Part shown: piece after piece, positions 1 to 64,000 of the stretch
Position numbering within the stretch: the stretch's first letter is position 1
Layout: the number at the start of each line of letters is the position of its first letter
Assembly (NCBI GenBank): GCA_025560025.1
Contig: CP048486.1
Coordinates: forward strand, 124,001 to 188,000
Length of the DNA stretch: 64,000 nucleotides
From: Agrobacterium tumefaciens
GTDB lineage: Bacteria > Pseudomonadota > Alphaproteobacteria > Rhizobiales > Rhizobiaceae
Direction of reading: 5' to 3'
Notes under the pieces: model-generated
Told to the model about the DNA's origin: nothing
The model's input: the letters and a program-made list of their open reading frames with translations, nothing else
The model's database searches: none
Translations under genes and position numbers: made by a program

Positions 1-2294
1 GTATTGCCCCTGCCATTGCGCAGATAATCGAGGAAGATGCGGCCCTGGCGTTTCGCCTTGGTTGCCACCGAGAGGTATTTTTCGGGCTCTGCCATGGCCA
101 TGTCATCCGCCATGGCCTTCGCAAACGCCTTAAGGGCTGGCCATCCCGCTTCCGTTTTCAAGGGCGCGACGACATGCAATCCCTTGCCGCCGGAGGTTTT
201 CACGAAGGCGGCAAGGCCGGCCTCCTCGAAACGCCGCTTCAGTTCCAGTGCGGAATCGATCACCTCCTGCCACGACACATCCTCGCCGGGGTCGATATCC
301 ATGGTGATCATGTCGGGCTTTTCCCAGTTCGCGGTTGTCGCGCCCCATGGGTGAATTTCAAGCGCGGCGGATTGCACCAGCGCCATCATGCCGTCGAAAT
401 CGGTAATCCGGATCAGCGGTTCGCCAGCCTTGTCCTTCGGATCCCTGATCTGTTCGATCGCCTTGTTGACACCGCGCCAGGCATGTTTCTGGAAGAATCG
501 CTGCCCGTCGATCCCTTCGGGACAACGAAGCAATGCCAGAGGGCGGTTGACGACGAAGGGAGCCATATGGCGCCAGACCTGCGTGTAATAATCGGCAAGC
601 CCTTCCTTGGTCACGCCGTCATCCGGCCAATAAAGCCGGTCCGGATGGGTGAACTTGATCTTCGACTGCGGCGTCCCTTGTTCCGACACTGCTTTTTCCT
701 CCCGTTCGATTTCCCCCGCCGGTTTATCCTCCCGCAGGCCCCGGAAAGATGCATGGCGCAGATTGCCATCCGCGGACCAAGCCCGAAACTCCACTTCGGC
801 CACCAGTTCCGGCCGGACGAAATGGAGGTCGCGGCGGGCAATTGCCGTCAGCTTTTCGGAAAAAGGGCTTTCCTTGCTGCCCAGTGGTGTCAGGCGGCCA
901 AGCAGCATTTCGGCCACTTCAGCGGTGTAGCCGGTGCCAACGCGCCCGACATGCCGCAGCTTGCCGTCCTCATAAACCCCGAGCGCCAGGGAGCCGATGG
1001 CATGGTCCGAACTGGAAGACAGGGTATAGCCGCCGATCACGAATTCCTGCCGCATTGCGCATTTGGATTTCACCCAGCTGCCCTTGCGGCCCGAGACATA
1101 TTTGCTGTCCCTAACCTTGGAGATGACACCCTCAAGGCTGAGGCGGCAGGCATGGTCGAGCACAAGCCCACCGTTTTCCTCGAAATGTTCGCTGTAGCGA
1201 AGATGACGGTTGCCGGCGGGCAGCAGCTTTTCGAGCAGCGCCTTGCGATCCATCAATGCCGCGCCACGCAGATCCGTGCCATCCAGATAGATCAGGTCGA
1301 AGGCATAAAAAACGAAGCGGTCGCTGCGCCCTTCGCTCAAATCCTGCTGCAAAGCGGAAAAATCCGAAGCACCGCTCTCCCGCTCGACCACGATTTCGCC
1401 GTCGATCAGCAGCGTTTCCGCCGGCAGCGCCTTGAGCGCGGCTGCCACGGTGTCACCGAACTTCTCGGTCCAGTCCAATCCGGTGCGGGTCAAAAGCTGT
1501 AGTTTGCCATGGTCTACACGGGCCTGCAGGCGATAGCCGTCGAACTTGATCTCATGCAGCCAGCGCGAACCTTCGGGTGGCCGGGGTTTCAGCGTCGCCA
1601 GCGCCGGCGGCACGAAGGATGGCAATGCCTGTTTGCGCGCGCCTTTGGGCAGGGCGTGAGCCTGCTTTTGCCCCGAGGAGGAGCTCGCGGCTTTTTTCGA
1701 TACGGGTTTGGAATTCCAGGTGTCCTTCGGACTGGCAGCGACTTCCTCGACGCTGCGGCCGGTCTTTACCGATTCCGGCCGCTCCTCCAGTATATCCGCA
1801 CTGCCATCATGCCTTGCCTCCTCGTCGTCGCCTTTGATCAGCAGCCAGTTCTCGCGGCTTTCGCCGGGCTTTCCATGCATGCGCACCAGATGCCAGCGGC
1901 CTTTAAGCTTTTCGCCTTCCAGCTCGAATTCGAGATGGCCTTTGCGGTAGCCCTTCTTCGAGTCGCCGATCGGGTGCCAGATTCCGCGATCCCAGACAAT
2001 GACGGTGCCGCCGCCATATTGTCCTTTCGGGATGACACCCTCGAAATCGCCATAACTTAAGGGATGGTCCTCGACATGCACGGCAAGGCGCTTGTCTTCC
2101 GGGTCGAGGCTCGGCCCCCGCGTTACCGCCCAGCTTTTAAGGACGCCGTCCATCTCCAGCCGGAAATCGTAATGCAGGCGGCGGGCATCATGCTTCTGTA
2201 TGACGAAACTCGATCCTTGAGCCTCGGCCTTCGCGCCTTTCGGCTCCGGCGTCTTGTCGAAACTGCGTTTGGCATTGTAGGTCTGCAACCCCAT
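1..2294 (-). CDS. ligD: ATP-dependent DNA ligase D, C-terminal end cut by the window
   Basis: This is the multidomain ligase of bacterial non-homologous end joining. About 764 codons are visible. The N-terminal 3'-phosphoesterase domain spans roughly residues 20-150 and carries the conserved HDARRLHYDFRLE segment. The ligase domain follows, with nucleotidyl-lysine motif HEIKFDGYR (Lys at about residue 250). An archaeo-eukaryotic primase-type polymerase domain starts near residue 540 and shows the metal-binding DIDPGED motif. The gene runs off position 1, so the end of the polymerase domain is missing from the window, not from the gene. The ATG at 2294 lies 3 nt after the ku stop, so the two genes are almost certainly cotranscribed. 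Domain order PE-Lig-Pol is common in Rhizobiaceae. No internal stop was seen in the stretches I translated. Confidence 0.93.
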   Translation of the reverse strand, partial: MGLQTYNAKRSFDKTPEPKGAKAEAQGSSFVIQKHDARRLHYDFRLEMDGVLKSWAVTRGPSLDPEDKRLAVHVEDHPLSYGDFEGVIPKGQYGGGTVIVWDRGIWHPIGDSKKGYRKGHLEFELEGEKLKGRWHLVRMHGKPGESRENWLLIKGDDEEARHDGSADILEERPESVKTGRSVEEVAASPKDTWNSKPVSKKAASSSSGQKQAHALPKGARKQALPSFVPPALATLKPRPPEGSRWLHEIKFDGYRLQARVDHGKLQLLTRTGLDWTEKFGDTVAAALKALPAETLLIDGEIVVERESGASDFSALQQDLSEGRSDRFVFYAFDLIYLDGTDLRGAALMDRKALLEKLLPAGNRHLRYSEHFEENGGLVLDHACRLSLEGVISKVRDSKYVSGRKGSWVKSKCAMRQEFVIGGYTLSSSSDHAIGSLALGVYEDGKLRHVGRVGTGYTAEVAEMLLGRLTPLGSKESPFSEKLTAIARRDLHFVRPELVAEVEFRAWSADGNLRHASFRGLREDKPAGEIEREEKAVSEQGTPQSKIKFTHPDRLYWPDDGVTKEGLADYYTQVWRHMAPFVVNRPLALLRCPEGIDGQRFFQKHAWRGVNKAIEQIRDPKDKAGEPLIRITDFDGMMALVQSAALEIHPWGATTANWEKPDMITMDIDPGEDVSWQEVIDSALELKRRFEEAGLAAFVKTSGGKGLHVVAPLKTEAGWPALKAFAKAMADDMAMAEPEKYLSVATKAKRQGRIFLDYLRNGRGN

Positions 2295-2297
2295 GGA

Positions 2298-3125
2298 TCA
2301 GCTCGCTTTCCGGGGGGATTTGCGTGCCGCGCCCGCAGCCTTCTTGTCGCCGGCTGCCCCGGCGCTGCGGCGCAGGGCTTCCTTGAGATCGATGATGTTG
2401 TCCTGCCTGCGCGGCGCCTGTTTGGCGATTTTCCGGCCCTCGATCTTGGCTTTCACCAGTTCCGCCAAGGCGTCATTGTAGCGGTCGCTATAGTCGGCCG
2501 GATTGAAGGTGCCTGCGCGCGTCTTGATGATATGGCCCGCAAGCTCCAGCATCTCCTCATCGAACTCTATATCCGGAATGGACTTGAAGACGGTAGTTTG
2601 CGAGCGCACCTCGTAGTTGAAATTCAGCGTCGTCGCGACGAGCGCCTTGCCGCTTGGCCGGATCAGCACAATGCGGTTGCGGCGGAAAAGCACCGCCTCG
2701 CCGAGTGCCACGACATTCTCGTCGTCCATCGCCTTCGCCAGCAGCGTCAGGGCCTCCTCCCCGTCCTCCTGCGTCGGTGCAAGATAATAGGACTTGTCGA
2801 AATAGAGCTTGTCGATCTCGCGGCGCCCGAGGAAATGCCGGATGCGGATGACCTTGTCGTTTTCCGGCATCAACTTCGCAATCTCGTCTCCCTCGATGAC
2901 GATGTGATCGCCATTGTCGAGTTCATATCCCTTGACCTGATCCTCACGCTCGACAGCATCGCCGGTATCGCTGTCGACATATTGCCGTTCGACGCGATGG
3001 CCGGTCTTGCGGTTGATGATGTTGAAGGAAATCTTCTCCGATGCGGTGAGCGCGGCATAAAGGCCGATCTCACAACTGAAATCGGCAAATTTCAAATGAC
3101 CTTTCCAGCTCGCTCTCCGGTTCAT
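2298..3125 (-). CDS. ku: Ku-type DNA end-binding protein
   Basis: This 275-aa protein forms a homodimeric ring that loads on double-strand ends and recruits LigD. The start MNRRASWKGHLKFADFSCEI matches the conserved N-terminus of bacterial Ku (W-K-G-x-L-x-F). The core beta-barrel features RVERQYVDSDTG and the GYELDNGDHIVIEGDEI stretch are present, followed by a lysine/arginine-rich tail (AAGDKKAAGAARKSPRK) typical of the DNA-binding C-terminus. Length fits the family. It lies 3 nt upstream of ligD and its start overlaps the stop of a small upstream gene by 4 nt (ATGA), which indicates one operon. Agrobacteria often have several ku/ligD loci; which copy this is cannot be told from the window. 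Confidence 0.95.
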   Translation of the reverse strand: MNRRASWKGHLKFADFSCEIGLYAALTASEKISFNIINRKTGHRVERQYVDSDTGDAVEREDQVKGYELDNGDHIVIEGDEIAKLMPENDKVIRIRHFLGRREIDKLYFDKSYYLAPTQEDGEEALTLLAKAMDDENVVALGEAVLFRRNRIVLIRPSGKALVATTLNFNYEVRSQTTVFKSIPDIEFDEEMLELAGHIIKTRAGTFNPADYSDRYNDALAELVKAKIEGRKIAKQAPRRQDNIIDLKEALRRSAGAAGDKKAAGAARKSPRKAS

Positions 3126-3406
3126 GATCGCCGCCCATGATCATCGTGGGAGGATCGCTCTCTACCCCGGTCCGCGGCAAGAATACGTTCGATGGCGGGC
3201 ACGTCCGCCTCCGCTAGCACCGGCACGGGGTCGGATGCCATCGCCTCCAGCACCTCGGGCGAAAGGCCGCCATTGCGGATCACCCACTCCATTGCCTCGC
3301 GGGTTTGCCGTTCGGCCTTCAGCTGCGCATAAAGCGCCAGTATCAGCCGGTCGCGAACATCGAAGGGCTTAACATTTCTGTCTGAACGTTCTGCCTGCCG
3401 TTTCAT
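3122..3406 (-). CDS. Small hypothetical protein leading the ku-ligD operon
   Basis: The product is 94 aa, charged and probably cytoplasmic, and I do not recognise it. I chose the ATG at 3406 over an upstream in-frame ATG at 3475 because CGGGGATTTGAC gives it a plausible ribosome-binding site and the upstream extension is poor in typical coding character. The protein is predicted largely helical (DVRDRLILALYAQLKAERQTREAMEWV). It contains no obvious catalytic or metal-binding motif. Its stop overlaps the ku start by 4 nt, implying translational coupling, so a role alongside end joining is possible but is inference only. Confidence 0.55.
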   Translation of the reverse strand: MKRQAERSDRNVKPFDVRDRLILALYAQLKAERQTREAMEWVIRNGGLSPEVLEAMASDPVPVLAEADVPAIERILAADRGRERSSHDDHGRRS

Positions 3407-3610
3407 GTCAAATCCCCGAGGCGCCTCAAACGATAGGACACGTGGACCCCGCCTCGACCTGGCGGGAGACGCCATATGCGACTCTAACGATTCGGATTGC
3501 CCCTCGTTCCATCGGGCATGCGGATGGGCAAATCCTGCGACGGCCCGACCTCAGGCTGGCATGGCAGGACGGTGGGCCGGCGGCATCACAAGCCGCCGCC
3601 TCACCCTACC

Positions 3611-5953
3611 TCAAACGGAATATTTCTTTCTATTGGGCGTGCTCGCCGCGCCGGCGGGCGCAACATCGGGTTTGCCGAAGAGATAGCCCTGCGCCTGTGC
3701 ACATCCCTCATCGACAACCATGCGATATTGCGCATCCGTTTCGATACCCTCTGCCGTCACCGGCAGATCGAGGCTGCGGCCAAGGCCGATCACCGCGCGC
3801 ACGATGGCGCGGGCATTGTCGTCGTCGCTCATGGCGGCGATGAAGCTGCGGTCGATCTTGATCTTGTCGAAGGGGAAGCTCTGCAGGTTGCTGAGCGAGG
3901 AGTAACCGGTGCCGAAATCATCCATGACGATGGCGACGCCCAGCGCCTTCAACTGGTTGAGAATGATCAGCGTCGCCTTGCGGTCTTTCAGCAGTGCCGC
4001 TTCGGTAATTTCCAGTTCAAGCCGGTTCGGAGACAGTCCGGTCTGCATCAGCACGGTGCAGACGACATGGCCGAGATTTGCCAGCGAAAACTGCAATGGC
4101 GAGACGTTGACTGCGATTTTCAGATGCGGCGCCCAGGTGCTCGCCTGACGGCAGGCCTCGCGCAGCACCCATTCACCAAGCGAAATGATGATCCCGCTTT
4201 CCTCAGCAATCGGAATGAAGACGTCCGGCGGCACCACGCCCCTTGTCGGGTGCTGCCAGCGCACCAGCGCCTCATAACCGACGACCTGACCACATTCGAC
4301 GGAAAGGACCGGCTGGTAGTTCAGAAGCAATTCGTTGCGGTTGATGGCAAGCCGCAAATCCGTCTCGAGCTGACGGCGTTCGCGGGCCTCCTGATCCATC
4401 AGCGGATCATAAAAGGCCAGGATGCCACGCCCGCCCATCTTGGCGCGATAAAGCGCCAGATCAGCGGCATGCATGATGCTTTCGTCGCTGTCGCCGTCCC
4501 GCGGGAAGACGGCAATGCCGATGCTGACGCCGACAGCGGTCGGATCGTTGGCGGCATTCATTTTCAACCCGAACATGGCAAGGATCGTCTCTGCAAGCAG
4601 ACGCGCCTCCTCCGACTTGGTGTGCCGGGCAGTCAGAATAACGAATTCGTCGCCGCCGAGACGAGCGACGACATCGCCTGCCCTTGCACATTCATCAAGA
4701 ATGGCGGCGACCCTTTTCAGCACGCGGTCGCCCTCGGCATGGCCGAATATGTCGTTGACCGCCTTGAACCGGTCGAGATCGAGCGCCAGCAGCGCAAATT
4801 CATCTTCTTCACTGCAATGCTCGATCTGCTGGCGAAGCCGCGTCTGGAACATGGTGCGGTTCGAAAGGCCGGTCAGCACGTCGTGGCGCGCAAGATATTC
4901 GATTTCCCGTTGCGCTTCCCGCTTCTCCGTCAGGTCGCGAATGGCCATTACCTCACAGGGGTGGCCGCGATATTCGATGGTGCGCACGGCAAGCTCGAAC
5001 ACCTGCGCCCGCTCCCCGCGCTCGCGGATCGCCTCGACCGGTGCAAGGCGCGGCAGATAGGCCGGCTGCCCATCGATGGCCTTGAAGAGATCATCAGGAT
5101 TTTTACCAATCAGCGACGCCTCGTCGCTGCCGAGGAGTCCGGCAAAGCGGGTATTCAACTCGACGATCCTGCCATCACGCACGACGGCAAGGCCATCCAG
5201 CGTGGCATCGACAAGACCCTTGAGGTCGACAAGATAGCGGTCCACCAGCGCGGCGGTGGCCGTTGTGGACAGGATAAGGAAGGTCACGCCGGAGACGGCG
5301 CCGATCATGATCAGTCTGGCGAGGTTATCGGGATCAGGGCCGGAAACGGATGGATCCGGCGACAGGATCGTGGCCGACATGGCGGTAAAGTGCAGCGCGC
5401 AGATGGCCAGAATGGAACATGCCGCCGGAGCGACGATGCGCTGTTTCCAGGAGCCTGCACGGCGGAAAAGGAAAAAGGCGAGAAGAAAAAACACCCAGGC
5501 AACGACAGAACCGCCGACGATTGGGCCCCAGCGGTAGCTTATCGTCGCGGCCACATCCATTCCGGCCATGCCGACGAAATGCATGACGGCAACCGACAGG
5601 GTTACGAGCGTACCGATGATGACGGGACTGTAGCTTGCCTTCGAGCGGATGTTTAGCGCCAGCCAGAACCCAAAAACAGCCAGAACCGAAGAAAGAGCCG
5701 TGAACTGGAAATCAAAACCGATTGGAACCGTGCCCTTATATGCAAGCATGGCGACGAAATGGGTGGCCCAGACACTGAGACCTGCGGCAAAGGCGGCGAC
5801 CAGCACCCAATAGGGCTTGCGGCCAGACGGACTTTCCTCCGCGCGCAACAGAAGGTGAAAAAAGGCAAGCATTCCGAGCAGGCAGATAGATGCTGCAAGA
5901 AGCACGATCGCCCTATCGTGCTGAACGGCAACGCATTCCAGAACCGTGAACAT
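3611..5953 (-). CDS. Membrane MHYT-PAS-GGDEF-EAL cyclic-di-GMP enzyme
   Basis: This 780-aa protein is predicted to make and/or degrade cyclic di-GMP at the inner membrane. The N-terminal 210 residues hold an MHYT-type sensor with three variant repeats (THFVAM, MHFVGM, LHFTAM) between about seven membrane helices. This domain is proposed to bind copper and sense O2, CO or NO. A PAS-like segment follows (about 235-340). The diguanylate cyclase domain has an intact GGDEF near residue 430 with an RAGD inhibitory I-site five residues upstream. The phosphodiesterase domain has an intact EAL (GYEALVRW, about 560) and the DDFGTGYSSL loop. Both halves therefore look catalytically competent. The gene stands alone; GGGAGAG precedes the ATG. 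Confidence 0.93.
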   Translation of the reverse strand: MFTVLECVAVQHDRAIVLLAASICLLGMLAFFHLLLRAEESPSGRKPYWVLVAAFAAGLSVWATHFVAMLAYKGTVPIGFDFQFTALSSVLAVFGFWLALNIRSKASYSPVIIGTLVTLSVAVMHFVGMAGMDVAATISYRWGPIVGGSVVAWVFFLLAFFLFRRAGSWKQRIVAPAACSILAICALHFTAMSATILSPDPSVSGPDPDNLARLIMIGAVSGVTFLILSTTATAALVDRYLVDLKGLVDATLDGLAVVRDGRIVELNTRFAGLLGSDEASLIGKNPDDLFKAIDGQPAYLPRLAPVEAIRERGERAQVFELAVRTIEYRGHPCEVMAIRDLTEKREAQREIEYLARHDVLTGLSNRTMFQTRLRQQIEHCSEEDEFALLALDLDRFKAVNDIFGHAEGDRVLKRVAAILDECARAGDVVARLGGDEFVILTARHTKSEEARLLAETILAMFGLKMNAANDPTAVGVSIGIAVFPRDGDSDESIMHAADLALYRAKMGGRGILAFYDPLMDQEARERRQLETDLRLAINRNELLLNYQPVLSVECGQVVGYEALVRWQHPTRGVVPPDVFIPIAEESGIIISLGEWVLREACRQASTWAPHLKIAVNVSPLQFSLANLGHVVCTVLMQTGLSPNRLELEITEAALLKDRKATLIILNQLKALGVAIVMDDFGTGYSSLSNLQSFPFDKIKIDRSFIAAMSDDDNARAIVRAVIGLGRSLDLPVTAEGIETDAQYRMVVDEGCAQAQGYLFGKPDVAPAGAASTPNRKKYSV

Positions 5954-6277
5954 GGCACACTCTCCCAGCCTCTGAAGAACCGCTCACGACCGCACTATGG
6001 AGTTGGTTTATTTATAAATCTCTAATGCAACCCTTGATAAGAGTGCGTCTTTGTCGACAATGACACAGAAACGGGTGGAAACGGCGCGTCAGCCGGGAGA
6101 GCTTTTGCGACCGGCCCAAGGGCTGCCGGTGGCAAGTTCCTGTTTCCGGCGGCGGCAGTTATCGCGGGCACAACCGAAAGATGTGCGCACGGGAGCCAAT
6201 TCCCACATCCTGACAGAGCCATAAAAAAGCGGACGGTAGATCAACCGCCCGTCGCATCGTTGAGGAATGTGGTGCTG
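5954..6277. other. Intergenic region between cyclic-di-GMP gene and binding-protein gene
   Basis: This 324-nt stretch holds the promoter side of the minus-strand GGDEF/EAL gene and, at its right end, the terminator of the minus-strand binding-protein gene (6223-6252). An A+T-rich stretch around 5999-6030 is the likeliest promoter zone. No convincing gene was found; the one short minus frame here has no ribosome-binding site or recognisable product. Confidence 0.5.
6223..6252 (-). terminator. Rho-independent terminator of the binding-protein operon
   Basis: Read on the minus strand, ACGGGCGGT pairs with ACCGTCCGC (one G-U) around a TGATCT loop and is followed by six T. It begins about 26 nt beyond the stop of the binding-protein gene and fits an intrinsic terminator for the minus-strand operon. 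Confidence 0.75.
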
Positions 6278-7864
6278 TCACTGCTTCGTCACGTTTTCCA
6301 GCCGGGTCGTCTGGCTGGGGTGACCGACATAGTCCTTGACGCGCGACGTCAAGACGATGGGTTCGTATCTCTCGAAGAGAGGCAGAACTGCAGGATTCTG
6401 CGCGACGAACTTTTCCTGCATCTCGGTGTAGATTTCCCCACGCTTCTTGGCATCGGGTTCAAGCGAAGCCTTTGCCGTCAGAGCGGTCAGTTCAGGAATA
6501 TCCCAGGCCGAACGCCAGACGAAGTTGCCGGCATTGTTGGCGGCAAGCGAGTTGTCCGGGTTGCTGGAAAATTGCTCCATGGAGCCAAGGACGTTCGGCA
6601 TATAGGCGCCGGTCTGTGGCATGAGCAGATCAAAGTCACGGGCGCGGTGGGCCGCAATCACATCCGCACCATTGCCCTGCTGGATATTGACCTTGATGCC
6701 GATCTGGCTGAGCGATGCCTGGATGGCGGTCGCAAGATCGATGCGAGGTGTCTGGGCAATGGTCTTCAGATTGAGCGTGAAGCCATTCTCATAACCCGCC
6801 TCCTTCAGAAGAGCCTTGGCCTTCGGAACGTCAAGCTTCCAGTCCGGGCTCGGAATGGCATATTCGAAATTCTCCGGCACCGGCACCGTGCGCGCCCGGC
6901 CATATGGACCCATGATGGTCTTTTCCATGCCCTTGTAGTCGATGCCATAAGCAATCGCTTCGCGGACCTTGGGGTTGGACAAAGGCTCCTTGCCGGCATT
7001 CATCGACAGGACATAGAAACCGCCCGTCGGCACGCGCTGGATCTGGAAACCTTCCTTGTTGTTGAAGGTCGCAAGGTCGGCAGCCGTCAGCGCGCTGGCG
7101 ATGTCGATATCGCCTCGCTCCAGCATCAGGCGCTCCACCTGGCTTTCCGGCACATGCCGCACGATCACGCGACGCATCTTGGGCTCGCCGGCCACATAAT
7201 CCTTGTTGGCTTCAAGGATGATGATTTCATTGGGCGACCAGCGATTGAGCGTGAAGGGGCCGGAGCCGGCGGAATTTGTCCGCAGCCAGGCATTTCCCCA
7301 GTCACCATCGACTTCATGGGACTTGAGTTCCTTGCTGTCGACGACACTGGCAATGACCATGGCCAGACGATAGAGCAGCAATTCGGACGTCGTTTCGCCT
7401 GACAGTTCGATGCGAACCGTCTTTTCGTCCGGGGCGCTGACCAGCTTGTCGACATTTTCAGCGTTGTAACCAACACGCTTGAGGTTGGCGGCAGCCGCCT
7501 GGTTCATCTTCAAAAGACGGCTGAACGAATAGACGACATCCGCCGAGGTCACGGGATTGCCCGACGCGAAATTGGCCTCGCGAAGATGAAAGGTGATGCC
7601 CTTGTCATCCGTCTCCCAGCGCTCCGCCAGCTGCGGTGAAACTTTTCCCGAACCATCGACTGAAATCAGCCGATCATAAAGATTGGCCATGATTTCATTG
7701 GCTTTGGCTTCGGTCGCCTGATGCGGGTCGAGCGACAGCACCTGGGCCAGCGACGTCCCGACGACGAGCTGGTCATTGGGTGTCTTGGCTGCGACCGGGG
7801 ACGCCTGCACCAGCATGGCGCCCAGAACGGTGGTGAATGCGAGACGGATCATTGATTTTTTCAT
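6278..7864 (-). CDS. ABC transporter substrate-binding protein, family 5 (peptide/opine/sugar-acid type)
   Basis: This 528-aa periplasmic binding protein has a clear signal peptide (MKKSMIRLAFTTVLGAMLVQ, cleavage after ASPVAA). The mature part has the family-5 (DppA/OppA/NikA) signature, including LAQVLSLDPHQATEAKANEIMANLYDRL near the N-terminus and a long Venus-flytrap body. A strong AGGAGGAG precedes the ATG. The cognate permeases and ATPases lie divergently at 9906-13396. Family-5 systems carry peptides but also opines, glucosides and oligosaccharides. The neighbouring mannonate-dehydratase-like gene argues for a uronate-containing sugar here, which is inference. Confidence 0.9.
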   Translation of the reverse strand: MKKSMIRLAFTTVLGAMLVQASPVAAKTPNDQLVVGTSLAQVLSLDPHQATEAKANEIMANLYDRLISVDGSGKVSPQLAERWETDDKGITFHLREANFASGNPVTSADVVYSFSRLLKMNQAAAANLKRVGYNAENVDKLVSAPDEKTVRIELSGETTSELLLYRLAMVIASVVDSKELKSHEVDGDWGNAWLRTNSAGSGPFTLNRWSPNEIIILEANKDYVAGEPKMRRVIVRHVPESQVERLMLERGDIDIASALTAADLATFNNKEGFQIQRVPTGGFYVLSMNAGKEPLSNPKVREAIAYGIDYKGMEKTIMGPYGRARTVPVPENFEYAIPSPDWKLDVPKAKALLKEAGYENGFTLNLKTIAQTPRIDLATAIQASLSQIGIKVNIQQGNGADVIAAHRARDFDLLMPQTGAYMPNVLGSMEQFSSNPDNSLAANNAGNFVWRSAWDIPELTALTAKASLEPDAKKRGEIYTEMQEKFVAQNPAVLPLFERYEPIVLTSRVKDYVGHPSQTTRLENVTKQ

Positions 7865-7939
7865 ACCTGCTCCTCCTACAGATCGGTAATTGCATTGGTG
7901 AAGCCGGCGGCGCGACGACGCGCCAACCGGCTGAAACAG

Positions 7940-8920
7940 TCAAAGATGATTGTTATTGAGCGCCTCGATCAGCGCGGCGATATAGCCGTAGCAGAACCCG
8001 AAGGCGACACCGACGGGATCGCGGCCCGCAATCGTCGGCACATGATCGGGCATGATCATGTAGCGATAGCCAAGTTCGTGATAGAGCTTCAGCGACCGCA
8101 CCATGTCCATGTCGCCCTCATCGGGAAATGTCTCCATGAACGACAGCTTGCCGCCGCTGATGTTGCGGAAGTGGACGTTGAAAATCTTGTCACGGCTGCC
8201 GAACCAGCGGATGATCTCGTCGATCTCCTCACGCGGATTGTCGAGCATCTCGCCGATCGATCCCTGGCAGAAATTCAGTCCGTGATAGGGGCTTTCCCGC
8301 ATCTGCACGAATTTCTTCAGTCCCTCGACGGTGCCGAGCACCCGGGTGACACCCTTGTAACCCGGCGGGGTATAGGGATCATGCGGATGGCACGCCAGAC
8401 GGACCTTGTTACTTTCGGCAACCGGAACCACGCGCTCGAGGAAATAGTCGATACGCTCCCAGTTCTCGTCTTCGGACAGAACACCGGCAAGGCCCGGAGC
8501 CGCATCATGGTCCGCCCTGTCCCAGCGCCAGGCTTCATTAAGCGAACCGCCGCGGCCACGCTCCATTTCCGTGCGCGGAATGCCGATGAGGTTGAGATTG
8601 TATTTCGCCGCCGGAATGCCGGCCCGGGCGATATCCTCGATCATCCTGCAGACGGCATCGATCTGCCGGTCGCGCTCGGGCCCGGCAAGCAGGATATCGG
8701 GAAACGACGCCTGTTCGATGGGTCGGGACGGCAGCGGCAGCTGCACCATGTCAAGGACAAGACCAAAGCTTTCGACCTTGTCACGGTGACGTTCAAAATC
8801 CTCAAAGGTCCAGCTCGCGGGCGCTCCAGGCGGATCGGCGTTGATATTCCTGACGCCAAGCTGCGCCCAAACCCTGTAATCCTCGTCGTCGCGTGCTGCC
8901 ACCTGAGTGCCGACATACAT
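7940..8920 (-). CDS. Mannonate dehydratase-like (UxuA family) TIM-barrel enzyme
   Basis: This 326-aa protein resembles D-mannonate dehydratase of the UxuA family, which converts D-mannonate to 2-keto-3-deoxy-D-gluconate in hexuronate catabolism. Supporting segments are LNLIGIPRTE, the metal-ligand region LACHPHDPYTPPGYKG, NFCQGSIGEM, NVHFRNISGG and MIMPDHVP. UxuA proteins have these His, Cys and Asp ligands in the same order. It is somewhat shorter than E. coli UxuA (about 390 aa), as is usual for many alphaproteobacterial members. It sits between the GntR regulator and the binding protein in one minus-strand operon, which suits a role in breaking down an imported uronate. An activity on a related sugar acid cannot be excluded. 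Confidence 0.82.
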   Translation of the reverse strand: MYVGTQVAARDDEDYRVWAQLGVRNINADPPGAPASWTFEDFERHRDKVESFGLVLDMVQLPLPSRPIEQASFPDILLAGPERDRQIDAVCRMIEDIARAGIPAAKYNLNLIGIPRTEMERGRGGSLNEAWRWDRADHDAAPGLAGVLSEDENWERIDYFLERVVPVAESNKVRLACHPHDPYTPPGYKGVTRVLGTVEGLKKFVQMRESPYHGLNFCQGSIGEMLDNPREEIDEIIRWFGSRDKIFNVHFRNISGGKLSFMETFPDEGDMDMVRSLKLYHELGYRYMIMPDHVPTIAGRDPVGVAFGFCYGYIAALIEALNNNHL

Positions 8921-8947
8921 CGATTCTCTCCCTCTCCATGCTAGTCA

Positions 8948-8955
8948 TCATATGA
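8948..8955. promoter_or_regulatory. TCATATGA palindrome, candidate GntR-family operator
   Basis: The perfect 8-bp palindrome TCATATGA lies 27 nt upstream of the dehydratase start. The same core recurs twice in the control region at 9741-9771 between gntR and the permease operon. Short A+T-centred palindromes with half-sites of this kind are typical of FadR-subfamily GntR operators; assignment to this regulator is inference. Confidence 0.45.
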
Positions 8956-8986
8956 CATCGCATGAAATAAGATGAGTGTCGAGATG

Positions 8987-9700
8987 CTATTGCGCCTCGG
9001 AAAGCAACCTGTACCGACGCTGGCTTGCAAGCATGTGATCGCGCATGGCCTTACGCGCGGCATCCGGATCCTGCTCGACGATGGCGCGCAGGATTGCCTC
9101 ATGCTCGGCCTGCACCTTGCGAAGATAATCCGCATTGCCCGTTTCCGGCAGCGTCGGAAACTGCCCGCGCGGTATAGACCGTGAGCCGAACTGGCGCAGG
9201 GCCTCCAGATAGAAACGATTGTTGGTTGCTACCGCAATCGCCGTGTGGAATTCGTAATCGGCCTCAACCGTAGTTTCGCCCGCATCGATGGCCCGGGCCA
9301 TTTTCCGATGGGCTGCGGAAATTGCCGCCTCCTGCTGGGCTGTGCGGCGATAAGCGGCGATTGCCGCCGCCTCCCCTTCGGTTGCGAGCCGAAACTCGAG
9401 CATTTCCAGAGTTTCCGCAATCGTACCCACTTCGGATTGCGTCAGCTTTACACCCGCCCACTCGCCGGCATTGCTGACGAAAACGCCTTTGCCCTGGATG
9501 GGAATGACATAACCGGAAGAACGCAGGTCCGCGATCGCCTCACGAACCACCGTGCGGCTTACGCCATAGGTGCGCTCAAGCTGCGGTTCCGTGGGAAGCT
9601 GATCGCCGTTCTTCAGTTTTCCACTGCGAATTTCTGCACTGAGATTATCGATGATCTGCTGTGCCCGCCGCTCCCGCGGCTTTTCCCTGTCGCCCATCAT
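8987..9700 (-). CDS. GntR-family transcriptional regulator, FadR subfamily
   Basis: This 237-aa protein has an N-terminal winged helix-turn-helix (about 13-75: QIIDNLSAEIRSGKLKNGDQ, then TYGVSRTVVREAIADLRSSG). An all-helical FCD ligand-binding domain follows, with the expected metal-ligand pattern (DYEFHTAIA, then the C-terminal HEAILRAIV and DHM). Such regulators usually sense sugar acids or other carboxylates. GGGAAG lies six bases before the ATG at 9700. It is encoded next to the dehydratase and divergently from the ABC permeases. The TCATATGA-type palindromes in both control regions suggest it represses the whole locus, relieved by a uronate-derived ligand. Confidence 0.9.
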   Translation of the reverse strand: MMGDREKPRERRAQQIIDNLSAEIRSGKLKNGDQLPTEPQLERTYGVSRTVVREAIADLRSSGYVIPIQGKGVFVSNAGEWAGVKLTQSEVGTIAETLEMLEFRLATEGEAAAIAAYRRTAQQEAAISAAHRKMARAIDAGETTVEADYEFHTAIAVATNNRFYLEALRQFGSRSIPRGQFPTLPETGNADYLRKVQAEHEAILRAIVEQDPDAARKAMRDHMLASQRRYRLLSEAQ

Positions 9701-9740
9701 GCCACTCTTCCCTCTTGCAGAAAACGAATCCCTTCGCTAC

Positions 9741-9771
9741 TCATATGATGACGTGGCGTTACGTCATATGT
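9741..9771. promoter_or_regulatory. Paired TCATATG palindromes between gntR and the ABC operon
   Basis: TCATATGA at 9741-9748 and TCATATGT at 9764-9771 frame an inverted repeat whose outer arms CATATGA/TCATATG match perfectly. The pair lies in the divergent control region, 41 nt upstream of the gntR start. Together with the copy at 8948-8955 it is a good candidate for the local GntR operator. Confidence 0.5.
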
Positions 9772-9799
9772 TTTCATGTTAGCTCAGGGAGGAGTTGGG

Positions 9800-9913
9800 A
9801 TGAAGTACCATCAAAAGTTTTTGCAAGGTAGAATTGCGCGTCTGCGGCGAGCGGTTCAAAAAGTGGCATCGCTGACAGCGTCTTCCCGTGGAAGTGCGAC
9901 CTGCGATGACTGA
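9800..9913 (+). CDS. Possible 37-aa leader peptide overlapping the permease start
   Basis: A short frame (ATG 9800, TGA 9911-9913) begins MKYHQKFLQGRIARLRRAVQ and ends CDD. It is preceded by a near-perfect GGGAGGAG seven bases before its ATG, far better than the site in front of the permease gene. Its stop overlaps the permease ATG at 9906 by several bases in a different frame, the geometry expected for translational coupling. The peptide is basic and has no homologue I recognise. It could be a leader, or the strong Shine-Dalgarno could mark something else; no codon-usage test was possible. Confidence 0.4.
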   Translation: MKYHQKFLQGRIARLRRAVQKVASLTASSRGSATCDD

Positions 9914-10934
9914 AATTTCACTGCGCGGGCTCGGACATCGCTTCCTGCAACTTGTCATCAGCCTCTTCATCCTGCTCTGCATCACCTTCATCATTGGCCG
10001 GGTGATGCCGACCGACCCGGTCGGAGCAATCGTCGGTGAGCTTGCAGATCCCAAGGCCTATGAAGCCATGCGGACCCGGCTTGGACTTGATCTGCCGCTT
10101 TACCAGCAGTTCTTCATCTATCTGCGCGGCCTGCTGCACGGCGATTTCGGCATCGCTATTCTGACCGGCAATCCGGTAACGCGGGACCTGGCGCAGGCCT
10201 TTCCGGCCACGCTGGAACTGGCGACGCTGGCAATCATCATCTCCACGGTGATCGGCGTGCCGCTCGGTCTCGCCGCCGCCCTGTTCCGCGATACGTTCAT
10301 CGACAAGTTCGCGCGTGTCTTTGCGCTGGTGGGGCATTCGATACCCGTCTTCTGGTTCGGTATCGTCGGGCTCGTGATTTTTTATGCCAACCTCAACCTT
10401 GTCGCCGGGCCCGGTCGCGTGGACGTCTTTTATGAAGGCCTCGTCGAACCGAAGACAGGACTGATGCTGGTCGACAGCCTCCTTGCGGGTGAGACAGAAA
10501 TCTTCTGGAACGCGCTCGCACATATCATGCTGCCGGCGATCATCCTTGCCTATATGGCCATGGCCTACATCACCCGCATGACGCGCGCCTTCACCCTGGA
10601 GCAGCTCAGCCAGGACTATGTGATTGCGGCGCGTGCCAAGGGCGTCAGCCCGGCGCGTACCATAACCCGCCACGTGCTGCCGAACATTGCGGTGCAGCTG
10701 ATCACCGTTCTCGCCATCTCCTATGGCAACCTGCTGGAAGGCGCCGTGGTCACCGAAATCGTCTTTTCCTGGCCCGGCATCGGACAATATATGACGAATG
10801 CCCTGCTTATCGGCGACATGAATGCGATCCTCGCAGCCACGATCGTCATCGGCTTCATCTTCATGATGCTGAACTTCCTTGCAGACGTGGCCTATACCAC
10901 ACTCGACCCGCGGACACGGGAGGTCGCTCGATGA
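9906..10934 (+). CDS. ABC transporter permease, DppB/OppB type
   Basis: This inner-membrane permease of 342 aa has about six helices. It has the DppB-type N-terminus (LGHRFLQLVISLFILLCITF, then MPTDPVGA) and the EAA-loop region DYVIAARAKGVSPARTITRHVL near residue 230, which contacts the ATPase. I preferred ATG 9906 to a GTG at 9888 because no ribosome-binding site precedes the GTG, whereas GGAAG lies upstream of 9906. It is the first large gene of the plus-strand importer operon; the next gene starts inside its stop (ATGA). It works with the binding protein encoded divergently at 6278-7864. Confidence 0.92.
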   Translation: MTEISLRGLGHRFLQLVISLFILLCITFIIGRVMPTDPVGAIVGELADPKAYEAMRTRLGLDLPLYQQFFIYLRGLLHGDFGIAILTGNPVTRDLAQAFPATLELATLAIIISTVIGVPLGLAAALFRDTFIDKFARVFALVGHSIPVFWFGIVGLVIFYANLNLVAGPGRVDVFYEGLVEPKTGLMLVDSLLAGETEIFWNALAHIMLPAIILAYMAMAYITRMTRAFTLEQLSQDYVIAARAKGVSPARTITRHVLPNIAVQLITVLAISYGNLLEGAVVTEIVFSWPGIGQYMTNALLIGDMNAILAATIVIGFIFMMLNFLADVAYTTLDPRTREVAR

Positions 10935-11830
10935 CCGATATCACTCAGAACAATCCCGTGCAGAGCCGCAGTGCCTTGTCACGCCTATCAGCCACAACGG
11001 TGCGGACGCTGCAAAAGCTTGGCGACGAGCCGCTTGGAATGTTCGGCTTTGCCATTCTCGCCATTCTGGTCATCGTTGCCATTTTCGCGCCGCTCATTGC
11101 GCCCTACGATCCGGTAAGTCAGGCGCTCGACAACGCGCTTCAGCCTCCCAGCTGGGCGCATCTGGCCGGAACCGACGAATTTGGCCGCGATATTTTCAGC
11201 CGCCTCGTCTATGGCACACGCATCACCATCCAGACTGTTTTGTCGGTCTCGGTCATCGTCGGCCCGATCGGGCTTGCAATCGGCGTCATGGCCGGTTTCT
11301 TCGGTGGCCGCACCGATGCCATTCTGATGCGTGCGACCGATATTGTCCTTTCCTTCCCTTCGCTCGTCCTGGCGCTGGCCTTTGCCGCTGCGATGGGGGC
11401 GGGTCTTGGCACGGCCATCATCGCAATCTCGCTGACCGCCTGGCCGCCCATCGCGCGTCTGGCGCGTGCCGAAGCGCTGGTGGTGCGAAACACGGATTAT
11501 GTCGCTGCCGCACGCCTTTACGGGGCATCGCCGCTGCGCATCCTGTTTCTTTATATCGCGCCAATGTGCATTCCCTCGGTCATCGTCAGACTGACGCTGA
11601 ACATGGCCGGTATCATCCTGACGGCCGCCTCACTTGGCTTCCTCGGTCTCGGCGCGCAGCCGCCGCTTCCCGAATGGGGCGCGATGATCTCCAGCGGCCG
11701 TAAATTCATGCTCGATTACTGGTGGGTCGCCGTCATGCCCGGCATCGCGATCCTTTTGACGAGCCTTGCCTTCAACATCGCCGGCGATACGCTGCGCGAC
11801 CTGCTGGATCCGCGTCATGCCCGTTCCTGA
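10931..11830 (+). CDS. ABC transporter permease, DppC/OppC type
   Basis: This 299-aa second permease subunit has an N-terminal helix after a cytoplasmic leader, the DppC signature AGTDEFGRDIFSRLVYGTRI near residue 80, and an EAA loop with NTDYVAAARLYGASPLRILFLY. The start overlaps the preceding stop by 4 nt. It should pair with the DppB-type subunit to form the channel. The last codons overlap the start of the first ATPase gene by 14 nt, so all four transporter genes are tightly coupled. Confidence 0.93.
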   Translation: MTDITQNNPVQSRSALSRLSATTVRTLQKLGDEPLGMFGFAILAILVIVAIFAPLIAPYDPVSQALDNALQPPSWAHLAGTDEFGRDIFSRLVYGTRITIQTVLSVSVIVGPIGLAIGVMAGFFGGRTDAILMRATDIVLSFPSLVLALAFAAAMGAGLGTAIIAISLTAWPPIARLARAEALVVRNTDYVAAARLYGASPLRILFLYIAPMCIPSVIVRLTLNMAGIILTAASLGFLGLGAQPPLPEWGAMISSGRKFMLDYWWVAVMPGIAILLTSLAFNIAGDTLRDLLDPRHARS

Positions 11831-12662
11831 TAGCTCCCCCATTCTCTCGGTCCGCGACCTCAATGTCCGTTTCGGCCGCAACACCATTCCGGCCGTCTCC
11901 AATGTCAATTTCGACGTCGGCCGTGAAAGGGTCGGTATTGTCGGCGAGTCCGGCTCCGGAAAGTCCACGACCGGGCGCGCCGCCATGCGGCTTCTGCCCA
12001 AAAGCGCCACCGTGACGGCGGAGCGCATGGATTTCCTCGCCGAACCCCTGCTTGAAAAATCCGAGCGCCAGATGGGTGCGATCCGCGGCAGCGAGATGGC
12101 GCTCATCATGCAGGACCCGCGTTATTCGCTCAATCCGGTCCTGCCGATTGGAAAGCAGGTGGCGGAGGCGGCCGAGCTGCATCTGGCGCTGACCGGCAAG
12201 GCCGCCAGAAATGCCGCGCGCGACATGCTCTTGCGCGTGCGCATCAACGATCCTGACCGTGTGATGGGGCTTTATCCGCACCAGATTTCGGGCGGCATGG
12301 GGCAGCGCGTGATGATCGCCATGATGCTGCTTGCGAAACCCAAGCTGGTCATCGCCGACGAACCGACCTCGGCCCTCGATGTCAGTGTCCGCAAGGATGT
12401 CCTTCTGCTTCTGGACGAGATGGTGCGCGAGAATAATTCGGGCCTGATCCTGATCAGCCACGATATCCGCATGGTCGCCGCCTTCTGCGAACGCGTGCTG
12501 GTCATGTATGGCGGACGCGTCGTGGAGACGCTTTCCAAGCTCGAAGATGCGCAACATCCCTATACGCGGGGCCTGATCGCGGCGATGCCCGATCCCCGCA
12601 ACCCGGTCCGGCGCCTCAAGGTGCTGGATCGCCAGGCAATCGATGCGGAGGTGATGCGATGA
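11817..12662 (+). CDS. ABC transporter ATP-binding protein, DppD type
   Basis: This 281-aa nucleotide-binding subunit has Walker A GESGSGKST, signature ISGGMGQR (the SGGM form usual in DppD/OppD) and Walker B LVIADEPTSALD, followed by the H-loop LISHDIRM. The C-terminal extension (HPYTRGLIAAMPDPRNP) is the oligopeptide-type C-terminal domain, though the cysteine cluster often found there is absent. I chose ATG 11817; an earlier in-frame start at 11766 would lie far inside the permease gene. Its 3' end overlaps the next ATPase gene by 4 nt. Confidence 0.92.
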   Translation: MPVPDSSPILSVRDLNVRFGRNTIPAVSNVNFDVGRERVGIVGESGSGKSTTGRAAMRLLPKSATVTAERMDFLAEPLLEKSERQMGAIRGSEMALIMQDPRYSLNPVLPIGKQVAEAAELHLALTGKAARNAARDMLLRVRINDPDRVMGLYPHQISGGMGQRVMIAMMLLAKPKLVIADEPTSALDVSVRKDVLLLLDEMVRENNSGLILISHDIRMVAAFCERVLVMYGGRVVETLSKLEDAQHPYTRGLIAAMPDPRNPVRRLKVLDRQAIDAEVMR

Positions 12663-13396
12663 TCACGGTAGACAAGCTCGATGTCGTCTACGGCACGAAG
12701 GAAAACCGCAACCATGTTGTGCGCGATGTCAGTTTTCGCGTCAATAAAGGTGAGACACTCGGCATCGTCGGCGAAAGCGGTTGCGGCAAGTCGACATTGC
12801 TGCGGTCACTGGCGGGGCTGGAAGCCGGCTGGACCGGATCGATCAGCTTCGACGGCAAGCCGGTCGACAAAGTTCGCAGCCGCGAGGAGCTGAAGCTGGC
12901 GCAGATGGTGTTTCAGGATCCCTACGGTTCCCTGCACCCACGCCACCGCATCGGCCGGGCTCTGGCCGAACCGATCCGCTCGATGGGGCTTGGCGATGGT
13001 TGGTCGAAAGTGCCGGCCGCCCTGCAACAGGTCGGCCTGCCCGCGCATTTTGCCGAGCGCTTCCCGCATGAACTGTCCGGCGGCCAGCGCCAGCGTGTGG
13101 CGATCGCCCGCGCGCTGATCCTCGAGCCGCCGATCCTGCTGCTCGACGAGCCGACATCCGCGCTCGACGTCTCCATTCAGGCGGAAATCCTGAACCTGCT
13201 GGCCGATCAGCGTGAAGACCAGAACCTCACCTTCGTTCTCGTCAGCCACGACCTGTCGGTCATTGCCCATATGTGCGACCGTGTTCTGGTCATGCAGAAT
13301 GGCGTTTTTGTCGATGAATTGACCAAGGCAGATCTTGAAGCCGGCATCACCCATGCAGCCTATTCTGGCGAGCTCTTCGAAAGCAGCTTCCTCTGA
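12659..13396 (+). CDS. ABC transporter ATP-binding protein, DppF type
   Basis: This 245-aa second ATPase has Walker A GESGCGKST, signature ELSGGQRQR, Walker B ILLLDEPTSALD and switch region LVSHDLSVIAHMCD. DppD and DppF subunits form a heterodimer on the two permeases. It is shorter than many DppF proteins because the oligopeptide-type C-terminal domain is missing. The start overlaps the preceding stop (ATGA). It ends the importer operon; an intrinsic terminator follows at 13543-13579. Confidence 0.92.
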   Translation: MITVDKLDVVYGTKENRNHVVRDVSFRVNKGETLGIVGESGCGKSTLLRSLAGLEAGWTGSISFDGKPVDKVRSREELKLAQMVFQDPYGSLHPRHRIGRALAEPIRSMGLGDGWSKVPAALQQVGLPAHFAERFPHELSGGQRQRVAIARALILEPPILLLDEPTSALDVSIQAEILNLLADQREDQNLTFVLVSHDLSVIAHMCDRVLVMQNGVFVDELTKADLEAGITHAAYSGELFESSFL

Positions 13397-13542
13397 GACC
13401 GTGATGGAGCGGCGCGCAACGATTGGACCAAGAAGACCGCCCCAACAACGTTATCCAACGTGATGTGGAAGACAGGAACGCCCGTTCATTATTTGTTCTG
13501 GCCTGCTGTTTGAGTTTTTGCTAATCATTGCGACAAGAGTGC

Positions 13543-13579
13543 AAAAATGACCGGCCGTCATCAGACGGCTGGCATTTTT
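13543..13579 (+). terminator. Intrinsic terminator after the importer operon
   Basis: AAAAATG plus CC-GCCGTC pairs with GACGGC-GG plus CATTTTT around an ATCA loop, giving a long, nearly perfect stem with a T run on the plus strand (and A run on its left side, so it may act both ways). It lies between the DppF-type gene and the helicase gene. The remainder of the 230-nt gap shows no gene. Confidence 0.7.
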
Positions 13580-13626
13580 GAATAAGGCCGTCGTCGTGCG
13601 GACAGGCAAATATCAAGGATGCAGGC

Positions 13627-15693
13627 ATGGCGGTTGCCTATCTGGACAAACTGAACGAGCAGCAGCGCAAGGCCGTGGAACATGGCGTTGGACTTTCAGA
13701 CGGGCACACGGCCGGACCATTGCTGATCATCGCCGGCGCCGGTTCGGGCAAGACCAACACGCTGGCGCACCGGGTGGCGCATCTGATCGTCAATGGCGCC
13801 GATCCCCGCCGAATCCTGCTGATGACCTTTTCACGCCGCGCCGCTTCCGAAATGTCGCGCCGTGTCGAGCGTATCTGCAAACAGGTCATCGGCAGCAATG
13901 CCGGAACCCTGACGGATGCGCTGGCCTGGTCCGGCACGTTTCACGGGATCGGCGCGCGCCTCCTGCGGATTTATGCGGAACAGGTCGGGCTGAACGTGGA
14001 CTTCACCATCCATGACCGCGAAGACAGCGCCGATCTGATGAACCTTGCCCGTCACGAGCTGGGTTTCTCCAAGACCGAGAGCCGTTTTCCGACCAAGGGA
14101 ACGTGTCTTGCGATCTATTCGCGCGCCGTCAATTCGCAGACGCCGTTGAAGGAAATCCTGCGCCAGCATTATCCATGGGTGTCCAGCTGGGAAGCCGAGC
14201 TCAAGCAATTATTCGCCGCCTATGTAGAGGCCAAGCAGGCCCAGAACGTACTCGATTATGACGATCTTCTGCTTTACTGGGCCCAGATGGTCAGCGATCC
14301 CGACCTGGCCGGCGATATCGGCGATCGTTTCGACCATGTGATGGTCGACGAATATCAGGATACCAACCGGTTGCAGGCCTCGGTGCTGATGGCGTTGAAA
14401 CCGGGCGGTCGCGGGCTGACCGTGGTGGGTGACGACGCCCAGTCGATCTATTCCTTTCGGGCAGCGACGGTACGCAATATCCTGGATTTCCCGGCATCCT
14501 TCAGCCCGGCCGCCGACATTATCACCCTTGATCGCAACTATCGCTCAACGCAGCCGATTCTGGCTGCGGCCAACAGCGTCATCGACCTTGCCCGCGAGCG
14601 GTTCACCAAAAACCTCTGGACCGAACGACAGTCACTCGAGCGACCGAAGCTCGTGACGGTAAAGGACGAAACCGAGCAGGCGAACTTCATCATCGACCAG
14701 GTGCTGGCCAATCGTGAGACCGGCATGACACTGAAGCAGCAGGCGGTGCTGTTTCGCACCTCCAGTCACAGCGGCCCGCTCGAGGTCGAGCTGACACGCC
14801 GCAACATTCCCTTCGTCAAATTCGGCGGCCTGAAATTTCTCGACAGCGCCCATGTGAAGGACATGCTGGCGGTATTGCGGTTCGCGCAGAACCCACGAGA
14901 CCGGGTTGCCGGTTTCCGGCTTCTTCAGATGCTGCCGGGTATCGGCCCGAAAAAAGCCGGCAATATTCTCGATACGATCGCGGCAGACCCCGAGCCATTG
15001 CTCGCCCTTGCCGAAATTCCGCCACCACCCAAAACCGGCGATGACTGGGTATCCTTTGTTCAGCTGCTGGCGAACCTGCGAAAATCGCACGGCGGCTGGC
15101 CGTCGGATATCGAGCACGCGCGGCTCTGGTACGAGCCTCATCTCGAGCGCATCCATGAGGATGCGGAGACCCGCAAGGCCGATTTGCTGCAACTCGAGCA
15201 GATCGCCGGCGGCTATCCCTCCCGTGAACGTTTCCTGACCGAACTGACGCTCGATCCGCCGGATGCCACCAGCGACCAGGCGGGCGTGCCGCTTCTCGAT
15301 GAGGATTACCTGACCCTTTCAACCATTCATTCGGCCAAGGGCCAGGAATGGCGTTCTGTCTTCATCCTGAATGTGGTCGATGGCTGCATCCCCTCCGATC
15401 TCGGCGTCGGCTCCACGCATGAAGTCGAGGAAGAACGCCGTCTGCTTTATGTCGCCATGACACGCGCCAAGGACAGCCTGTCGCTGATAACGCCGCAACG
15501 GTTCTTCACCCATGGCCAGAATGCGCAGGGAGACCGGCATGTTTATGCCGCCAGAACCCGCTTCATACCGGCAACTCTGTTGCAATTCTTCGAAACCGCC
15601 ACCTGGCCGCTGGTTTCGGCCGCTGCCTCCGAGCGCAGCGCGCAGCAGATCCGCATCGATGTCGGCGCGCGGATGCGAGCAATGTGGAAATAG
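13627..15693 (+). CDS. UvrD/Rep-family ATP-dependent DNA helicase
   Basis: This 688-aa superfamily-1 helicase shows Q-motif LNEQQRKAVE, Walker A AGAGSGKTNTL (about residue 40), motif II VDEYQDTN, motif III GDDAQSIYSFRAA, motif IV YRSTQPIL, motif V TIHSAKGQEW and motif VI LYVAMTRAKDSLSL. All helicase motifs are intact. It translocates on single-stranded DNA 3' to 5' and is expected in repair or replication restart. It is somewhat shorter than housekeeping UvrD (about 720-820 aa in the group) and is probably a paralogue. The DNA polymerase IV gene starts 23 nt after its stop, which suggests a shared transcript and a repair role. Confidence 0.93.
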   Translation: MAVAYLDKLNEQQRKAVEHGVGLSDGHTAGPLLIIAGAGSGKTNTLAHRVAHLIVNGADPRRILLMTFSRRAASEMSRRVERICKQVIGSNAGTLTDALAWSGTFHGIGARLLRIYAEQVGLNVDFTIHDREDSADLMNLARHELGFSKTESRFPTKGTCLAIYSRAVNSQTPLKEILRQHYPWVSSWEAELKQLFAAYVEAKQAQNVLDYDDLLLYWAQMVSDPDLAGDIGDRFDHVMVDEYQDTNRLQASVLMALKPGGRGLTVVGDDAQSIYSFRAATVRNILDFPASFSPAADIITLDRNYRSTQPILAAANSVIDLARERFTKNLWTERQSLERPKLVTVKDETEQANFIIDQVLANRETGMTLKQQAVLFRTSSHSGPLEVELTRRNIPFVKFGGLKFLDSAHVKDMLAVLRFAQNPRDRVAGFRLLQMLPGIGPKKAGNILDTIAADPEPLLALAEIPPPPKTGDDWVSFVQLLANLRKSHGGWPSDIEHARLWYEPHLERIHEDAETRKADLLQLEQIAGGYPSRERFLTELTLDPPDATSDQAGVPLLDEDYLTLSTIHSAKGQEWRSVFILNVVDGCIPSDLGVGSTHEVEEERRLLYVAMTRAKDSLSLITPQRFFTHGQNAQGDRHVYAARTRFIPATLLQFFETATWPLVSAAASERSAQQIRIDVGARMRAMWK

Positions 15694-15716
15694 GGACTAT
15701 CGTACAGGCTGGAACG

Positions 15717-16796
15717 ATGGATAGCACGGCTGTTCGAAAGATCATCCATATCGACATGGATGCCTTTTATGCATCGGTGGAGCAACGTGACAATCCCGCA
15801 CTTCGCGGCCTGCCGGTCGCCGTCGGCGGATCGGCGGCACGGGGCGTGGTGGCTGCGGCGAGTTACGAGGCAAGAACCTTCGGCGTGCGTTCCGCGATGC
15901 CATCGGTCACCGCCAGACGGAAATGCCCGGATCTGATCTTCGTGCCGCCGCGATTTGACGTATATCGGCAGGTGTCGCAACAGATACGCGAAATATTCGC
16001 CGAATATACCCCGCTGATCGAGCCGCTATCGCTCGACGAAGCCTATCTCGACGTGACCGAAAACCTGAAAGGCATGGAGATCGCCACGGAAATCGCGCTG
16101 GAAATCCGCGCAAGGATCAAGGCGGTCACCGGCCTCAATGCCTCCGCCGGCATCTCCTACAACAAGTTTCTCGCCAAGATGGCAAGCGACCTGAACAAGC
16201 CGAATGGCCAGGCCGTCATCACGCCGAAGAATGGCCCCGGCTTTGTTGAGGCCCTGGCGGTTAAGAAATTCCACGGCGTCGGACCGGCCACGGCCGAGCG
16301 GATGAGACGGCATGGCATCGAAACCGGGCTCGATCTCAAATCGAAATCACTCGGTTTTCTGCAGCAGCATTTCGGAAAGTCCGGCCCTTATTTCTACAAC
16401 ATCGCCCGCGGCATCGATGAACGGCAGGTAGTACCCGATCGCATCCGCAAGTCCGTCGGCGCCGAGGATACATTCGTCGAAGACATCGACGATCTCGATC
16501 TGGCCAAGGCTGAGCTCGGCCCTTTGGCTCAGAAAGTCTGGCGGTATTGCGAGGCCCACGACATCACCGGAAAGACCGTGACGGTGAAAATCAAATATTC
16601 GGATTTCACTCAGGCGACACGCAGCAGGACCGTCTCGGGAGCCGTGCCTGACCTCGCGACGATCCAGGAAATGGCCGAGACCCTGCTTGCATCCGTCTTT
16701 CCATTCAAACGTCCGGTGCGGCTGCTGGGTGTTACTCTTTCATCGCTGAGTGGAGAAGAGAGCGATGAGGAGCCGCAGCTCGCCCTTGGCCTCTGA
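15717..16796 (+). CDS. dinB: DNA polymerase IV, Y-family translesion polymerase
   Basis: This 359-aa error-prone polymerase carries catalytic motif HIDMDAFYASVEQ near the N-terminus with the metal-binding aspartates, the steric-gate region, PLSLDEAYLDVT with the second acidic pair, a helix-hairpin-helix (AVKKFHGVGPATAERMRRHG) and the little-finger domain. The C-terminus ends QLALGL, resembling a beta-clamp-binding peptide (QLxLF type). An alternative in-frame ATG lies at 15684 inside the helicase gene; I prefer 15717 because the conserved family start follows it closely. It lies behind the helicase gene. Rhizobiaceae often have two or three dinB genes; this is one of them. Confidence 0.92.
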   Translation: MDSTAVRKIIHIDMDAFYASVEQRDNPALRGLPVAVGGSAARGVVAAASYEARTFGVRSAMPSVTARRKCPDLIFVPPRFDVYRQVSQQIREIFAEYTPLIEPLSLDEAYLDVTENLKGMEIATEIALEIRARIKAVTGLNASAGISYNKFLAKMASDLNKPNGQAVITPKNGPGFVEALAVKKFHGVGPATAERMRRHGIETGLDLKSKSLGFLQQHFGKSGPYFYNIARGIDERQVVPDRIRKSVGAEDTFVEDIDDLDLAKAELGPLAQKVWRYCEAHDITGKTVTVKIKYSDFTQATRSRTVSGAVPDLATIQEMAETLLASVFPFKRPVRLLGVTLSSLSGEESDEEPQLALGL

Positions 16797-16811
16797 TGCC
16801 CCTGTTCTGAA

Positions 16812-16985
16812 AACGAAAAAGCCCGCCGCGGGAGGAGGTGCGGCAGGCTTTTCGAAAACTCGAACAACGGCTGGGAGGAGGAGTGCCATTGTTCACGAGA
16901 TAACCCTTGGGAGGAGGATAGGGTCATCTCAGTTCGAAGCTCTGCGGGAGGAGGTGCATCACTTCGATGAAGACCAAGATACCCG
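16812..16985 (-). ncRNA. Cuckoo/CcsR-like small RNA with four CCUCCUCCC loops
   Basis: On the minus strand four consecutive stem-loops each expose CCTCCTCCC in the loop: 16966-16935, 16930-16897, 16894-16862 and the terminator hairpin 16852-16816. The second pairs AGGGTCATCTC-type arms with one G-U, the third pairs GAACAATGGC with GCCGTTGTTC. The last is a strong intrinsic terminator followed by GGGCTTTTT. Several CCUCCUCCC loops capped by a terminator is the hallmark of the anti-Shine-Dalgarno sRNAs called cuckoo RNAs in Rhizobiales (CcsR in Rhodobacter), induced by stress or growth phase. The 5' end is estimated; an A+T-rich promoter zone (TATAAA, TATTTAATAT on minus) lies near 16990-17020. 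The terminator also works on plus for dinB. Confidence 0.8.
16816..16852. terminator. Bidirectional terminator of dinB and the sRNA
   Basis: The stem AAAAGCC-GCCGC/GCGGC-GGCTTTT is near perfect with T runs on both strands. On plus it lies 19 nt after the dinB stop; on minus it is the 3' hairpin of the sRNA and its loop carries the fourth CCTCCTCCC. Confidence 0.8.
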
Positions 16986-17098
16986 ATTTCGCCGCATATT
17001 AAATAGGCTTTATAGCAGCGCAGCCATGCAAGAAACGCAGGGGCTGATTTGCACGAGCGATATATTGCAAGGCAAATGGCCTGTGCCGCCTGTCTCCG

Positions 17099-19270
17099 TC
17101 AAAACTTCACGCTGGCTGTCAGGCTGACATTGAAGGGCTCGCCCACGGCATTGGCATAGCTGGTGGAGCCGATGGACGAGGTGTAATAGGTCTTGTCGAA
17201 AATGTTCTTCAGATTGAGCTGCAGCGTCACCGGCTTTTCGAACTGAAGCGTGTAGGTGGCGAAGGCGTCGAAGACCGCATAGCCCGGCAGATTATAGGAA
17301 TTGTCGTTGATGCCAGCGCGCTGGCCGACCGCCCGCACACCACCGCCGATGCGCAGTGTATTGCCGTTAGGCCCGACCTCGCCGACATCATAGGCAAGGA
17401 AGAGCGAGCCGGTGTGGCGCGCCACATTCGGCAGGCGCTTGCCGGCATAAGTGGGATCCTCAAGCACCAGCGCATCCGTATAGGCATAACTCGCGATGAG
17501 ATCGAGATCGTTGGTCAGGCTGCCGGCAATATCGACCTCCACACCGCGCGAACGGACGAGGCCGGCGGCCTTCACCGTCGAGACGCCGCCGACATCTTCC
17601 GAATAGGCGACATTGCGCTTGCGGGCATTGAACAGGGCGATATTGGCGTTGAGCCCGGCGAAAAGATCGAACTTTGCACCCAGTTCATAAGAAATGCCCT
17701 CTTCCGGATCGAGCCCGCCATAATAGGCGCCGATGGAAGATTGCGGACGGAAGGTTTTCGCCACATTGGCGTAAAGCGAGGCATTCGGAGTGAGCTTGTA
17801 AACCAGACCGGCATTGGGAATGAGTTCGCCGCCATCCTTCTCGGTATTGACGACGAAAGGACGGCCCTTGCCGGCATAGATGTCGTAATACTGGTAACGC
17901 AAGCCGCCGACCGCGATCCATTGGTCGTTAAGATGCAGGGCGTCCTGCATATAGATCGAGGCGGTGGAGAGCTCTTCCGTCTGGTCGCTGTCGACCGCCC
18001 TCACCGTGGTGCAGACCGGCAGGCGGCCATAAACCGGATTATTGACATTGAAATTCGTGGAATTCGCGCATCGCAGCATGTCGGTGCGCAGGGTATCGCT
18101 GTAGTCATAGGACGCACCGAACAGCAGGTCGTTGCGCAGCCCGCCGATTTCGGCCTCGCCCGTCAAATCCGCCCGCACCGCGTGATTGTAGATCGTGGAA
18201 TATTGCGTCGCATCGGCCCGTCGCGTCACCTGTCCCGTGCGGGAATTGTAACCCATCACGCGCGCCTGATTGTCCGAATATTCGTTGCGGCTATAGGCGT
18301 AATTCAGCGACAGCTTCCAGTCATCGGAGAGTTGCCGGTCTATGGCGATGCTCGCCAGATCGGATTTGCCGTCAGTGATGTTATAGGCTTCATCGAGGCG
18401 CAGGCGGCGGCTGACATTGATCGCTCTGCCGGTCGCCGGATCGAAGATCGTGCCGCGATCGAACGGCACGCTGTAATCCTCATGCATATAGGAAACCGTA
18501 ATATCGGTGTCCTCGCCGCTCCATTTCAGTGAAGGCGCGATGAGCCAGTTCTTCTTTTCACCGAAATTACGCCAGTAATCACTGTTTTCCCCCTCGCCGA
18601 TAAGGCGATAGGAAAAATCCGTACCCGCAATCGGGCCGGTCACATCAAAACCGCCCGATTTGCCATACTTGCCCGCCCCATAAGCGGAAAAGCGCGAATA
18701 GGCCTCGGCCGTGAATGTGTCCTCTGGCTTCTTCGTCACGACATTCACCATGCCGCCCGGATCGAGAATGCCATAAAGCGTGGAGGCAGGCCCCTTCAGC
18801 ACTTCCACCCGCTCGACCGTATCGTTGAAGGAATGCGGCAAGGCCGTCTTCAGCCCGTTGACGAGGATGGAGCCGTCGCGATTGTCGCCGAAACCGCGGC
18901 GGATGACGGCATCCTGCGTACCGCCGAGCGTATTTGCCTGGGTGACGCCGCTGACATTGGCCAGCGCTTCGTCCAGCGAGCGCGCCTGCTGGTCGCGCAG
19001 CACCTCAGCCGTCACCACATTGACCGATTGCGGAATATCGAGGAGCGGCGTTTCGGTGCGTGTCGCCGTGCCCGTCGTCACCGGCTGATAACCGCGCGCA
19101 CCTTTTTTGACCTCGGCATTGACGGTTATGGTTTCGAGCACGGTCGTCCCGTCGGCGTTTTTCTTCGGTGCTACACTATCCTGCGCATAAGCAGGCAGGG
19201 CGACCCCGGCCAGAAGAAACGCCAGCAGCGCCCGCGAGCGCAACCCAATGATCATCGAACCGTCATGCAT
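17099..19270 (-). CDS. TonB-dependent siderophore receptor
   Basis: This 723-aa outer-membrane receptor has a signal peptide (IIGLRSRALLAFLLAGVALP, cleavage after AYA). A TonB-box-like ETITV follows close to the mature N-terminus, then a plug domain (LLDIPQSVNVVTAEVLRDQ, RGFGDNRDGSILVNG, VLKGPASTLYGILDPGGMVNVVTKKP) and a 22-strand barrel ending in the typical aromatic NVSLTASVKF. It belongs to the ferrichrome/hydroxamate-type siderophore receptors (FhuA, FoxA, FpvA-like); the ligand cannot be read from sequence. I chose ATG 19270, preceded by CCGGGGAC; an upstream ATG at 19330 would overlap the operator. An iron operator (TGA-N9-TCA) lies upstream, and a matching importer operon is divergent. 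Confidence 0.92.
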   Translation of the reverse strand: MHDGSMIIGLRSRALLAFLLAGVALPAYAQDSVAPKKNADGTTVLETITVNAEVKKGARGYQPVTTGTATRTETPLLDIPQSVNVVTAEVLRDQQARSLDEALANVSGVTQANTLGGTQDAVIRRGFGDNRDGSILVNGLKTALPHSFNDTVERVEVLKGPASTLYGILDPGGMVNVVTKKPEDTFTAEAYSRFSAYGAGKYGKSGGFDVTGPIAGTDFSYRLIGEGENSDYWRNFGEKKNWLIAPSLKWSGEDTDITVSYMHEDYSVPFDRGTIFDPATGRAINVSRRLRLDEAYNITDGKSDLASIAIDRQLSDDWKLSLNYAYSRNEYSDNQARVMGYNSRTGQVTRRADATQYSTIYNHAVRADLTGEAEIGGLRNDLLFGASYDYSDTLRTDMLRCANSTNFNVNNPVYGRLPVCTTVRAVDSDQTEELSTASIYMQDALHLNDQWIAVGGLRYQYYDIYAGKGRPFVVNTEKDGGELIPNAGLVYKLTPNASLYANVAKTFRPQSSIGAYYGGLDPEEGISYELGAKFDLFAGLNANIALFNARKRNVAYSEDVGGVSTVKAAGLVRSRGVEVDIAGSLTNDLDLIASYAYTDALVLEDPTYAGKRLPNVARHTGSLFLAYDVGEVGPNGNTLRIGGGVRAVGQRAGINDNSYNLPGYAVFDAFATYTLQFEKPVTLQLNLKNIFDKTYYTSSIGSTSYANAVGEPFNVSLTASVKF

Positions 19271-19330
19271 CGTGTCTTGTCCCCGGCTGTCCCAAATCGT
19301 CATCGCGACGATGATGCACCGCTCTTTCAA

Positions 19331-19350
19331 TTGATGAATGTAGTAGTCAA
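19331..19350. promoter_or_regulatory. Iron-responsive operator before the receptor gene
   Basis: TTGATGAATGTAGTAGTCAA contains TGA-N9-TCA at 19335-19349, the consensus of the RirA iron-responsive operator of Rhizobiaceae. It lies about 60 nt upstream of the receptor start. Nineteen of 20 bases recur, inverted, at 19488-19507 before the importer operon. Confidence 0.7.
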
Positions 19351-19487
19351 CTTTATTTCCGCTTCAGCACGGCAAAACGTCGGTACCGAAGGGTGCATTC
19401 GCGCTTCTTGGCGTGTCATTTCAGCCCATGACGGCCGCTTTTTGCTCAAATCGACCGGCAAAAACCGCATTTTTGAACGCTATATAC

Positions 19488-19507
19488 TTGACTACTACAG
19501 TCATCAA
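19488..19507. promoter_or_regulatory. Iron-responsive operator before the importer operon
   Basis: The inverted copy of the 19331-19350 motif, with TGA-N9-TCA at 19489-19503, lies 27 nt before the start of the ATPase gene. Two near-identical copies in opposite orientation, one per divergent transcript, strongly suggest a common iron-dependent repressor, most likely RirA. Confidence 0.7.
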
Positions 19508-19534
19508 TAATTCTGGTGGCAACACATTCAGACG

Positions 19535-20368
19535 GTGACGAATTTGAACGACGGCATGAGACCCATAAGCACGGATACAGGCCTTGCGGCGCAGGCAATC
19601 GAGCTTGCCTATGGCGACACGCCGGTGCTTGCGGATATGTCCATCGATGTCGCGCCGAACCGCTTCACCGTTCTGCTTGGCCCGAACGGCTCCGGAAAAT
19701 CCACGCTTCTCAGCGCGCTTGCCCGCCTGCACCGGCCCGCGCGGGGCCATATTCTTCTCAACGGTAGCGATATCTTCCGCCACCCGACCAAGGAGGTGGC
19801 GAAAAAGCTCGGCATGCTGGCGCAGCAGAACCATACGCCGGAGGGGCTTTCGGTTTTCGACCTCGCCTCCCGCGGCCGCTACCCGCATCAGGGATTTCTG
19901 AAGCAATGGAGCGAGGAAGACGCCCGCGCGGTGGAAGAGGCGCTGTCCGTGACCGGCATGTCCGAACTGGCGGAAAGAGCAGTCGACAGCCTTTCCGGCG
20001 GCCAACGCCAGCGCGCCTGGATCGCCATGGCGCTGGCCCAGCAGACGGATATAATTCTTCTCGACGAACCGACGACCTTTCTCGATCTGCACCACCAGAT
20101 AGAGGTGCTGGACATGCTGGCCGGCCTCGTCAGCCGCCACAAACGCACGATCGTGGCGGTGCTGCACGACATCAATCTTGCCCTGCAATATGCCGATCAC
20201 CTGATTTTCCTGAAGGACGGGCGGCTGCGGCACCGGCTGGAAACGGCGGCGGCCTGCGATGCCGGCATCATTGCCGATGTCTTCGACATGGCAGTTGCCC
20301 AGCTCACGCATCCGGTGACGGCGCGGCCGGTATTTCTTCCCCTGCCCGGACGGGCCGGCGCGGCATGA
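19535..20368 (+). CDS. Siderophore ABC transporter ATP-binding protein, FepC/FhuC type
   Basis: This 277-aa ATPase has Walker A GPNGSGKST, signature LSGGQRQR, Walker B IILLDEPTTFLD (the TTFLD form usual in FepC/FhuC) and switch LHDINLALQYADHLIFLKDG. It drives import of the ferri-siderophore through the two FecCD permeases that follow. The start is uncertain: GTG 19535 is used, and ATG 19556 is possible with the same reading frame. The iron operator lies just upstream. The stop overlaps the next gene by 4 nt. Confidence 0.93.
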   Translation: MTNLNDGMRPISTDTGLAAQAIELAYGDTPVLADMSIDVAPNRFTVLLGPNGSGKSTLLSALARLHRPARGHILLNGSDIFRHPTKEVAKKLGMLAQQNHTPEGLSVFDLASRGRYPHQGFLKQWSEEDARAVEEALSVTGMSELAERAVDSLSGGQRQRAWIAMALAQQTDIILLDEPTTFLDLHHQIEVLDMLAGLVSRHKRTIVAVLHDINLALQYADHLIFLKDGRLRHRLETAAACDAGIIADVFDMAVAQLTHPVTARPVFLPLPGRAGAA

Positions 20369-21411
20369 ACCTTACCGGTACCAGCAGCGCAAGCACTCTT
20401 GCCCTTAGAGAGCGAGCCTATGGCCGCACACTAGCAGCAGCACTTCTCCTGCTGCTCACCATGCTGCTTCTGGTGCTGGCGCATATGGCCACCGGCCCGC
20501 GCCCCATCGCGCCGCACGTTCTGCAAGACCTGATATTCGCCTATGACGCCCGCAATTTCGACCAGCAGGTTTTGATGCGCCTGCGCCTGCCGCGTCTGCT
20601 GGCTGCGTTGCAGGCCGGGGCCTGCCTTGGAACAGCCGGGCTTCTGCTGCAGACCCTGCTTCGAAATCCGCTCGGCGAACCGCATATTCTTGGCTTGAAT
20701 GCCGGGGCAAGCCTTGCTGTCGTTCTGGCGACGGTGATGCCGCTCGGGCTGATCGCAACGCCGCTGCTCCGCCCATTGCTGGCGGCGACGGGCGCGGGCG
20801 TCAGCTTCTCGCTCGTACTTCTCCTTGCTTCCGCCGGGCGGCAGGGGCTGACACCGGCAAAGCTCGTCTTTTGCGGCATTGCGCTTTCCACGCTTGCCGC
20901 AACCCTCACCTCCGCCATCCTCATTCTCAATGAGGAAACATTGCAGCAGATGCGTTTCTGGCTGGTGGGCGATACGGCCGGCGTTTCCATGGCAACCATC
21001 GCCGCCGCCCTGCCCGCGGCCATGATTGCGCTCGTCCTCGCTTTCGCCGTCGCCCCCCGGCTCGATCTTCTGGGGCTGGGCGACAGCGCAGCCGCAGCGC
21101 TCGGCGTGCCGATCCGTTCGACGCGGATTCTGGCGCTTGTCTCCATATCGCTGCTCTGCGGCGCGGCCATCGCCGTCGTCGGTCCCATCGGCTTCGTCGG
21201 CCTGCTAGTGCCGCCGCTCGTCGCACGCCTGAAAACGGGGCGGCTTCTGCTTGCCATACCCATAGCAGCACTCGGCGGCGCAGTCCTCTTGATCGCCGCC
21301 GATCTTGCCGCCCGCCTCATTCTCCTGCCGAAAGAACTGCCCACCGGCGCGATGACCGGCCTTGTCGGCGCGCCGGTCTTTCTTTGGCTGGTGCGCAGGG
21401 TGCTGAAATGA
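20365..21411 (+). CDS. Siderophore ABC transporter permease, FecCD family (first)
   Basis: This 348-aa inner-membrane permease has about ten hydrophobic helices and FecCD/BtuC hallmarks: VLMRLRLPRLLAALQAGACL, QTLLRNPLGEPHILGLNAGA, GPIGFVGLLVPPLVARL and ELPTGAMTGLVGAPVFLWLV. The start codon overlaps the ATPase stop, and its own stop overlaps the next permease start. The pair of permeases forms the translocation channel. A run of leucines early in the protein (ALLLLLTMLLLVLAHM) is the first helix and not a cleaved signal. Confidence 0.93.
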   Translation: MNLTGTSSASTLALRERAYGRTLAAALLLLLTMLLLVLAHMATGPRPIAPHVLQDLIFAYDARNFDQQVLMRLRLPRLLAALQAGACLGTAGLLLQTLLRNPLGEPHILGLNAGASLAVVLATVMPLGLIATPLLRPLLAATGAGVSFSLVLLLASAGRQGLTPAKLVFCGIALSTLAATLTSAILILNEETLQQMRFWLVGDTAGVSMATIAAALPAAMIALVLAFAVAPRLDLLGLGDSAAAALGVPIRSTRILALVSISLLCGAAIAVVGPIGFVGLLVPPLVARLKTGRLLLAIPIAALGGAVLLIAADLAARLILLPKELPTGAMTGLVGAPVFLWLVRRVLK

Positions 21412-22448
21412 GCCGTTACCGGGTTATCCGACTGGGGCGCTTTTCCGTCCGCTTCATGCCGTTGAGGCTCACCATTCTGCTGGCGCTTTTCCTCTGCCTC
21501 ATGCTTGTCGCCCTGTGGTCGCTCACCGCCGGCAGCCAGCATATCCCCGCCTCCGCCCTGTGGTCGCTTATCACCGCAACCAACACTGATCCCGCTATGA
21601 CCGACGCACTCGTGGTTCTCGACTTCCGGCTCTCGCGTCTGGCGCTTGCGATGGTGGCCGGCGCCATGCTCGGCATTGCCGGCGCCATCATGCAGGCCAC
21701 GACCCGCAACGGCCTTGCCGATCCCGGCCTGCTCGGCGTGCGCGAAGGCGCATCCCTTGCCGTGCTGGGCTGCCTGTTCCTGCTGCCTGCCCTGCCGGTC
21801 ATGTTGCGCCCCGTCGCGGGTATTGCCGGCGGCATGGCAAGTGCCGCAATCGTTCTGACGCTCTCCGGCGCAACCTCGCGCCTGCGCTTCGTTCTGACCG
21901 GCATCGGCTTTTCATGGTTTTTATCAGCTTTGCTTCTTATCCTCATGGCATCGCTCGATATTCGCAATTTGCAGACAGCGATGATCTGGATGGCTGGTAA
22001 CCTGCAGGGCGCAAGCTGGACCGCCGTTTCAATCCTCTCCGTCATCCTCGTCATCGCCCTTGGCCTTCTGCTCCTGACGGCGCGCGCCGCCGACGTGCAG
22101 GCGCTCGGCGATCATGCGGCAACCGCGCTTGGCGTCCATAGCCGCGTCCTTTCGGTGCTTCATGTCACGCTTGCCGTCAGCCTCACCGCATCCTGCGTTT
22201 CCTTCACCGGCAGCATCGGTTTTGTCGGCCTGATCGGACCGCATATCGCCCGGCTTCTGTTGCCCGGCGGCTCCTATCCGGGGCTTGTCATGGGTGCAGG
22301 CCTGACAGGCGCGATTCTGGTCGCAGCGTCCGACACCATCGCCCGAACCGCCTTCTCACCGCTGGAGCTGCCGACCGGCCTCGTTCTTTCCGCCGTCGGC
22401 GCACCCACGCTCCTTGCTCTTCTCTGGTTTCACCGGCATCGCCTATAG
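21408..22448 (+). CDS. Siderophore ABC transporter permease, FecCD family (second)
   Basis: This 346-aa paralogue of the preceding permease shows the same FecCD features: FRLSRLALAMVAGAMLGIAGA, TRNGLADPGLLGVREGASL, GSIGFVGLIGPHIARLL and ELPTGLVLSAVGAPTLLALL. ATG 21408 overlaps the previous stop (ATGA); an earlier frame start at 21384 lies within the upstream gene and is less likely. In the fhu system both permeases are fused (FhuB); here they are separate, as in fec, fep and vct importers. Confidence 0.93.
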   Translation: MSRYRVIRLGRFSVRFMPLRLTILLALFLCLMLVALWSLTAGSQHIPASALWSLITATNTDPAMTDALVVLDFRLSRLALAMVAGAMLGIAGAIMQATTRNGLADPGLLGVREGASLAVLGCLFLLPALPVMLRPVAGIAGGMASAAIVLTLSGATSRLRFVLTGIGFSWFLSALLLILMASLDIRNLQTAMIWMAGNLQGASWTAVSILSVILVIALGLLLLTARAADVQALGDHAATALGVHSRVLSVLHVTLAVSLTASCVSFTGSIGFVGLIGPHIARLLLPGGSYPGLVMGAGLTGAILVAASDTIARTAFSPLELPTGLVLSAVGAPTLLALLWFHRHRL

Positions 22449-22455
22449 GTCCCCC

Positions 22456-23418
22456 ATGCGCAAAACACTTCTCGCCCTTCTCCCGGCCGCCGCTTTTCTC
22501 CTCGGCACAGCCACGGCTCAAGCCGAAGAGACCAGCCGAAGCTTTACCGACGACCTCGGCCGCAGCGTTTCCATTCCGGCAAAACCAAAACGCATCGTGA
22601 CGCTGCACGATATCGACCTCACCATTCCGCTGATCGAACTGGGCGTGACGCCGGTGGGCAGCCATGGCCGCATGGGCGCGGACGGCAAACCCTATCTGCG
22701 CTCCAGCGCCATTCTGACCGGTGTTGATTTCGACAATAGCGACATCGCCTATATCGGCTCCATCAATGCCGATCTGGAGGCAATTATCGCCCTCAAGCCC
22801 GATCTCATCCTGACCGAACCTGACCGACCCACCCCCGTTGAAAAACTGGCGCAGATCGCCCCCACCGTCGCCATCGACAATACCAAGGACGGCGCGCCGC
22901 ATATTTACAAGGTGCTGGCCGAACTCACTGGCACGCAGGAGCGTCTTGCCGTGTTGGACCGGCGCTACCGCGCGCAGATCGAAGCGCTGAAGGCATCGGT
23001 CGATACCGGCGCCATCACCGTTTCGGTGTTCCAGCCGCTCAACGGCAAGATCAGCGTCTACCATACCTATCGCGCACTCGGTCGGGTGCTGCGGGATGCG
23101 GGGTTTCGTTTCCCCGCCATCATCGACGCCATTCCGGATGGCGACCGTATCGAAATCAGCGCCGAACGGCTGCCGGAACTCGATGCCGATATTATCTTCG
23201 ATCCCTATCGCTCCGATACCGGCTCTTCGCCGCAGGCGGAAATCGACATGATGGAAACCGTGATGCCGGGTTTCTGCAATTTTCTTGAGGCCTGCCGCAA
23301 CGGCCGTTACATCCTCCTGCCGCGCGAGGAAGCGATTTCCAACTCCTATGCCGCGCTCAGCCTCATGGTCTCCGCCGTCCAGTCGCATTTGACGGTGCAG
23401 CCAGCGCACGAAAAGTGA
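22456..23418 (+). CDS. Periplasmic siderophore-binding protein
   Basis: This 320-aa protein has a signal peptide (MRKTLLALLPAAAFLLGTAT, cleavage after AQA) and a FepB/FecB/BtuF-type fold: SFTDDLGRSVSIPAKPKRIVTLHDID, the DLEAIIALKPDLILTEP stretch, the long spanning helix, and a C-terminal lobe. No lipobox cysteine is visible, so it is probably soluble. It begins 7 nt after the second permease and completes the importer (receptor, binding protein, two permeases, ATPase). The substrate is expected to be an iron-siderophore because of the operators and receptor; which one is not determined. Confidence 0.9.
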   Translation: MRKTLLALLPAAAFLLGTATAQAEETSRSFTDDLGRSVSIPAKPKRIVTLHDIDLTIPLIELGVTPVGSHGRMGADGKPYLRSSAILTGVDFDNSDIAYIGSINADLEAIIALKPDLILTEPDRPTPVEKLAQIAPTVAIDNTKDGAPHIYKVLAELTGTQERLAVLDRRYRAQIEALKASVDTGAITVSVFQPLNGKISVYHTYRALGRVLRDAGFRFPAIIDAIPDGDRIEISAERLPELDADIIFDPYRSDTGSSPQAEIDMMETVMPGFCNFLEACRNGRYILLPREEAISNSYAALSLMVSAVQSHLTVQPAHEK

Positions 23419-23515
23419 CGGCAACGACCACTACGGACAAAAGCGCTTGCCTCCCGGCTTGGCGCGCTGCTAATTCGTGAAGAAGAGTAGAAAACTCAGC
23501 TTCACGGAAGAATTC

Positions 23516-24412
23516 ATGTCGGCTGGCGAAACGCATATATCAAGGCTTCGGCGCACCGACCGTTTCGGCGAGCAGCTGCGCAAGCGCCGCGACCGCCTGT
23601 CGCCGGGCCTGCTTGCCGTTGCCGAATATATTGACGGCCACCGCCATGCGGTTCTCGCCAAATCGGCGCTGGAAATCGGCTTCGAGACCAATACATCCGA
23701 TGCGACCGTCATCCGCGCCATACAGGCGCTCGGCTTTCAGGGGCTGGTCGATCTCAAGGAAACGCTGGAGGCCTATCTGGGCGTGACGGATTCGCCCGTC
23801 GAAAAAATGGCGGCGACGACAAAATCCATATCCGGCAACTGCGATGCGGCGATAGACTTCGTGCTCGACAATCAGAAGAACACGCTGGAGATGCTTTCAA
23901 GCGCCGAAAACCGCGAAGCCATGGCAGCGGCCGTGCGGCTTCTGTCGCAAGCGCGCGGCATCGGGGTGCTCGGCATCGGCGCCTCCGGCATCATCGCCAC
24001 CTATGCGGCAAGGCTATTCCAACGCTCGGGCGTGCATTCCTATGCGCTCAACGCCACCGGCATCGCGCTTGCAGAGCAGTTGCTGGAGCTTGAAAACGGC
24101 CACGTCCTCATCATGCTCCTGCACGGCCGCGCCCACCGCGAGGCCCAGACCGCCATAGCCGAGGCCGGCCGCCTCGACATCCCGATCATCATGCTGCTCG
24201 GCCAGGAAGACAGCGTGCTCAAAAAACACGCCAACGCCTGCCTGTTCCTGCCGCGCGCCAAAACGGAAGGGGTCGCGCTCCACGCCCCAACCTTCGTTGC
24301 CATGGAAACCATGGCCCTTGCCCTCTCCGCCGCCCGCCCCGAGCGAAGCCTTGAGACGCTGGAGCGGCTGGTGGAGTTGCGGACGTCGATCAGGCCGCAT
24401 AAGCGGGTATAA
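23516..24412 (+). CDS. RpiR/MurR-family transcriptional regulator
   Basis: This 298-aa protein has an N-terminal HTH_6 domain (SPGLLAVAEYIDGHRHAVLA, TNTSDATVIRAIQALGFQG) and a C-terminal SIS sugar-phosphate-binding domain (GIGVLGIGASGIIATYAARL, HVLIMLLHGRAHREAQTAI). Such proteins sense phosphosugars and control sugar catabolism or cell-wall recycling. ATG 23516 is chosen for its GGAAG six bases upstream; a GTG at 23477 is possible. No sugar gene adjoins it, so its target is unknown. It follows the siderophore operon by about 100 nt in the same direction, but no functional link is evident. Confidence 0.88.
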   Translation: MSAGETHISRLRRTDRFGEQLRKRRDRLSPGLLAVAEYIDGHRHAVLAKSALEIGFETNTSDATVIRAIQALGFQGLVDLKETLEAYLGVTDSPVEKMAATTKSISGNCDAAIDFVLDNQKNTLEMLSSAENREAMAAAVRLLSQARGIGVLGIGASGIIATYAARLFQRSGVHSYALNATGIALAEQLLELENGHVLIMLLHGRAHREAQTAIAEAGRLDIPIIMLLGQEDSVLKKHANACLFLPRAKTEGVALHAPTFVAMETMALALSAARPERSLETLERLVELRTSIRPHKRV

Positions 24413-24422
24413 CAGCCTCCGA

Positions 24423-24494
24423 AAAGCCGGCTCTTGCTGTTGAGACTCTCAACTTATTCATTTGAATAATTTGCAACCCATTCAGTCCGGCTTT
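24423..24494 (+). promoter_or_regulatory. Nested inverted repeats downstream of the RpiR gene
   Basis: Outer arms AAAGCCGG (24423-24430) and CCGGCTTT (24487-24494) enclose two further palindromes, GTTGAGACTCTCAAC (24439-24453) and, directly abutting, TTATTCATTTGAATAA (24454-24469). As RNA this could fold into a three-way junction ending in CTTTAT and so act as a terminator for the RpiR gene. As DNA the two inner palindromes look like protein-binding sites upstream of rfbF. Both readings are inference. In the rest of the 260-nt gap a 15-codon frame (24562-24609) with GGGGAG seven bases upstream could be a leader, weakly supported. Confidence 0.45.
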
Positions 24495-24672
24495 ATACCC
24501 GAATCGTAAGAAGGTATTTGGCGCCCAAGGTGGTCGACAGAGCTGAACGGGGAGCGATTGGATGGCAAGCAATCTAACGCACGCCTCTTCCGCAGCAGTC
24601 GAGCTATAGGGTTAAGAACACTAAGCACGCTTGAATGTTTGTCAAAATATTGCATGGCTGAGGTCGTTTAGA

Positions 24673-25449
24673 ATGAAAGCTGTTATTCTCGCTGGAGGCC
24701 TCGGCACCAGAATATCTGAAGAAACCCACCTCAAGCCCAAGCCGATGGTGGAAATTGGTGGAAAGCCAATTCTATGGCACATCATGAAAATCTATTCGTC
24801 ACACGGCATCAATGACTTCATCATATGCCTGGGTTATAAAGGTTACTTGATTAAAGAGTACTTCGCCAATTACTTCCTACACATGTCTGATGTGACATTC
24901 GACATGAAGACTAACAGCATGGAAGTTCATCAGCAACATGCCGAGCCTTGGCGCGTCACGCTTGTTGAAACCGGCGAAGCCACGATGACGGGTGGCCGCC
25001 TTAAACGCGTTTCCCCCTATTTAAATGACGAAGAAGCCTTCTGTTTTACTTATGGCGACGGCGTTAGCGATGTAAATATCAGGGAGCTTGTCGATTTTCA
25101 TAAGCGCCATGGTGGTTTGGCAACGCTTACAGCAACATACCCGCCGGCAAGATTTGGCGCTCTGGACATACAGTCGGATCAGCGCATTACATCCTTTAAG
25201 GAAAAACCCAAAGGGGATGGCGGAATGATAAATGGCGGCTTTTTTGTTCTGTCTCCAAAAGTTGTCGATTTCATTGAGGGCGATAACACACCCTGGGAAC
25301 ACGCGCCGCTCGAAAGTCTCGCCACTCAGGGAAAATTGTTCGCATATGAGCACACCGGCTTTTGGCAGCCGATGGATACACTCAGGGATAAACATCTCCT
25401 TGAGGATCTTTGGGCCCGTGGGAAAGCTCCTTGGAGGATCTGGGAGTGA
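24673..25449 (+). CDS. rfbF: Glucose-1-phosphate cytidylyltransferase
   Basis: This 258-aa enzyme makes CDP-glucose from glucose-1-phosphate and CTP, the first step toward CDP-linked 6-deoxy sugars. The N-terminal nucleotidyltransferase motif [19 protein letters not shown] is followed by [21 protein letters not shown], the [11 protein letters not shown] metal-binding segment and [15 protein letters not shown] near the C-terminus, all diagnostic of RfbF/DdhA. ATG 24673 starts exactly at the conserved motif. The next gene starts with a GTG overlapping its stop. It opens the polysaccharide island and, by eye, is less G+C-rich than the genes to its left. Confidence 0.95.
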
Positions 25450-26519
25450 ATATCTCGTTCTGGCGCGGCAAGCGCGTCCTGCTCACCGGGCACACGGGCT
25501 TCAAGGGAAGCTGGCTATCTCTTTGGCTACAAAATTTGGGCGCACATGTTACAGGGTTTGCGCTGCCCCCGCCGACCAACCCCTCTCTGTTTGAAGCGAC
25601 AGGCGCGGCTGACGGAATGACCTCACTTATTGGGGACATACGGGATCTGGAGGCGTTGAAAAATGCGATGCGAACAGCAGATCCTGAAATTGTAATTCAT
25701 ATGGCCGCACAGCCTTTGGTGCGATATTCCTATGTAAATCCCGTGGAAACATTTTCGACGAACGTCATGGGCGTTGTGAATTTGCTTGAGGCGGTACGCG
25801 AAAGCCAGAAGATCAGGGCCGTCGTTAATGTAACAACGGACAAATGCTACGAAAATCGAGAATGGCCTTGGGGGTATCGAGAAAACGAACCCATGGGCGG
25901 GTACGATCCCTATAGCAGCAGCAAAGCGTGCGCGGAACTTGTGACTGCAGCCTATCGCAGATCGTACTTTACAACACCGTCAAATGGTCATCGTGTCGCC
26001 GTGGGGACTGCACGGGCCGGCAACGTTATCGGCGGCGGAGACTGGGCAAAGGATCGCCTCATCCCAGATATTGTATATGCGTTCTCGCAGGGAGTACCGG
26101 CTTCCATCCGGAATCCGCAAGCCATTCGCCCCTGGCAGCATGTTCTTGAATCGCTTCGCGGTTACCTCGTCCTCGCAGAAAATCTCTTCGAACATGGAGA
26201 TGAATTCGCAGAAGCCTGGAATTTCGGACCTAATGACGATGATGCAAAACCCGTATCATGGATCACAGAGCGCATGGCAGAGTTGTGGGGCAACGAGGCA
26301 AGCTGGTCCTGCGATGTTGGAAATCATCCGCACGAAGCTCATTTTTTGAAACTCGATATTTCGAAGGCGCGTAGTCGTCTTGCTTGGCACCCTGAACTTC
26401 GTCTGGATCGTGCACTTCAATATATTGTGGATTGGAGCAAGGCCGTTGCCGAGGGGCAGTCCGAAAGGAATGCTACCATTGCACAAATAAGAGAGTATCA
26501 AGCAGCCATAGCAAGGTAA
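25446..26519 (+). CDS. rfbG: CDP-glucose 4,6-dehydratase
   Basis: This 357-aa short-chain dehydrogenase/reductase converts CDP-glucose to CDP-4-keto-6-deoxyglucose. Evidence is the NAD-binding [46 protein letters not shown] with the catalytic region, [10 protein letters not shown] (YxxxK) and the RfbG-typical [21 protein letters not shown] 25446 overlaps the rfbF stop, with GGAGG nine bases before it. Together with rfbF it supplies the 4-keto intermediate used for ascarylose, abequose, paratose, tyvelose, yersiniose and branched sugars. No 3-dehydrase gene (ddhC) follows, so the 3-hydroxyl is probably retained. Confidence 0.95.
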
Positions 26520-26733
26520 AAATGAGAGGCCGTATTTTCCGTTCAGAATGCTTGCTGTTTAACAGGCCAACAGGAACCGTAAGCGTCCTCCAAAAGCGCA
26601 ATTGAGCTTGCACAGCGCAAACTTAAACATTCCCGGTGCATTTTCGCGAAAATGGCGCTAAAGCCAGACCGCAAGGCAACGGCATTCATCAACTGTCTTT
26701 GCTCGCTCAAAGACGAAAAAGGATCGATATTAT

Positions 26734-27687
26734 ATGAGCCACTTCAAGTTTGTCATGATTTCTGCGGGTTTCGAGCACGGAGGCAATGTTACGCACCGGC
26801 ACCTCGACGGGCACCCGGATCTGCTGGTTTATCCCTTTGAATCTCAGCTGGGCAGCCGCAACTTCAACGACTTTCTAGCTTCGGTCGAGCGCGTACAGTA
26901 TCGTTACCCTGAATTCCCCGAAGGCGCACGCCCCTATGAACTTTATGAGCATATGATTGACGAAGAGGCCAAGACCTTCCTTCGAAAAAGAAATGGTTCA
27001 AAGTTCAAGGATGCCGACCTGGATATGGTCGAAGCAGATCGTCTGGCCATTTTTGAGGAAATCCTGGGTGATGCACCGTTCTATCCCCGGGCCAAGGTTA
27101 TCGAAGCATTTTTCAGGGCAACCTTCAAAGCTTGGAAAAACTACTACACCAAGCAGCGCGAAGATATGACTTATGTAGGATATTCTCCAGCAATCGGTAT
27201 CGACGCCGATCGTATCGTGCGCGATTTTCCGGATGTCCGCATCATTCACATCGTTAGAAACCCATTCTCGGCATATCGCGACACCAAGCGCCGCCCCTTC
27301 CCTCAGCCGCTCAGCAAATACCTGATCACCTGGAACATCTATCACTCCACCGTCGAGATGTACGCCAAGATGCATCCTCGGAACGTACGTATATTCCGCT
27401 ATGAAGACCTTGTGGCCGATAAGGTGGAATTCATGAAGCAAGTCTCTGAATTCATAGACGTGCCCTTCAGCGAAACGATGCTTTACCCCAGCTGGAACGG
27501 CGTCGAGATCAAGGACAATATTGCCCCCTGGGGCACGGTGCTTAAGAGCACAGAGGAATATAACGAGGCAATCATCAACGAACTGACGGACGCGGAAAAA
27601 GCACAGATCGCCCACGGTTCCATGGCCCTTGCACGTCATTTCGGTTTCGACAAGATCAGCTACCTCAAGGACTATTACGGTGCTTAG
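26734..27687 (+). CDS. Sulfotransferase-like protein
   Basis: This 317-aa protein resembles the sulfotransferase superfamily. The segment IIHIVRNPFSAYRDTKRRPF fits the 3'-phosphate-binding motif of PAPS-dependent enzymes, and IFRYEDLVADKVEFMKQVSEFIDVPF is the usual sulfotransferase C-terminal helix motif. The N-terminal loop (ISAGFEHGGNVTHRHLDGHP) replaces the normal GxxRSGTT-type 5'-phosphosulfate loop, so donor or chemistry may differ. No signal peptide or membrane segment is seen; it would act in the cytoplasm on a sugar precursor. A 214-nt gap precedes it with no recognised feature. The next gene starts within its last codons. Confidence 0.7.
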   Translation: MSHFKFVMISAGFEHGGNVTHRHLDGHPDLLVYPFESQLGSRNFNDFLASVERVQYRYPEFPEGARPYELYEHMIDEEAKTFLRKRNGSKFKDADLDMVEADRLAIFEEILGDAPFYPRAKVIEAFFRATFKAWKNYYTKQREDMTYVGYSPAIGIDADRIVRDFPDVRIIHIVRNPFSAYRDTKRRPFPQPLSKYLITWNIYHSTVEMYAKMHPRNVRIFRYEDLVADKVEFMKQVSEFIDVPFSETMLYPSWNGVEIKDNIAPWGTVLKSTEEYNEAIINELTDAEKAQIAHGSMALARHFGFDKISYLKDYYGA

Positions 27688-28567
27688 CAAGTTGCGGCAC
27701 CTTAGTGCCGCAAATACTTTCAATCCGTTGAAAGAGGATTTGATGTCCGGGCTCCAAAGAATCTTTGGGGCCCACTTGGTGAAAATTGAGGTCGTCGACG
27801 GTGGCACGCTCGGGCTCTGCTTCACAGGGGAATTACTCGGACAGAAAAGGTTCTTTAAAACTTACGCCACCCCTGCGGGACGCTCTACCCTTGAGCGCGA
27901 GGCTGCTTTTCTCGTGGCAACGGCAGGGTCACGCGTAGACGCGGGTTTGAATTCCGTGACATCAGGGCAAGAAACCCGGACCTGGTTGAATATGAAGGTT
28001 CTTCAGCCCGGTTATCCGCTTCATCCAGAAGCGGTACGAGATATCGTGTCTTGTTACGAAAGGGCGCTTTCCCCAATAGAGAGCGAGATAGCGATACCTT
28101 CGTCGGAAAGTCTCGATTTGTTACTTTCCGAAGCGAACGCTGCCCTGGCGACGCTTTCACAGAAACGGCTGATTTCGGGGAGAATAACGGAGCAGGTGCA
28201 GAATTATCTTGATTTGCTTCTTTCATCTGCTCCCGCTTGGCAACGTCAGATTTGCCACGGCGATTTGAGCCCTGCAAACATCCGATCTGACGATATGGGA
28301 CCTGTCGTTGTCGACTGGGAGGACGCATTCTGGGGAGTTGCCGGATACGATTATCTTTATTGGCTTACGTTTTTTGAAAACAGAAAATGGCTGCTACCGG
28401 AACAACTTGGGCATACATGTCTAGGAAAAAAAAACGAAGTCGCAATAATGACCGCAGTCATACTGTTAAAATCGATATTGTCCGTACGGAATGGTAGCTA
28501 TAGAGCAAATGCAATCAGTTTCGATCAACGCTTAACGGAAGTGATAAAACTTGACTGCGACAATTGA
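27680..28567 (+). CDS. Aminoglycoside-phosphotransferase-fold kinase
   Basis: This 295-aa protein has the APH/choline-kinase catalytic motifs: a K in RFFKTYATPAG with E in LEREAAFL for nucleotide binding, Brenner motif ICHGDLSPANIRSDD, and VVVDWEDAFWGVAGYDYLYWL in place of DFG. In this setting it probably phosphorylates a sugar or a polysaccharide precursor and not an antibiotic. GTG 27680 lies inside the last codons of the sulfotransferase-like gene, with AAGGA upstream. ATG 27743, preceded by GAGGA, is an alternative start. The 3' end overlaps the following gene by 17 nt. The acceptor is unknown. Confidence 0.7.
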   Translation: MLSKLRHLSAANTFNPLKEDLMSGLQRIFGAHLVKIEVVDGGTLGLCFTGELLGQKRFFKTYATPAGRSTLEREAAFLVATAGSRVDAGLNSVTSGQETRTWLNMKVLQPGYPLHPEAVRDIVSCYERALSPIESEIAIPSSESLDLLLSEANAALATLSQKRLISGRITEQVQNYLDLLLSSAPAWQRQICHGDLSPANIRSDDMGPVVVDWEDAFWGVAGYDYLYWLTFFENRKWLLPEQLGHTCLGKKNEVAIMTAVILLKSILSVRNGSYRANAISFDQRLTEVIKLDCDN

Positions 28568-29630
28568 TGGCATTGCGTCGCAGGGCGCAACAAGACATGA
28601 TCTTAAAACGCTGATAGTGGACGCTAGGAGCGACTTCGAGACTCTGCAAGATGCACGCCTGTTTATCACCGGAGGCACCGGTTATATAGGTCGCTGGCTA
28701 CTCGAAGCTATCAGCTATGCGAACACACATATGAATCTTGGCATACAGGCGGTAATACTCAGTCGCGATCCCGACCGTTTCGCGAAGTTATACCCTCATC
28801 TGGCCAATGATTCCGCGCTATCATTCATAAAGGGTGATGTGCGCGAATTTCATATCGAAAATCCTCGCTTTACGCATATCATTCACGCGGCCACGGACGT
28901 AATCGCCGTAAACTCTCCGCTTGATGTGTTTGACGTCACTGTGCAAGGCACACGCCGCGTTCTCGATCTTGCTCGTGACAGTGGCGCCACCAAAGTTTTG
29001 TTACTATCTTCCGGCGCAGTTTATGGTCGCGACACCGGCCAGAGGGATCGATTTTCGGAGACATCAGCCGTGTCTGCCGATGTGTTCTCAACCAGCTCGG
29101 CATATGGATTGGGTAAGATCAATACCGAATGGTTAGGCAATACCTACGGGCAGCAATACGGTTTCGCCTGCAAATCCGCCCGTATTTTCGCTCAGATTGG
29201 TCCCTATCTCGAACTGGACGCCCAATTCGCTGCCGGGAATTTTATGCGTGATGCCATGCTGGATCTCCCTATAACGATAAAGGGTGACGGGAAAGCGATA
29301 CGTTCATATATGTATGCGACCGATCTTGTGGAGTGGCTAATCGCAATTTTGGTTCGAGGACAAGCGGGCAAAGCGTACAATGTCGGATCAGACGATCCAG
29401 TCTCAATTGCGGCGCTTGCGCAAGCGATTGCTCGAATAGCGGGCTTGAACCAATCAAAAGTTCAAATTCTCGGTCAGACCGTAAAAGGTGCCGCTCCGGA
29501 TCTCTATGTCCCCGAAACCCATGTCACGCGCACTGAGCTTGGTCTTTCAATACGAGTATCGTTGGACGACGCCTTAACGCGCACTATGGAATGGTATAAG
29601 CCAATTATTGCGAGCAGGAAACAGCCATGA
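28551..29630 (+). CDS. NAD(P)-dependent nucleotide-sugar epimerase/reductase
   Basis: This 359-aa extended short-chain dehydrogenase has Rossmann motif FITGGTGYIGRWLLEAI, the HAATD segment, KVLLLSSGAVYG, the active-site STSSAYGLGKINTEW (YxxxK), and a sugar-binding C-terminal half (SYMYATDLVEWLIAIL). It resembles CDP-abequose/paratose synthases and other 4-ketoreductases or epimerases of nucleotide sugars. Given rfbF and rfbG upstream, its substrate is likely CDP-4-keto-6-deoxyglucose or a branched derivative. A 50-residue N-terminal extension before the Rossmann fold is unusual. TTG 28551 is assumed as start, with GGAAG nine bases upstream. The stop overlaps the next start (ATGA). Confidence 0.8.
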   Translation: MTATIDGIASQGATRHDLKTLIVDARSDFETLQDARLFITGGTGYIGRWLLEAISYANTHMNLGIQAVILSRDPDRFAKLYPHLANDSALSFIKGDVREFHIENPRFTHIIHAATDVIAVNSPLDVFDVTVQGTRRVLDLARDSGATKVLLLSSGAVYGRDTGQRDRFSETSAVSADVFSTSSAYGLGKINTEWLGNTYGQQYGFACKSARIFAQIGPYLELDAQFAAGNFMRDAMLDLPITIKGDGKAIRSYMYATDLVEWLIAILVRGQAGKAYNVGSDDPVSIAALAQAIARIAGLNQSKVQILGQTVKGAAPDLYVPETHVTRTELGLSIRVSLDDALTRTMEWYKPIIASRKQP

Positions 29631-30439
29631 CTGACCTTTCGACATATGCAAAACAGGTTCGGTTGCGGGTGCTGGAGCTCTGCAGCCTCAAGCGCACGTC
29701 TCATATTGGCGGCGCCTTCTCCGTTGCCGACATTCTCGCGGTACTTTATGGACGCGTTCTGAACGTGTCGGCCGATGCCGTGGACAACCCGAACCGGGAC
29801 CGCTTGTTCTATAGCAAAGGTCACGCATGCACCGCGCTCTATGCCATGCTGGAACTCAAGGGCTTCTTTGCGGGTAAAGACCTCCTGCGTGAGTTTACGG
29901 AAAACGGTAGCTATTTCACATCACATATCAACCACAACCTGCCGGGGGTTGAATTGTCCACAGGTAGCCTCGGCCATGCACTCGGTGTGGCCTGCGGTAG
30001 TGCTCTTGCTGGAAAGCGTTTGAAGCGCGCAAATAGCGTTTTTGCCATATTGAGCGACGGGGAGCTGGATGAAGGCTCGAATTGGGAGGCGATCATGTTT
30101 GCCGCTCATAATCACCTCGACAATCTTGTCGCAATCATTGACTACAACAAGATACAGAGCTTCGGCAGAGTATGCGACGTGATGAATCTTGAACCCCTGG
30201 TGGATAAATTCCGCGCTTTCAACTGGGAGGTAGAGGAAGTGGACGGGCATTCGACCACCGACCTGTTGGAGCTTTTAAGTCGCTTCAAGGCAAGCCGTGA
30301 TGGCAAACCAAAATGCGTTATCGCGCATACGGTGAAAGGAAAAGGGGTAGGCTTTATGGAAAACGATCTTGCCTGGCACTATCGCTCTCCATCGGCTGCC
30401 GACGTCGCGAAAGCGCGTGAAGAGTTGGAGTCTGTTTGA
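29627..30439 (+). CDS. Transketolase, N-terminal (ThDP-binding) subunit
   Basis: This 270-aa half of a split transketolase has the pyrophosphate-side domain: HIGGAFSVADILAVLY, FYSKGHACTALYAML, the GSLGHALGVACG stretch and the ThDP/Mg motif SDGELDEGSNWEA ending in DYNK. It pairs with the following gene, whose start overlaps its stop. Split transketolases act as an alpha2beta2 assembly and transfer a two-carbon ketol unit. In a CDP-6-deoxysugar cluster, a two-carbon transfer onto a 4-keto sugar to make a branched-chain sugar is the attractive hypothesis. Ordinary pentose metabolism would not need a copy here. Confidence 0.92.
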   Translation: MTDLSTYAKQVRLRVLELCSLKRTSHIGGAFSVADILAVLYGRVLNVSADAVDNPNRDRLFYSKGHACTALYAMLELKGFFAGKDLLREFTENGSYFTSHINHNLPGVELSTGSLGHALGVACGSALAGKRLKRANSVFAILSDGELDEGSNWEAIMFAAHNHLDNLVAIIDYNKIQSFGRVCDVMNLEPLVDKFRAFNWEVEEVDGHSTTDLLELLSRFKASRDGKPKCVIAHTVKGKGVGFMENDLAWHYRSPSAADVAKAREELESV

Positions 30440-31350
30440 TGCGTAACAGTTTTATCAACACGCTTTGTGACCTTGCCGAAGAGAACGACGACGTATTCCT
30501 TTTGTGCGGTGATCTGGGTTACTCGGTTCTTGAGCCTTTCGCGCAGCGTTATCCTGACCGTTTTTTGAATGCCGGCATAGCCGAACAGAATATGACGCAG
30601 GTTGCCGTAGGCTTAGCCCGCGAAGGATACAATGTTTTCACCTATTCCATCGGCAATTTCCCAACGCTCCGCTGTATGGAGCAGATCCGCTACGATGTCT
30701 GCTATCATGAAGCCAATGTAAAAGTTGTGGCCGTAGGCGCCGGTTATGCTTACGGATCACAAGGCGTCTCGCACCACACGACAGAAGATTTGGCAATGAT
30801 GCGCTCTCTGCCGGGCATGACAATCTGTGCGCCGGCTGACGCATTGGAAGCGCGCGCGGCGGCCGTTTTCATGACGAAGCATAAGGGTCCGGGCTATATC
30901 AGACTGAATAAGTCTGGAGAAATCCATCTGCACGACCCCAACACTCCCCTGTCCATTGTCCCGGGTGAGTTCATACCTGTGAGAGAAGGGTCTGAAACTC
31001 TTGTTTTGGCAACTGGAGCCGTTGGCGCTCCAATTCTCCAAGAGATGAAAGATAGCGGTCGTGATTGGGCATTTTGGAGTGCGCCTTTTGTAGGAGGTTA
31101 CAAAAAAGACGTTCTCATTGATATGGCTCAGCGATTTCAAAGAATTGTCACCGTCGAGGAGCATCAGCTCAATGGTGGCTTTGGAAGCTCGATTGTGGAA
31201 GCTTTAAGTGATCTGTGCGCATGTGGCGAACTAGCACAAATCCCTCTCGTGAAACGAATTGCCGTTCCCAATACTTTCATCAGCACATCCGGTACGCAGG
31301 AATATTTGCGGCAAGTTGCGGGTATAACGATCACGGAAACCGGCTGGTAA
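30439..31350 (+). CDS. Transketolase, C-terminal (pyrimidine-binding) subunit
   Basis: This 303-aa second half of the split enzyme contains the pyrimidine-binding domain with catalytic Glu in FLNAGIAEQNMTQVAVGLA, followed by GVSHHTTEDLAMMRSLPGM and the C-terminal transketolase domain (VTVEEHQLNGGFGSSIVEAL). ATG 30439 overlaps the stop of the N-terminal subunit by one base (TGATG). Both subunits keep the residues expected for ThDP catalysis. Homologous pairs are found in many O-antigen and capsule loci, but I know of no firm general function for them there. Confidence 0.92.
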   Translation: MRNSFINTLCDLAEENDDVFLLCGDLGYSVLEPFAQRYPDRFLNAGIAEQNMTQVAVGLAREGYNVFTYSIGNFPTLRCMEQIRYDVCYHEANVKVVAVGAGYAYGSQGVSHHTTEDLAMMRSLPGMTICAPADALEARAAAVFMTKHKGPGYIRLNKSGEIHLHDPNTPLSIVPGEFIPVREGSETLVLATGAVGAPILQEMKDSGRDWAFWSAPFVGGYKKDVLIDMAQRFQRIVTVEEHQLNGGFGSSIVEALSDLCACGELAQIPLVKRIAVPNTFISTSGTQEYLRQVAGITITETGW

Positions 31351-31367
31351 GATCAGGAAACGACGAC

Positions 31368-31748
31368 ATGCCAGCCAAACCGTATCAATTCGATATCAGG
31401 ATAGTAAAATTCTTGATAGTTGGCGTCATCAATACAATCTTTGGATACACGATATACGTCGCCAGTCTCTGGATCGGATTACACTATACGGCAGCAGTCG
31501 CAACCTCCACAATTCTCGGAACGTTGTTCAATTTCAAAAGCATAGGTGCATTTGTATTTGAATCCCGGAATAATGCGTTGTTGCTTCGCTTTATCGGCGT
31601 GTATTTGTTCTTATATCTGCTGAATATCTCAGGGGTAAGCCTTCTCGTTCATTTCGATGTGCCTGCGTGGTTTGCTGGCTTGCTGCTTCTATTGCCCTTG
31701 GCAATTTTATCTTTCCTCCTAAATCGGCGTTATGTATTTTCCCCATGA
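31368..31748 (+). CDS. GtrA-family small membrane protein
   Basis: This 126-aa protein has four predicted membrane helices and the GtrA-like N-terminus IVKFLIVGVINTIFGYTIYV, ending with the conserved FLLNRRYVFSP. GtrA proteins are proposed to flip polyprenyl-phosphate-linked sugars across the inner membrane and work with a GtrB-type transferase, here the next gene, whose start overlaps its stop. A start at ATG 31368 avoids overlap with the transketolase gene. Confidence 0.88.
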   Translation: MPAKPYQFDIRIVKFLIVGVINTIFGYTIYVASLWIGLHYTAAVATSTILGTLFNFKSIGAFVFESRNNALLLRFIGVYLFLYLLNISGVSLLVHFDVPAWFAGLLLLLPLAILSFLLNRRYVFSP

Positions 31749-32695
31749 GAAAAAAGATCAGCATAGTAACTCCTCTCTTTAACGAAGAGGAAAATGTCGT
31801 TGAGCTGTGCGAACGCATAGCCGCCACTATGGCGAAATTGCCATATGACTACGAACACCTTTGCATAGACAATTGTTCGAAAGACAATACCGTGGCGATT
31901 CTTCGTTCCAGAGCGAAGAACGACAAGAATTTACGCGTTATCGTGAACAGCAGAAATTTCGGTTATATCCGCTCCTCTTTTCATGCTCTTCTGCAAGCTT
32001 CCGGAGACGCGGCGGTCTTGATAGCTTCCGACCTTCAGGATCCACCAGAAATGATCGCCGAGTTCGTGAAAAAGTGGGAAGATGGTTTCAAGACCGTTAT
32101 GGCGGTAAAACCCGTCAGTGACGAGTCGTCCGTCATGTTTGCCGTTCGAAAGCTGTATTATTCAGCCGTAGGCAGAATCTCCGAGGTGCCTCTTATCCAG
32201 AACGCGACGGGGTCCGGACTATTTGACCGCGCAGTCATTGATATCCTCAAACAAATGAATGACCCATACCCGTATTTCCGGGGACTCGTATGCGAAATTG
32301 GCTATCCGATTGCGACTGTTCCATTTAAGCAGCCGAGACGAGCACGCGGCGTAACCAGTCAGAATTTTTATTCGCTATATGACATGGCGATGCTCGGGAT
32401 CACGAAACACTCAAAGGTTCCTTTGCGTCTCATGACGCTTTCCGGATTTGCTCTCGCGTGCCTAAGCCTGTTGGTTGCATTCGGCTACTTTGTTGCGAAA
32501 CTGGTTATGTGGAACTCATTTGACATTGGCCTAGCGCCAATTTTGATCGGTATATTTTTCTTTGGTGCCGTCCAGATGATTTTTCTCGGCATGCTCGGAG
32601 AATATATTGGGGCGATTCAGACTCAGGTGCGAAGTCTACCACTTGTGGTTGAGGCGGAGCGCATAAATTTTGACGCTACTCGAACGAGCGATTGA
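31745..32695 (+). CDS. GT2-family polyprenyl-phosphate glycosyltransferase (GtrB/DPM1-like)
   Basis: This 316-aa glycosyltransferase of family 2 begins ISIVTPLFNEEENVVELCER and has the metal-binding SDLQDPPEMI (DxD-type) and two C-terminal membrane helices (around residues 235-255 and 270-290), the architecture of GtrB/ArnC. It is expected to transfer a sugar from a nucleotide donor to undecaprenyl phosphate on the cytoplasmic face. It overlaps gtrA by 4 nt. The final transferase (GtrC-like, periplasmic) could be the large membrane protein at 36961-39216; this is inference. Confidence 0.88.
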   Translation: MRKKISIVTPLFNEEENVVELCERIAATMAKLPYDYEHLCIDNCSKDNTVAILRSRAKNDKNLRVIVNSRNFGYIRSSFHALLQASGDAAVLIASDLQDPPEMIAEFVKKWEDGFKTVMAVKPVSDESSVMFAVRKLYYSAVGRISEVPLIQNATGSGLFDRAVIDILKQMNDPYPYFRGLVCEIGYPIATVPFKQPRRARGVTSQNFYSLYDMAMLGITKHSKVPLRLMTLSGFALACLSLLVAFGYFVAKLVMWNSFDIGLAPILIGIFFFGAVQMIFLGMLGEYIGAIQTQVRSLPLVVEAERINFDATRTSD

Positions 32696-33034
32696 GAAAT
32701 AATTGATCTGAACCTGTCATATCAACGATAAATTGGGCCGTTTGGAGCTGGAATTTTCGGTTTGTGGTGCCTGATGGGAAGAAGAAAAAATTCAATAAGG
32801 GCCTCGAAGTTTTCAGAAGCGCAAGTCGCATTCATCTTTGAGCGGGTACGCATACGGTTAGCGTGGCAGAGGGAAAAACAGTTCTTCGTCGTGATCAGGC
32901 CGAGAACTTCAGCTTCCGGTTTTCGAACGTTTAACCTCAAAAATCCCAGGGGATTCCAGCTCCGCAGGCTCAGAGCCCCTAGGGCCTGAGCGTCGCAGGG
33001 CAGGATGCTTGTGTATGAATAAACTACCGAGTTT
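32696..33034. other. Intergenic region with IS3-type remnant and a hairpin
   Basis: This 339-nt gap separates the convergent GT2 and TylF-type genes. It contains a degenerate IS3-type OrfA-like frame (32774-32989) and a GC-rich stem-loop at 32968-32991 (GCTCAG-GCCC/GGGC-CTGAGC with a CTA loop and a one-base bulge). No T run follows, so termination is uncertain. Confidence 0.45.
32774..32989 (+). pseudogene. Degenerate IS3-family transposase OrfA fragment
   Basis: The frame starting MGRRKNSIRASKFSEAQVAF resembles the N-terminus of IS3-family OrfA proteins (K/R-x-K/R-F-S/T-E-x-Q-I). After about 30 residues the similarity fades and no downstream OrfB is present. No terminal inverted repeats were identified. 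It is interpreted as an old, decayed insertion. Confidence 0.35.
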
Positions 33035-34288
33035 CTATTCAGTCTCTATCTTAAAACTATGAAGCCCAAGTCCAAGCGCCCGGGTGTCCCTGTTCGATGC
33101 ATCCAAAACATTTGGAGGTGTAAATGACTCAGGCCTGAATTCAACAAAAAGTGCTGGTGGAGACTCAGCATTTCGGTGTCCTTGAAGCATATGGAAAGGA
33201 ATAATTAATTCCCGTTTCCCGCGCTGATGTTCAGACGTAAAAGTCCACTCGGCAATCTCGGCACCTTCCAACAAAACCGTGACTTTCTGCTCCACCTGTT
33301 TGCCAAGCAAAACAGCATCGACATCAAAAATTAATCTGATATCCGTTTGGGGCCGAAAGGGGATTATAACGGACATCGTATGGCTCTCCCCAACGCCCCA
33401 CACCCCCCAGTCTTCCAGATCACCCCAGCCATCTCTCAAATAAGTTTTTAAAAGTTGCGTAGGAACCCAGGAGCCGACTGAAGAGTCCCGGAGCCTCTTA
33501 ATTCGCCAATTTTCGAATTTATCGGATGTCCGCGCCTTTCGAACAATCACGCTACCGCAGCTATCCGCTAATGGTATCAAGCACTCTGGTTTATCGGAAA
33601 AAAATTCGTCGGCTGCATTCTCGGCTCCGTCCCAATGCAAGCTCGAATAATCATGCAAAACTATAAATCCGCCCTCCGCCATTCTTGGGTAGAAATAGCT
33701 CAACGCGCTCATTATTGGACTGTAAAGGTCGCAATCAAGATGCACTAGGCAAAATTTTAGATTGTCCGGGATTTGCGCAGCCGACTCCGGGAAATATCCT
33801 TTTACATAAACCGTATTGTTGTCACCAACGAAGTCACGGACCGTTTCGAGACTCGTATCGGAAAACTGCATCGGAATAGATGAGTCAATACCTTTGATAT
33901 CTCTCGAATCAAATCCCTCGAACGTATCAAATAGATAAGCTGTTCGCCCGAGATCCTTAGCAAAATTTGCCAATATGTAAGATGTATTCCCTTTATAAAC
34001 ACCGAGTTCAGCAATATCGCCAGCAATACCCTCTTTCCTTATTTGGTCATGCACAAGACAAAAAGTAAAAAATCGGTTCATATCGCCTTTATTCACTTGT
34101 TCATTATGAATAAAACCGCTCACTAGATTTTTTAGAGGAAGCGCATTTCCCCTATTCTTATACATTTTATAATTCATAGAGTATCGCTGCGGTACAGCCG
34201 AACGAAGATCGCGGGGCCAAGCATCGCCAAACTCCGAATCGCGAGAGGTATTGGAAAACTTTTTCAACCAATTCGAAACAAACTTCAT
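33035..34288 (-). CDS. TylF/MycF-type O-methyltransferase with extra C-terminal domain
   Basis: The first 270 residues of this 417-aa protein match the TylF/macrocin O-methyltransferase family: SAM-binding IAELGVYKGNTSYILANFA, YLFDTFEGFD, then CLVHLDCDLYSPIMSALSYF and GGFIVLHDYSS, which in TylF binds metal for sugar O-methylation. The remaining 150 residues are a beta-rich domain ending LGLGLHSFKIE, a type I associate with surface-polysaccharide proteins. It likely methylates a sugar hydroxyl of the polysaccharide. It is transcribed against its neighbours and lies between two transposase fragments, which suggests separate acquisition. By eye it is rather A+T-rich. Confidence 0.82.
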   Translation of the reverse strand: MKFVSNWLKKFSNTSRDSEFGDAWPRDLRSAVPQRYSMNYKMYKNRGNALPLKNLVSGFIHNEQVNKGDMNRFFTFCLVHDQIRKEGIAGDIAELGVYKGNTSYILANFAKDLGRTAYLFDTFEGFDSRDIKGIDSSIPMQFSDTSLETVRDFVGDNNTVYVKGYFPESAAQIPDNLKFCLVHLDCDLYSPIMSALSYFYPRMAEGGFIVLHDYSSLHWDGAENAADEFFSDKPECLIPLADSCGSVIVRKARTSDKFENWRIKRLRDSSVGSWVPTQLLKTYLRDGWGDLEDWGVWGVGESHTMSVIIPFRPQTDIRLIFDVDAVLLGKQVEQKVTVLLEGAEIAEWTFTSEHQRGKRELIIPFHMLQGHRNAESPPALFVEFRPESFTPPNVLDASNRDTRALGLGLHSFKIETE

Positions 34289-34770
34289 TCTTATTCCACC
34301 AAGCGCTTATATTCGTTATGCAGTCACTATAGTTTTGGCTCGCAATCATGGCCAACCTGCACTATAGGCTATATTTCGCGTAAAAGTTTTCTAATGAAGA
34401 ATACATATCACGCGTTGCATCCTTGTCTAACCTATGCGCATCCGCATAGTCTGACAACCACACTGCCGTGGAAAATCAACAGCGAAAGCACCAGCTGCCA
34501 ATTCGCGTGCCATTGCCTCCGACCCTCGTTGGGTTTACCGAAGACCATTTAATTCAAGTCATGCAGACGACGCGCCCTGTCAAATCCGGGGAGCACGTCA
34601 AAACGACGATGGAGCAAACTCAGAGCTGGATATAACGCATGACAAAATCAAAATGTTTTACAATCCGAAAGGCAAACACATTGAGAACGGGAAGCCGTGT
34701 CGCGTCGAGTTCGAGAAGTAGCCGAAAATCTAACCCGAGCGTATTTATGACCCTCTGGGCTATTCACGCA
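34289..34770. other. Intergenic region with transposase tail
   Basis: This 482-nt stretch carries the upstream region of the TylF-type gene on its left (A+T-rich, 34310-34440) and an IS3-type OrfB tail at 34623-34721. The middle part shows no gene or repeat that I can support. Confidence 0.4.
34623..34721 (+). pseudogene. IS3-family transposase (OrfB) C-terminal fragment
   Basis: The last 32 codons read ELDITHDKIKMFYNPKGKH and continue IENGKPCRVEFEK before TAG. The pattern YNPxxKHxxNGxxxPVEFE is the characteristic end of IS3-group OrfB integrases. Everything upstream of it is frame-broken. It marks a decayed insertion between the TylF-type gene and hldE. Confidence 0.6.
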
Positions 34771-36228
34771 TCACTTTAATGTTCGCGCGCGTTTGATTAT
34801 TCCAGTTGTGGACTTGCCAGGGAGAAGCTCAAAACGCAACACTTCCCCCCCTCTTGCAAGCACGGATTCCGCTCCGACAATTTCATCAATTTTGTAGTCG
34901 GCGCCTTTGACAAGCAACGACGGCTCGAGAAAGTCGATAAGCTCTTTCGGCGTATCGTGATCAAAGATCACAACAGCATCAACCACGGCCAAGGCAGACA
35001 ACAGGTTCGCACGGTCATCTTGGGAGTTTATAGGGCGCTCAGGCCCTTTCAATCTGCGTATCGACGCGTCCGCATTTACGCCAACAATCAGCCGGTCGCA
35101 GTGGGATCTTGCGAAATCCAAGATTGAAGTGTGACCCACATGAAGAATATCAAAACACCCATTTGTGAAGCCTACCTTGAGCCCGTCATTTTGCCAGGAT
35201 CGCGATACGACTTTTGCTTCCTCCCAGGAGAGCACTTTTACAGACGAAGGCGTGTGCCCTGTATCGCTTTCCTTAGCCAACTCCTCCATAAGTTCCGATC
35301 GCGTAGTTGTTGCAGTTCCACGCTTGCCAACCACAATTCCCGCAGCCGTATTTGCGACATGGGCTGCCAGCTCCACGCTTCCTCCACAGGCCATGACCAG
35401 CGACAGGGTGGCGATAACAGTGTCTCCTGCACCAACGACATCAGACACTTCGCGTGCAGCAGCAGAAATATGCACAACGGGGTCCGTTTGGCCCACCAAT
35501 GTCATACCCTTTTCCGCACGTGTTATAAGGACATGCTCAAGATCCAGCGACTTCAATATCTCCTGGCCGGCAATAATCGCTGATTCATCATCGAGCGGAT
35601 CAATACCGGTCGCGACCCGCGTCTCTGTAGAGTTCGGCGTCAAAAGGGTTGATCCACTGTAACGAGAAAAATCCTTGGACTTGGGATCGACGATGACCGG
35701 TACGTTTCTGGCCCGCGCCAGAGAGATTATACGCGTGAGCACGCCTTTGGTCAGCACACCTTTCGCGTAGTCGGAGAGGATGAGCACGTCATGATTACCC
35801 ATGAAGCCATCAATGACGTTGAAAATCTCGTTTTCCGTGCCTTCATCTATGTCGACAGAGACCTCGCTATCAACACGCAACAAATGCTGACCGTTGGTCA
35901 CAAAGCGGGTCTTTTCACTGGTTGGCCTATCTTTAGCAACCACCAGCCTGGGCAAAATTCGATCGTCAGTTTCCAACAATTCCCGAATAGTGTCGGCTGC
36001 CTTATCGTTACCGACAACTCCTACGATGGTACAACGCCCCCCCAAGGAAGAGATGTTGCGAGCAACATTCGCAGCTCCGCCCGCAAAAACGTCTATCTTC
36101 TCTTCGGATAAAATCGGGATCGGACTTTCAGGAGATATACGCTTGACAACACCGGATACGAACCGGTCCAGCATAACGTCTCCCAGGCAGAGAATCTTGG
36201 CGGAATCAAACTTTTCTATTACAGACAT
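34771..36228 (-). CDS. hldE: Bifunctional heptose-7-phosphate kinase / heptose-1-phosphate adenylyltransferase
   Basis: This 485-aa HldE (RfaE) catalyses two steps of ADP-heptose synthesis. The N-terminal PfkB-type kinase domain has VFAGGAANVARNISSLGG, NGQHLLRVD and VVGAGDTVIATL (anion hole and catalytic Asp). The C-terminal cytidylyltransferase-like domain has GFTNGCFDILHVGHTSIL (HxGH) and LLPGKSTTGIIKR. ATG 36228 is preceded by GAAGG five bases upstream; the frame is open further but without support. It is transcribed opposite to the neighbouring GT-C and heptose genes. With the GmhB domain at 39332-41002 and the GT9 transferases it supports heptose in the surface polysaccharide. Confidence 0.95.
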   Translation of the reverse strand: MSVIEKFDSAKILCLGDVMLDRFVSGVVKRISPESPIPILSEEKIDVFAGGAANVARNISSLGGRCTIVGVVGNDKAADTIRELLETDDRILPRLVVAKDRPTSEKTRFVTNGQHLLRVDSEVSVDIDEGTENEIFNVIDGFMGNHDVLILSDYAKGVLTKGVLTRIISLARARNVPVIVDPKSKDFSRYSGSTLLTPNSTETRVATGIDPLDDESAIIAGQEILKSLDLEHVLITRAEKGMTLVGQTDPVVHISAAAREVSDVVGAGDTVIATLSLVMACGGSVELAAHVANTAAGIVVGKRGTATTTRSELMEELAKESDTGHTPSSVKVLSWEEAKVVSRSWQNDGLKVGFTNGCFDILHVGHTSILDFARSHCDRLIVGVNADASIRRLKGPERPINSQDDRANLLSALAVVDAVVIFDHDTPKELIDFLEPSLLVKGADYKIDEIVGAESVLARGGEVLRFELLPGKSTTGIIKRARTLK

Positions 36229-36960
36229 CGAACCTTCACCTATCAACCGCCGATACGATCTTTGAGATTGGTGCATTGTTATTCCGCTCGAATCTTCGCC
36301 TCGAATAACGTTCACGGCCGAGCGTGTATCGCGGAACAATGGAAGTTTCAAGAAAGAACGTCACAAGCTTTCACGAAGCTCGATTCTGATAATCAACTCC
36401 CTGTTCGAGGTGCTCGCTCAACAACCCCAACAGCATGGACAGGAGGGGAAAGGAGCTCTGATTGGTTCCTCGACACCTTACAGACACGCGCTCGGAAAAA
36501 TCCCTTTGCGGGCTCTGCGCCTGGTTTCAGCCATACTCGTTGCCTTGTCTGAGAAATATCAGGAGACTGTCACTTTCGGGAACGGCTAGAGCATTTTTGC
36601 AAACTGAAGAAGCTCAGGCATTCACGCGACTACCTCGGCGCTGACGGCAATACCGTTTTCAGGATCACTGGGACACGCGTCTACGTAAAAAATGAAAAGA
36701 ATATAGACACCGACAAATGGTTCCCGGGCCAAAATCAACCATCTGCCGATGGATGTTACTTCGACCTCAGGTATGGCGAAGGAAAATGGCTCTTGGCACG
36801 GGTACCTGATAATGGAACACTAGAGCGATGAACGCACCGCTGAACCGACTTGCGATAGACCCGGTGTAATTGCAGATGATCGGCACCGCCAACCTTGCTT
36901 TGAATGACCTGCTACGATAACGAAAGTCAGGTTCTATAAAATCAAGCCTTTGCGGAAACG
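36229..36960. other. Intergenic region between hldE and the membrane GT-C gene
   Basis: This 732-nt stretch contains divergent control sequences and one orphan coding-looking frame (36553-36831). Several short plus frames in 36260-36560 lack ribosome-binding sites and recognisable products. No tRNA, repeat or intact gene was seen. Confidence 0.4.
36553..36831 (+). pseudogene. Small coding-like remnant without start codon
   Basis: A frame closed by TGA at 36829-36831 reads as plausible protein (for example YLGADGNTVFRITGTRVYVK, then DKWFPGQNQPSADGCYFDLR) with balanced composition. It has no ATG, GTG or TTG start between the upstream stop and the sensible part. It may be the 3' remnant of a lost gene. 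I do not recognise the family. Confidence 0.3.
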
Positions 36961-39216
36961 ATGCGACTGTTCATTCAAAAACTTTGCCGATGGTTTGAAT
37001 TTTTTGCTCATGAGCGCCCCGTAACATGGGCCATTGCTTGTGCTCTAATTGGAATATGGGGAACGCTGGCAGCGGCGGGTTTTTGGAGAGTAGCTTTTGG
37101 CAGCCCTCCTGACGTTCAAGGCGACGCCCTGTTTTTATTGCTTTTTTCGAAGTCTGCGATTCTCGGCGAAGGATTCGTCAATATACCGTTTCTGGCATTT
37201 CCAGACGGTCTGAATTTTTCTTATTTTCCAACATTCGATTTCACGCAATTGTTCCTCATCAAGGCACTTGTACAATTTTACCATTCGCCCTTCGAAATCT
37301 GGACCGCCTTTCATATCGCCGCCGCAACTCTAGGCTTTTGCACCAGTTATTTGCTTTTTCTTTCCCTGACGGGGAGCCCGATGCAATCGGCCCTAATGGC
37401 CTTCTGCACCGCGTTCTTCGCTTACGTACAACGTTTGACCGGACATAATTTTCTTTATGCAGATTACGCCGTCGCTCTCGCTGTTCTGCTTATATTCACC
37501 CTGCTGGCCAAGGACTCGATAACACGTTCAAAAAATAAATTTATATACGCCATACAGTTTTATTTATTGCCATCACTCTGTATTTTTATCGTATTGTTTT
37601 CAGGCGTATATTATACGTTTTTCTTTCTTGCGATATTTTCATTCTTACTTTTCTATAAAATACTCACAGGAACGATTGAACTGCCCTATCGCGCGGTGGC
37701 GGTTATTATCGTTTCTATTATAATTTTCTCCATCGGCATGTTTATCGTCTATCCTCAGATATTACTGGACTCGGCCGTTTTTTCACCAACACGATCGGCT
37801 TTCGATCAACCAGCTGCGGCGTTACGCATCGCCGATGCCGCGCTGGAGTATTCAAACAACCGCTACAATCCATTAATGCCATTTCAATCGGGTACTATCT
37901 CCGCCTATGCCGAGTGGAGGCAGGTTATCGAAGGGTTTGACGCGTTCTCAGGACCGTTCGTCACTCTATTCGCACTTGCGGCGCCTTTTCTTGTGCCGCT
38001 CTCGTCTGGCGGATTCGTAAAACGCTGGTTTGAAAACGACAGAAAAGCCAAGGCCGTTTTGGATCTGAGCGCCGTCGCCATACTCTTCATTATATTGTTC
38101 GCCGTCCCGTTTGGTTACGGGTTCCTGTTCAGTGAATTCATTACACCAGCTCTTCGATCCCAGAACAGGATCAGTCCATTCATGAACCTGTTTGCGATCA
38201 TTTTGCTTTACGGCTTCATCAAATATGCTTTCAAGAGCACATTTGCGGTCGTGGTTGCATTGATCGTGATCGTCGGCTTCAACGGGATTGGCAGATACGA
38301 CTATTGGGCCCAATATTATCGATCCATAAGGACTGAGTCTGCACTCAACCTCCAATCGGCGCAAACTCTCGTAAGCAAGATGGAAGCCACACCGGAGACC
38401 GTTGTTCTGCAGTTGCCATATGCAAACTTTCCCGAAGTTCCTGATATCAAGAACTTCGCTCCATACCAGCATCTTCTGCTGCCAATTGTCTTTCCGACAA
38501 CCAATGCCAACGAGATGCCGCGCTGGAGTTATGGGTCCGTAACTGCGCAAGTGGCATCAAAGCTCGGGAATATACATATCGGAGAGCCGCTGAAGGCAGG
38601 ATGGGATCGGAATGCGGCATGCATGGGCTTCACCGACATCGTTGTCGAAAAGCGCGCCTATGACCAACTCCCAGTACCAGATGGATCTCTTTGGGTGCTA
38701 CGTCATGAAGATTCGCTGAGGCAACTCTGGGAGCGCGCCAGTACGTCGCGTCCATCTGGTTGTGCAAACACTTTGGCACTGGATTTCAGAAAAACCGATG
38801 ATCGTATGATGCTTTACGGCGAGGACAGAGTCTGGCATGTGGACGAAGTGGGTGGGTATTTGAAAACAAGCGAAGGCAAGATTGCACTACCACTGTTCGA
38901 TTTGCGTCAGAGCGAGATTTGCCTGAGCGTGGAAGCGCAATTGATTAACAGGACAGACCGCTCGAACCGAAATACGCAACTCTTTCTTAAAGTGGGCTCC
39001 ACGCAGACTGTATGGCCAATTGAGGGCAATACGGCGAGCGCTAGCTTTATCGCTCGGATAGGCAAAGACGATTGGCAAGGGAACGTGATGTATATGACGG
39101 TCAGCCAGACTGCAGCGGATATGCCTTGGTTTGAGAGACTGAAGGCAAGTTACCGCGCGCGCAAGACCATGATTGGCATTCAATCTTTGCAGATCAAACC
39201 ATCACCTTGCGGGTAG
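36961..39216 (+). CDS. Large multi-spanning membrane protein, probable GT-C-type glycosyltransferase
   Basis: This 751-aa protein has ten or more predicted membrane helices in the first 450 residues and a soluble C-terminal part of about 300 residues. The first periplasmic loop contains FGSPPDVQGDALFLLLFSKS with an acidic motif (GDAL) where GT-C enzymes hold a catalytic Asp/Glu. The C-terminal half includes a beta-rich domain ending in KTMIGIQSLQIKPSP, similar in style to the TylF-type protein's tail. It is likely a periplasmic sugar transferase using a polyprenyl-phosphate sugar donor, and could serve as the GtrC partner of 31368-32695. It is A+T-rich compared with the flanking chromosome. 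No specific family name can be given. Confidence 0.65.
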   Translation: MRLFIQKLCRWFEFFAHERPVTWAIACALIGIWGTLAAAGFWRVAFGSPPDVQGDALFLLLFSKSAILGEGFVNIPFLAFPDGLNFSYFPTFDFTQLFLIKALVQFYHSPFEIWTAFHIAAATLGFCTSYLLFLSLTGSPMQSALMAFCTAFFAYVQRLTGHNFLYADYAVALAVLLIFTLLAKDSITRSKNKFIYAIQFYLLPSLCIFIVLFSGVYYTFFFLAIFSFLLFYKILTGTIELPYRAVAVIIVSIIIFSIGMFIVYPQILLDSAVFSPTRSAFDQPAAALRIADAALEYSNNRYNPLMPFQSGTISAYAEWRQVIEGFDAFSGPFVTLFALAAPFLVPLSSGGFVKRWFENDRKAKAVLDLSAVAILFIILFAVPFGYGFLFSEFITPALRSQNRISPFMNLFAIILLYGFIKYAFKSTFAVVVALIVIVGFNGIGRYDYWAQYYRSIRTESALNLQSAQTLVSKMEATPETVVLQLPYANFPEVPDIKNFAPYQHLLLPIVFPTTNANEMPRWSYGSVTAQVASKLGNIHIGEPLKAGWDRNAACMGFTDIVVEKRAYDQLPVPDGSLWVLRHEDSLRQLWERASTSRPSGCANTLALDFRKTDDRMMLYGEDRVWHVDEVGGYLKTSEGKIALPLFDLRQSEICLSVEAQLINRTDRSNRNTQLFLKVGSTQTVWPIEGNTASASFIARIGKDDWQGNVMYMTVSQTAADMPWFERLKASYRARKTMIGIQSLQIKPSPCG

Positions 39217-39331
39217 CGTTATAGTCAAGGAACGATTTGCCCAACAAAATTGTTCCTAGATGATCGGGCTTGGAGTGTGTTCTCAGGCGCAGATCGAGTT
39301 TTTCGCCTTTAGAAGGTCATGTGGAGATAAA

Positions 39332-41002
39332 ATGTCCGGTTTTTCAAATGCAAAAACAGAATATGACGATCTAAAGACTTGGTTGTTCGAACACGCCCTT
39401 CCTCTGTGGGGAAGCGAAGGCTGCGATCGTCAAGGTGGCGGTTTTCACGAAAAGATTGATCTTACCGGAAAGGCAATCGACGCTGGCCGGCGCACTCGTG
39501 TCACCGGGCGGCAAATCTACAGCTTTTCCGCGGCCGTGCGAATGGGTTGGCCGAGCGACGGCCGATGGTTCGTCGATCACGGTTGGACATTCATGACGCA
39601 GAAATGCTTCAAACTTGATGGAAGCATGAAGTCCGTCATAGATTTAACGGGACAGGAAAATATTGACGCGTTCGATCTTTACGATCACGCGTTCGCGCTG
39701 TTTGGGCTTTGGGCGGCCTGCGATACGAATTCGGATAATCGCGCGACTATCGAGCGTCAGGCGCTGACTTGTCTTCAGGCCATGATTGCGGACTGGAAAC
39801 ATCCCCGCGCTGGCTTCGAAGAAGCCATACCGCGCAAATTGCCATTACGCTCAAACCCACATATGCACCTCCTTGAGGCTTGTCTGGCATGGCTCGACTA
39901 TATGCCGTCGAGCGGCAGCGAATTGTGGGGACAAGTTGCGGACGAAATTGCCGAACTGGCTCTAAGCCGCTTCATCGGTCCGAATGGCGCGTTAAGAGAG
40001 TTCTTCGACGCAGAATGGAACCCGATGCCCGGATTGGACGGAAGACTTGTTGAGCCCGGACATCAGTTTGAATGGGCTTGGCTTTTGATGAGATGGGCAC
40101 GCCTGAGGGGAAGAAAAGATGCGATCACTGCCGCCAAAAGACTGGTGGAAATTGGTGAAGCACGCGGGATCAATGAAAATGGGTTCCCGTTCAACTCTAT
40201 ACTTGACGACTTAACACCTCACGATCGAGGGTCTAGACTTTGGCAGCAGACGGAGCGAATTAAGGCGTGGCTGGCAATGACTGACATCGCGGCCGATCCT
40301 GAGACCAGAGATCATGCTTTCCAGAAAGTCGCAGACGCAGCCATCGGCCTGAAAAGCTTCCTTGATGTTCCCATTAAAGGGCTTTGGAAAGACAGGATCA
40401 AAGACGATGGAACATTTATAGACGAGGCCGCTCCGGCCTCCAGCCTATATCATATTGTTTGCAGCATCGAGGAGATGCATCGCTATTTCAGTCGACCGAA
40501 TGGTGCAAAGCCTGCAGTCTTCCTGGACCGTGATGGGGTTGTCAACTATGACACGGGCTATGTGAAGTCCTCGGATGAGATACAGCTCATTCCTGGTGCT
40601 GCCGAAGCAATAAAATATCTAAATGAAAAACAATATCTTGTGTTCATTGTTACAAATCAATCGGGTATCGGCCGCGGCTTTTACGATGTCGACGACTATA
40701 CCCTCGTTCATGCCCACATTGAGAATTTACTGAAAGCAGAAGGAGCAAGAATCGACGATGTCCGATTCTGCCCTTTTCATCCCGACGCAAAACACGAAGC
40801 TTTCAGGGGTGAGCATGCGTGGCGAAAGCCGTCCGCGGGTATGCTATTCAGTATCATGGACGAATGGCCCATCCTGCAACGGGACAGCATTCTAATCGGA
40901 GACAAGGATACTGATATTATGGCAGCGGAAAAAGCCGGCGTGAAAGGCCATCTCTTCTCTGGTGACAATCTTTTGGATTTCGTCAAATCACTACGACTAT
41001 AA
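39332..41002 (+). CDS. Fusion: AGE-type sugar isomerase/epimerase plus GmhB-type heptose bisphosphatase
   Basis: This 556-aa protein joins two enzymes. Residues about 1-380 form an (alpha/alpha)6-barrel of the N-acylglucosamine 2-epimerase/mannose isomerase family, with SNPHMHLLEACLAWLDY, EPGHQFEWAWLLMRW and LWQQTERIKAWLA. Residues about 390-556 are a HAD phosphatase of the GmhB/histidinol-phosphatase group: FLDRDGVVNYDTGYV (Asp399, Asp401), FIVTNQSGIGRGFY, CPFHPDAKH and IGDKDTDIMAAEKAG. The first half of the GmhB zinc loop (C-P-x-H-P) is present but the second Cys pair is missing. ATG 39332 has GGAGA upstream. The GmhB half fits the HldE pathway; the role of the isomerase half is open. Confidence 0.85.
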   Translation: MSGFSNAKTEYDDLKTWLFEHALPLWGSEGCDRQGGGFHEKIDLTGKAIDAGRRTRVTGRQIYSFSAAVRMGWPSDGRWFVDHGWTFMTQKCFKLDGSMKSVIDLTGQENIDAFDLYDHAFALFGLWAACDTNSDNRATIERQALTCLQAMIADWKHPRAGFEEAIPRKLPLRSNPHMHLLEACLAWLDYMPSSGSELWGQVADEIAELALSRFIGPNGALREFFDAEWNPMPGLDGRLVEPGHQFEWAWLLMRWARLRGRKDAITAAKRLVEIGEARGINENGFPFNSILDDLTPHDRGSRLWQQTERIKAWLAMTDIAADPETRDHAFQKVADAAIGLKSFLDVPIKGLWKDRIKDDGTFIDEAAPASSLYHIVCSIEEMHRYFSRPNGAKPAVFLDRDGVVNYDTGYVKSSDEIQLIPGAAEAIKYLNEKQYLVFIVTNQSGIGRGFYDVDDYTLVHAHIENLLKAEGARIDDVRFCPFHPDAKHEAFRGEHAWRKPSAGMLFSIMDEWPILQRDSILIGDKDTDIMAAEKAGVKGHLFSGDNLLDFVKSLRL

Positions 41003-41067
41003 GCGGAACAGCTCGTTCTTTTGTGGCAGTGAATTCGACATCTAAAGCGTGAGGGGGGATACAAGGC

Positions 41068-42273
41068 ATGTACTCTCAAGAGACCATCGGCGGCCTGAAA
41101 TATCATAGGACCTGGACACCGTTGCGGAAGCAAACCACGGCCCGGATCTTGATCATGAATCTTGGCCATATAGGCGATTTCTGGATGTCGCTGCCAGCAC
41201 TTCGACAAGCGCGGTTGTTGTTCGGATCAGCACACATCACCCTTGCAGTCAGTTCTTGGAATCTCTCTATAGCAAAGACCGTTAATGTCGCTGACGAGAT
41301 AGTTGCACTGGACTACTTTCCCGAACAGGCAAAAGCCGACGCGGCTGCGCGTATATTTCAACAAAACGTGGTTCAAGAAGCGATTAATCTGGGCGAGTTC
41401 GATCTAGCGATCGACATTCGAGTGCCAGACGATACGCGTTTTATAATTGAGGGGCTTAGGGCAAAACAGAAGTTTGCCTTTTATAGGGATAGAAAAGGTG
41501 AATTCCGATATTCTCTTCCGCAAACACCCCTGAGCGTTCGGATAAAAAGAAAATATCGGATATTCTCGAAACTGGGATTTAAAAAGAAAGAGCGAAAGAT
41601 TCGGGAGAATTTCGCTGAAAAAATGGAGCATTGTGCGATTAATGCGTCGCGCATAATAAATTACGCCTACGCAAATTCCGAGTTCAGCAAGAACACGACC
41701 TCAATTGAGGACGTCTCCGAGAACATATTTTCCGTAAAAAAGGATGGAAGAGCGGTAGTTGCTGTCGTTCCCTTCTCTAATTCGGCGCTAAGGGACTGGC
41801 CGTTCGAACGTTATCGTGAATTGATATTGGCACTTCTGGATAAGACTAAAGCAGATATCCATTTAATCTGTAACGGCAAAAATTTGCGGGTGCACGAGAT
41901 CGTGGCTGTAAGCAGTCTTCAGCAGGACCTTAGCTCCAACGAACGGTTCGTTTTGAAGGATGCGTTAAGTCGTGATGAATTTTATTCGGCACTGGCCGCA
42001 GCTAACCTCGTCATATCCAATAACTCAGGCGCAGGGCATGTGGCGGCACAATTGAGTGTACCGACTATCGGCATTTATACGGCATCCCACCTCCCGGACA
42101 TTTGGGGCTTTGTGGGACCCAAAGTGAGCATGATTTCCGGCGATGTGGAGTGTGCGGGATGCGGTTTGGATTTCGATGAATCCCGTTGTCCCAACGGAAT
42201 GAAATGCCGTTCAATGATCGGTGTGAACGCGATTTTGGAGGAATCTCGTTTCCTGTTGACCCAATTCACCTGA
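41068..42273 (+). CDS. GT9-family glycosyltransferase (heptosyltransferase-like), first
   Basis: This 401-aa GT-B enzyme has the GT9 N-terminal pattern ILIMNLGHIGDFWMSLPALR and the donor-site region LVISNNSGAGHVAAQLSVPTIGIY (in place of the usual D-T/S-G-P-x-H). It ends with a cysteine cluster (CAGCGLDFDESRCPNGMKC) often seen at the end of GT9 proteins. It probably transfers ADP-heptose or a related sugar to the LPS core or a repeat unit. It is next to a second GT9 gene in the same direction and follows the isomerase-GmhB fusion by 65 nt. Confidence 0.82.
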   Translation: MYSQETIGGLKYHRTWTPLRKQTTARILIMNLGHIGDFWMSLPALRQARLLFGSAHITLAVSSWNLSIAKTVNVADEIVALDYFPEQAKADAAARIFQQNVVQEAINLGEFDLAIDIRVPDDTRFIIEGLRAKQKFAFYRDRKGEFRYSLPQTPLSVRIKRKYRIFSKLGFKKKERKIRENFAEKMEHCAINASRIINYAYANSEFSKNTTSIEDVSENIFSVKKDGRAVVAVVPFSNSALRDWPFERYRELILALLDKTKADIHLICNGKNLRVHEIVAVSSLQQDLSSNERFVLKDALSRDEFYSALAAANLVISNNSGAGHVAAQLSVPTIGIYTASHLPDIWGFVGPKVSMISGDVECAGCGLDFDESRCPNGMKCRSMIGVNAILEESRFLLTQFT

Positions 42274-42399
42274 GGCAGCATTGTAAATTGCTGTCCAAGG
42301 AACAACGCAGTCTACCAGCGTTTCCAATTTAACCTGCCTCACGGATAAGCCCGTTTCGTGATATTGGCAAAGTTTACTTTTCCTACCTTGGACTAAATA

Positions 42400-43623
42400 A
42401 TGCGCGACAATAAGCTCCGACGCGGCCCGTTACGGCGAAGCTGGAAAATCGCCCGTCGATGGCTGCGGGCGAAATCCCGATACATGTCTGCTGTTTTGCG
42501 CGGAAAAGGCAACCTGTTCGGACCTGCCACCCTCCGAGTCAATCATTCTGTCCCACTGTGGCCTCAAAAAATTCTCATTATTAAATCCGACAAGATCGGG
42601 GATTTCGTTCTGGCCCTGTCGGCCATGGCCCATTTGCGTGATACTTTTCGCGACGCAGAGCTTCATCTATTGGCCGGCCCGTGGAATCGAACCTTAGCCG
42701 AGCAATCGAAGCTCTTCGACGTGATTCACCTTACAACCGCCAACAATGGATCGAGCCAACCCGGGCGTGGCGAATTTGAATCGACGGCGGCACGACTACC
42801 TCATTTCGACCTTGCAGTTGATCTGCGGATTGAAGACGACCAGCGCGGCTACATTCTAGCGATCGATGCCGATACGAAAGCGGCGTACTCCGGAAAGAAA
42901 GGGCCTACCCGCTTTGACATTCAGCCGCCGTTCCCGAGAAAAGAATCTTGGGCAACGCAGATGCTCGATATTCATGCATCAACGTTGATGAACAGACTGG
43001 CGCGGGAGGTATCGGGTTTTTATCAGGATAATATTGTTGCGAAGTCTGTACTCATTAATCTGGCAAGAGAGAGAACTGCTTACACAGAGACCTTGATCAA
43101 TGGGATTGACCACGACAGCGAAAAATTCCTTGTTGGCATAAATTGCGGCAGCGGTGCGCAAACGAGGGACTGGCCCGAAGAGTCGTTCTTGGCCTTGGCC
43201 AATCGTTTGATTGTAGAAAGCGATGCTTTTTTTCTTCTGATTGGCGGCCCCGACGAAATCGCGAAACATGAGATAATTGAGCGCGCATTGCCTGAAAATC
43301 GCGTTTTAAACCTCACTGCCAAAATCGATCTCGCGGACCTGCCAAGCATTCTGATAAAGCTGTCACTTTATGTCGGCAACGATACGGGAACGACCCATAT
43401 GGCAGCGAGTCTCGGCATCCCCACTGTCTGCATCTATGGTGGGGTGACTTCGATCGGCAGATTTGCCGCTAAGGGTGAAAAAACAATCACAGTCACCAAC
43501 GCTGTCCCATGCTCACCTTGTGGCGTTTCATCCCTGAAGGAATGTATCGGTGGCCACGCCTGTATGAGGGGCATCTCTGTCGATCGCGTTGTAGATGCGG
43601 CAGCGCGGGCAATGAATACTTAG
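42400..43623 (+). CDS. GT9-family glycosyltransferase (heptosyltransferase-like), second
   Basis: This 407-aa protein has a basic N-terminal extension (about 50 residues), then GT9 motif ILIIKSDKIGDFVLALSAMA, FLVGINCGSGAQTRDWPEES, and donor-binding LYVGNDTGTTHMAASLGIPTVCIYG with the canonical N-D-T-G/S-x-x-H. A C-terminal cysteine set (CSPCGVSSLKECIGGHACM) parallels the first GT9. It is more typical than its neighbour in the active site. It likely adds a heptose. Its end faces the minus-strand methyltransferase gene across a hairpin at 43677-43722. Confidence 0.85.
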   Translation: MRDNKLRRGPLRRSWKIARRWLRAKSRYMSAVLRGKGNLFGPATLRVNHSVPLWPQKILIIKSDKIGDFVLALSAMAHLRDTFRDAELHLLAGPWNRTLAEQSKLFDVIHLTTANNGSSQPGRGEFESTAARLPHFDLAVDLRIEDDQRGYILAIDADTKAAYSGKKGPTRFDIQPPFPRKESWATQMLDIHASTLMNRLAREVSGFYQDNIVAKSVLINLARERTAYTETLINGIDHDSEKFLVGINCGSGAQTRDWPEESFLALANRLIVESDAFFLLIGGPDEIAKHEIIERALPENRVLNLTAKIDLADLPSILIKLSLYVGNDTGTTHMAASLGIPTVCIYGGVTSIGRFAAKGEKTITVTNAVPCSPCGVSSLKECIGGHACMRGISVDRVVDAAARAMNT

Positions 43624-43676
43624 CACAATGTAAATATTGTCAATTCTGAAGCCTTCGGAAACAGATTTCTTTCTCT

Positions 43677-43722
43677 AAAGGGAGCATAGAAGTCGTCGCG
43701 GTATCGCGACAACTCTCCTTTT
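43677..43722. terminator. Nested hairpin between convergent genes
   Basis: Inner stem GTCGCG-GTAT-CGCGAC (43695-43710) is enclosed by AAAGGGAG and CTCCTTTT arms (43677-43684, 43715-43722). The T run on plus and A-rich left side allow termination in both directions, of the GT9 gene and of the methyltransferase gene. Confidence 0.6.
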
Positions 43723-43758
43723 AAGAACCGCTCAATTGCGTCCAGCCTAGACAGACAC

Positions 43759-44655
43759 CTAAAATCGAAGGAAGGTCCTGATTTTCCTCACCCTTCGCTT
43801 GAGAATCTCTTTTGGTAGGTTTCTTCGAATGGTCACGAGCTCATCCTGCACTGCAGACAATGCTGATCGTGTCTCTTCGAGATTATGCTCCAGGGCATGC
43901 ATCCTGTCGATAAGCCGGTCGAGGGGAAGATAGCTATAAGGAGAATTTTGATTGAAATCCTTATCCACCACATCCGATAGTTTTTGAAATGACGGATCGT
44001 CGTGCGCCTTCTGCGCGATCACCGAATAATCCGGGAAAAGTTCGGTCAACTCCAGGAGCGCGCCGGCAATCCCGGATGTGAAACGAAGCGAAGGCTGGTT
44101 TATCCCTATTGCGTAAACATCCGCAAATCCAGAAAACTCAGCAATGAACTTCAGGTAGTTTGGCGGCAGCGGATGTATATGTGTCGGATCCATATAAAAA
44201 CGGTTGGATCCAACGAGAAAATTCTCTGGATTGGGCGTCTCGAATATTATCATCCCGCCTGGCGCAAGCACACGGAAACTCTCCGCGATAAGATCGTGCA
44301 AAATATCGACGGGAAGATGTTCGACGATATGAAACCCGGTAACCAGAGAAAGGGATGCATCCGGTAACGACTTAATATGAGCAAGAGCATCGCTGACAAC
44401 TATTTTCAGGCCATCCAATTCGGCCGGTCTAAGCATTTCAACGTTTGAATCCACTCCCGTGGCATTCCATCCTCTATGAGAGAGAATCTCCAACCATTCG
44501 CCACGACCACAACCATAATCGACGCTTACCTTGGGAAGGCCCGAGGCCTCCAATGCGTCCAGAAGTGGAGAATATCCTAGCAGCCGTTTACCAACCTCTG
44601 CGCGGGTACCCCGATATTTTTGCTCGAATTCAAAATAGAATCTCTGATCAACCAT
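43759..44655 (-). CDS. Class I SAM-dependent methyltransferase with C-terminal coiled coil
   Basis: The N-terminal half of this 298-aa protein is a SAM methyltransferase: VSVDYGCGRGEWLEILSHRG (motif I), VTGFHIVEHLPVDILHDLI and VLAPGGMIIFETPNPENF. The C-terminus is a heptad-rich helix (LDRLIDRMHALEHNLEETRS onward). Its start, FYFEFEQKYRG, resembles methyltransferases of the WbdD type that cap O-antigen chains and set length through a coiled-coil ruler. No kinase domain follows, unlike E. coli WbdD. ATG 44655 is chosen because the conserved family start follows; an upstream frame start at 44703 is possible. Confidence 0.8.
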   Translation of the reverse strand: MVDQRFYFEFEQKYRGTRAEVGKRLLGYSPLLDALEASGLPKVSVDYGCGRGEWLEILSHRGWNATGVDSNVEMLRPAELDGLKIVVSDALAHIKSLPDASLSLVTGFHIVEHLPVDILHDLIAESFRVLAPGGMIIFETPNPENFLVGSNRFYMDPTHIHPLPPNYLKFIAEFSGFADVYAIGINQPSLRFTSGIAGALLELTELFPDYSVIAQKAHDDPSFQKLSDVVDKDFNQNSPYSYLPLDRLIDRMHALEHNLEETRSALSAVQDELVTIRRNLPKEILKRRVRKIRTFLRF

Positions 44656-44818
44656 TATAACCGCGGCTTTCTTTGAGGGGCGTAATGCACAATACGCCGA
44701 CACGTCTTTCGCTATGGATTAAATTCTAAAACTTCCTCACAAATCGCCGCGGCGACAACTAGGTCTGCGTTTTCCAACCCATCACCTGCTGCACCGCGAT
44801 TACCCGTGCCGGATACCT

Positions 44819-46126
44819 TCAAACATCAGCTGTCGAGGCGGCGTGGACCTGATTTGAGCCGCGCAAATCATGAACTGCCTTCATCACATCGGCTGCGACG
44901 TCACGCCAGGTTCGCATATCGGGATGAGCTTCTGCTATTCTCGTCTTAAGCGCAGCATAGTCTTCCGGTGTGGATAACAGTTTTCCGAGAATACTCGCCA
45001 ATTGCTCAGGCTGCTCTGGGTCGAAGTAAAGCGCCAAATCACCTCCTGCTTCACGCAAAGCGGGGACATCGGCCGCCAGCGCAGGTGTACCGCACCACAA
45101 AGCTTCACTTATCGGCAGGCCCCAACCTTCCATTCGACTGGGGAGGAGCAACGCAAAGGCACCCTCATACAGCAAGCGAAGCTCGGCCTGGTTAGGGTTG
45201 AGAACAAACTGAAACTTGTCAGCGATCGCTCGATATCGATCTTTCTTCAGAAACTTCTCTACTCGCTTGCGCCGTGCCCCAGCCAGAACAAGTAACGGGA
45301 CATCGACGCCATTATTTTTAAGATTGAGCATCGCCTCCACAACGCATTCCAGATTTTTCCGGCCGTTGTATATTCCAACGCAAAGCAGATACGGCTCTGC
45401 CGGTCCTCTTTTATTCACTTGCTCGTTTGTTGGTCGAAGCTCGTGGCAAAGTGGTACCGCAACCACCTCAGGAATTGCCGGCAATGTCCCAGCTTGGGAA
45501 AAATGGCGCACTTCGCCTGCCGTAAATTCCGAGTTCGTCAAAATCAGCGAGGCCGCTTTTATCGTTACCTGATTGTCGTAAAGGAAGTTTCGAGGAAAGG
45601 CGAATTGATTGCGGTGCGTAAAGTCATGCAACGGAATCATATCGTGAAGCAGAGGCACAAAAACGGGCCTTTCCCCGCGTTTTTCCAACGCCATAATGTA
45701 GTCAGAAATGATTTTGGGGCGGCCGAGCGACACCAAAATTTGCCCGTCTAGGTTCACCTCTTTCGTCGCACCGTCCGGGACTGTCTGCCAGCGTTTCGTG
45801 TTTCGATGCACAACGATTTTACGCGCTATGTCGTAGAAGATTTTCTTTATGAAATTTGTATCATAAATATTCTGCCTAAGACGCAAAGGTGTCGCGGTAG
45901 ATGGAATATTGGGATCGAGAACTCCCGTCGGAGATGCATCCCCTACCCGTGGAAAAACTTCAAAGAAACGGCCGTGCAACGGCGAGTAAATGACATATCT
46001 GATCGACTTATCCAGTGACGTTAGTTCATACGCTACCTCCATGACCGTTCTGGAGATTCCGTAGTACTTGAACTTTACGCCGGAATTCAAAAACAACTCC
46101 GACAAATCGAAAAATATTTCAGGCAT
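44819..46126 (-). CDS. GT4-family (group 1) glycosyltransferase
   Basis: This 435-aa GT-B glycosyltransferase begins PEIFFDLSELFLNSGVKFKYYGISRTVMEV. Mid-protein it has VFVPLLHDMIPL and TNSEFTAGEV, and the C-terminal donor domain has YLLCVGIYNGRKNLECVVEA and LLPSRMEGWGLPISEALWCGTP (the GT4 E-x7-E motif). This type is usual for mannosyl or rhamnosyl transferases in O-antigen assembly. AGGAT precedes the ATG. It forms a minus-strand pair with the methyltransferase gene, separated by 163 nt. Confidence 0.9.
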   Translation of the reverse strand: MPEIFFDLSELFLNSGVKFKYYGISRTVMEVAYELTSLDKSIRYVIYSPLHGRFFEVFPRVGDASPTGVLDPNIPSTATPLRLRQNIYDTNFIKKIFYDIARKIVVHRNTKRWQTVPDGATKEVNLDGQILVSLGRPKIISDYIMALEKRGERPVFVPLLHDMIPLHDFTHRNQFAFPRNFLYDNQVTIKAASLILTNSEFTAGEVRHFSQAGTLPAIPEVVAVPLCHELRPTNEQVNKRGPAEPYLLCVGIYNGRKNLECVVEAMLNLKNNGVDVPLLVLAGARRKRVEKFLKKDRYRAIADKFQFVLNPNQAELRLLYEGAFALLLPSRMEGWGLPISEALWCGTPALAADVPALREAGGDLALYFDPEQPEQLASILGKLLSTPEDYAALKTRIAEAHPDMRTWRDVAADVMKAVHDLRGSNQVHAASTADV

Positions 46127-46598
46127 TCACTATCCTGTCTGCTACAACGAACCGACAAGAATCGGACGCTTCTTTTAAGATACAAGGCGCACCGCTTTCG
46201 GCTCATCCCCATCAACGGCTCATCTTTTACATCGGCACATAGCCTTCGAAAAGCGCTATTTCTCGTTTGATATGAACTGAGCTAGATACCTCTTTCATCT
46301 TCGGATATTGGCCTTGACGCCAGCTTTTGCGGGACCACATAAATAAGGTAACATTATTCCACCTTACCTCGACAGCGGTTGACACATCGCGAGAGCCGAT
46401 TTATTGGCACTCTCACCTAAGAAAAGATTGAAGGTACCTCGGCATTTGGAAGCGGTGTAAAGCTCTTTGTCATACATGCATGAGACCTAAAAAGTTCGTT
46501 TCGAGCGAAAAGCGAACCAAGCCTGAAGCAATGAAGGCCGGATTTGCAGTTCCTTTCTCGCGTGATAAAAACGGCCTACATCAAACAGGAACAAAACT
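46127..46598. other. Intergenic region upstream of the MsbA-type exporter
   Basis: This 472-nt stretch is the control region for the divergent GT4 gene and the exporter gene. It holds a TTGACA at 46379-46384 followed after 17 nt by TATTGG (46402-46407), a possible sigma-70 promoter about 190 nt before the exporter start, and a TAAGGT/ACCTTA inverted repeat at 46344-46366. No gene was found. Confidence 0.4.
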
Positions 46599-48362
46599 GT
46601 GATCGGATCATTTTTGTCGCCAAACGACAAGAAGTTGCTGACGCGACTTTTCAAAGAAAACTTCAAAAAACATGTCGGTTGGTACTCTGCAGCAATTGCG
46701 GCGATGGTTGTCGTTGCCGCCACGACGTCTCTCAGCGCTTGGATCATGCGCGATATCGTCAACAGCGTTTATCTTAAGAGAGGCTTTGACGTCGTTCTTG
46801 AGATTGCTGTTGCGGTTGCGGTCATTTTCATCGTGAAGGGTCTCGCGACCTTTGTGCAGAGCTATTATCTGAGCAAGGCCGGCAACAGCATCGTCGCCGA
46901 GCAGCAGCGCAAAATCTATGATCGGCTGTTGAAACAGGGAGTATCCTTTTTTCAAAACCTACCTTCCTCTGAACTGCTTGTGCGCGTCACCTATAATGCG
47001 CAGGCGGCCCGGAGCGTCATAGACACGATCGTCACCTCTTTTGTCCGGGACCTTTTTTCGCTCCTGGGGCTGATCATCGTGATGTTCGCCCAGAATTTCC
47101 TTCTGAGTGCGATTTCCATGATTATTGGTCCCTTGGCGATCTTCAGCGTTCGTCTCGTCCTGCGTCGTGTTCGCAAGATCATGGAGGCCGAACTCGCCTC
47201 GCTGGGTGAAATTGTCAATGTCGTGCAGGAAACGAGTATTGGCGTTCGCGTTATCAAGGCCTTTTCGCTTGAGAAACTGATGCGCCAGCGCATGAACAAG
47301 GCCGTGTCAGATGTTGAGCACCGTGCCAATGGGATTGCCAAGCTCGAGGCAGCTACGAGCCCGATCATGGAGACACTGTCTGGCCTTGCTATCGCAGTGG
47401 TGATTGCTGTCTCTGGATACACGGTGCTCGAAAAAGGCGGCTCCCCCGGCGATCTGATGGCATTCATTACCGCTCTTCTCCTAGCCTACGAACCGGCTAA
47501 GCGACTTGCTAGAATGCGCGTACAGATCGAAGGCGGGATGATCGGCGTGCGTATGATGTTCGAGGTGCTGGATGCGCCGCTAACACTGATGGAAAAGAAA
47601 GACGCAGTAGCGCTCCCGAAGGCAAGCGGCGATGTCGAACTCAAGAACGTCAGCTTCGAGTACGTGTCCGGTCAGCCGGTTCTCAGGGACGTCAGCGTCC
47701 TTTTTGAAGGCGGCAAGATGACGGCGCTGGTCGGCCCCTCTGGCAGTGGCAAGTCGACTATCATCAACCTCATGATGCGTCTTTACGACCCACAGAACGG
47801 CTCTGTTGAAATCAACGGCACGGATCTGCGCGATGTTTCCTTTGCCAGCCTGCGCGAACACGTTTCTTATGTAGGCCAGGAAACCTTCCTGTTCTCCGGA
47901 ACGGTCAAGCACAACATCTCCGTCGGTCGCGACAATGCGACAGAGGAAGAGATCATCGCTGCCGCCAAGGCCGCAAATGCGCATGATTTCATCATGAAGA
48001 TGCAGGACGGATACGACACCAGGCTCGGTGAGAACGGCTCCGGTCTGTCGGGCGGTCAGCGCCAGCGCGTGGCCATTGCTCGCGCAATGCTTCGAGACGC
48101 GGATATTCTAATCCTCGACGAAGCAACCAGCGCTCTCGATTCGGAATCCGAATCCCTCGTGCGCGATGCGCTGGAGCGTCTCACGCTCAACAAGACATCC
48201 ATCGTCATCGCCCACCGCCTTTCCACCATCAACCGCGCCGACAAGATTGTCGTCATGGACAATGGTGAAGTGGTAGAACAGGGCAGCCGGCGTGAATTGT
48301 TGGCGAATGATGGTCTTTACAAGCGGCTCCACAGCATCCAGTTCGACGCCGACGTCGCTTGA
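46599..48362 (+). CDS. MsbA-type ABC exporter (fused membrane and ATPase domains)
   Basis: This 587-aa half-transporter has six membrane helices in about residues 25-310 and an ATPase domain with Walker A VGPSGSGKSTI, Q-loop YVGQETFLF, signature GLSGGQRQRVAIARAM, Walker B ILILDEATSALD and H-loop IVIAHRLSTI. Such homodimers flip lipid A, lipid-linked oligosaccharides or glucans. At the end of a polysaccharide cluster it may export the lipid-linked product, though it could equally be a general MsbA copy. GTG 46599 has AGGA eight bases upstream. Its G+C-rich codon use is closer to the chromosome than the genes at 36-44 kb. A clear terminator follows. Confidence 0.92.
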   Translation: MIGSFLSPNDKKLLTRLFKENFKKHVGWYSAAIAAMVVVAATTSLSAWIMRDIVNSVYLKRGFDVVLEIAVAVAVIFIVKGLATFVQSYYLSKAGNSIVAEQQRKIYDRLLKQGVSFFQNLPSSELLVRVTYNAQAARSVIDTIVTSFVRDLFSLLGLIIVMFAQNFLLSAISMIIGPLAIFSVRLVLRRVRKIMEAELASLGEIVNVVQETSIGVRVIKAFSLEKLMRQRMNKAVSDVEHRANGIAKLEAATSPIMETLSGLAIAVVIAVSGYTVLEKGGSPGDLMAFITALLLAYEPAKRLARMRVQIEGGMIGVRMMFEVLDAPLTLMEKKDAVALPKASGDVELKNVSFEYVSGQPVLRDVSVLFEGGKMTALVGPSGSGKSTIINLMMRLYDPQNGSVEINGTDLRDVSFASLREHVSYVGQETFLFSGTVKHNISVGRDNATEEEIIAAAKAANAHDFIMKMQDGYDTRLGENGSGLSGGQRQRVAIARAMLRDADILILDEATSALDSESESLVRDALERLTLNKTSIVIAHRLSTINRADKIVVMDNGEVVEQGSRRELLANDGLYKRLHSIQFDADVA

Positions 48363-48375
48363 GACCAAAATGAAA

Positions 48376-48396
48376 TCGGGCGGCTCTGCCGCCCGA
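48376..48396. terminator. Intrinsic terminator after the exporter gene
   Basis: Perfect 9-bp stem TCGGGCGGC/GCCGCCCGA with TCT loop, then ATTTACTTTT on plus. On minus it is followed by TTTCATTTT, so it can also stop the IclR-gene transcript. Confidence 0.85.
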
Positions 48397-48444
48397 ATTT
48401 ACTTTTCGGCTATCTTAAGCTTGGGCCCAAAAGAGCCGGATTAG

Positions 48445-49215
48445 CTACCAGGCGATTTCCATGTCACTCGCAGCCCTTGCCAGAAGCGGCAATATCTCCG
48501 CCACACGCTCATCCGTAAGACGAGTCAGCGGCGCCGCCACGCTCATGGTTCCCACGACATCTTTCCCCTGGTGGATGGCGACAGCAATTGCCCCCACTCC
48601 CTCTTCGGCTTCGCCAACTGCGCGGCCGTAACCGAGACCTGCAACGGCATCGAGTTCCCGGTTCAGCGCTTCGATGGTATTGATGGCGTTGGCAGCCTGC
48701 TGGCCGGGTTGGCCGAGCCCGGCTTCAAGGGCGATCCTCAGCGCCCTCTCCCGCTCCAGGCTCGCCAGCCATATTTTACCGTTCGCCGTCGCATAGGGTA
48801 CGATGCCGGCGCTCATATCGGGTTCAAACACCAGGCCTGAGCGGCGACCGCGGGCGGAGCCGACCCAGACAAGCGTATTGTTCTGCACAGCCGTCAAACG
48901 AACGAGTTCGCGGGTGCGTTCGGCGAGCGCATTCAGGATCGGCTGACGCAAATCCGAGACCTGCAATCGCGCCAGTTGTTTCTGGCCCACCAGCGCCATG
49001 CGCATGGTTAGCGCGTAGCAATCGCTCTCGGGGCTCTGCCAAGCCCAGCCATTCTCGATCAGGGAAGTGAGGATGCGATGACATGCGCTTTTCGGAATAT
49101 CGAGTTGATGAGCGACATCGGATAGTTTGAGCGGTTCCTCGGCCAAGGCGAGGAGCTCCAGCATGGCAATCGTTCGCTCGACGCCGCCGCTTGGTACATT
49201 GATCGTCCTGTCCAT
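48445..49215 (-). CDS. IclR-family transcriptional regulator
   Basis: This 256-aa regulator has an N-terminal winged helix (GGVERTIAMLELLALAEEPL, then LSDVAHQLDIPKSACHRILTSL) and an IclR effector domain (GKIWLASLERERALRIALEAG, GYGRAVGEAEEGVGAIAVAI). ATG 49215 is preceded by GGAGA six bases away; upstream ATG codons at 49233 and 49251 are possible. It adjoins the NitT/TauT-type ATPase gene and probably governs the catabolic operon at 50270-55267. A TGGAACA-T-TGTTCCA palindrome in that control region fits IclR-type operators. Confidence 0.9.
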   Translation of the reverse strand: MDRTINVPSGGVERTIAMLELLALAEEPLKLSDVAHQLDIPKSACHRILTSLIENGWAWQSPESDCYALTMRMALVGQKQLARLQVSDLRQPILNALAERTRELVRLTAVQNNTLVWVGSARGRRSGLVFEPDMSAGIVPYATANGKIWLASLERERALRIALEAGLGQPGQQAANAINTIEALNRELDAVAGLGYGRAVGEAEEGVGAIAVAIHQGKDVVGTMSVAAPLTRLTDERVAEILPLLARAASDMEIAW

Positions 49216-49329
49216 TTCATTCTCCGGTCGCATATGCGTCGCGATTTTCAATCAAAAGACAACGCTTCATCAGGAAGATGCAGGGCCTTTCGCGTATTCC
49301 TCTTCGGATACGTGAAAGGTCCGTTCGTT

Positions 49330-50139
49330 TCAGGCATGGCGTTGCAAAATGCCGCGCGAAAGGAAAATCTCGGTAATCTCCTCGGATTTCTCGATGAATT
49401 CCGGCTCCCGTCGGGCGGCCAGCCCACGCGGCCGAGGCATGTCGATATCCAATATCCTCTCGATTCTCCCAGGTCTCGGGGTCATGACGATGACGCGATC
49501 CGCGAGAAGAACCGCTTCATCGATGGAGTGGGTGATGAAGACGACCGTCATTCGATTCTTCAGCCAGAGCGCTTCCAAATCGATACGCATCTGTTCGCGC
49601 GTCAGCGCATCCAATGCCCCGAAGGGCTCATCCATCAACAGCAGACGCGGTTGCAGAAGCAGAGCACGGGCGATCGATGCGCGCTGCTTCATGCCGCCGG
49701 AAAGTTCATGCGGATACCTGTCGGCGAAATCCTTCAAACCGACGGATTCGAGAAGCGCAAGCGCATGCGGCCGCAATTCCTCGCGGTTCCGCCCGGTCAT
49801 TTCGGCTGGAAACAGCACATTGTCGATGATCGTTCGCCAGGCGAGAAGCACGTGATTCTGGAAAACGATGCTCATACCGGGCGGCGGTGCCTTGGAAACG
49901 TCGCCGAAAACGGAAATCTCCCCCGTGCTGGCGTGAGAAAGACGGGAGATCAGCCGCATCATCGTCGATTTGCCGCAGCCGGATGGGCCGACAATCGCGA
50001 CGAACTCCCCGTCACCAATAGTCAGGTCAAGTTTTTCCAAGGCCACGACAGGCGCGTCCGCATGCCCGAAATATTTGCTGACGCCCTTTAGCAAGACGCC
50101 GGGTTCATAACCGGTCCTGTCGTTTTTCTTCTGCAACAT
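49330..50139 (-). CDS. ABC transporter ATP-binding protein, NitT/TauT type
   Basis: This 269-aa ATPase has Walker A VGPSGCGKSTMMRL, the family-typical PGMSIVFQNHVLLAWRT, signature HELSGGMKQRASIARAL, Walker B LLLMDEPFGALD and FITHSIDEAVLLADRV, all as in SsuB/TauB. ATG 50139 has GGAGGA four bases upstream; a frame start at 50157 is weaker. Its permease and binding protein are encoded divergently at 50270-52095, so the shared control region must coordinate both sides. The substrate is probably a small carboxylate or aromatic acid given the downstream enzymes. Confidence 0.92.
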   Translation of the reverse strand: MLQKKNDRTGYEPGVLLKGVSKYFGHADAPVVALEKLDLTIGDGEFVAIVGPSGCGKSTMMRLISRLSHASTGEISVFGDVSKAPPPGMSIVFQNHVLLAWRTIIDNVLFPAEMTGRNREELRPHALALLESVGLKDFADRYPHELSGGMKQRASIARALLLQPRLLLMDEPFGALDALTREQMRIDLEALWLKNRMTVVFITHSIDEAVLLADRVIVMTPRPGRIERILDIDMPRPRGLAARREPEFIEKSEEITEIFLSRGILQRHA

Positions 50140-50208
50140 GCGTTCCTCCCGCTGCATTTCATTCTTTCACTGCCTCCGAAATAGCACTTGACGAAACATC
50201 AGTCCATA

Positions 50209-50223
50209 TGGAACATTGTTCCA
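50209..50223. promoter_or_regulatory. TGGAACA-T-TGTTCCA palindrome, candidate IclR operator
   Basis: A perfect 7+1+7 palindrome sits in the 130-nt divergent control region between the ATPase gene and the permease operon. The shape and TGGAA/TTCCA half-sites match known IclR-family operators, and an IclR gene adjoins the ATPase gene. Confidence 0.6.
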
Positions 50224-50269
50224 ATAATACAAAATTGTCCGGCAACGAGCGGGCAATTCGGGAGGAAGC

Positions 50270-51073
50270 ATGTTTTCGAAAGTCATTGGTGCCGTCAAAG
50301 GACAGGCCCACACCGTAGGCAGCCTCGTGGGTGCAGGCATTGTCTGGGAAATCGCGGTGCGTCTCTTGAATGTTCCGGAATATATCCTGCCGGCGCCGAG
50401 CAAGGTCTTTGCGGACCTTTATAACAATGTGCCTATTGTCTTCACCGCATCGCTCTACACACTGCAGCCCATGGTGCTCGGCTTCCTCGTGGCCGTCGTC
50501 ATGGGAACGTTGCTTGCTCTGCTGGTCGTCTATTCACGCGCATTCGAGGCGATCTTCTATCCGCTGCTGGTGATCCTGCAGATCATCCCCAAGATCGCCA
50601 TCGCACCGCTCTTCATTATCTGGGTCGGCTTCGGTCTGCCTTCGAAGATCCTGCTGGTCTTCCTGCTTTCCTTTTTTCCGATCGTGGTCAATTCCATCGT
50701 AGCGTTTAAGTCCATCGAACCTGACGTCTACGATCTCGCCAAGAGCTATCGCGCCGGACGACTGAAGATTTTCTGGAAGGTGGAACTGCCCGGCGCCCTG
50801 CCCTCGCTTTTTGCCGGCTTCAAGGTGGCTGCAGCACTGTCTGCAACGGCGGCCGTGGTGGCGGAATTCGTTGCCTCCGACAACGGGCTTGGATACCTGC
50901 TGCTGAACTATAACGGCAACATGAATACCAGCATGACCTTCGCCGTCATCATCGTGCTGAGCCTGCTTGGCTTGCTTCTCTACGGCATCGTGGAACTGAT
51001 CGAGCGTTTCGCCATCCCCTGGCACGTCTCGCAGCGCCGTGACGATTTCACTGTCGGGAAAAGCGCGACCTGA
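50270..51073 (+). CDS. ABC transporter permease, NitT/TauT (SsuC) type
   Basis: This 267-aa permease has five to six helices, the SsuC-like YILPAPSKVFADLY near residue 40, and EAA loop YDLAKSYRAGRLKIFWKVELPGALPS about residue 160. GGGAGGAA precedes the ATG. It pairs with the ATPase encoded divergently and the binding protein encoded next. It is first in an operon that continues into catabolic enzymes, so transport and breakdown are co-induced. Confidence 0.92.
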   Translation: MFSKVIGAVKGQAHTVGSLVGAGIVWEIAVRLLNVPEYILPAPSKVFADLYNNVPIVFTASLYTLQPMVLGFLVAVVMGTLLALLVVYSRAFEAIFYPLLVILQIIPKIAIAPLFIIWVGFGLPSKILLVFLLSFFPIVVNSIVAFKSIEPDVYDLAKSYRAGRLKIFWKVELPGALPSLFAGFKVAAALSATAAVVAEFVASDNGLGYLLLNYNGNMNTSMTFAVIIVLSLLGLLLYGIVELIERFAIPWHVSQRRDDFTVGKSAT

Positions 51074-51105
51074 ATTCGGACTTCAATTAAAAACGGGAGG
51101 ATAAA

Positions 51106-52095
51106 ATGTTCAATATTATGAAAAAAACGCTTGCGGGCGGTGCGATCGCGCTCGCCGTTGGTCTGGCAGGAATTCAATCCGCTGCGGCTGAAGACAAGGT
51201 CACACTCCGTCTCAATTTCCTTTTGAGTGGTGTCCATACCATCTTTTATTACGGCGCAGAAAAGGGTTTCTACAAGGAGGCCGGCATTGATCTGCAGATT
51301 GGCGAAGGCCAGGGCTCGGCGCGCACGGTCCAGTCGGTCGCAACTGGTGGCGATATGTTCGGCATCGCCGATGGCGGCAGCGTCATTGCCGGCGCGTCGA
51401 AAGGCGCACCGGTCAAATCCGTGCTCGGTCTGCTTAACACCTCACCCTATGCCATGACGTTTCGCGCGGATTCCGGCGTAAAATCCATCAAGGATGTGGA
51501 GGGCAAGACGGTCGCGGCCAGCGCCGGCGAAGCTTCACTCGCCCTCCTGCCCGCTATTTGGAAAAAGAATGGCGTCGATGCGTCCAAGGTCAATATTCTG
51601 AATGTGGATGGACCCGGCAAGATCATCGCCATCATGCAGGATCGCGCCGCGGGCATTCTCGGCGGGCTTGAAAACCAGGTCGTGGTTCTCAATTCAAAGG
51701 GTCTGGAGCAGAAGGTATTTTCTTTTGCGGAGCTGGGCGTGAACACGCAGGGTCTGACAATCGTTACCAACACCAAGTTGATCGACAGCAATCAGGACCT
51801 GGTCAAGCGCTTCGTGGCGGCGTCGCTGAAATCCATAGAGGCAGCCAAGGCGGATCCTGACGCGGCAGTTGCTGCAGCCGTCAAGGAAAAGCCGACCGGC
51901 GATCCCAAGCTTCTGAAGGAGCAGCTGGAAGTCTCGCTCAAACTTCTGCCGTCGCCATCTGCCCCATCTGCGCCGCTCGGCGAAATGGCTGCGGCAGACT
52001 GGCAGCAGACACTCGATCTGATGAAGGAATATCAGGACATCAAGACCGATATGTCGGCAGACGCCTTCTTCACCAACAGCCTCATCGCAAAATAA
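51106..52095 (+). CDS. NMT1/THI5-like ABC substrate-binding protein
   Basis: This 329-aa protein has a signal peptide (MKKTLAGGAIALAVGLAGIQ, cleavage after SAAA). The mature start DKVTLRLNFLLSGVHTIFYYGAEKGFYKEAGID is the NMT1/SsuA-like fold, which binds pyrimidines, sulfonates, nitrate, phthalate or similar. GGGAGGAT precedes the ATG. It is 32 nt after the permease. A perfect 24-bp palindrome (52109-52132) follows and may reduce read-through into the enzyme genes or stabilise the transporter part of the mRNA. Confidence 0.9.
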   Translation: MFNIMKKTLAGGAIALAVGLAGIQSAAAEDKVTLRLNFLLSGVHTIFYYGAEKGFYKEAGIDLQIGEGQGSARTVQSVATGGDMFGIADGGSVIAGASKGAPVKSVLGLLNTSPYAMTFRADSGVKSIKDVEGKTVAASAGEASLALLPAIWKKNGVDASKVNILNVDGPGKIIAIMQDRAAGILGGLENQVVVLNSKGLEQKVFSFAELGVNTQGLTIVTNTKLIDSNQDLVKRFVAASLKSIEAAKADPDAAVAAAVKEKPTGDPKLLKEQLEVSLKLLPSPSAPSAPLGEMAAADWQQTLDLMKEYQDIKTDMSADAFFTNSLIAK

Positions 52096-52108
52096 CTGCA
52101 GACGCCGA

Positions 52109-52132
52109 GAGCCCGGCAGATCTGCCGGGCTC
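52109..52132. terminator. Perfect palindrome between binding-protein and dehydrogenase genes
   Basis: The arms GAGCCCGGCAGA/TCTGCCGGGCTC are perfectly complementary over 24 bp with no T tract. It is better read as an mRNA-stabilising or attenuating hairpin than a full terminator, because the next gene begins 11 nt later. Confidence 0.5.
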
Positions 52133-52143
52133 GATGCGGAACA

Positions 52144-52905
52144 ATGGTTTCAAACATGTCCACACACTATGATCTTGAAGGCCGGGTGGCGGTCGTCACG
52201 GGTGCTGCCGGCGGCTTCGGTGCCGCCATCAGCCGGCGGTTACAGGACTGCGGCGCCACGGTGGTTCACTGGGATCTGCCGACAGCTGTGAAAAGCGGTT
52301 ACGTTGCCAACCTGCCCCATGCCGGCGTCGATATCACAGACGCGCAAAGCATCGAAACCGCAGCCAATGATCTGCAACAGCGGTTTGGCAGGCTCGACAT
52401 CCTCGTCAACAATGCCGGCATTGTCGGCAATGTCGCGCCCTTGTGGGAAATTCCGGTCGAGGAATTTCGCAGGATCATCGACGTCAATCTGTTCGGGGCG
52501 TTTCTTGTCTGCCGTGCGTTGGTGCCGTTGATGATCGAAACGGCGAAAGAAAGCCATTTCGGCCGCATCGTCAACGTCGCCTCCATCCAGGCCAAGGAAG
52601 GCATGCATCAGGCAGCCGCCTACAGCGCCGCCAAGGCGGGGCTGGTGGCGATGACCAAAAGCCTCGGCAAGGAACTGGCAACAGCGGATATTCTCGTTAA
52701 CGCCGTTACGCCCGCGGCCTCCATGACGGCAATGAGTATCGATGCTCCGAGGGAACGACTGGACGATATTCTCTCCCGCATTCCCATGCGGCGTTTTCTC
52801 GACCCCGCCGAAGTCGCCAATATGGTGGCTTGGCTCTCTTCTTCCGAATGCAGCTTCTCGACCGGCGCGGTTTTCGACCTGTCCGGCGGTCGTGCAACAT
52901 ATTGA
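52144..52905 (+). CDS. SDR-family oxidoreductase
   Basis: This 253-aa classical short-chain dehydrogenase has Rossmann motif VAVVTGAAGGFGAAISRRL, NNAGIVGNV, catalytic Ser in IVNVASIQAKEG, and YSAAKAGLVAMTKSLGKEL (YxxxK). A start at the second Met (ATG 52156) is possible. It would oxidise or reduce a hydroxy/keto intermediate. Combined with an FAH-type hydrolase two genes on, the arrangement resembles pathways in which a 2-keto-3-deoxy sugar acid is oxidised to a 2,4-diketo acid and then hydrolysed; assignment is inference. Confidence 0.9.
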   Translation: MVSNMSTHYDLEGRVAVVTGAAGGFGAAISRRLQDCGATVVHWDLPTAVKSGYVANLPHAGVDITDAQSIETAANDLQQRFGRLDILVNNAGIVGNVAPLWEIPVEEFRRIIDVNLFGAFLVCRALVPLMIETAKESHFGRIVNVASIQAKEGMHQAAAYSAAKAGLVAMTKSLGKELATADILVNAVTPAASMTAMSIDAPRERLDDILSRIPMRRFLDPAEVANMVAWLSSSECSFSTGAVFDLSGGRATY

Positions 52906-52913
52906 GGTAACCA

Positions 52914-53600
52914 ATGTCTCTCTTGGGAAAGGCCGTCGTCGCCATCTGGAACGACATCTTGCCGGAAGGCCGCGAAAACTTCATCGAATGGCATAATCGC
53001 GAGCATATCCCGGAACGCGTGACGATCCCCGGTTTCCTGCGAGGACGCCGTTATATCGCCGAGCAGGGAGCACCTGAGTATTTCACGCTCTATGAGGCAG
53101 CGGATGCGAAGGTGCTGGTCGGCCAGCCCTATCTCGACCGGCTGAACAATCCCACCCCCTGGACAAAGCGTTCCACCGCCGACTTTCGCAACACGACACG
53201 CGGTGTCTGCAACACCGACTATTCCCATGGGTGCGGCGACGGTGGCTTCATCGCCACCTTTCGTTTTGATGCGGACGAGACGGACAGGGCGGCGATCCGA
53301 TCCATGCTGACTGACGCTCTCTGCGAAACCGGTAAGCTGAACGGCATCAGTGGCACCCATCTTTGCATTGCAGACAGTGGCGCAAGCAGCCTCGAAACCG
53401 CCGAACGCAAGGGTCGTCAGGTTGGCGTACCCAACTGGATCATCATGATCGAAGGCGGCTCGGCCTCTTCCGTTGCCACTGCCGCGGACAAGCTGGCACA
53501 ACAACTCTCCGGAAACGACCTCGTCGGACCCGTGGAATTTGGACTTTACCGCCTTGAATTTGCGCTCGGCGAAAATGCCCTTCAGCAATCAGCCGCATAG
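52914..53600 (+). CDS. Uncharacterised protein of the catabolic operon
   Basis: This 228-aa cytoplasmic protein has no signal peptide. The N-terminal part (KAVVAIWNDILPEGRENFIEWHNREHIPERVTIPGFLRGRRY) looks like a dimeric alpha/beta-barrel (ferredoxin-like) domain of the EthD or DUF4286 kind, with W-H-x2-E-H residues that could form an active site. The C-terminal half repeats a similar pattern more loosely. It lies 8 nt after the SDR gene and 9 nt before the FAH gene. I do not know its reaction. Confidence 0.75.
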   Translation: MSLLGKAVVAIWNDILPEGRENFIEWHNREHIPERVTIPGFLRGRRYIAEQGAPEYFTLYEAADAKVLVGQPYLDRLNNPTPWTKRSTADFRNTTRGVCNTDYSHGCGDGGFIATFRFDADETDRAAIRSMLTDALCETGKLNGISGTHLCIADSGASSLETAERKGRQVGVPNWIIMIEGGSASSVATAADKLAQQLSGNDLVGPVEFGLYRLEFALGENALQQSAA

Positions 53601-53609
53601 GAAAACAGA

Positions 53610-54458
53610 ATGAAACTTCTCCGTTATGGTCCAATCGGCCAGGAAAAGCCGGCAGCGCTAGACGCCGAGGGCATTATCCGCGATCTTTCTTCGATCGTCA
53701 CCGACATAGCCGGGGCGACCCTTTCGCGCAGTTTTCTTGAAAAACTGACAAAAACCGATCTTTCTTCCCTCCCGGCCGTACCATCTGATGTGCGGATCGG
53801 TCCCTGCGTCGGTTCTGTCGGCAATTTTGTGGCGGTTGGCCTCAATTACATCGACCATGCGCTGGAAACGAATACGCCCATTCCCGAAGAGCCGGTGCTT
53901 TTCAACAAACACACCTCCTGCATTTCCGGCCCGAATGATCCGATCTGCCTTCTGAAGGATTCGGAAAAAACCGATTGGGAAGTCGAGATCGCCTTCGTTA
54001 TCGGTGAGCCGGCCTATCATGTGCGGGAAGAGGATGCACTCTCCGTCATTGCGGGTTTCTGCGTCTGCCATGATGTCTCCGAACGCGCCTTCCAGATCGA
54101 ACGCGGCGGCCAATGGACGAAAGGCAAAAGCGGACCGACATTCGGTCCGCTCGGGCCGTGGCTGGTCACGCCGGATGAAATCGGCGACGTGCAAAATCTC
54201 GGCCTGTGGCTGGACGTTAACGGCCAGCGCATGCAGACCGGCTCGACGTCCAAGATGATTTTCCCGATCGCAACGCTGGTTTCCTATATCAGCCGCTTCA
54301 TGCGTCTGATGCCAGGCGATGTGATCACCACCGGCACACCGCCAGGTGTGGGCCTTGGAATGAAATCGCCCGTCTTTCTGAAAGCCGGCGACGTGGTCGA
54401 ACTCGGCATTGATGGCCTTGGCAGACAGCGCCAAATCGTGACAGCATTCGGCGCGTGA
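53610..54458 (+). CDS. Fumarylacetoacetate hydrolase-family protein
   Basis: This 282-aa enzyme of the FAH superfamily cleaves C-C bonds of acylpyruvates or 2,4-diketo acids. It starts MKLLRYGPIGQEKPAALDAE like the group annotated as ureidoglycolate lyase or 2,4-diketo-3-deoxy-L-fuconate hydrolase. The metal site residues are seen in DWEVEIAFVIGEPAY (E-x-E) and further in GFCVCHDVSERAFQ (Asp), and GDVITTGTPPGVGLGMKSPVFLKAGD is the family C-terminal motif. It probably releases pyruvate from the diketo acid made by the SDR. The next gene overlaps or abuts its end. Confidence 0.9.
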   Translation: MKLLRYGPIGQEKPAALDAEGIIRDLSSIVTDIAGATLSRSFLEKLTKTDLSSLPAVPSDVRIGPCVGSVGNFVAVGLNYIDHALETNTPIPEEPVLFNKHTSCISGPNDPICLLKDSEKTDWEVEIAFVIGEPAYHVREEDALSVIAGFCVCHDVSERAFQIERGGQWTKGKSGPTFGPLGPWLVTPDEIGDVQNLGLWLDVNGQRMQTGSTSKMIFPIATLVSYISRFMRLMPGDVITTGTPPGVGLGMKSPVFLKAGDVVELGIDGLGRQRQIVTAFGA

Positions 54459-54472
54459 GATCATCAGGAGAC

Positions 54473-55267
54473 ATGAGCGGAATGACGGCGATCGAAAAAC
54501 TGGCGGAGCGTTTTGCAAAGGCAAGCCGGGAGGGTGATAGAATTGCTTTAGCGGAGCTGGAGGCGGAGGGCCTCGTTCCGGGCACGCTTGCAGAGGCGAT
54601 GGCGGTTCAGCGAGACTTTGCCGGATATTTGGGAAAACCGATCGGCGGCTGGAAGCTGGCGATTCGTCCGGATGGCGAGGCGGTCGCGGCTCCCATGTTC
54701 GATTGCTGCCGGGTGAACGATGCCAATCTCGCTTCCTTCCCGTTAGATGGAACGGAAGCGATTGAAGTCGAGATATGCTTTACACTCTCTGCCGATATTC
54801 CCGCTGCGGCCGAAGGGCGGCTCACCAGATCGGATCTGATGCAGTATATCGACAAGGTGCATCTGGGTGTCGAGCTTCTCCGTTACAGGCTGGAAGAGAA
54901 AAATCAGGTTGCGTTTCCGCTTTTTCTGGCAGACCGCCTCGCCAATCACGGTTTCGCCCTCGGTCCGGAGGTGGACAAGAGCATCGTGGACGTTTTTGCC
55001 GCTAATGGCGATGACCTGCCGCAGCTCATCGTTACCGAAGGATCAGTGCAGCTCTTCCATGCCAAGGTGAAACACCCGAATGTTGATCCGCTGGCGCCAC
55101 TTCTTGCCTTTGCCAATGCCGCACTCAACACGGGACATATGCTGAGGGCAGGCCAGGTGGTGACGACTGGCAGCCTCTGCGGTGCGCTGCCGGGCGCACT
55201 CTCTGATGAGACCCGCATTATGCTGGAATCGGTTGGCGCTTTCACGCTGTCGGGTCCGAAAGAATAA
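54473..55267 (+). CDS. 2-keto-4-pentenoate hydratase-like protein
   Basis: This protein of about 264 aa is related to MhpD/XylJ hydratases and 4-oxalocrotonate decarboxylases, part of the FAH superfamily. Supporting features are IGGWKLAIRPDGEAVAAPMF, acidic metal ligands in EAIEVEICFTLSAD, HLGVELLRYRL and VVTTGSLCGALP near the end. The start is uncertain (GTG 54455, ATG 54473 or ATG 54482). It closes the operon. A hydratase beside an FAH-type hydrolase is usual in aromatic meta-cleavage pathways, but no ring-cleavage dioxygenase is here. Confidence 0.82.
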   Translation: MSGMTAIEKLAERFAKASREGDRIALAELEAEGLVPGTLAEAMAVQRDFAGYLGKPIGGWKLAIRPDGEAVAAPMFDCCRVNDANLASFPLDGTEAIEVEICFTLSADIPAAAEGRLTRSDLMQYIDKVHLGVELLRYRLEEKNQVAFPLFLADRLANHGFALGPEVDKSIVDVFAANGDDLPQLIVTEGSVQLFHAKVKHPNVDPLAPLLAFANAALNTGHMLRAGQVVTTGSLCGALPGALSDETRIMLESVGAFTLSGPKE

Positions 55268-55347
55268 GCCGGCAGCCCAACGAATAAACAATCACGTTCT
55301 CCCGATCAGCGATGATGAGACGCAAACCGGCACCTTTTTGCGTCACT

Positions 55348-56253
55348 TCACTTAACCCGCCCGTATTCACCCAGAAAATCGAGCAACGCCCGAATACGGG
55401 ACGGGAGGAGCCCGCGCTGGCCGGCATAAACGGCGTGAAATATCTCCGTTTCACCCGTATCAAGATGATCGAGGACCGATATGAGCCGGCCAGCGGCGAT
55501 ATCCTCCCGCACGGTGAAGGCAGCAGCGCGAACCAACCCGACACCGGCAAGGGCGAGATGGCGAAGGCCCTCGCCATCGCTGACCTGCACGCGTCCCGTC
55601 GCGGGAATGACGACGGTCTTTCCGGCATCCCGCAACGGCCACCCGTCGATTGACCGGGCATAACCGAACCCGAGCCGATTGTGATTTTCCAGATCGGTTA
55701 TGGTTTGCGGCACGCCGCAGCGCTCGAGATAATCCGGGGCGGCGGCAATGATCATCCTTGTCTCACCGAGTTTCCGGGCAACGAGAGTTGAGCTCTTCAG
55801 GGGTCCGGCGCGCACCGCGACATCCATGCGCTCCGCAAGGAGGTCGACCACCATATCCGTCTGGACGATATCGAGCGTGACGCCCGGATGAAGCGCCAGA
55901 AACCGTGGGAGGATGGGCGCAAGAATATGTGTTGCATAAGAAGCGCTGGTGTTGATCCGCACCCGGCCGACGGGCTGTTCGCCCTCACCGGCAGCCCGTT
56001 CGGCCTCTTCGAGATCGGCAAGGATGCGGGTGGCCCTTTCATAGAAGGCGCAGCCCTCCGGCGTGATCTGAAGCTGCCGGGTGGAACGGTTGAGCAGGCG
56101 CACGCCCAGGCGGCCTTCCAGCCGTGCGATCAGCTTGCTCACCGCCGAAGGTGTCATGTTCGCCGCTGCAGCCGCGCGGGAAAAACCGCCGAGTTCGACA
56201 ACCCGCACGAAGATTTCCATCTCCCCTGCCCGGTTGATATCCAGTCGCGCCAT
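55348..56253 (-). CDS. LysR-family transcriptional regulator
   Basis: The N-terminal HTH of this 301-aa regulator (MEIFVRVVELGGFSRAAAAA, MTPSAVSKLIARLEGRLGVR) is followed by a LysR substrate-binding domain (RVRINTSASYATHILAPILP, PLRDAGKTVVIPATGRVQVS). The subgroup is that of DsdC/CrgA-like single-domain effectors common in Rhizobiaceae. It is divergent from the aldo/keto reductase gene at 56437 with about 180 nt between the starts and probably regulates it. Confidence 0.92.
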   Translation of the reverse strand: MARLDINRAGEMEIFVRVVELGGFSRAAAAANMTPSAVSKLIARLEGRLGVRLLNRSTRQLQITPEGCAFYERATRILADLEEAERAAGEGEQPVGRVRINTSASYATHILAPILPRFLALHPGVTLDIVQTDMVVDLLAERMDVAVRAGPLKSSTLVARKLGETRMIIAAAPDYLERCGVPQTITDLENHNRLGFGYARSIDGWPLRDAGKTVVIPATGRVQVSDGEGLRHLALAGVGLVRAAAFTVREDIAAGRLISVLDHLDTGETEIFHAVYAGQRGLLPSRIRALLDFLGEYGRVK

Positions 56254-56436
56254 GATGATTTCATCTCACAAGTGATAGTATTTTCGGCATTCTATTTCAT
56301 TGAAGAGTGAGCGTCTATCTTCAGACGGCGATTGAGACACATCACAATCCTCGTCTGCCTGATCACGGGATGGGCAGAGCGCGATGCTTTAAAGCGACCC
56401 GCCCGCGACTATTTCGAAGCAACAAAGGAACGCCCC

Positions 56437-57492
56437 ATGGAATATCGCCATCTCGGCCAATCCGGCCTGAAAGTGCCAGTCTTGAGTTTCGGCGCCGGAA
56501 CTTTCGGCGGCTCCGGCCCGCTCTTCAGCAACTGGGGCAATTCAGACGCGACGGAAGCCCGGCGCCTGATCGATATTTGTCTGGAAGCCGGCGTCAACCT
56601 GTTCGATACCGCCGATGTCTATTCCAATGGCGCATCGGAGGAAGTGCTCGGCGAAGCCGTCAAAGGAAGGCGCGACAGCATTCTGATCTCGACCAAGACC
56701 AGCCTGCCGATGGGCGACGGGCCGAACGAGGCGGGCTCGTCGCGCTTCCGGCTGCTGCGCGCGGTGGATGACGCCCTGCGCCGCCTAAAGACCGACTATA
56801 TCGACATCCTTCAGCTTCATGCCTTCGATGCCTTCACGCCGGTTGAAGAAGTGCTGTCGACTCTCGATACGCTCGTCCGCTCCGGCAAGGTGAGATATAC
56901 CGGCGTCTCGAATTTTTCAGGCTGGCAGATCATGAAATCGCTTGCCGTCGCGGACCGATATGGCTGGCCGCGTTATGTGGTCAATCAGGTGTATTATTCC
57001 CTGATCGGCCGGGATTACGAGTGGGATCTGATGCCGCTCGGCGCCGATCAGGGTCTTGGCGCAATGGTCTGGAGCCCGCTTGGCTGGGGGCGGTTGACCG
57101 GAAAAATCCGCCGCGGCACGCCGCTGCCCGAAGGTAGCCGCCTGCATGAGACCGCCAGCTTCGGCCCGCCCGTGGATGATGAACATCTCTACCGCGTAGT
57201 CGATGCGCTCGACGCTGTCGCGGAAGAAACCGGCAGGACGGTGCCGCAGGTTGCCCTCAACTGGCTGCTCAGACGCCCGACTGTTTCCACGGTGATCATC
57301 GGCGCGCGCAATGAGGAACAGCTTCGCCAGAACCTCGATGCCGTGGGATGGGAACTGACGTCCGCACAGGTAGCGAAGCTGGACGAGGCCAGCGAGACGA
57401 CTGCTCCCTATCCGCATTTCCCCTATCAGCGCCAAGAGGGCTTTGCCCGGTTGAATCCACCGGCCATGACACGTCAGACTATGCCGTTCTAA
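56437..57492 (+). CDS. Aldo/keto reductase
   Basis: This 351-aa NADPH-dependent TIM-barrel oxidoreductase has catalytic residues in FDTADVYSNGASEEVLGEAV (D, Y), ISTKTSLP (K) and LQLHAFD (H), and a cofactor-binding end with IIGARNEEQLRQNL. It belongs to the YajO/MocA-like group of AKRs acting on sugars and aldehydes. ATG 56437 has AAAGGA upstream and matches the conserved start EYRHLGQSGLKV; an earlier frame start at 56332 is unlikely. It is probably controlled by the divergent LysR gene. A perfect 13-bp hairpin follows at 57499-57529. Confidence 0.92.
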   Translation: MEYRHLGQSGLKVPVLSFGAGTFGGSGPLFSNWGNSDATEARRLIDICLEAGVNLFDTADVYSNGASEEVLGEAVKGRRDSILISTKTSLPMGDGPNEAGSSRFRLLRAVDDALRRLKTDYIDILQLHAFDAFTPVEEVLSTLDTLVRSGKVRYTGVSNFSGWQIMKSLAVADRYGWPRYVVNQVYYSLIGRDYEWDLMPLGADQGLGAMVWSPLGWGRLTGKIRRGTPLPEGSRLHETASFGPPVDDEHLYRVVDALDAVAEETGRTVPQVALNWLLRRPTVSTVIIGARNEEQLRQNLDAVGWELTSAQVAKLDEASETTAPYPHFPYQRQEGFARLNPPAMTRQTMPF

Positions 57493-57498
57493 GGCAGG

Positions 57499-57529
57499 GT
57501 CAGGCCGCCTGAACTACAGGCGGCCTGAC
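57499..57529. terminator. Bidirectional hairpin between convergent genes
   Basis: Perfect 13-bp stem GTCAGGCCGCCTG/CAGGCGGCCTGAC with an AACTA loop lies between the stops of the aldo/keto reductase and BASS transporter genes. It lacks a T run but its position and strength suggest a shared terminator. Confidence 0.65.
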
Positions 57530-57541
57530 AGATGCGGAGCT

Positions 57542-58492
57542 TCAGGCGGCTTTGTTGGCGGAGCCTGCGTCCACCCGGCCGGAAAACCAGTTTGCCAGGA
57601 TTGCGCCGGAAATATTGTGCCAGACGCTGAAAATGGCGCTTGGAACCGCGGCGAGAGGTGAGAAATAGGCCGTGGCAAGTGCCGCGCCAAGGCCCGAATT
57701 TTGCATGCCCACCTCGATCGCAATGGCCTTGCGCTTGGCAAGTGACAGGCCGGTTGCCTTTGCGGCGAGATAACCGAGGAGATAGCCAAGCCCGTTATGC
57801 AGGACGACGACGGCAAAAATCATCAGGCCGGACTGGGCGATGGACGCCTTGGATCCTCCCACCACCGCCGAAACGATGAGGACGATGCCGATGACGCTCA
57901 CCAGCGGCAATGCCGGAACGGCGGCCTTGACGAGACCGGGCAGCAGCTTCTGCAGAGCGGCGCCGAGAGCGAGCGGAACCAGAACGACCTTGACGATGCT
58001 GAGGAACATGGCCCAGCCGTCAACCGGCAGGAACTGGCTCGCAAACAGCCAGACGAGGAACGGCGTCACCAGCGGCGCGGCAAGCGTGGTGACCGAGGTG
58101 CAGGCAACGGACAAGGCGACATCGCCCTTGGAGAGATAGGTCATGACATTGGAAGATGTTCCGCCCGGGCAGCAGCCGACAAGAATGACGCCCGCCGCGA
58201 CTTCCGGAGGCATCGGAATGATGCGGGTGAGCAGCACCGCCAGAAGCGGCATGATGAGAAACTGCCCAAGCACGCCGATCGTCACATCGAACGGCCTTTT
58301 TACGACTTCCCTGAAGTCATCGACCGAAAGTGTGAGCCCCATGCCGAACATGATGATCGACAAGAGCGTCACGATCCACGGTGCGATCTGCTTGAACGTA
58401 TCCGGAAAAAAGAAGCCGAGTACGGCAAACAGGATGACCCAGATGGCAAAGGTCTTGCCAACGAACGCCGAGAGGCTTGCCAGCGATTTCAT
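57542..58492 (-). CDS. Bile acid:sodium symporter (BASS) family transporter
   Basis: This 316-aa inner-membrane protein has about nine to ten helices. Family hallmarks are MFGMGLTLSVDDFREVVKRP, the substrate/sodium site GVILVGCCPGGTSSNVMTYL and the second crossover region IAIEVGMQNSGLGAALATAYF. It resembles the YocS/PanS type sodium-coupled carriers of organic anions; the substrate is unknown. ATG 58492 has GGGAG seven bases upstream. It faces the aldo/keto reductase gene. Confidence 0.92.
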   Translation of the reverse strand: MKSLASLSAFVGKTFAIWVILFAVLGFFFPDTFKQIAPWIVTLLSIIMFGMGLTLSVDDFREVVKRPFDVTIGVLGQFLIMPLLAVLLTRIIPMPPEVAAGVILVGCCPGGTSSNVMTYLSKGDVALSVACTSVTTLAAPLVTPFLVWLFASQFLPVDGWAMFLSIVKVVLVPLALGAALQKLLPGLVKAAVPALPLVSVIGIVLIVSAVVGGSKASIAQSGLMIFAVVVLHNGLGYLLGYLAAKATGLSLAKRKAIAIEVGMQNSGLGAALATAYFSPLAAVPSAIFSVWHNISGAILANWFSGRVDAGSANKAA

Positions 58493-58570
58493 ATCTTTAC
58501 TCCCTAATGAACACGAGACCCCGTCTAGACTCCAAGGGGGTCGTGTCAAGGTCACTCCGGGGGCAAAGGG

Positions 58571-59404
58571 TCAGAACCGGTAAGTCAACCCGACGACCGG
58601 TCCACTCAGCCGGGAATCGAAAACGTAACCATCGTAGGAGTAATCCACGTCAAGCACCTTGTAGCCCGCCGAGACCGACAATGTGTCGGTAAAGACATAG
58701 TTGACCGTCGCGAGGGCTGACCAGGTGAGATCGGATCCTGCTCCGAAACCGCCGATATCCACCTGTCCCTGAACGGACAGCTTGTCCGTCAGGCTGAAAA
58801 AGGCCCGCGCGCCGATGACGGGGTCCACCCAGCCGAAACTCTCCCTATGGCTGGCGGAAACGCTGCCGATCAGGGGGTGGCTGGCAGTGACCGCAACGTC
58901 ATTGGAAATGTGCCAGAAGCGCGCGCCGGCAAGCGCGTCCAGAGAAAATCCATCCGCATCGATAACACGGTAACCCGCCTGCAGCGTCGCCATGAATTCC
59001 TGTGTGTCCACATTCGCACCGACAGCGGCACCGGCCGGCAAGGTTGGCAAACCCGGAATTTGCAGCGCCGGCAACGGACCGGCTGCCTTGCTGCCGGTGG
59101 TATCGACATACATCAAATCGCCGGAAAGGACGAAACGGTCGTAACGCCCCCAGATGTTGAGAAACCCACCGAAATTAAGATCATCCATGACATCTGAAAA
59201 GGATTTCTCCACATGCAGGGTCGGTGCCCGTCGGAACGGCGATATGTTGCCATTCAAGCCAGTCGCCCAGAGATAGCCCGTGGCCTGGAACGCCCAGTCG
59301 GCCCCGCCATCAACCTTCGCGGGTGCGGCAACAACGTCGTCCGCACCTGCGGCCGCGGTTGCGGAAAAAGCCATAACGGCTGCAAAAACTGATAATTTTA
59401 GCAA
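58571..59404 (-). CDS. Outer-membrane beta-barrel protein
   Basis: This 277-aa protein has a signal peptide (LKLSVFAAVMAFSATAAAGA) and alternating beta strands ending in SGPVVGLTYRF with C-terminal Phe, the sign of BAM-assembled barrels. I use TTG 59404 as start because GGGGAG lies six bases upstream and the signal peptide begins there; no ATG is better placed. The rest resembles a family of Rhizobiaceae porin-like or OmpW-like proteins of unknown role. It diverges from the acylase gene at 59514. Confidence 0.75.
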   Translation of the reverse strand: MLKLSVFAAVMAFSATAAAGADDVVAAPAKVDGGADWAFQATGYLWATGLNGNISPFRRAPTLHVEKSFSDVMDDLNFGGFLNIWGRYDRFVLSGDLMYVDTTGSKAAGPLPALQIPGLPTLPAGAAVGANVDTQEFMATLQAGYRVIDADGFSLDALAGARFWHISNDVAVTASHPLIGSVSASHRESFGWVDPVIGARAFFSLTDKLSVQGQVDIGGFGAGSDLTWSALATVNYVFTDTLSVSAGYKVLDVDYSYDGYVFDSRLSGPVVGLTYRF

Positions 59405-59513
59405 TGCCTTCTCCCCAACTAATCGCCCGTAGCTAAACCTATTTGACTCCCGCCAACAAGTCCGATTTTCTATCATACGCTGTATTGGCACCGCGAGCAC
59501 CGGAGACGTTCCC

Positions 59514-60581
59514 ATGCGCCCCAAGACCCTTCCGTTTTTTTCCGCCTGCACTGCCGCGATATTGTCTGTCGCCACGCTTGCCACATCGGTTGCCGAAGCC
59601 TGCACGCGCTTCGTTTATCTGGGCGAAAATGATCAGGTGATGACGGCGCGGTCGATGGACTGGAAAACGGATGTGGGAACCAATATCTGGGTCTTCCCCC
59701 GCGGCATGGAGCGCTCCGGCGAGGCAGGTCCGAATTCGATCAAATGGACCTCGAAATACGGCAGCGTCATTGCGTCGGGTTATGATATTTCGACGACCGA
59801 CGGCATGAATGAGGCAGGCCTTGCAGCAAACGTTCTCTGGCTGGTGGAGTCGAGCTATCCCGCTTATGACGGAAAATCGCCGGGCCTGTCCATCGCCGCC
59901 TGGGCGCAATATGCGCTCGACAATTTCGCAACCGTGGACGAGGCCGTCAGCGCACTCGAGAAAAACCCCTTCACCATCGTCACCGACAATGTCCCCGGTG
60001 AAGAACGTCTGGCGACCTTACACCTCTCCCTTTCGGACGCGACGGGTGACAGCGCGATCATCGAATATATCGACGGCAAACAGGTTATCCATCACGGCCG
60101 TCAATATCAGGTCATGACCAATTCGCCGACCTTCGATCACCAGCTGGCGCTCAACGAATATTGGAAGCAGATTGGCGGTACCGTCATGTTGCCGGGCACC
60201 AACCGCGCATCGGACAGGTTTGCCCGGGCCTCATTCTATGCCAATGCCATTCCCAAGAGCGAAAATCCGGTCGAGGCCATAGCCAGCGTCTTCAGCGTCA
60301 TCCGCAATGTCTCAGTTCCCTATGGTATCACCACGCCGGACCAGCCGAATATTTCCTCTACCCGCTGGCGCACGGTGATAGACCACAAGCGCAAGCTCTA
60401 TTTCTTCGAGTCCGCGCTCACGCCGAATATCTTCTGGATCGACATGACGAAACTCGATCTTTCGAAAGAGACCGGTGCCGTCAAGAAACTCGACCTCGGG
60501 CCCAATCAAATCAACATCTATTCAGGCATGGCGAACGAAAGCTTGAAGGACACCAAGCCTTTCAAGTTTCTCGGGCTTTAG
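59514..60581 (+). CDS. Choloylglycine hydrolase / penicillin V acylase-family amidase
   Basis: This 355-aa Ntn-hydrolase has a signal peptide ending VAEA directly before Cys30 (CTRFVYLGEN), the residue that becomes the N-terminal nucleophile. Other family residues are TARSMDWKTDVGTNIWVFPR (Arg and Asp), GMNEAGLAANVLWL, EYIDGKQVIHHG, and the Asn region VMTNSPTFDHQLALN. A close homologue, the penicillin V acylase of A. tumefaciens, hydrolyses penicillin V and long-chain acyl-homoserine lactones, so a quorum-quenching role is plausible. It probably acts in the periplasm. It stands alone on plus. Confidence 0.9.
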   Translation: MRPKTLPFFSACTAAILSVATLATSVAEACTRFVYLGENDQVMTARSMDWKTDVGTNIWVFPRGMERSGEAGPNSIKWTSKYGSVIASGYDISTTDGMNEAGLAANVLWLVESSYPAYDGKSPGLSIAAWAQYALDNFATVDEAVSALEKNPFTIVTDNVPGEERLATLHLSLSDATGDSAIIEYIDGKQVIHHGRQYQVMTNSPTFDHQLALNEYWKQIGGTVMLPGTNRASDRFARASFYANAIPKSENPVEAIASVFSVIRNVSVPYGITTPDQPNISSTRWRTVIDHKRKLYFFESALTPNIFWIDMTKLDLSKETGAVKKLDLGPNQINIYSGMANESLKDTKPFKFLGL

Positions 60582-60669
60582 GTCTCAAATCGCGTAACAG
60601 GGCGGTGAGTAACAGGCGGGCCGTTTCCGTCGTTCCTTGCCGCCCATCGTGTAAGTGAACCTAAGAGCA

Positions 60670-61197
60670 TCACGAGAAGCGATAGTGCAATCGAACGCAG
60701 CCCTTTTCGATTTCCTTTGCGCTGACAAGAGTGGGGCTTGCGCGGTGACCTGTAAGCGGGAAAAGAGGTTCGCCTGAGCCGAGGATTTCCGGAATTAGGT
60801 AAATCTCGATTTCATCCAGTGCGCCGCGCTCCAAAAAGGCCATCTGCAGCTTTCCGCCGCCCAGGATCCAGACATCGCCATCATCGAGAGCGCGCAGTTC
60901 CTCCATCAAAGAGCCCACATCGCTGCGCACCTCCAGAGGTCCCTTGGGCTCCTCGATCGGCCTCGAGGTGACGACGATGACGCGTTGATCTCCATAAGCC
61001 CAGGGTGACTGTTCGCTGGCAATGAAATCATAGGTCGCACGCCCCATGACAACGGTTCGAATTCCCTTGATAAAACGTCGGTAATCGTGTTCGCCAAGGT
61101 CCATATCATCATATTTGTAGAGCCAGTCGAGCGAGCCGTCTCCAGAAACGATCCGGCCGTCCAGGCTCGCCGCGATATACCCGCGAATGACTGCCAT
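60670..61197 (-). CDS. Dihydrofolate reductase-like (RibD C-terminal) protein
   Basis: This 175-aa member of the DHFR/RibD C-terminal superfamily shows GYIAASLDGRIVSGDGSLDW, VVMGRATYDFI, VVTSRP and VWILGGGKLQMAFLERGALDEIEIYLIPEILGSG, the usual NADPH-binding pattern. Such YyaP/YwjB-like proteins are of unknown substrate. The divergent TetR-type gene at 61244 likely controls it. A short palindrome lies in the 46-nt gap between them. Confidence 0.88.
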   Translation of the reverse strand: MAVIRGYIAASLDGRIVSGDGSLDWLYKYDDMDLGEHDYRRFIKGIRTVVMGRATYDFIASEQSPWAYGDQRVIVVTSRPIEEPKGPLEVRSDVGSLMEELRALDDGDVWILGGGKLQMAFLERGALDEIEIYLIPEILGSGEPLFPLTGHRASPTLVSAKEIEKGCVRLHYRFS

Positions 61198-61214
61198 ATT
61201 ATCCTCCTTGATTT

Positions 61215-61234
61215 ATAAATGAATATACGTTTAT
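61215..61234. promoter_or_regulatory. Candidate TetR operator
   Basis: An imperfect 20-bp inverted repeat with arms ATAAA/TTTAT and a matching ATAT core sits in the 46-nt gap between the divergent DHFR-like and TetR genes. This is where a TetR autorepressor is expected to bind. Confidence 0.4.
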
Positions 61235-61243
61235 ATATAAGCC

Positions 61244-61813
61244 ATGCCAAGACACAAGTCTATTTCAGATGATCAGGTGCTGGACGCACTGCTGCCCCTC
61301 ATGTTGCAGATAGGCCCTGACGGGCTGACTTTTGCCGCAGCTGCAAAGGCCTGCGGCCTATCTGCGGCCACCCTGGTGCAGCGTTACGGCAAGCGCGAAG
61401 ACCTTGTCGAAACCGTGCTTCTGCGCGCCTGGGACAAGCTGCAGGCGGAAACGGAAACGGCCGATGAGCAGGAACCCTTGACGCCGCAGGGCGCCATAGC
61501 CCTTCTCATGCGCCTCATGACCTCTGAAGCCGCAGAACAAAACGCCAGTGACGGACTGCTGCTGCTCAGAGAAGACATTCGCAATCCGAAGCTGCGGGCG
61601 AGAGGTGCCCTCTGGGGACACACCCTTGCCCACGCGCTTGGCCGCCGCCTTGCCCGCGACGAGGAGAGAGCATTGCGGCTGGGGTGGCAGATGGCCGCCG
61701 TTTGGCAAGGCGCACATACATGGTGGGCATTTGTCCGCGGGGAAGATGCGGGCACGGCAATCCGCAGGGCGCTCGAAGAATGGGTCGCCACCGTCAACGC
61801 AAGCAAGCGGTAA
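61244..61813 (+). CDS. TetR-family transcriptional regulator
   Basis: The N-terminal HTH of this 189-aa protein (DQVLDALLPLMLQIGPDGLT, AAAAKACGLSAATLVQRYGK) and all-helical C-terminal domain fit TetR repressors. The ligand pocket cannot be assigned. It diverges from the DHFR-like gene with a shared 46-nt control region, the standard arrangement for a repressor and its target. Confidence 0.88.
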   Translation: MPRHKSISDDQVLDALLPLMLQIGPDGLTFAAAAKACGLSAATLVQRYGKREDLVETVLLRAWDKLQAETETADEQEPLTPQGAIALLMRLMTSEAAEQNASDGLLLLREDIRNPKLRARGALWGHTLAHALGRRLARDEERALRLGWQMAAVWQGAHTWWAFVRGEDAGTAIRRALEEWVATVNASKR

Positions 61814-61876
61814 CCCGCGCCACCGGACGCATATTTTATAAGCCGCAGTCGGGTGAATTTATCCTCGAAAAACCGC

Positions 61877-61907
61877 TTGACCTCAACCGTGATTGAGGTC
61901 CTAGAAC
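61877..61907 (+). promoter_or_regulatory. SoxR-type promoter and operator of sodB
   Basis: The palindrome ACCTCAA-N6-TTGAGGT (61880-61899) matches the SoxR box core CCTCAA-N6-TTGAGG. It lies between a -35 TTGACC (61877-61882) and a -10 TAGAAC (61902-61907) separated by 19 bp, the overlong spacer typical of MerR-family activators. It is 68 nt upstream of the sodB start. The soxR gene itself is not in the window. Confidence 0.85.
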
Positions 61908-61974
61908 TATTGTCACCTTGTTTTTGCAAGGCTCTTTCCATGCTCTTGAGCGAACAGTTGACAAAGGAATACCA

Positions 61975-62574
61975 ATGGCTTTCCAGCTTCCCGACCTCCC
62001 CTATGCCCATGATGCGCTCGCCCCTGCAGGCATGTCCGAGGAGACGCTGAAGTTTCATCACGATCTCCACCACAAGGCCTATGTCGATAATCTCAACAAG
62101 GCGATTTCAGGCACCGAGTGGGAAAACAGGAGCCTCGAAGAGATCGTCCGGGGCACCTATGAGAAGGGTGCGGTGGCGCAGTCCGGCATCTTCAACAATG
62201 CCTCCCAGCACTGGAACCACAATATCTTCTGGGAGATCATGGGCCCAAAAAATCATGCGATCCCGAAGGTGCTGGAAGATGCGCTGACGCAGTCCTTCGG
62301 CTCGGTCGCGCTGTTCAAGCAGAATTTCGCCCTAGCCGGTGCGTCGCAATTCGGTTCGGGCTGGGCGTGGCTGGTGGTGGATACCGATGGCACACTGAAG
62401 ATCACCCGCACGGAAAACGGCGTCAATCCGCTGTGCTTCGGGCAGAAGGCGCTTCTAGGCTGCGATGTATGGGAACACAGCTACTACATCGATTTCCGCA
62501 ACAAGCGCCCGGCTTATCTCGAAAATTTCCTCGACAATCTGGTGAACTGGCAGGCGGTCGCCGCCCGCCTCTGA
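61975..62574 (+). CDS. sodB: Superoxide dismutase, Fe/Mn family
   Basis: This 199-aa enzyme dismutates superoxide to hydrogen peroxide and oxygen in the cytoplasm. The metal ligands are visible: His in KFHHDLHHKAYVDNLN, His in NASQHWNHNIFW, and Asp and His in CDVWEHSYYIDFRNKRPAYL. The GASQFGSGWAW segment is the active-site Gln/Gly region; iron is more likely than manganese but not certain. ATG 61975 has AAAGGA upstream. The SoxR-type promoter indicates induction by redox-cycling compounds; A. tumefaciens has a SoxR-dependent sodBII that this gene resembles in context. fdxA and a flavin reductase gene follow. Confidence 0.93.
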   Translation: MAFQLPDLPYAHDALAPAGMSEETLKFHHDLHHKAYVDNLNKAISGTEWENRSLEEIVRGTYEKGAVAQSGIFNNASQHWNHNIFWEIMGPKNHAIPKVLEDALTQSFGSVALFKQNFALAGASQFGSGWAWLVVDTDGTLKITRTENGVNPLCFGQKALLGCDVWEHSYYIDFRNKRPAYLENFLDNLVNWQAVAARL

Positions 62575-62631
62575 TTTAAGTCCCACCGATCCGGTCGTTG
62601 CCGCTGCCCTGGGTGGCTGGCCGGGTCAGGC

Positions 62632-62658
62632 GCAGCCGGACAGCCGCCGTCCGGCTGC
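62632..62658 (+). promoter_or_regulatory. Stem-loop between sodB and fdxA
   Basis: Perfect 10-bp stem GCAGCCGGAC/GTCCGGCTGC with a seven-base loop, 20 nt before the fdxA start and without a T run. It could attenuate read-through or protect the upstream mRNA. Confidence 0.45.
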
Positions 62659-62678
62659 AACTCCATTCGAGCGTCTCA

Positions 62679-63014
62679 ATGCCCTATGTCGTCACCGAAA
62701 ACTGCATCGCCTGCAAATATATGGACTGCGTGGAAGTCTGTCCGGTGGAATGTTTCTACGAGGGCGAGAACATGCTCGTTATCCATCCCGATCAATGTAT
62801 CGACTGCGGGATCTGCGAGGGCGAATGTCCCGCCGCGGCCATCCGGCCGGATACCGAAGCGGGGCTGCATGTCTGGCTAGACCTCAACCGCCATTATTCC
62901 GGCATCTGGCCAAGGGTGTACCAGAAAGGGAACCCGCCTGATAACGCCGATATCATGAACGGCGCTGCGGCCAAGATGTCCATTTTCTCAAAAAATCCAG
63001 GAGCGGGCGGTTAG
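62679..63014 (+). CDS. fdxA: Seven-iron ferredoxin
   Basis: This 111-aa FdxA carries a [3Fe-4S] and a [4Fe-4S] cluster. The cysteine pattern [20 protein letters not shown] followed by [20 protein letters not shown] is that of the 7Fe family, with the long C-terminal extension typical of Rhizobiales. ATG 62679 is the conserved start (MPYVVTENC); earlier in-frame codons are unlikely. It probably carries electrons for repair or turnover of iron-sulfur proteins under superoxide stress. It lies between sodB and the flavin reductase gene. Confidence 0.93.
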
Positions 63015-63025
63015 CCCGGCACTGC

Positions 63026-63589
63026 ATGTCTCATAATTTCAGGCTGATCGATGGCGGTGTGGTCAATCACGCGCATATTCCACTGAAGGCCGCCACCTCT
63101 CCAACGATCTCGCCGCGTGAATTCAAGGATTCAATGGCCGGGCTTGCCTTTACGGTTGCCGTGGCCACGGCCTCACACGCCGGGGAGCGGATCGGGCGGA
63201 CGATCACATCCTTCATGCCCCTCAGCGCCGAGCCGCCGCTTCTGATGATCTCCATCGACGCCAGCAGCCGCATGGTCGATCTCATCGCTGCAAGCAGACG
63301 GTTTTCCCTCGCAGCGCTATCCAGAGGACAGGAGGAGATCGCCGACGTGTTTGCCGGAAAAGGAAACCAGCCGGACCGGTTTTCCGTCGGCAACTGGGAT
63401 GTCTGGCCTTCGGGAAGCCCAAGGCTTTCCGGGGCCCTGCTCTCCATGGATTGCAACCTTGTCGGTTCCATCGATGCCGCCGATCACATCCTCTTCGTCG
63501 GCGCGATCATCGAAGCGAGGTTCGATCCGTTGCGCAAAGCCTTGCTCTGGAGTGAACGCAACTATAAAAGGGCGGAGGTAACAAAATAG
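63026..63589 (+). CDS. Flavin reductase-domain protein
   Basis: This 187-aa protein has the flavin-reductase-like (FMN-binding split barrel) fold: SMAGLAFTVAVATASHAGER, GRTITSFMPLSAEPPLLMIS, SRRFSLAALSRGQEEIADVF and AADHILFVGAIIEA. It begins 11 nt after fdxA and is probably cotranscribed with sodB and fdxA. A flavin reductase paired with a ferredoxin suggests electron supply during oxidative stress. The N-terminal 25 residues precede the domain and have no signal character. Confidence 0.85.
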   Translation: MSHNFRLIDGGVVNHAHIPLKAATSPTISPREFKDSMAGLAFTVAVATASHAGERIGRTITSFMPLSAEPPLLMISIDASSRMVDLIAASRRFSLAALSRGQEEIADVFAGKGNQPDRFSVGNWDVWPSGSPRLSGALLSMDCNLVGSIDAADHILFVGAIIEARFDPLRKALLWSERNYKRAEVTK

Positions 63590-63608
63590 CTGTCGGCACG
63601 GATCTCTC

Positions 63609-64000
63609 TCACCGCGCCTTCAGGCATATCACCGTCCTGTCGTCGCTGAATTCACTCGATGTTGATCCCTTTACCGATGGATAGTCATTGAGCTTGTGAA
63701 AATCTGCCGCTTCGACGCGGGCGAATTCGGCTTCCCAGTCGGCGACGTCGACCCCGGCAGGTAGTGAGAGATAACCGTCGGTAAAGATTTCCAGGCTGTT
63801 GATCGTGTCCTTTGCGAGTGACAGGTCGATCGTCCCCTCCTCCATCACCATCCCGCCATTGATCGAGGCGTATCCCAAAACATGGCCTTGTCTGTTTGCG
63901 TAGCGTGGCTGAACGCGAATACCGCCCATCAGAAACTCTTCCACGGCTTCGATCTCGGCCTGAAGGCCGCTTGCGGTAGCAGCTGTTGTGATCACTGTTT
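63609..64000 (-). CDS. PP2C-like phosphatase domain protein, N-terminal part outside window
   Basis: About 130 C-terminal residues are visible and the frame stays open to the right edge. INSLEIFTDGYLSLP (TDG), then the final SSEFSDDRTVICLKAR, match the closing Asp motifs of PP2C/SpoIIE-type protein phosphatases, where TDG and DD bind metal. The partner gene or substrate cannot be seen. It converges with the flavin reductase gene, separated by 19 nt. Confidence 0.55.
   Translation of the reverse strand, partial: TVITTAATASGLQAEIEAVEEFLMGGIRVQPRYANRQGHVLGYASINGGMVMEEGTIDLSLAKDTINSLEIFTDGYLSLPAGVDVADWEAEFARVEAADFHKLNDYPSVKGSTSSEFSDDRTVICLKAR

Follow-up and report, generated by a model that had tools for sequence, protein, structure and literature searches.

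The window, by which we mean the whole stretch of 64,000 nucleotides of Agrobacterium tumefaciens DNA that was analysed (contig CP048486.1, positions 124,001 to 188,000), contains a variable surface-glycan segment that holds two CDP-sugar genes, an extended SDR gene and the two genes of a split transketolase (Table 1). The reading frames of rfbF, rfbG, the SDR gene, tktN and tktC are all intact. The rfbG gene starts with GTG and overlaps the rfbF stop by 4 nt, the SDR stop and the tktN ATG have 4 nt in common (ATGA), and tktN and tktC share a single base (TGATG), with the tktC ATG at 30439. An earlier note on this DNA had described a row of five genes, in which the SDR gene came directly after rfbG and overlapped the two-subunit transketolase by 4 nt. 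The five genes and the overlap are present, but a sulfotransferase gene and an APH-family kinase gene lie between rfbG and the SDR gene, and the note had missed these two as well as gtrA and the gtrB-like gene.

Table 1. Genes of the cassette and its surroundings, in window coordinates
Feature	Position	Strand	Support
Variable surface-glycan segment holding the cassette	24413..44866	.	Left flank an RpiR-type regulator gene (ends 24412), right flank a GT4 gene (ends near 44819), the right edge being approximate
rfbF, glucose-1-phosphate cytidylyltransferase	24673..25449	+	TIGR02623 468.8 bits, cut-off 300.25
rfbG, CDP-glucose 4,6-dehydratase	25446..26519	+	TIGR02622 507.8 bits, cut-off 278.45
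Sulfotransferase-family protein	26734..27687	+	Pfam Sulfotransfer_3 47.4 bits
APH-family kinase, start GTG 27680 or ATG 27743	27680..28567	+	Pfam APH 44.1 bits
Extended SDR, predicted NADP(H)-dependent keto-branch reductase (or epimerase)	28551..29630	+	Pfam Epimerase 120.2 bits
tktN, N-terminal (ThDP-binding) split transketolase subunit	29627..30439	+	Pfam Transketolase_N 130.6 bits
tktC, pyrimidine-binding and C-terminal split transketolase subunit	30439..31350	+	Pfam Transket_pyr 104.8 bits, Transketolase_C 35.9 bits
gtrA-like flippase subunit	31368..31748	+	Pfam GtrA_DPMS_TM 56.5 bits; three hydrophobic segments
GtrB-like polyprenyl-phosphate glycosyltransferase	31745..32695	+	5ekp (sll0501 glycosyltransferase) E 2.5e-52; two C-terminal hydrophobic segments
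751-aa membrane protein	36961..39216	+	Nine hydrophobic segments; 4.3 kb downstream of the gtr pair

The segment is species-specific, the whole of it being absent from other species of the genus. In the stretch compared from genome G397 (L201), the RpiR homologue matches the window at 95.6% DNA identity up to base 24412, the GT4 homologue (70% identity, from window base 44867) begins 66 bases further on, and window positions 24413-44866 find no match there; in two further loci the match to the window resumes at 44894 (L202) and only at 46599 (L203). Of 39 genomes of the genus, two encode TktC (99-100% identity) and the 751-aa protein, namely that of the window and one of the same species.

RfbF and RfbG both exceed their NCBIfam equivalog cut-offs, as expected for the CDP-4-keto-6-deoxyglucose pathway. 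The 3-dehydrase RfbH (DdhC) of the CDP-3,6-dideoxyhexose pathway is absent from the entire genome (rated 100% complete), where its top match reaches 46.8 bits versus a cut-off of 423, and a Pfam scan of the island proteins shows no YerE-type enzyme (acetolactate-synthase-like or decarboxylase-type ThDP enzyme). All three points agree with the earlier note. Of 29 related genomes or records, 10 encode an RfbH that exceeds the cut-off, and some related loci pair with it, i.e., with a 3-deoxy acceptor, which had not been foreseen.

The transketolase is of the split type, its Transketolase_N and pyr/C subunits being encoded by separate, adjoining genes. The nearest PDB chains are 6yak for TktN (split transketolase, E 1.4e-58) and 6yaj for TktC, the latter by sequence as well as by predicted fold. 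In the alignment (E. coli TktA numbering) the window keeps Asp155, Asn185, His26, His66, His100, His261, Glu411 and His473, which we take to be the ThDP-binding and catalytic residues of transketolases, with His100 presumably contacting the C1 hydroxyl of the donor. At the positions that we assume to serve phosphorylated 2-hydroxyaldehyde acceptors in canonical pentose phosphate transketolases (His461, Asp469, Arg520), TktC carries the substitutions H461G, D469Q and R520K. A DXS would be a single chain with Asp469 and no His100, whereas the window has two chains, Gln469 and His100. As judged from the alignment, the active site is one in which ThDP- and ketol-binding residues are retained and those for a phosphorylated-aldose acceptor are lost. 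Across 24 rows compared (the window, 22 linked loci as defined below and L024), His461 is replaced by Gly and Asp469 by Gln, Leu or Ala in all 24, Arg520 by Lys in 22, and His100 is retained in 22, the two rows lacking it (L136 and L138) being linked nonetheless. Split transketolases from other sugar clusters, in which rfbF/rfbG are missing, show Gly461/Leu469/Lys520 too; this pattern was therefore rejected as a signature of CDP-keto sugars, and the active-site changes do not single out a CDP-4-keto acceptor.

The earlier note had called for a search for conservation of the gene order. In 22 of 123 loci, and in 6 of 12 loci added later, tktN/tktC have genes for RfbF and RfbG close by. This gives 28 linked loci in addition to that of the window; they span four phyla, Bacillota and Actinomycetota among them. 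These 28 take in L006, of the same species, and L018, which is not counted as kin: its rfbF/rfbG start ~5 kb past tktC, its transketolase groups elsewhere, and it was rejected as a member of the linked clade. Four of the 28 (L018, L124, L185 and L190) have none of the SDRs searched for; the sulfotransferase and kinase genes stand side by side in eight (L006-L010, L123, L187 and L189). Among 385 Alphaproteobacteria, 25 genomes have both RfbG and a TktC match, and in 9 of these the two genes are separated by no more than 10 kb (three of one genus, one the window's own), versus 0.22 genomes expected by random placement; in the other 16 they are not this close. Given these numbers and the spread over four phyla, the link between rfbF/rfbG and the split transketolase is not due to chance.

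In an 80-row tree, the window falls in a clade of 19 rows (SH-aLRT 92), 17 of which have rfbF and rfbG nearby; the remaining two are L024, with RfbF over cut-off and a dehydratase-like SDR that does not reach the cut-off for RfbG, and L133, with RfbG on another contig. This clade is largely specific to the rfbF/rfbG context, and L018, L090, L091, L136 and L138 are linked yet fall outside it. The tree omits L006, L020, L040, L052 and L063 (near copies or partial/ambiguous rows) as well as rows with a TktC match of 120 bits or less, and was built before L184-L194 were added. A 645-aa TktC "fusion" in genome G461 was discarded, as its open frame reads upstream over tktN in a different frame.

Inspected by eye, the SDR shows the Ser..YxxxK motif and an Arg after beta-2, and misses the Asp-Glu pair of 4,6-dehydratases. 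Its predicted model is weak (mean pLDDT 64.7), and fold searches reach the level of extended SDRs, reductases and epimerases alike; it is predicted to be a reductase of the keto branch and could be an epimerase. In Paenibacillus cellulosilyticus, SDR and TktN are fused in one frame of 635 aa, with rfbF and rfbG upstream. As for the gtr pair, homology assigns a GtrA and a GtrB, as in gtrABC-type lateral glycan modification, sll0501 (5ekp) being, as we assume, a GtrB. Relatives of the GtrB-like transferase (at least 150 bits) occur in 14 of the 28 linked loci, and it is the likely user of the CDP-sugar. The 751-aa membrane protein has no Pfam match at E 1e-5 and may be a candidate for the periplasmic transfer step, in a GtrC-like role.

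Taking these observations together, we consider it probable that tktN/tktC encode a transketolase recruited to branch a CDP-4-keto-6-deoxy sugar at C4 with a two-carbon ketol unit, followed by probable SDR reduction and by GtrB loading on a lipid carrier. RfbF and RfbG would supply CDP-4-keto-6-deoxyglucose, and TktN and TktC would form one ThDP-dependent transketolase with an altered acceptor site, which would use a ketose phosphate or hydroxypyruvate as the source of a two-carbon ketol (hydroxyacetyl) unit. Added to the C4 ketone, this unit would yield a CDP-octose, a tertiary alcohol that bears the hydroxyacetyl as its branch. NADPH-dependent reduction of a carbonyl by the SDR would follow; the branch ketone is the most likely target, and would become a dihydroxyethyl group. 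The GtrB-like enzyme would pass the sugar to undecaprenyl phosphate, GtrA would flip it, and a membrane transferase would attach it to a surface glycan, where sulfation is possible. Branching of the CDP-4-keto sugar by the transketolase had been proposed in the earlier note; nothing found contradicts it, and the co-occurrence, the clade, the SDR-TktN fusion and the loss of acceptor residues point to it, while we infer the 4-ketone acceptor, the hydroxyacetyl unit and the LPS location, and with them each catalytic step that follows RfbG and the order in which these steps occur, as well as the donor, the stereochemistry and the glycan finally made. Without His461 and Arg520, a phosphorylated ketose donor would also be bound less tightly, and the identity of the donor is for that reason less certain. 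We know of no branched sugar from Agrobacterium tumefaciens.

Weaker binding of a phosphorylated donor would suit an enzyme that branches the same CDP-4-keto sugar with another unit, either acetyl from pyruvate (compare YerE and AviB1/B2) or a longer hydroxy-keto acid unit (compare ErwE), leading to a convergent yersiniose-like sugar. DXS is a pyruvate-using member of the transketolase superfamily, and TktC also matches DXS models (114 bits versus 139.7 for transketolase), with DXS structures directly behind 6yaj in the predicted-fold search; in addition, L136 and L138 have lost His100. Retention of His100 in the other 22 rows, and its lack in the DXS of this genome (798.8 bits), argue against the reading, as does TktN, which fits the Pfam transketolase model far better than DXS (130.6 versus 29.9 bits), and we regard transfer of another unit as unlikely.

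Quite unlikely, too, is a split transketolase that works on free sugar phosphates, for example for a heptulose or octulose phosphate precursor, and is clustered with rfbF/rfbG only through a shared polysaccharide. The same island does hold an HldE-like kinase/cytidylyltransferase gene and two GT9 heptosyltransferase-like genes, a related transketolase clade adjoins HldE-like genes (L148), and the operon includes the APH-family kinase; however, the window's clade associates with rfbF/rfbG even in distant Bacillota and Actinomycetota, a relative has its TktN fused to a nucleotide-sugar-type SDR, neither the His nor the Arg for phosphate binding is retained, and an ordinary full-length Tkt is encoded elsewhere in the genome. 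Such a Tkt should already produce sedoheptulose 7-phosphate. Its presence, and the tie of the clade to rfbF/rfbG, also make it highly improbable that tktN/tktC are a redundant housekeeping or catabolic transketolase that lies in the island by accident. Two further split transketolases in the genome might suggest such redundancy, but both keep His461 and group elsewhere in the tree.

If, as we favour, the ketol unit goes to C4 of the CDP-sugar, the neighbouring C3 might be read by the enzyme. The idea that residue 469 goes with RfbH was formed on the 24 rows and fixed in writing before six further linked loci were read. L184 and L185 (Leu, RfbH) and L187 and L189 (Gln, no RfbH) came out as predicted; L190 (Leu) failed by locus, its RfbH lying on another contig of the same genome, and L191 (Ala, no RfbH) was a miss. 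L187, L189 and L123 belong to one genus, as do L185 and L190. Over 28 rows (excluding L006, a near copy of the window, and L018; including L024, with its dehydratase below cut-off), RfbH is lacking in 11 of 11 rows with Gln469 and present in 11 of 17 with Leu or Ala (11 of 18 with L018), Fisher p being 0.0009 when kinship is ignored; for L090 the RfbH status of the host was judged on the plasmid record only, and for L091 by locus. Supported branches yield three independent pairs with the residue as trait, or five with RfbH; wherever the other trait differs the direction is always as predicted, with p from 0.25 to 1. In four of the six exceptions (L014 and L129-131) a gene of the sugar C-methyltransferase type takes the place of RfbH; this was checked in L014 and L129, L130 and L131 being near copies by the tree. 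L090 (Gln469) has such a gene as well. We tentatively put forward, as a joint proposal that may well not hold in full, that the transketolases of the clade, which occur across several phyla, form a third, so far undescribed enzyme family for C4-branched CDP-sugars of surface glycans, acting by ketol instead of acetyl transfer, and that position 469 reads C3: Gln would go with a C3 hydroxyl that is kept (no RfbH), and Leu or Ala with one taken away by RfbH or with a C3 changed in some other way.

Immune recognition and phage binding can be influenced by the branched sugars that bacteria expose, and the addition of carbon units to ketones by ThDP enzymes gives chiral tertiary alcohols, which are sought by chemists. 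The recurrence of the cassette in distant bacteria suggests an undescribed route to such surface sugars. It offers candidates for ketone-accepting transketolases outside Streptomycetes, names the probable acceptor, a product of two well-known enzymes, and provides a natural contrast between enzymes with and without a 3-dehydrase partner; the question is therefore reduced to a simple in vitro test. We found no account of an rfbF-rfbG-split transketolase cassette in the open-licence literature; a Brachyspira genome paper mentions both "transketolase" and "rfbF", as separate genes and not as a cassette. A 2025 review (PMC12247030) describes ketone-accepting transketolases as proposed from gene clusters without experimental evidence, states that the 13 sequences identified to date are all of Streptomycete origin, and assigns transketolases mainly to natural products and YerE-like enzymes to LPS, which agrees with the earlier note in placing transketolases outside the established branching families.

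Among solved structures, the Carboxydothermus hydrogenoformans split transketolase (6yak, 6yaj) has the same subunit split and fold as the window's enzyme, but keeps His461, Asp469 and Arg520 (by eye from the alignment); no sugar-nucleotide context is known to us for it. The NADP-dependent CDP-glucitol reductase of Campylobacter jejuni (8v4g, 8v4h), also an SDR acting on a CDP-sugar, is among the nearest solved relatives of the window's SDR (E 7.6e-17), with a highest Z tied with others, 17-19% identity, a different substrate, decarboxylases and epimerases scoring alike, and a weak model of the window's SDR (mean pLDDT 64.7). AviB1/AviB2 (avilamycin) and Pau11/Pau12 (paulomycin) resemble our proposal as two-part ThDP enzymes that branch a keto sugar at C4, with later reduction of the ketone (PMC4753412); they differ in belonging to the alpha-keto acid dehydrogenase type ThDP superfamily and in adding an acetyl unit, and the paulomycin ketoreductase Pau7 is an aldo-keto reductase, whereas the one proposed for the window is an SDR. 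Of the same enzyme type, and compared by description only, are the split-gene transketolases of miharamycin and amipurimycin and 13 Streptomyces sequences; hydroxyacetyl transfer onto a keto sugar has been proposed for them, in antibiotic clusters unlike the window, and according to the review none has been tested in vitro (PMC12247030). The yersiniose pathway of Yersinia O-antigens (RfbF, RfbG, RfbH and YerE) is a further known system (PMC12247030, PMC4753412): YerE, of the decarboxylase superfamily, uses pyruvate as donor and a 3,6-dideoxy acceptor, whereas the window has a two-subunit transketolase and no RfbH, and in both, as proposed for the window, a ThDP enzyme puts a two-carbon unit on C4 of a CDP-4-keto deoxysugar for LPS.

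The nine genes of the operon run in the order rfbF, rfbG, sulfotransferase, APH-family kinase, SDR (the reductase/epimerase gene), tktN, tktC, gtrA and a gtrB-like gene; SDR and tktN overlap by the bases ATGA, and tktN and tktC by a single base. In a profile search, RfbF and RfbG score far above the curated cut-offs. The earlier note's observation that CDP-keto-sugar genes are joined to a split transketolase was confirmed and its coordinates are correct, and the genes it named are present, but it left out the sulfotransferase, the kinase, gtrA and the gtrB-like gene, so that the operon gains four members. No RfbH (the 3-dehydrase) was found anywhere in the 5.68-Mb genome (the best match scored 46.8 bits, where the cut-off is 423), and no YerE-type enzyme among the island proteins scanned. 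Since the genome has, at other sites, two additional split transketolases and one of full length (a 675-aa frame whose N domain scores 466 bits), a housekeeping role for the TktN/TktC pair is unlikely. The two other split transketolases, about 23 kb apart, keep His461 and are possibly catabolic.

The segment that carries the cassette is variable and seems to be of foreign origin. Its G+C content is 50.1% in the cassette, against 60.1% in window positions 1-24400. Among 39 genomes of the genus, two encode the window-type TktC (the window's own and one of the same species), with all other TktC matches there at 37% identity or less. The nine cassette proteins share 97-100% identity with their counterparts in Agrobacterium genomosp. 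13 strain CFBP 6927. In the stretch fetched from another sampled genome, G397, the regulator gene that precedes the cassette and the GT4 homologue lie 66 bases apart, and therefore the whole segment is absent between them. Its other genes encode an HldE-like protein, a GlcNAc-2-epimerase/HAD protein, two GT9 transferases, methyltransferases and a membrane protein, a content which identifies it as a surface-glycan locus. The 751-aa protein listed in the table was likewise found in 2 of the 39 genus genomes, both of the window's species.

Coordinates of features in the window, its genome and related loci
Feature	Coordinates	Description
Variable segment	window 24413-44866	Contains the cassette
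GT4 gene	window 44867 on	
Membrane protein	window 36961-39216	751 aa; nine hydrophobic segments; no Pfam match
Epimerase/HAD protein	window 39260-41002	580 aa; GlcNAc-2-epimerase domain and HAD-like C-terminal part
Other split transketolase (L161)	G000:C2:1692117	Window's own genome
Other split transketolase (L160)	G000:C2:1715536	Window's own genome
SDR-TktN fusion	L090:8097-10001	635 aa; SDR at residues 19-247, TktN at 383-612
C-methyltransferase-type gene	L014:5785-7029	Between rfbG and SDR
C-methyltransferase-type gene	L129:11200-12429	Between rfbG and SDR
C-methyltransferase-type gene	L090:6773-8083	Between rfbG and SDR
Other sugar cluster	L148:2755-11832	Split transketolase, HldE-like protein, APH-family kinase, two DegT aminotransferases

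The association of the split transketolase with rfbF and rfbG is real. A locus was counted as linked if both genes, at 43% identity or more, lay inside the stretch fetched around tktN/tktC, which was the case for 22 of 123 loci: 12 of 80 found by scanning representative genomes, 8 of the 20 top-scoring and none of the 20 other stretches from an Alphaproteobacteria sample, and 2 of 3 plasmid loci. A later phylum sample added 6 linked loci out of 12, where three of the six unlinked ones are stretches below 11.3 kb that end at contig ends. Linked hosts include Neorhizobium, Burkholderiales, Duganella, Flavobacteriaceae, Bacteroides heparinolyticus, Terracoccus (Actinomycetota) and Paenibacillus. 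One metagenome bin (L009) is titled Bordetella parapertussis, a name that may be wrong; its cassette identity is about that of Zwartia and a Burkholderiaceae bin. Across 385 alphaproteobacterial genomes, 82 had a TktC match (E 1e-30), 85 an RfbG over the cut-off and 25 both. The two genes lie within 10 kb in nine of these 25 (G000, G361, G281, G078, G008, G322, G241, G045 and G117, of which G008, G322 and G241 belong to one genus) and 15 to 46 kb apart in five more. Random placement would give 0.22 genomes within 10 kb, although the real chance level is somewhat higher, because polysaccharide genes cluster anyway.

Around this core the gene content varies. An SDR of one of three types is present in 24 of the 28 linked loci, a GtrB-like gene in 14, and the sulfotransferase and kinase together in 8. 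In 19 loci the SDR is the closest searched gene upstream of tktN on the same strand; among these, a methyltransferase gene intervenes in two (L011 and L012), and in Paenibacillus cellulosilyticus (L090) SDR and TktN are fused into one protein, annotated in the record as an SDR family oxidoreductase only. This fusion is good evidence that the two work in one pathway. In some linked loci, a gene of the sugar C-methyltransferase type (SAM domain plus C-methyltransferase C-terminal domain) suggests ring-methylated acceptors.

An 80-row transketolase tree places the window in a clade of 19 rows with an SH-aLRT of 92, under the 95 mark, in which 17 rows have rfbF and rfbG. The label changes 7 times over the tree, against 19.4 under shuffled labels. 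Of the two unlinked members, L024 has an RfbF over the cut-off (310.9 bits) and a dehydratase of 213.9 bits, under the RfbG cut-off of 278.45, and L133 comes from a genome whose RfbG sits on another contig. Five linked rows (L018, L090, L091, L136 and L138) fall outside the clade. Adjacent split-transketolase clades sit in other sugar clusters, with DegT and an initiating sugar transferase or with an HldE-like gene and two DegT genes, which suggests repeated recruitment of the wider family to the tailoring of sugars. L148 and 13 related tree rows, with gene content checked for L148 alone, represent a different sugar pathway whose transketolases share the Gly461/Leu469/Lys520 pattern. Loci L013, L015, L016, L019, L022 and relatives, from several phyla, have a split transketolase without rfbF or rfbG nearby, and varying combinations of DegT aminotransferase, bacterial sugar transferase, TylF methyltransferase and asparagine-synthase-like genes.

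The active site was compared over 24 rows (the window, 22 linked loci and L024) in E. coli TktA numbering. In transketolase, the substrate phosphate is bound by His461 together with Arg520, Asp469 contacts the hydroxyl adjoining the reacting carbonyl, and His100 contacts the ketol at its C1 hydroxyl. His26, His66, His100, His261, Asp155, Asn185, Glu411 and His473 are all present in the window. His100 is kept in 22 of the 24 rows, while position 461 is Gly in all, 520 is Lys in 22, and 469 is Gln in 10, Leu in 13 and Ala in 1. Because His100 is kept while 461, 469 and 520 are altered, the enzyme looks suited to forming the ketol intermediate and passing it to an acceptor that is not a phosphorylated aldose. 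The same changes, common to other sugar-cluster clades too, would also loosen the hold on a phosphorylated donor. The genome's DXS lacks His100 and keeps Asp at 469. We judge it reasonably probable that TktN/TktC would transfer a ketol to the CDP-4-keto sugar, with reduction to follow; that the acceptor is this sugar and a unit other than a ketol is transferred is improbable, at roughly one chance in six. The branching by transketolase proposed in the earlier note has good support from gene context, and the active site is consistent with it.

Residue 469 may also reflect the acceptor. RfbH is missing from all 11 Gln469 rows and present in 11 of the 17 rows with Leu or Ala, although kinship leaves three to five independent contrasts, below significance. 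One sister pair follows the pattern, L124 having Gln and no RfbH and L125 having Leu and RfbH, and among six later loci one (L191) was an outright miss. Our hypothesis is that the residue would be polar where it faces a C3 hydroxyl and non-polar where it faces a C3 methylene, which makes sense since C3, the carbon RfbH deoxygenates, adjoins the reacting 4-keto carbonyl.

For the SDR, the first choice of predicted role is reduction of the branch ketone. Active SDRs carry a Ser and YxxxK, 4,6-dehydratases an Asp-Glu pair, and NADP-binding enzymes a characteristic Arg; judged by eye, the window SDR has the first and the last and lacks the Asp-Glu pair. Near relatives in the PDB include an NADP-dependent CDP-glucitol reductase of Campylobacter, as well as decarboxylases, dehydratases and epimerases. 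For yersiniose, PMC4753412 gives branch-ketone reduction as being without a characterised enzyme as of 2016.

According to a 2025 review, YerE-like enzymes act chiefly in branching the sugars of LPS and other cell structures, and the alpha-keto acid dehydrogenase types and transketolases serve mostly natural products; thirteen split transketolases of Streptomycetes are thought to use ketones, none characterised in vitro (PMC12247030). No account of an rfbF/rfbG-split transketolase cassette was recognised in the open-licence papers searched. The cassette would be a new form of a known process: the reaction proposed is of the same kind as the known ThDP-dependent branching of CDP-4-keto sugars, but here it would be carried out by a different superfamily, transketolase.
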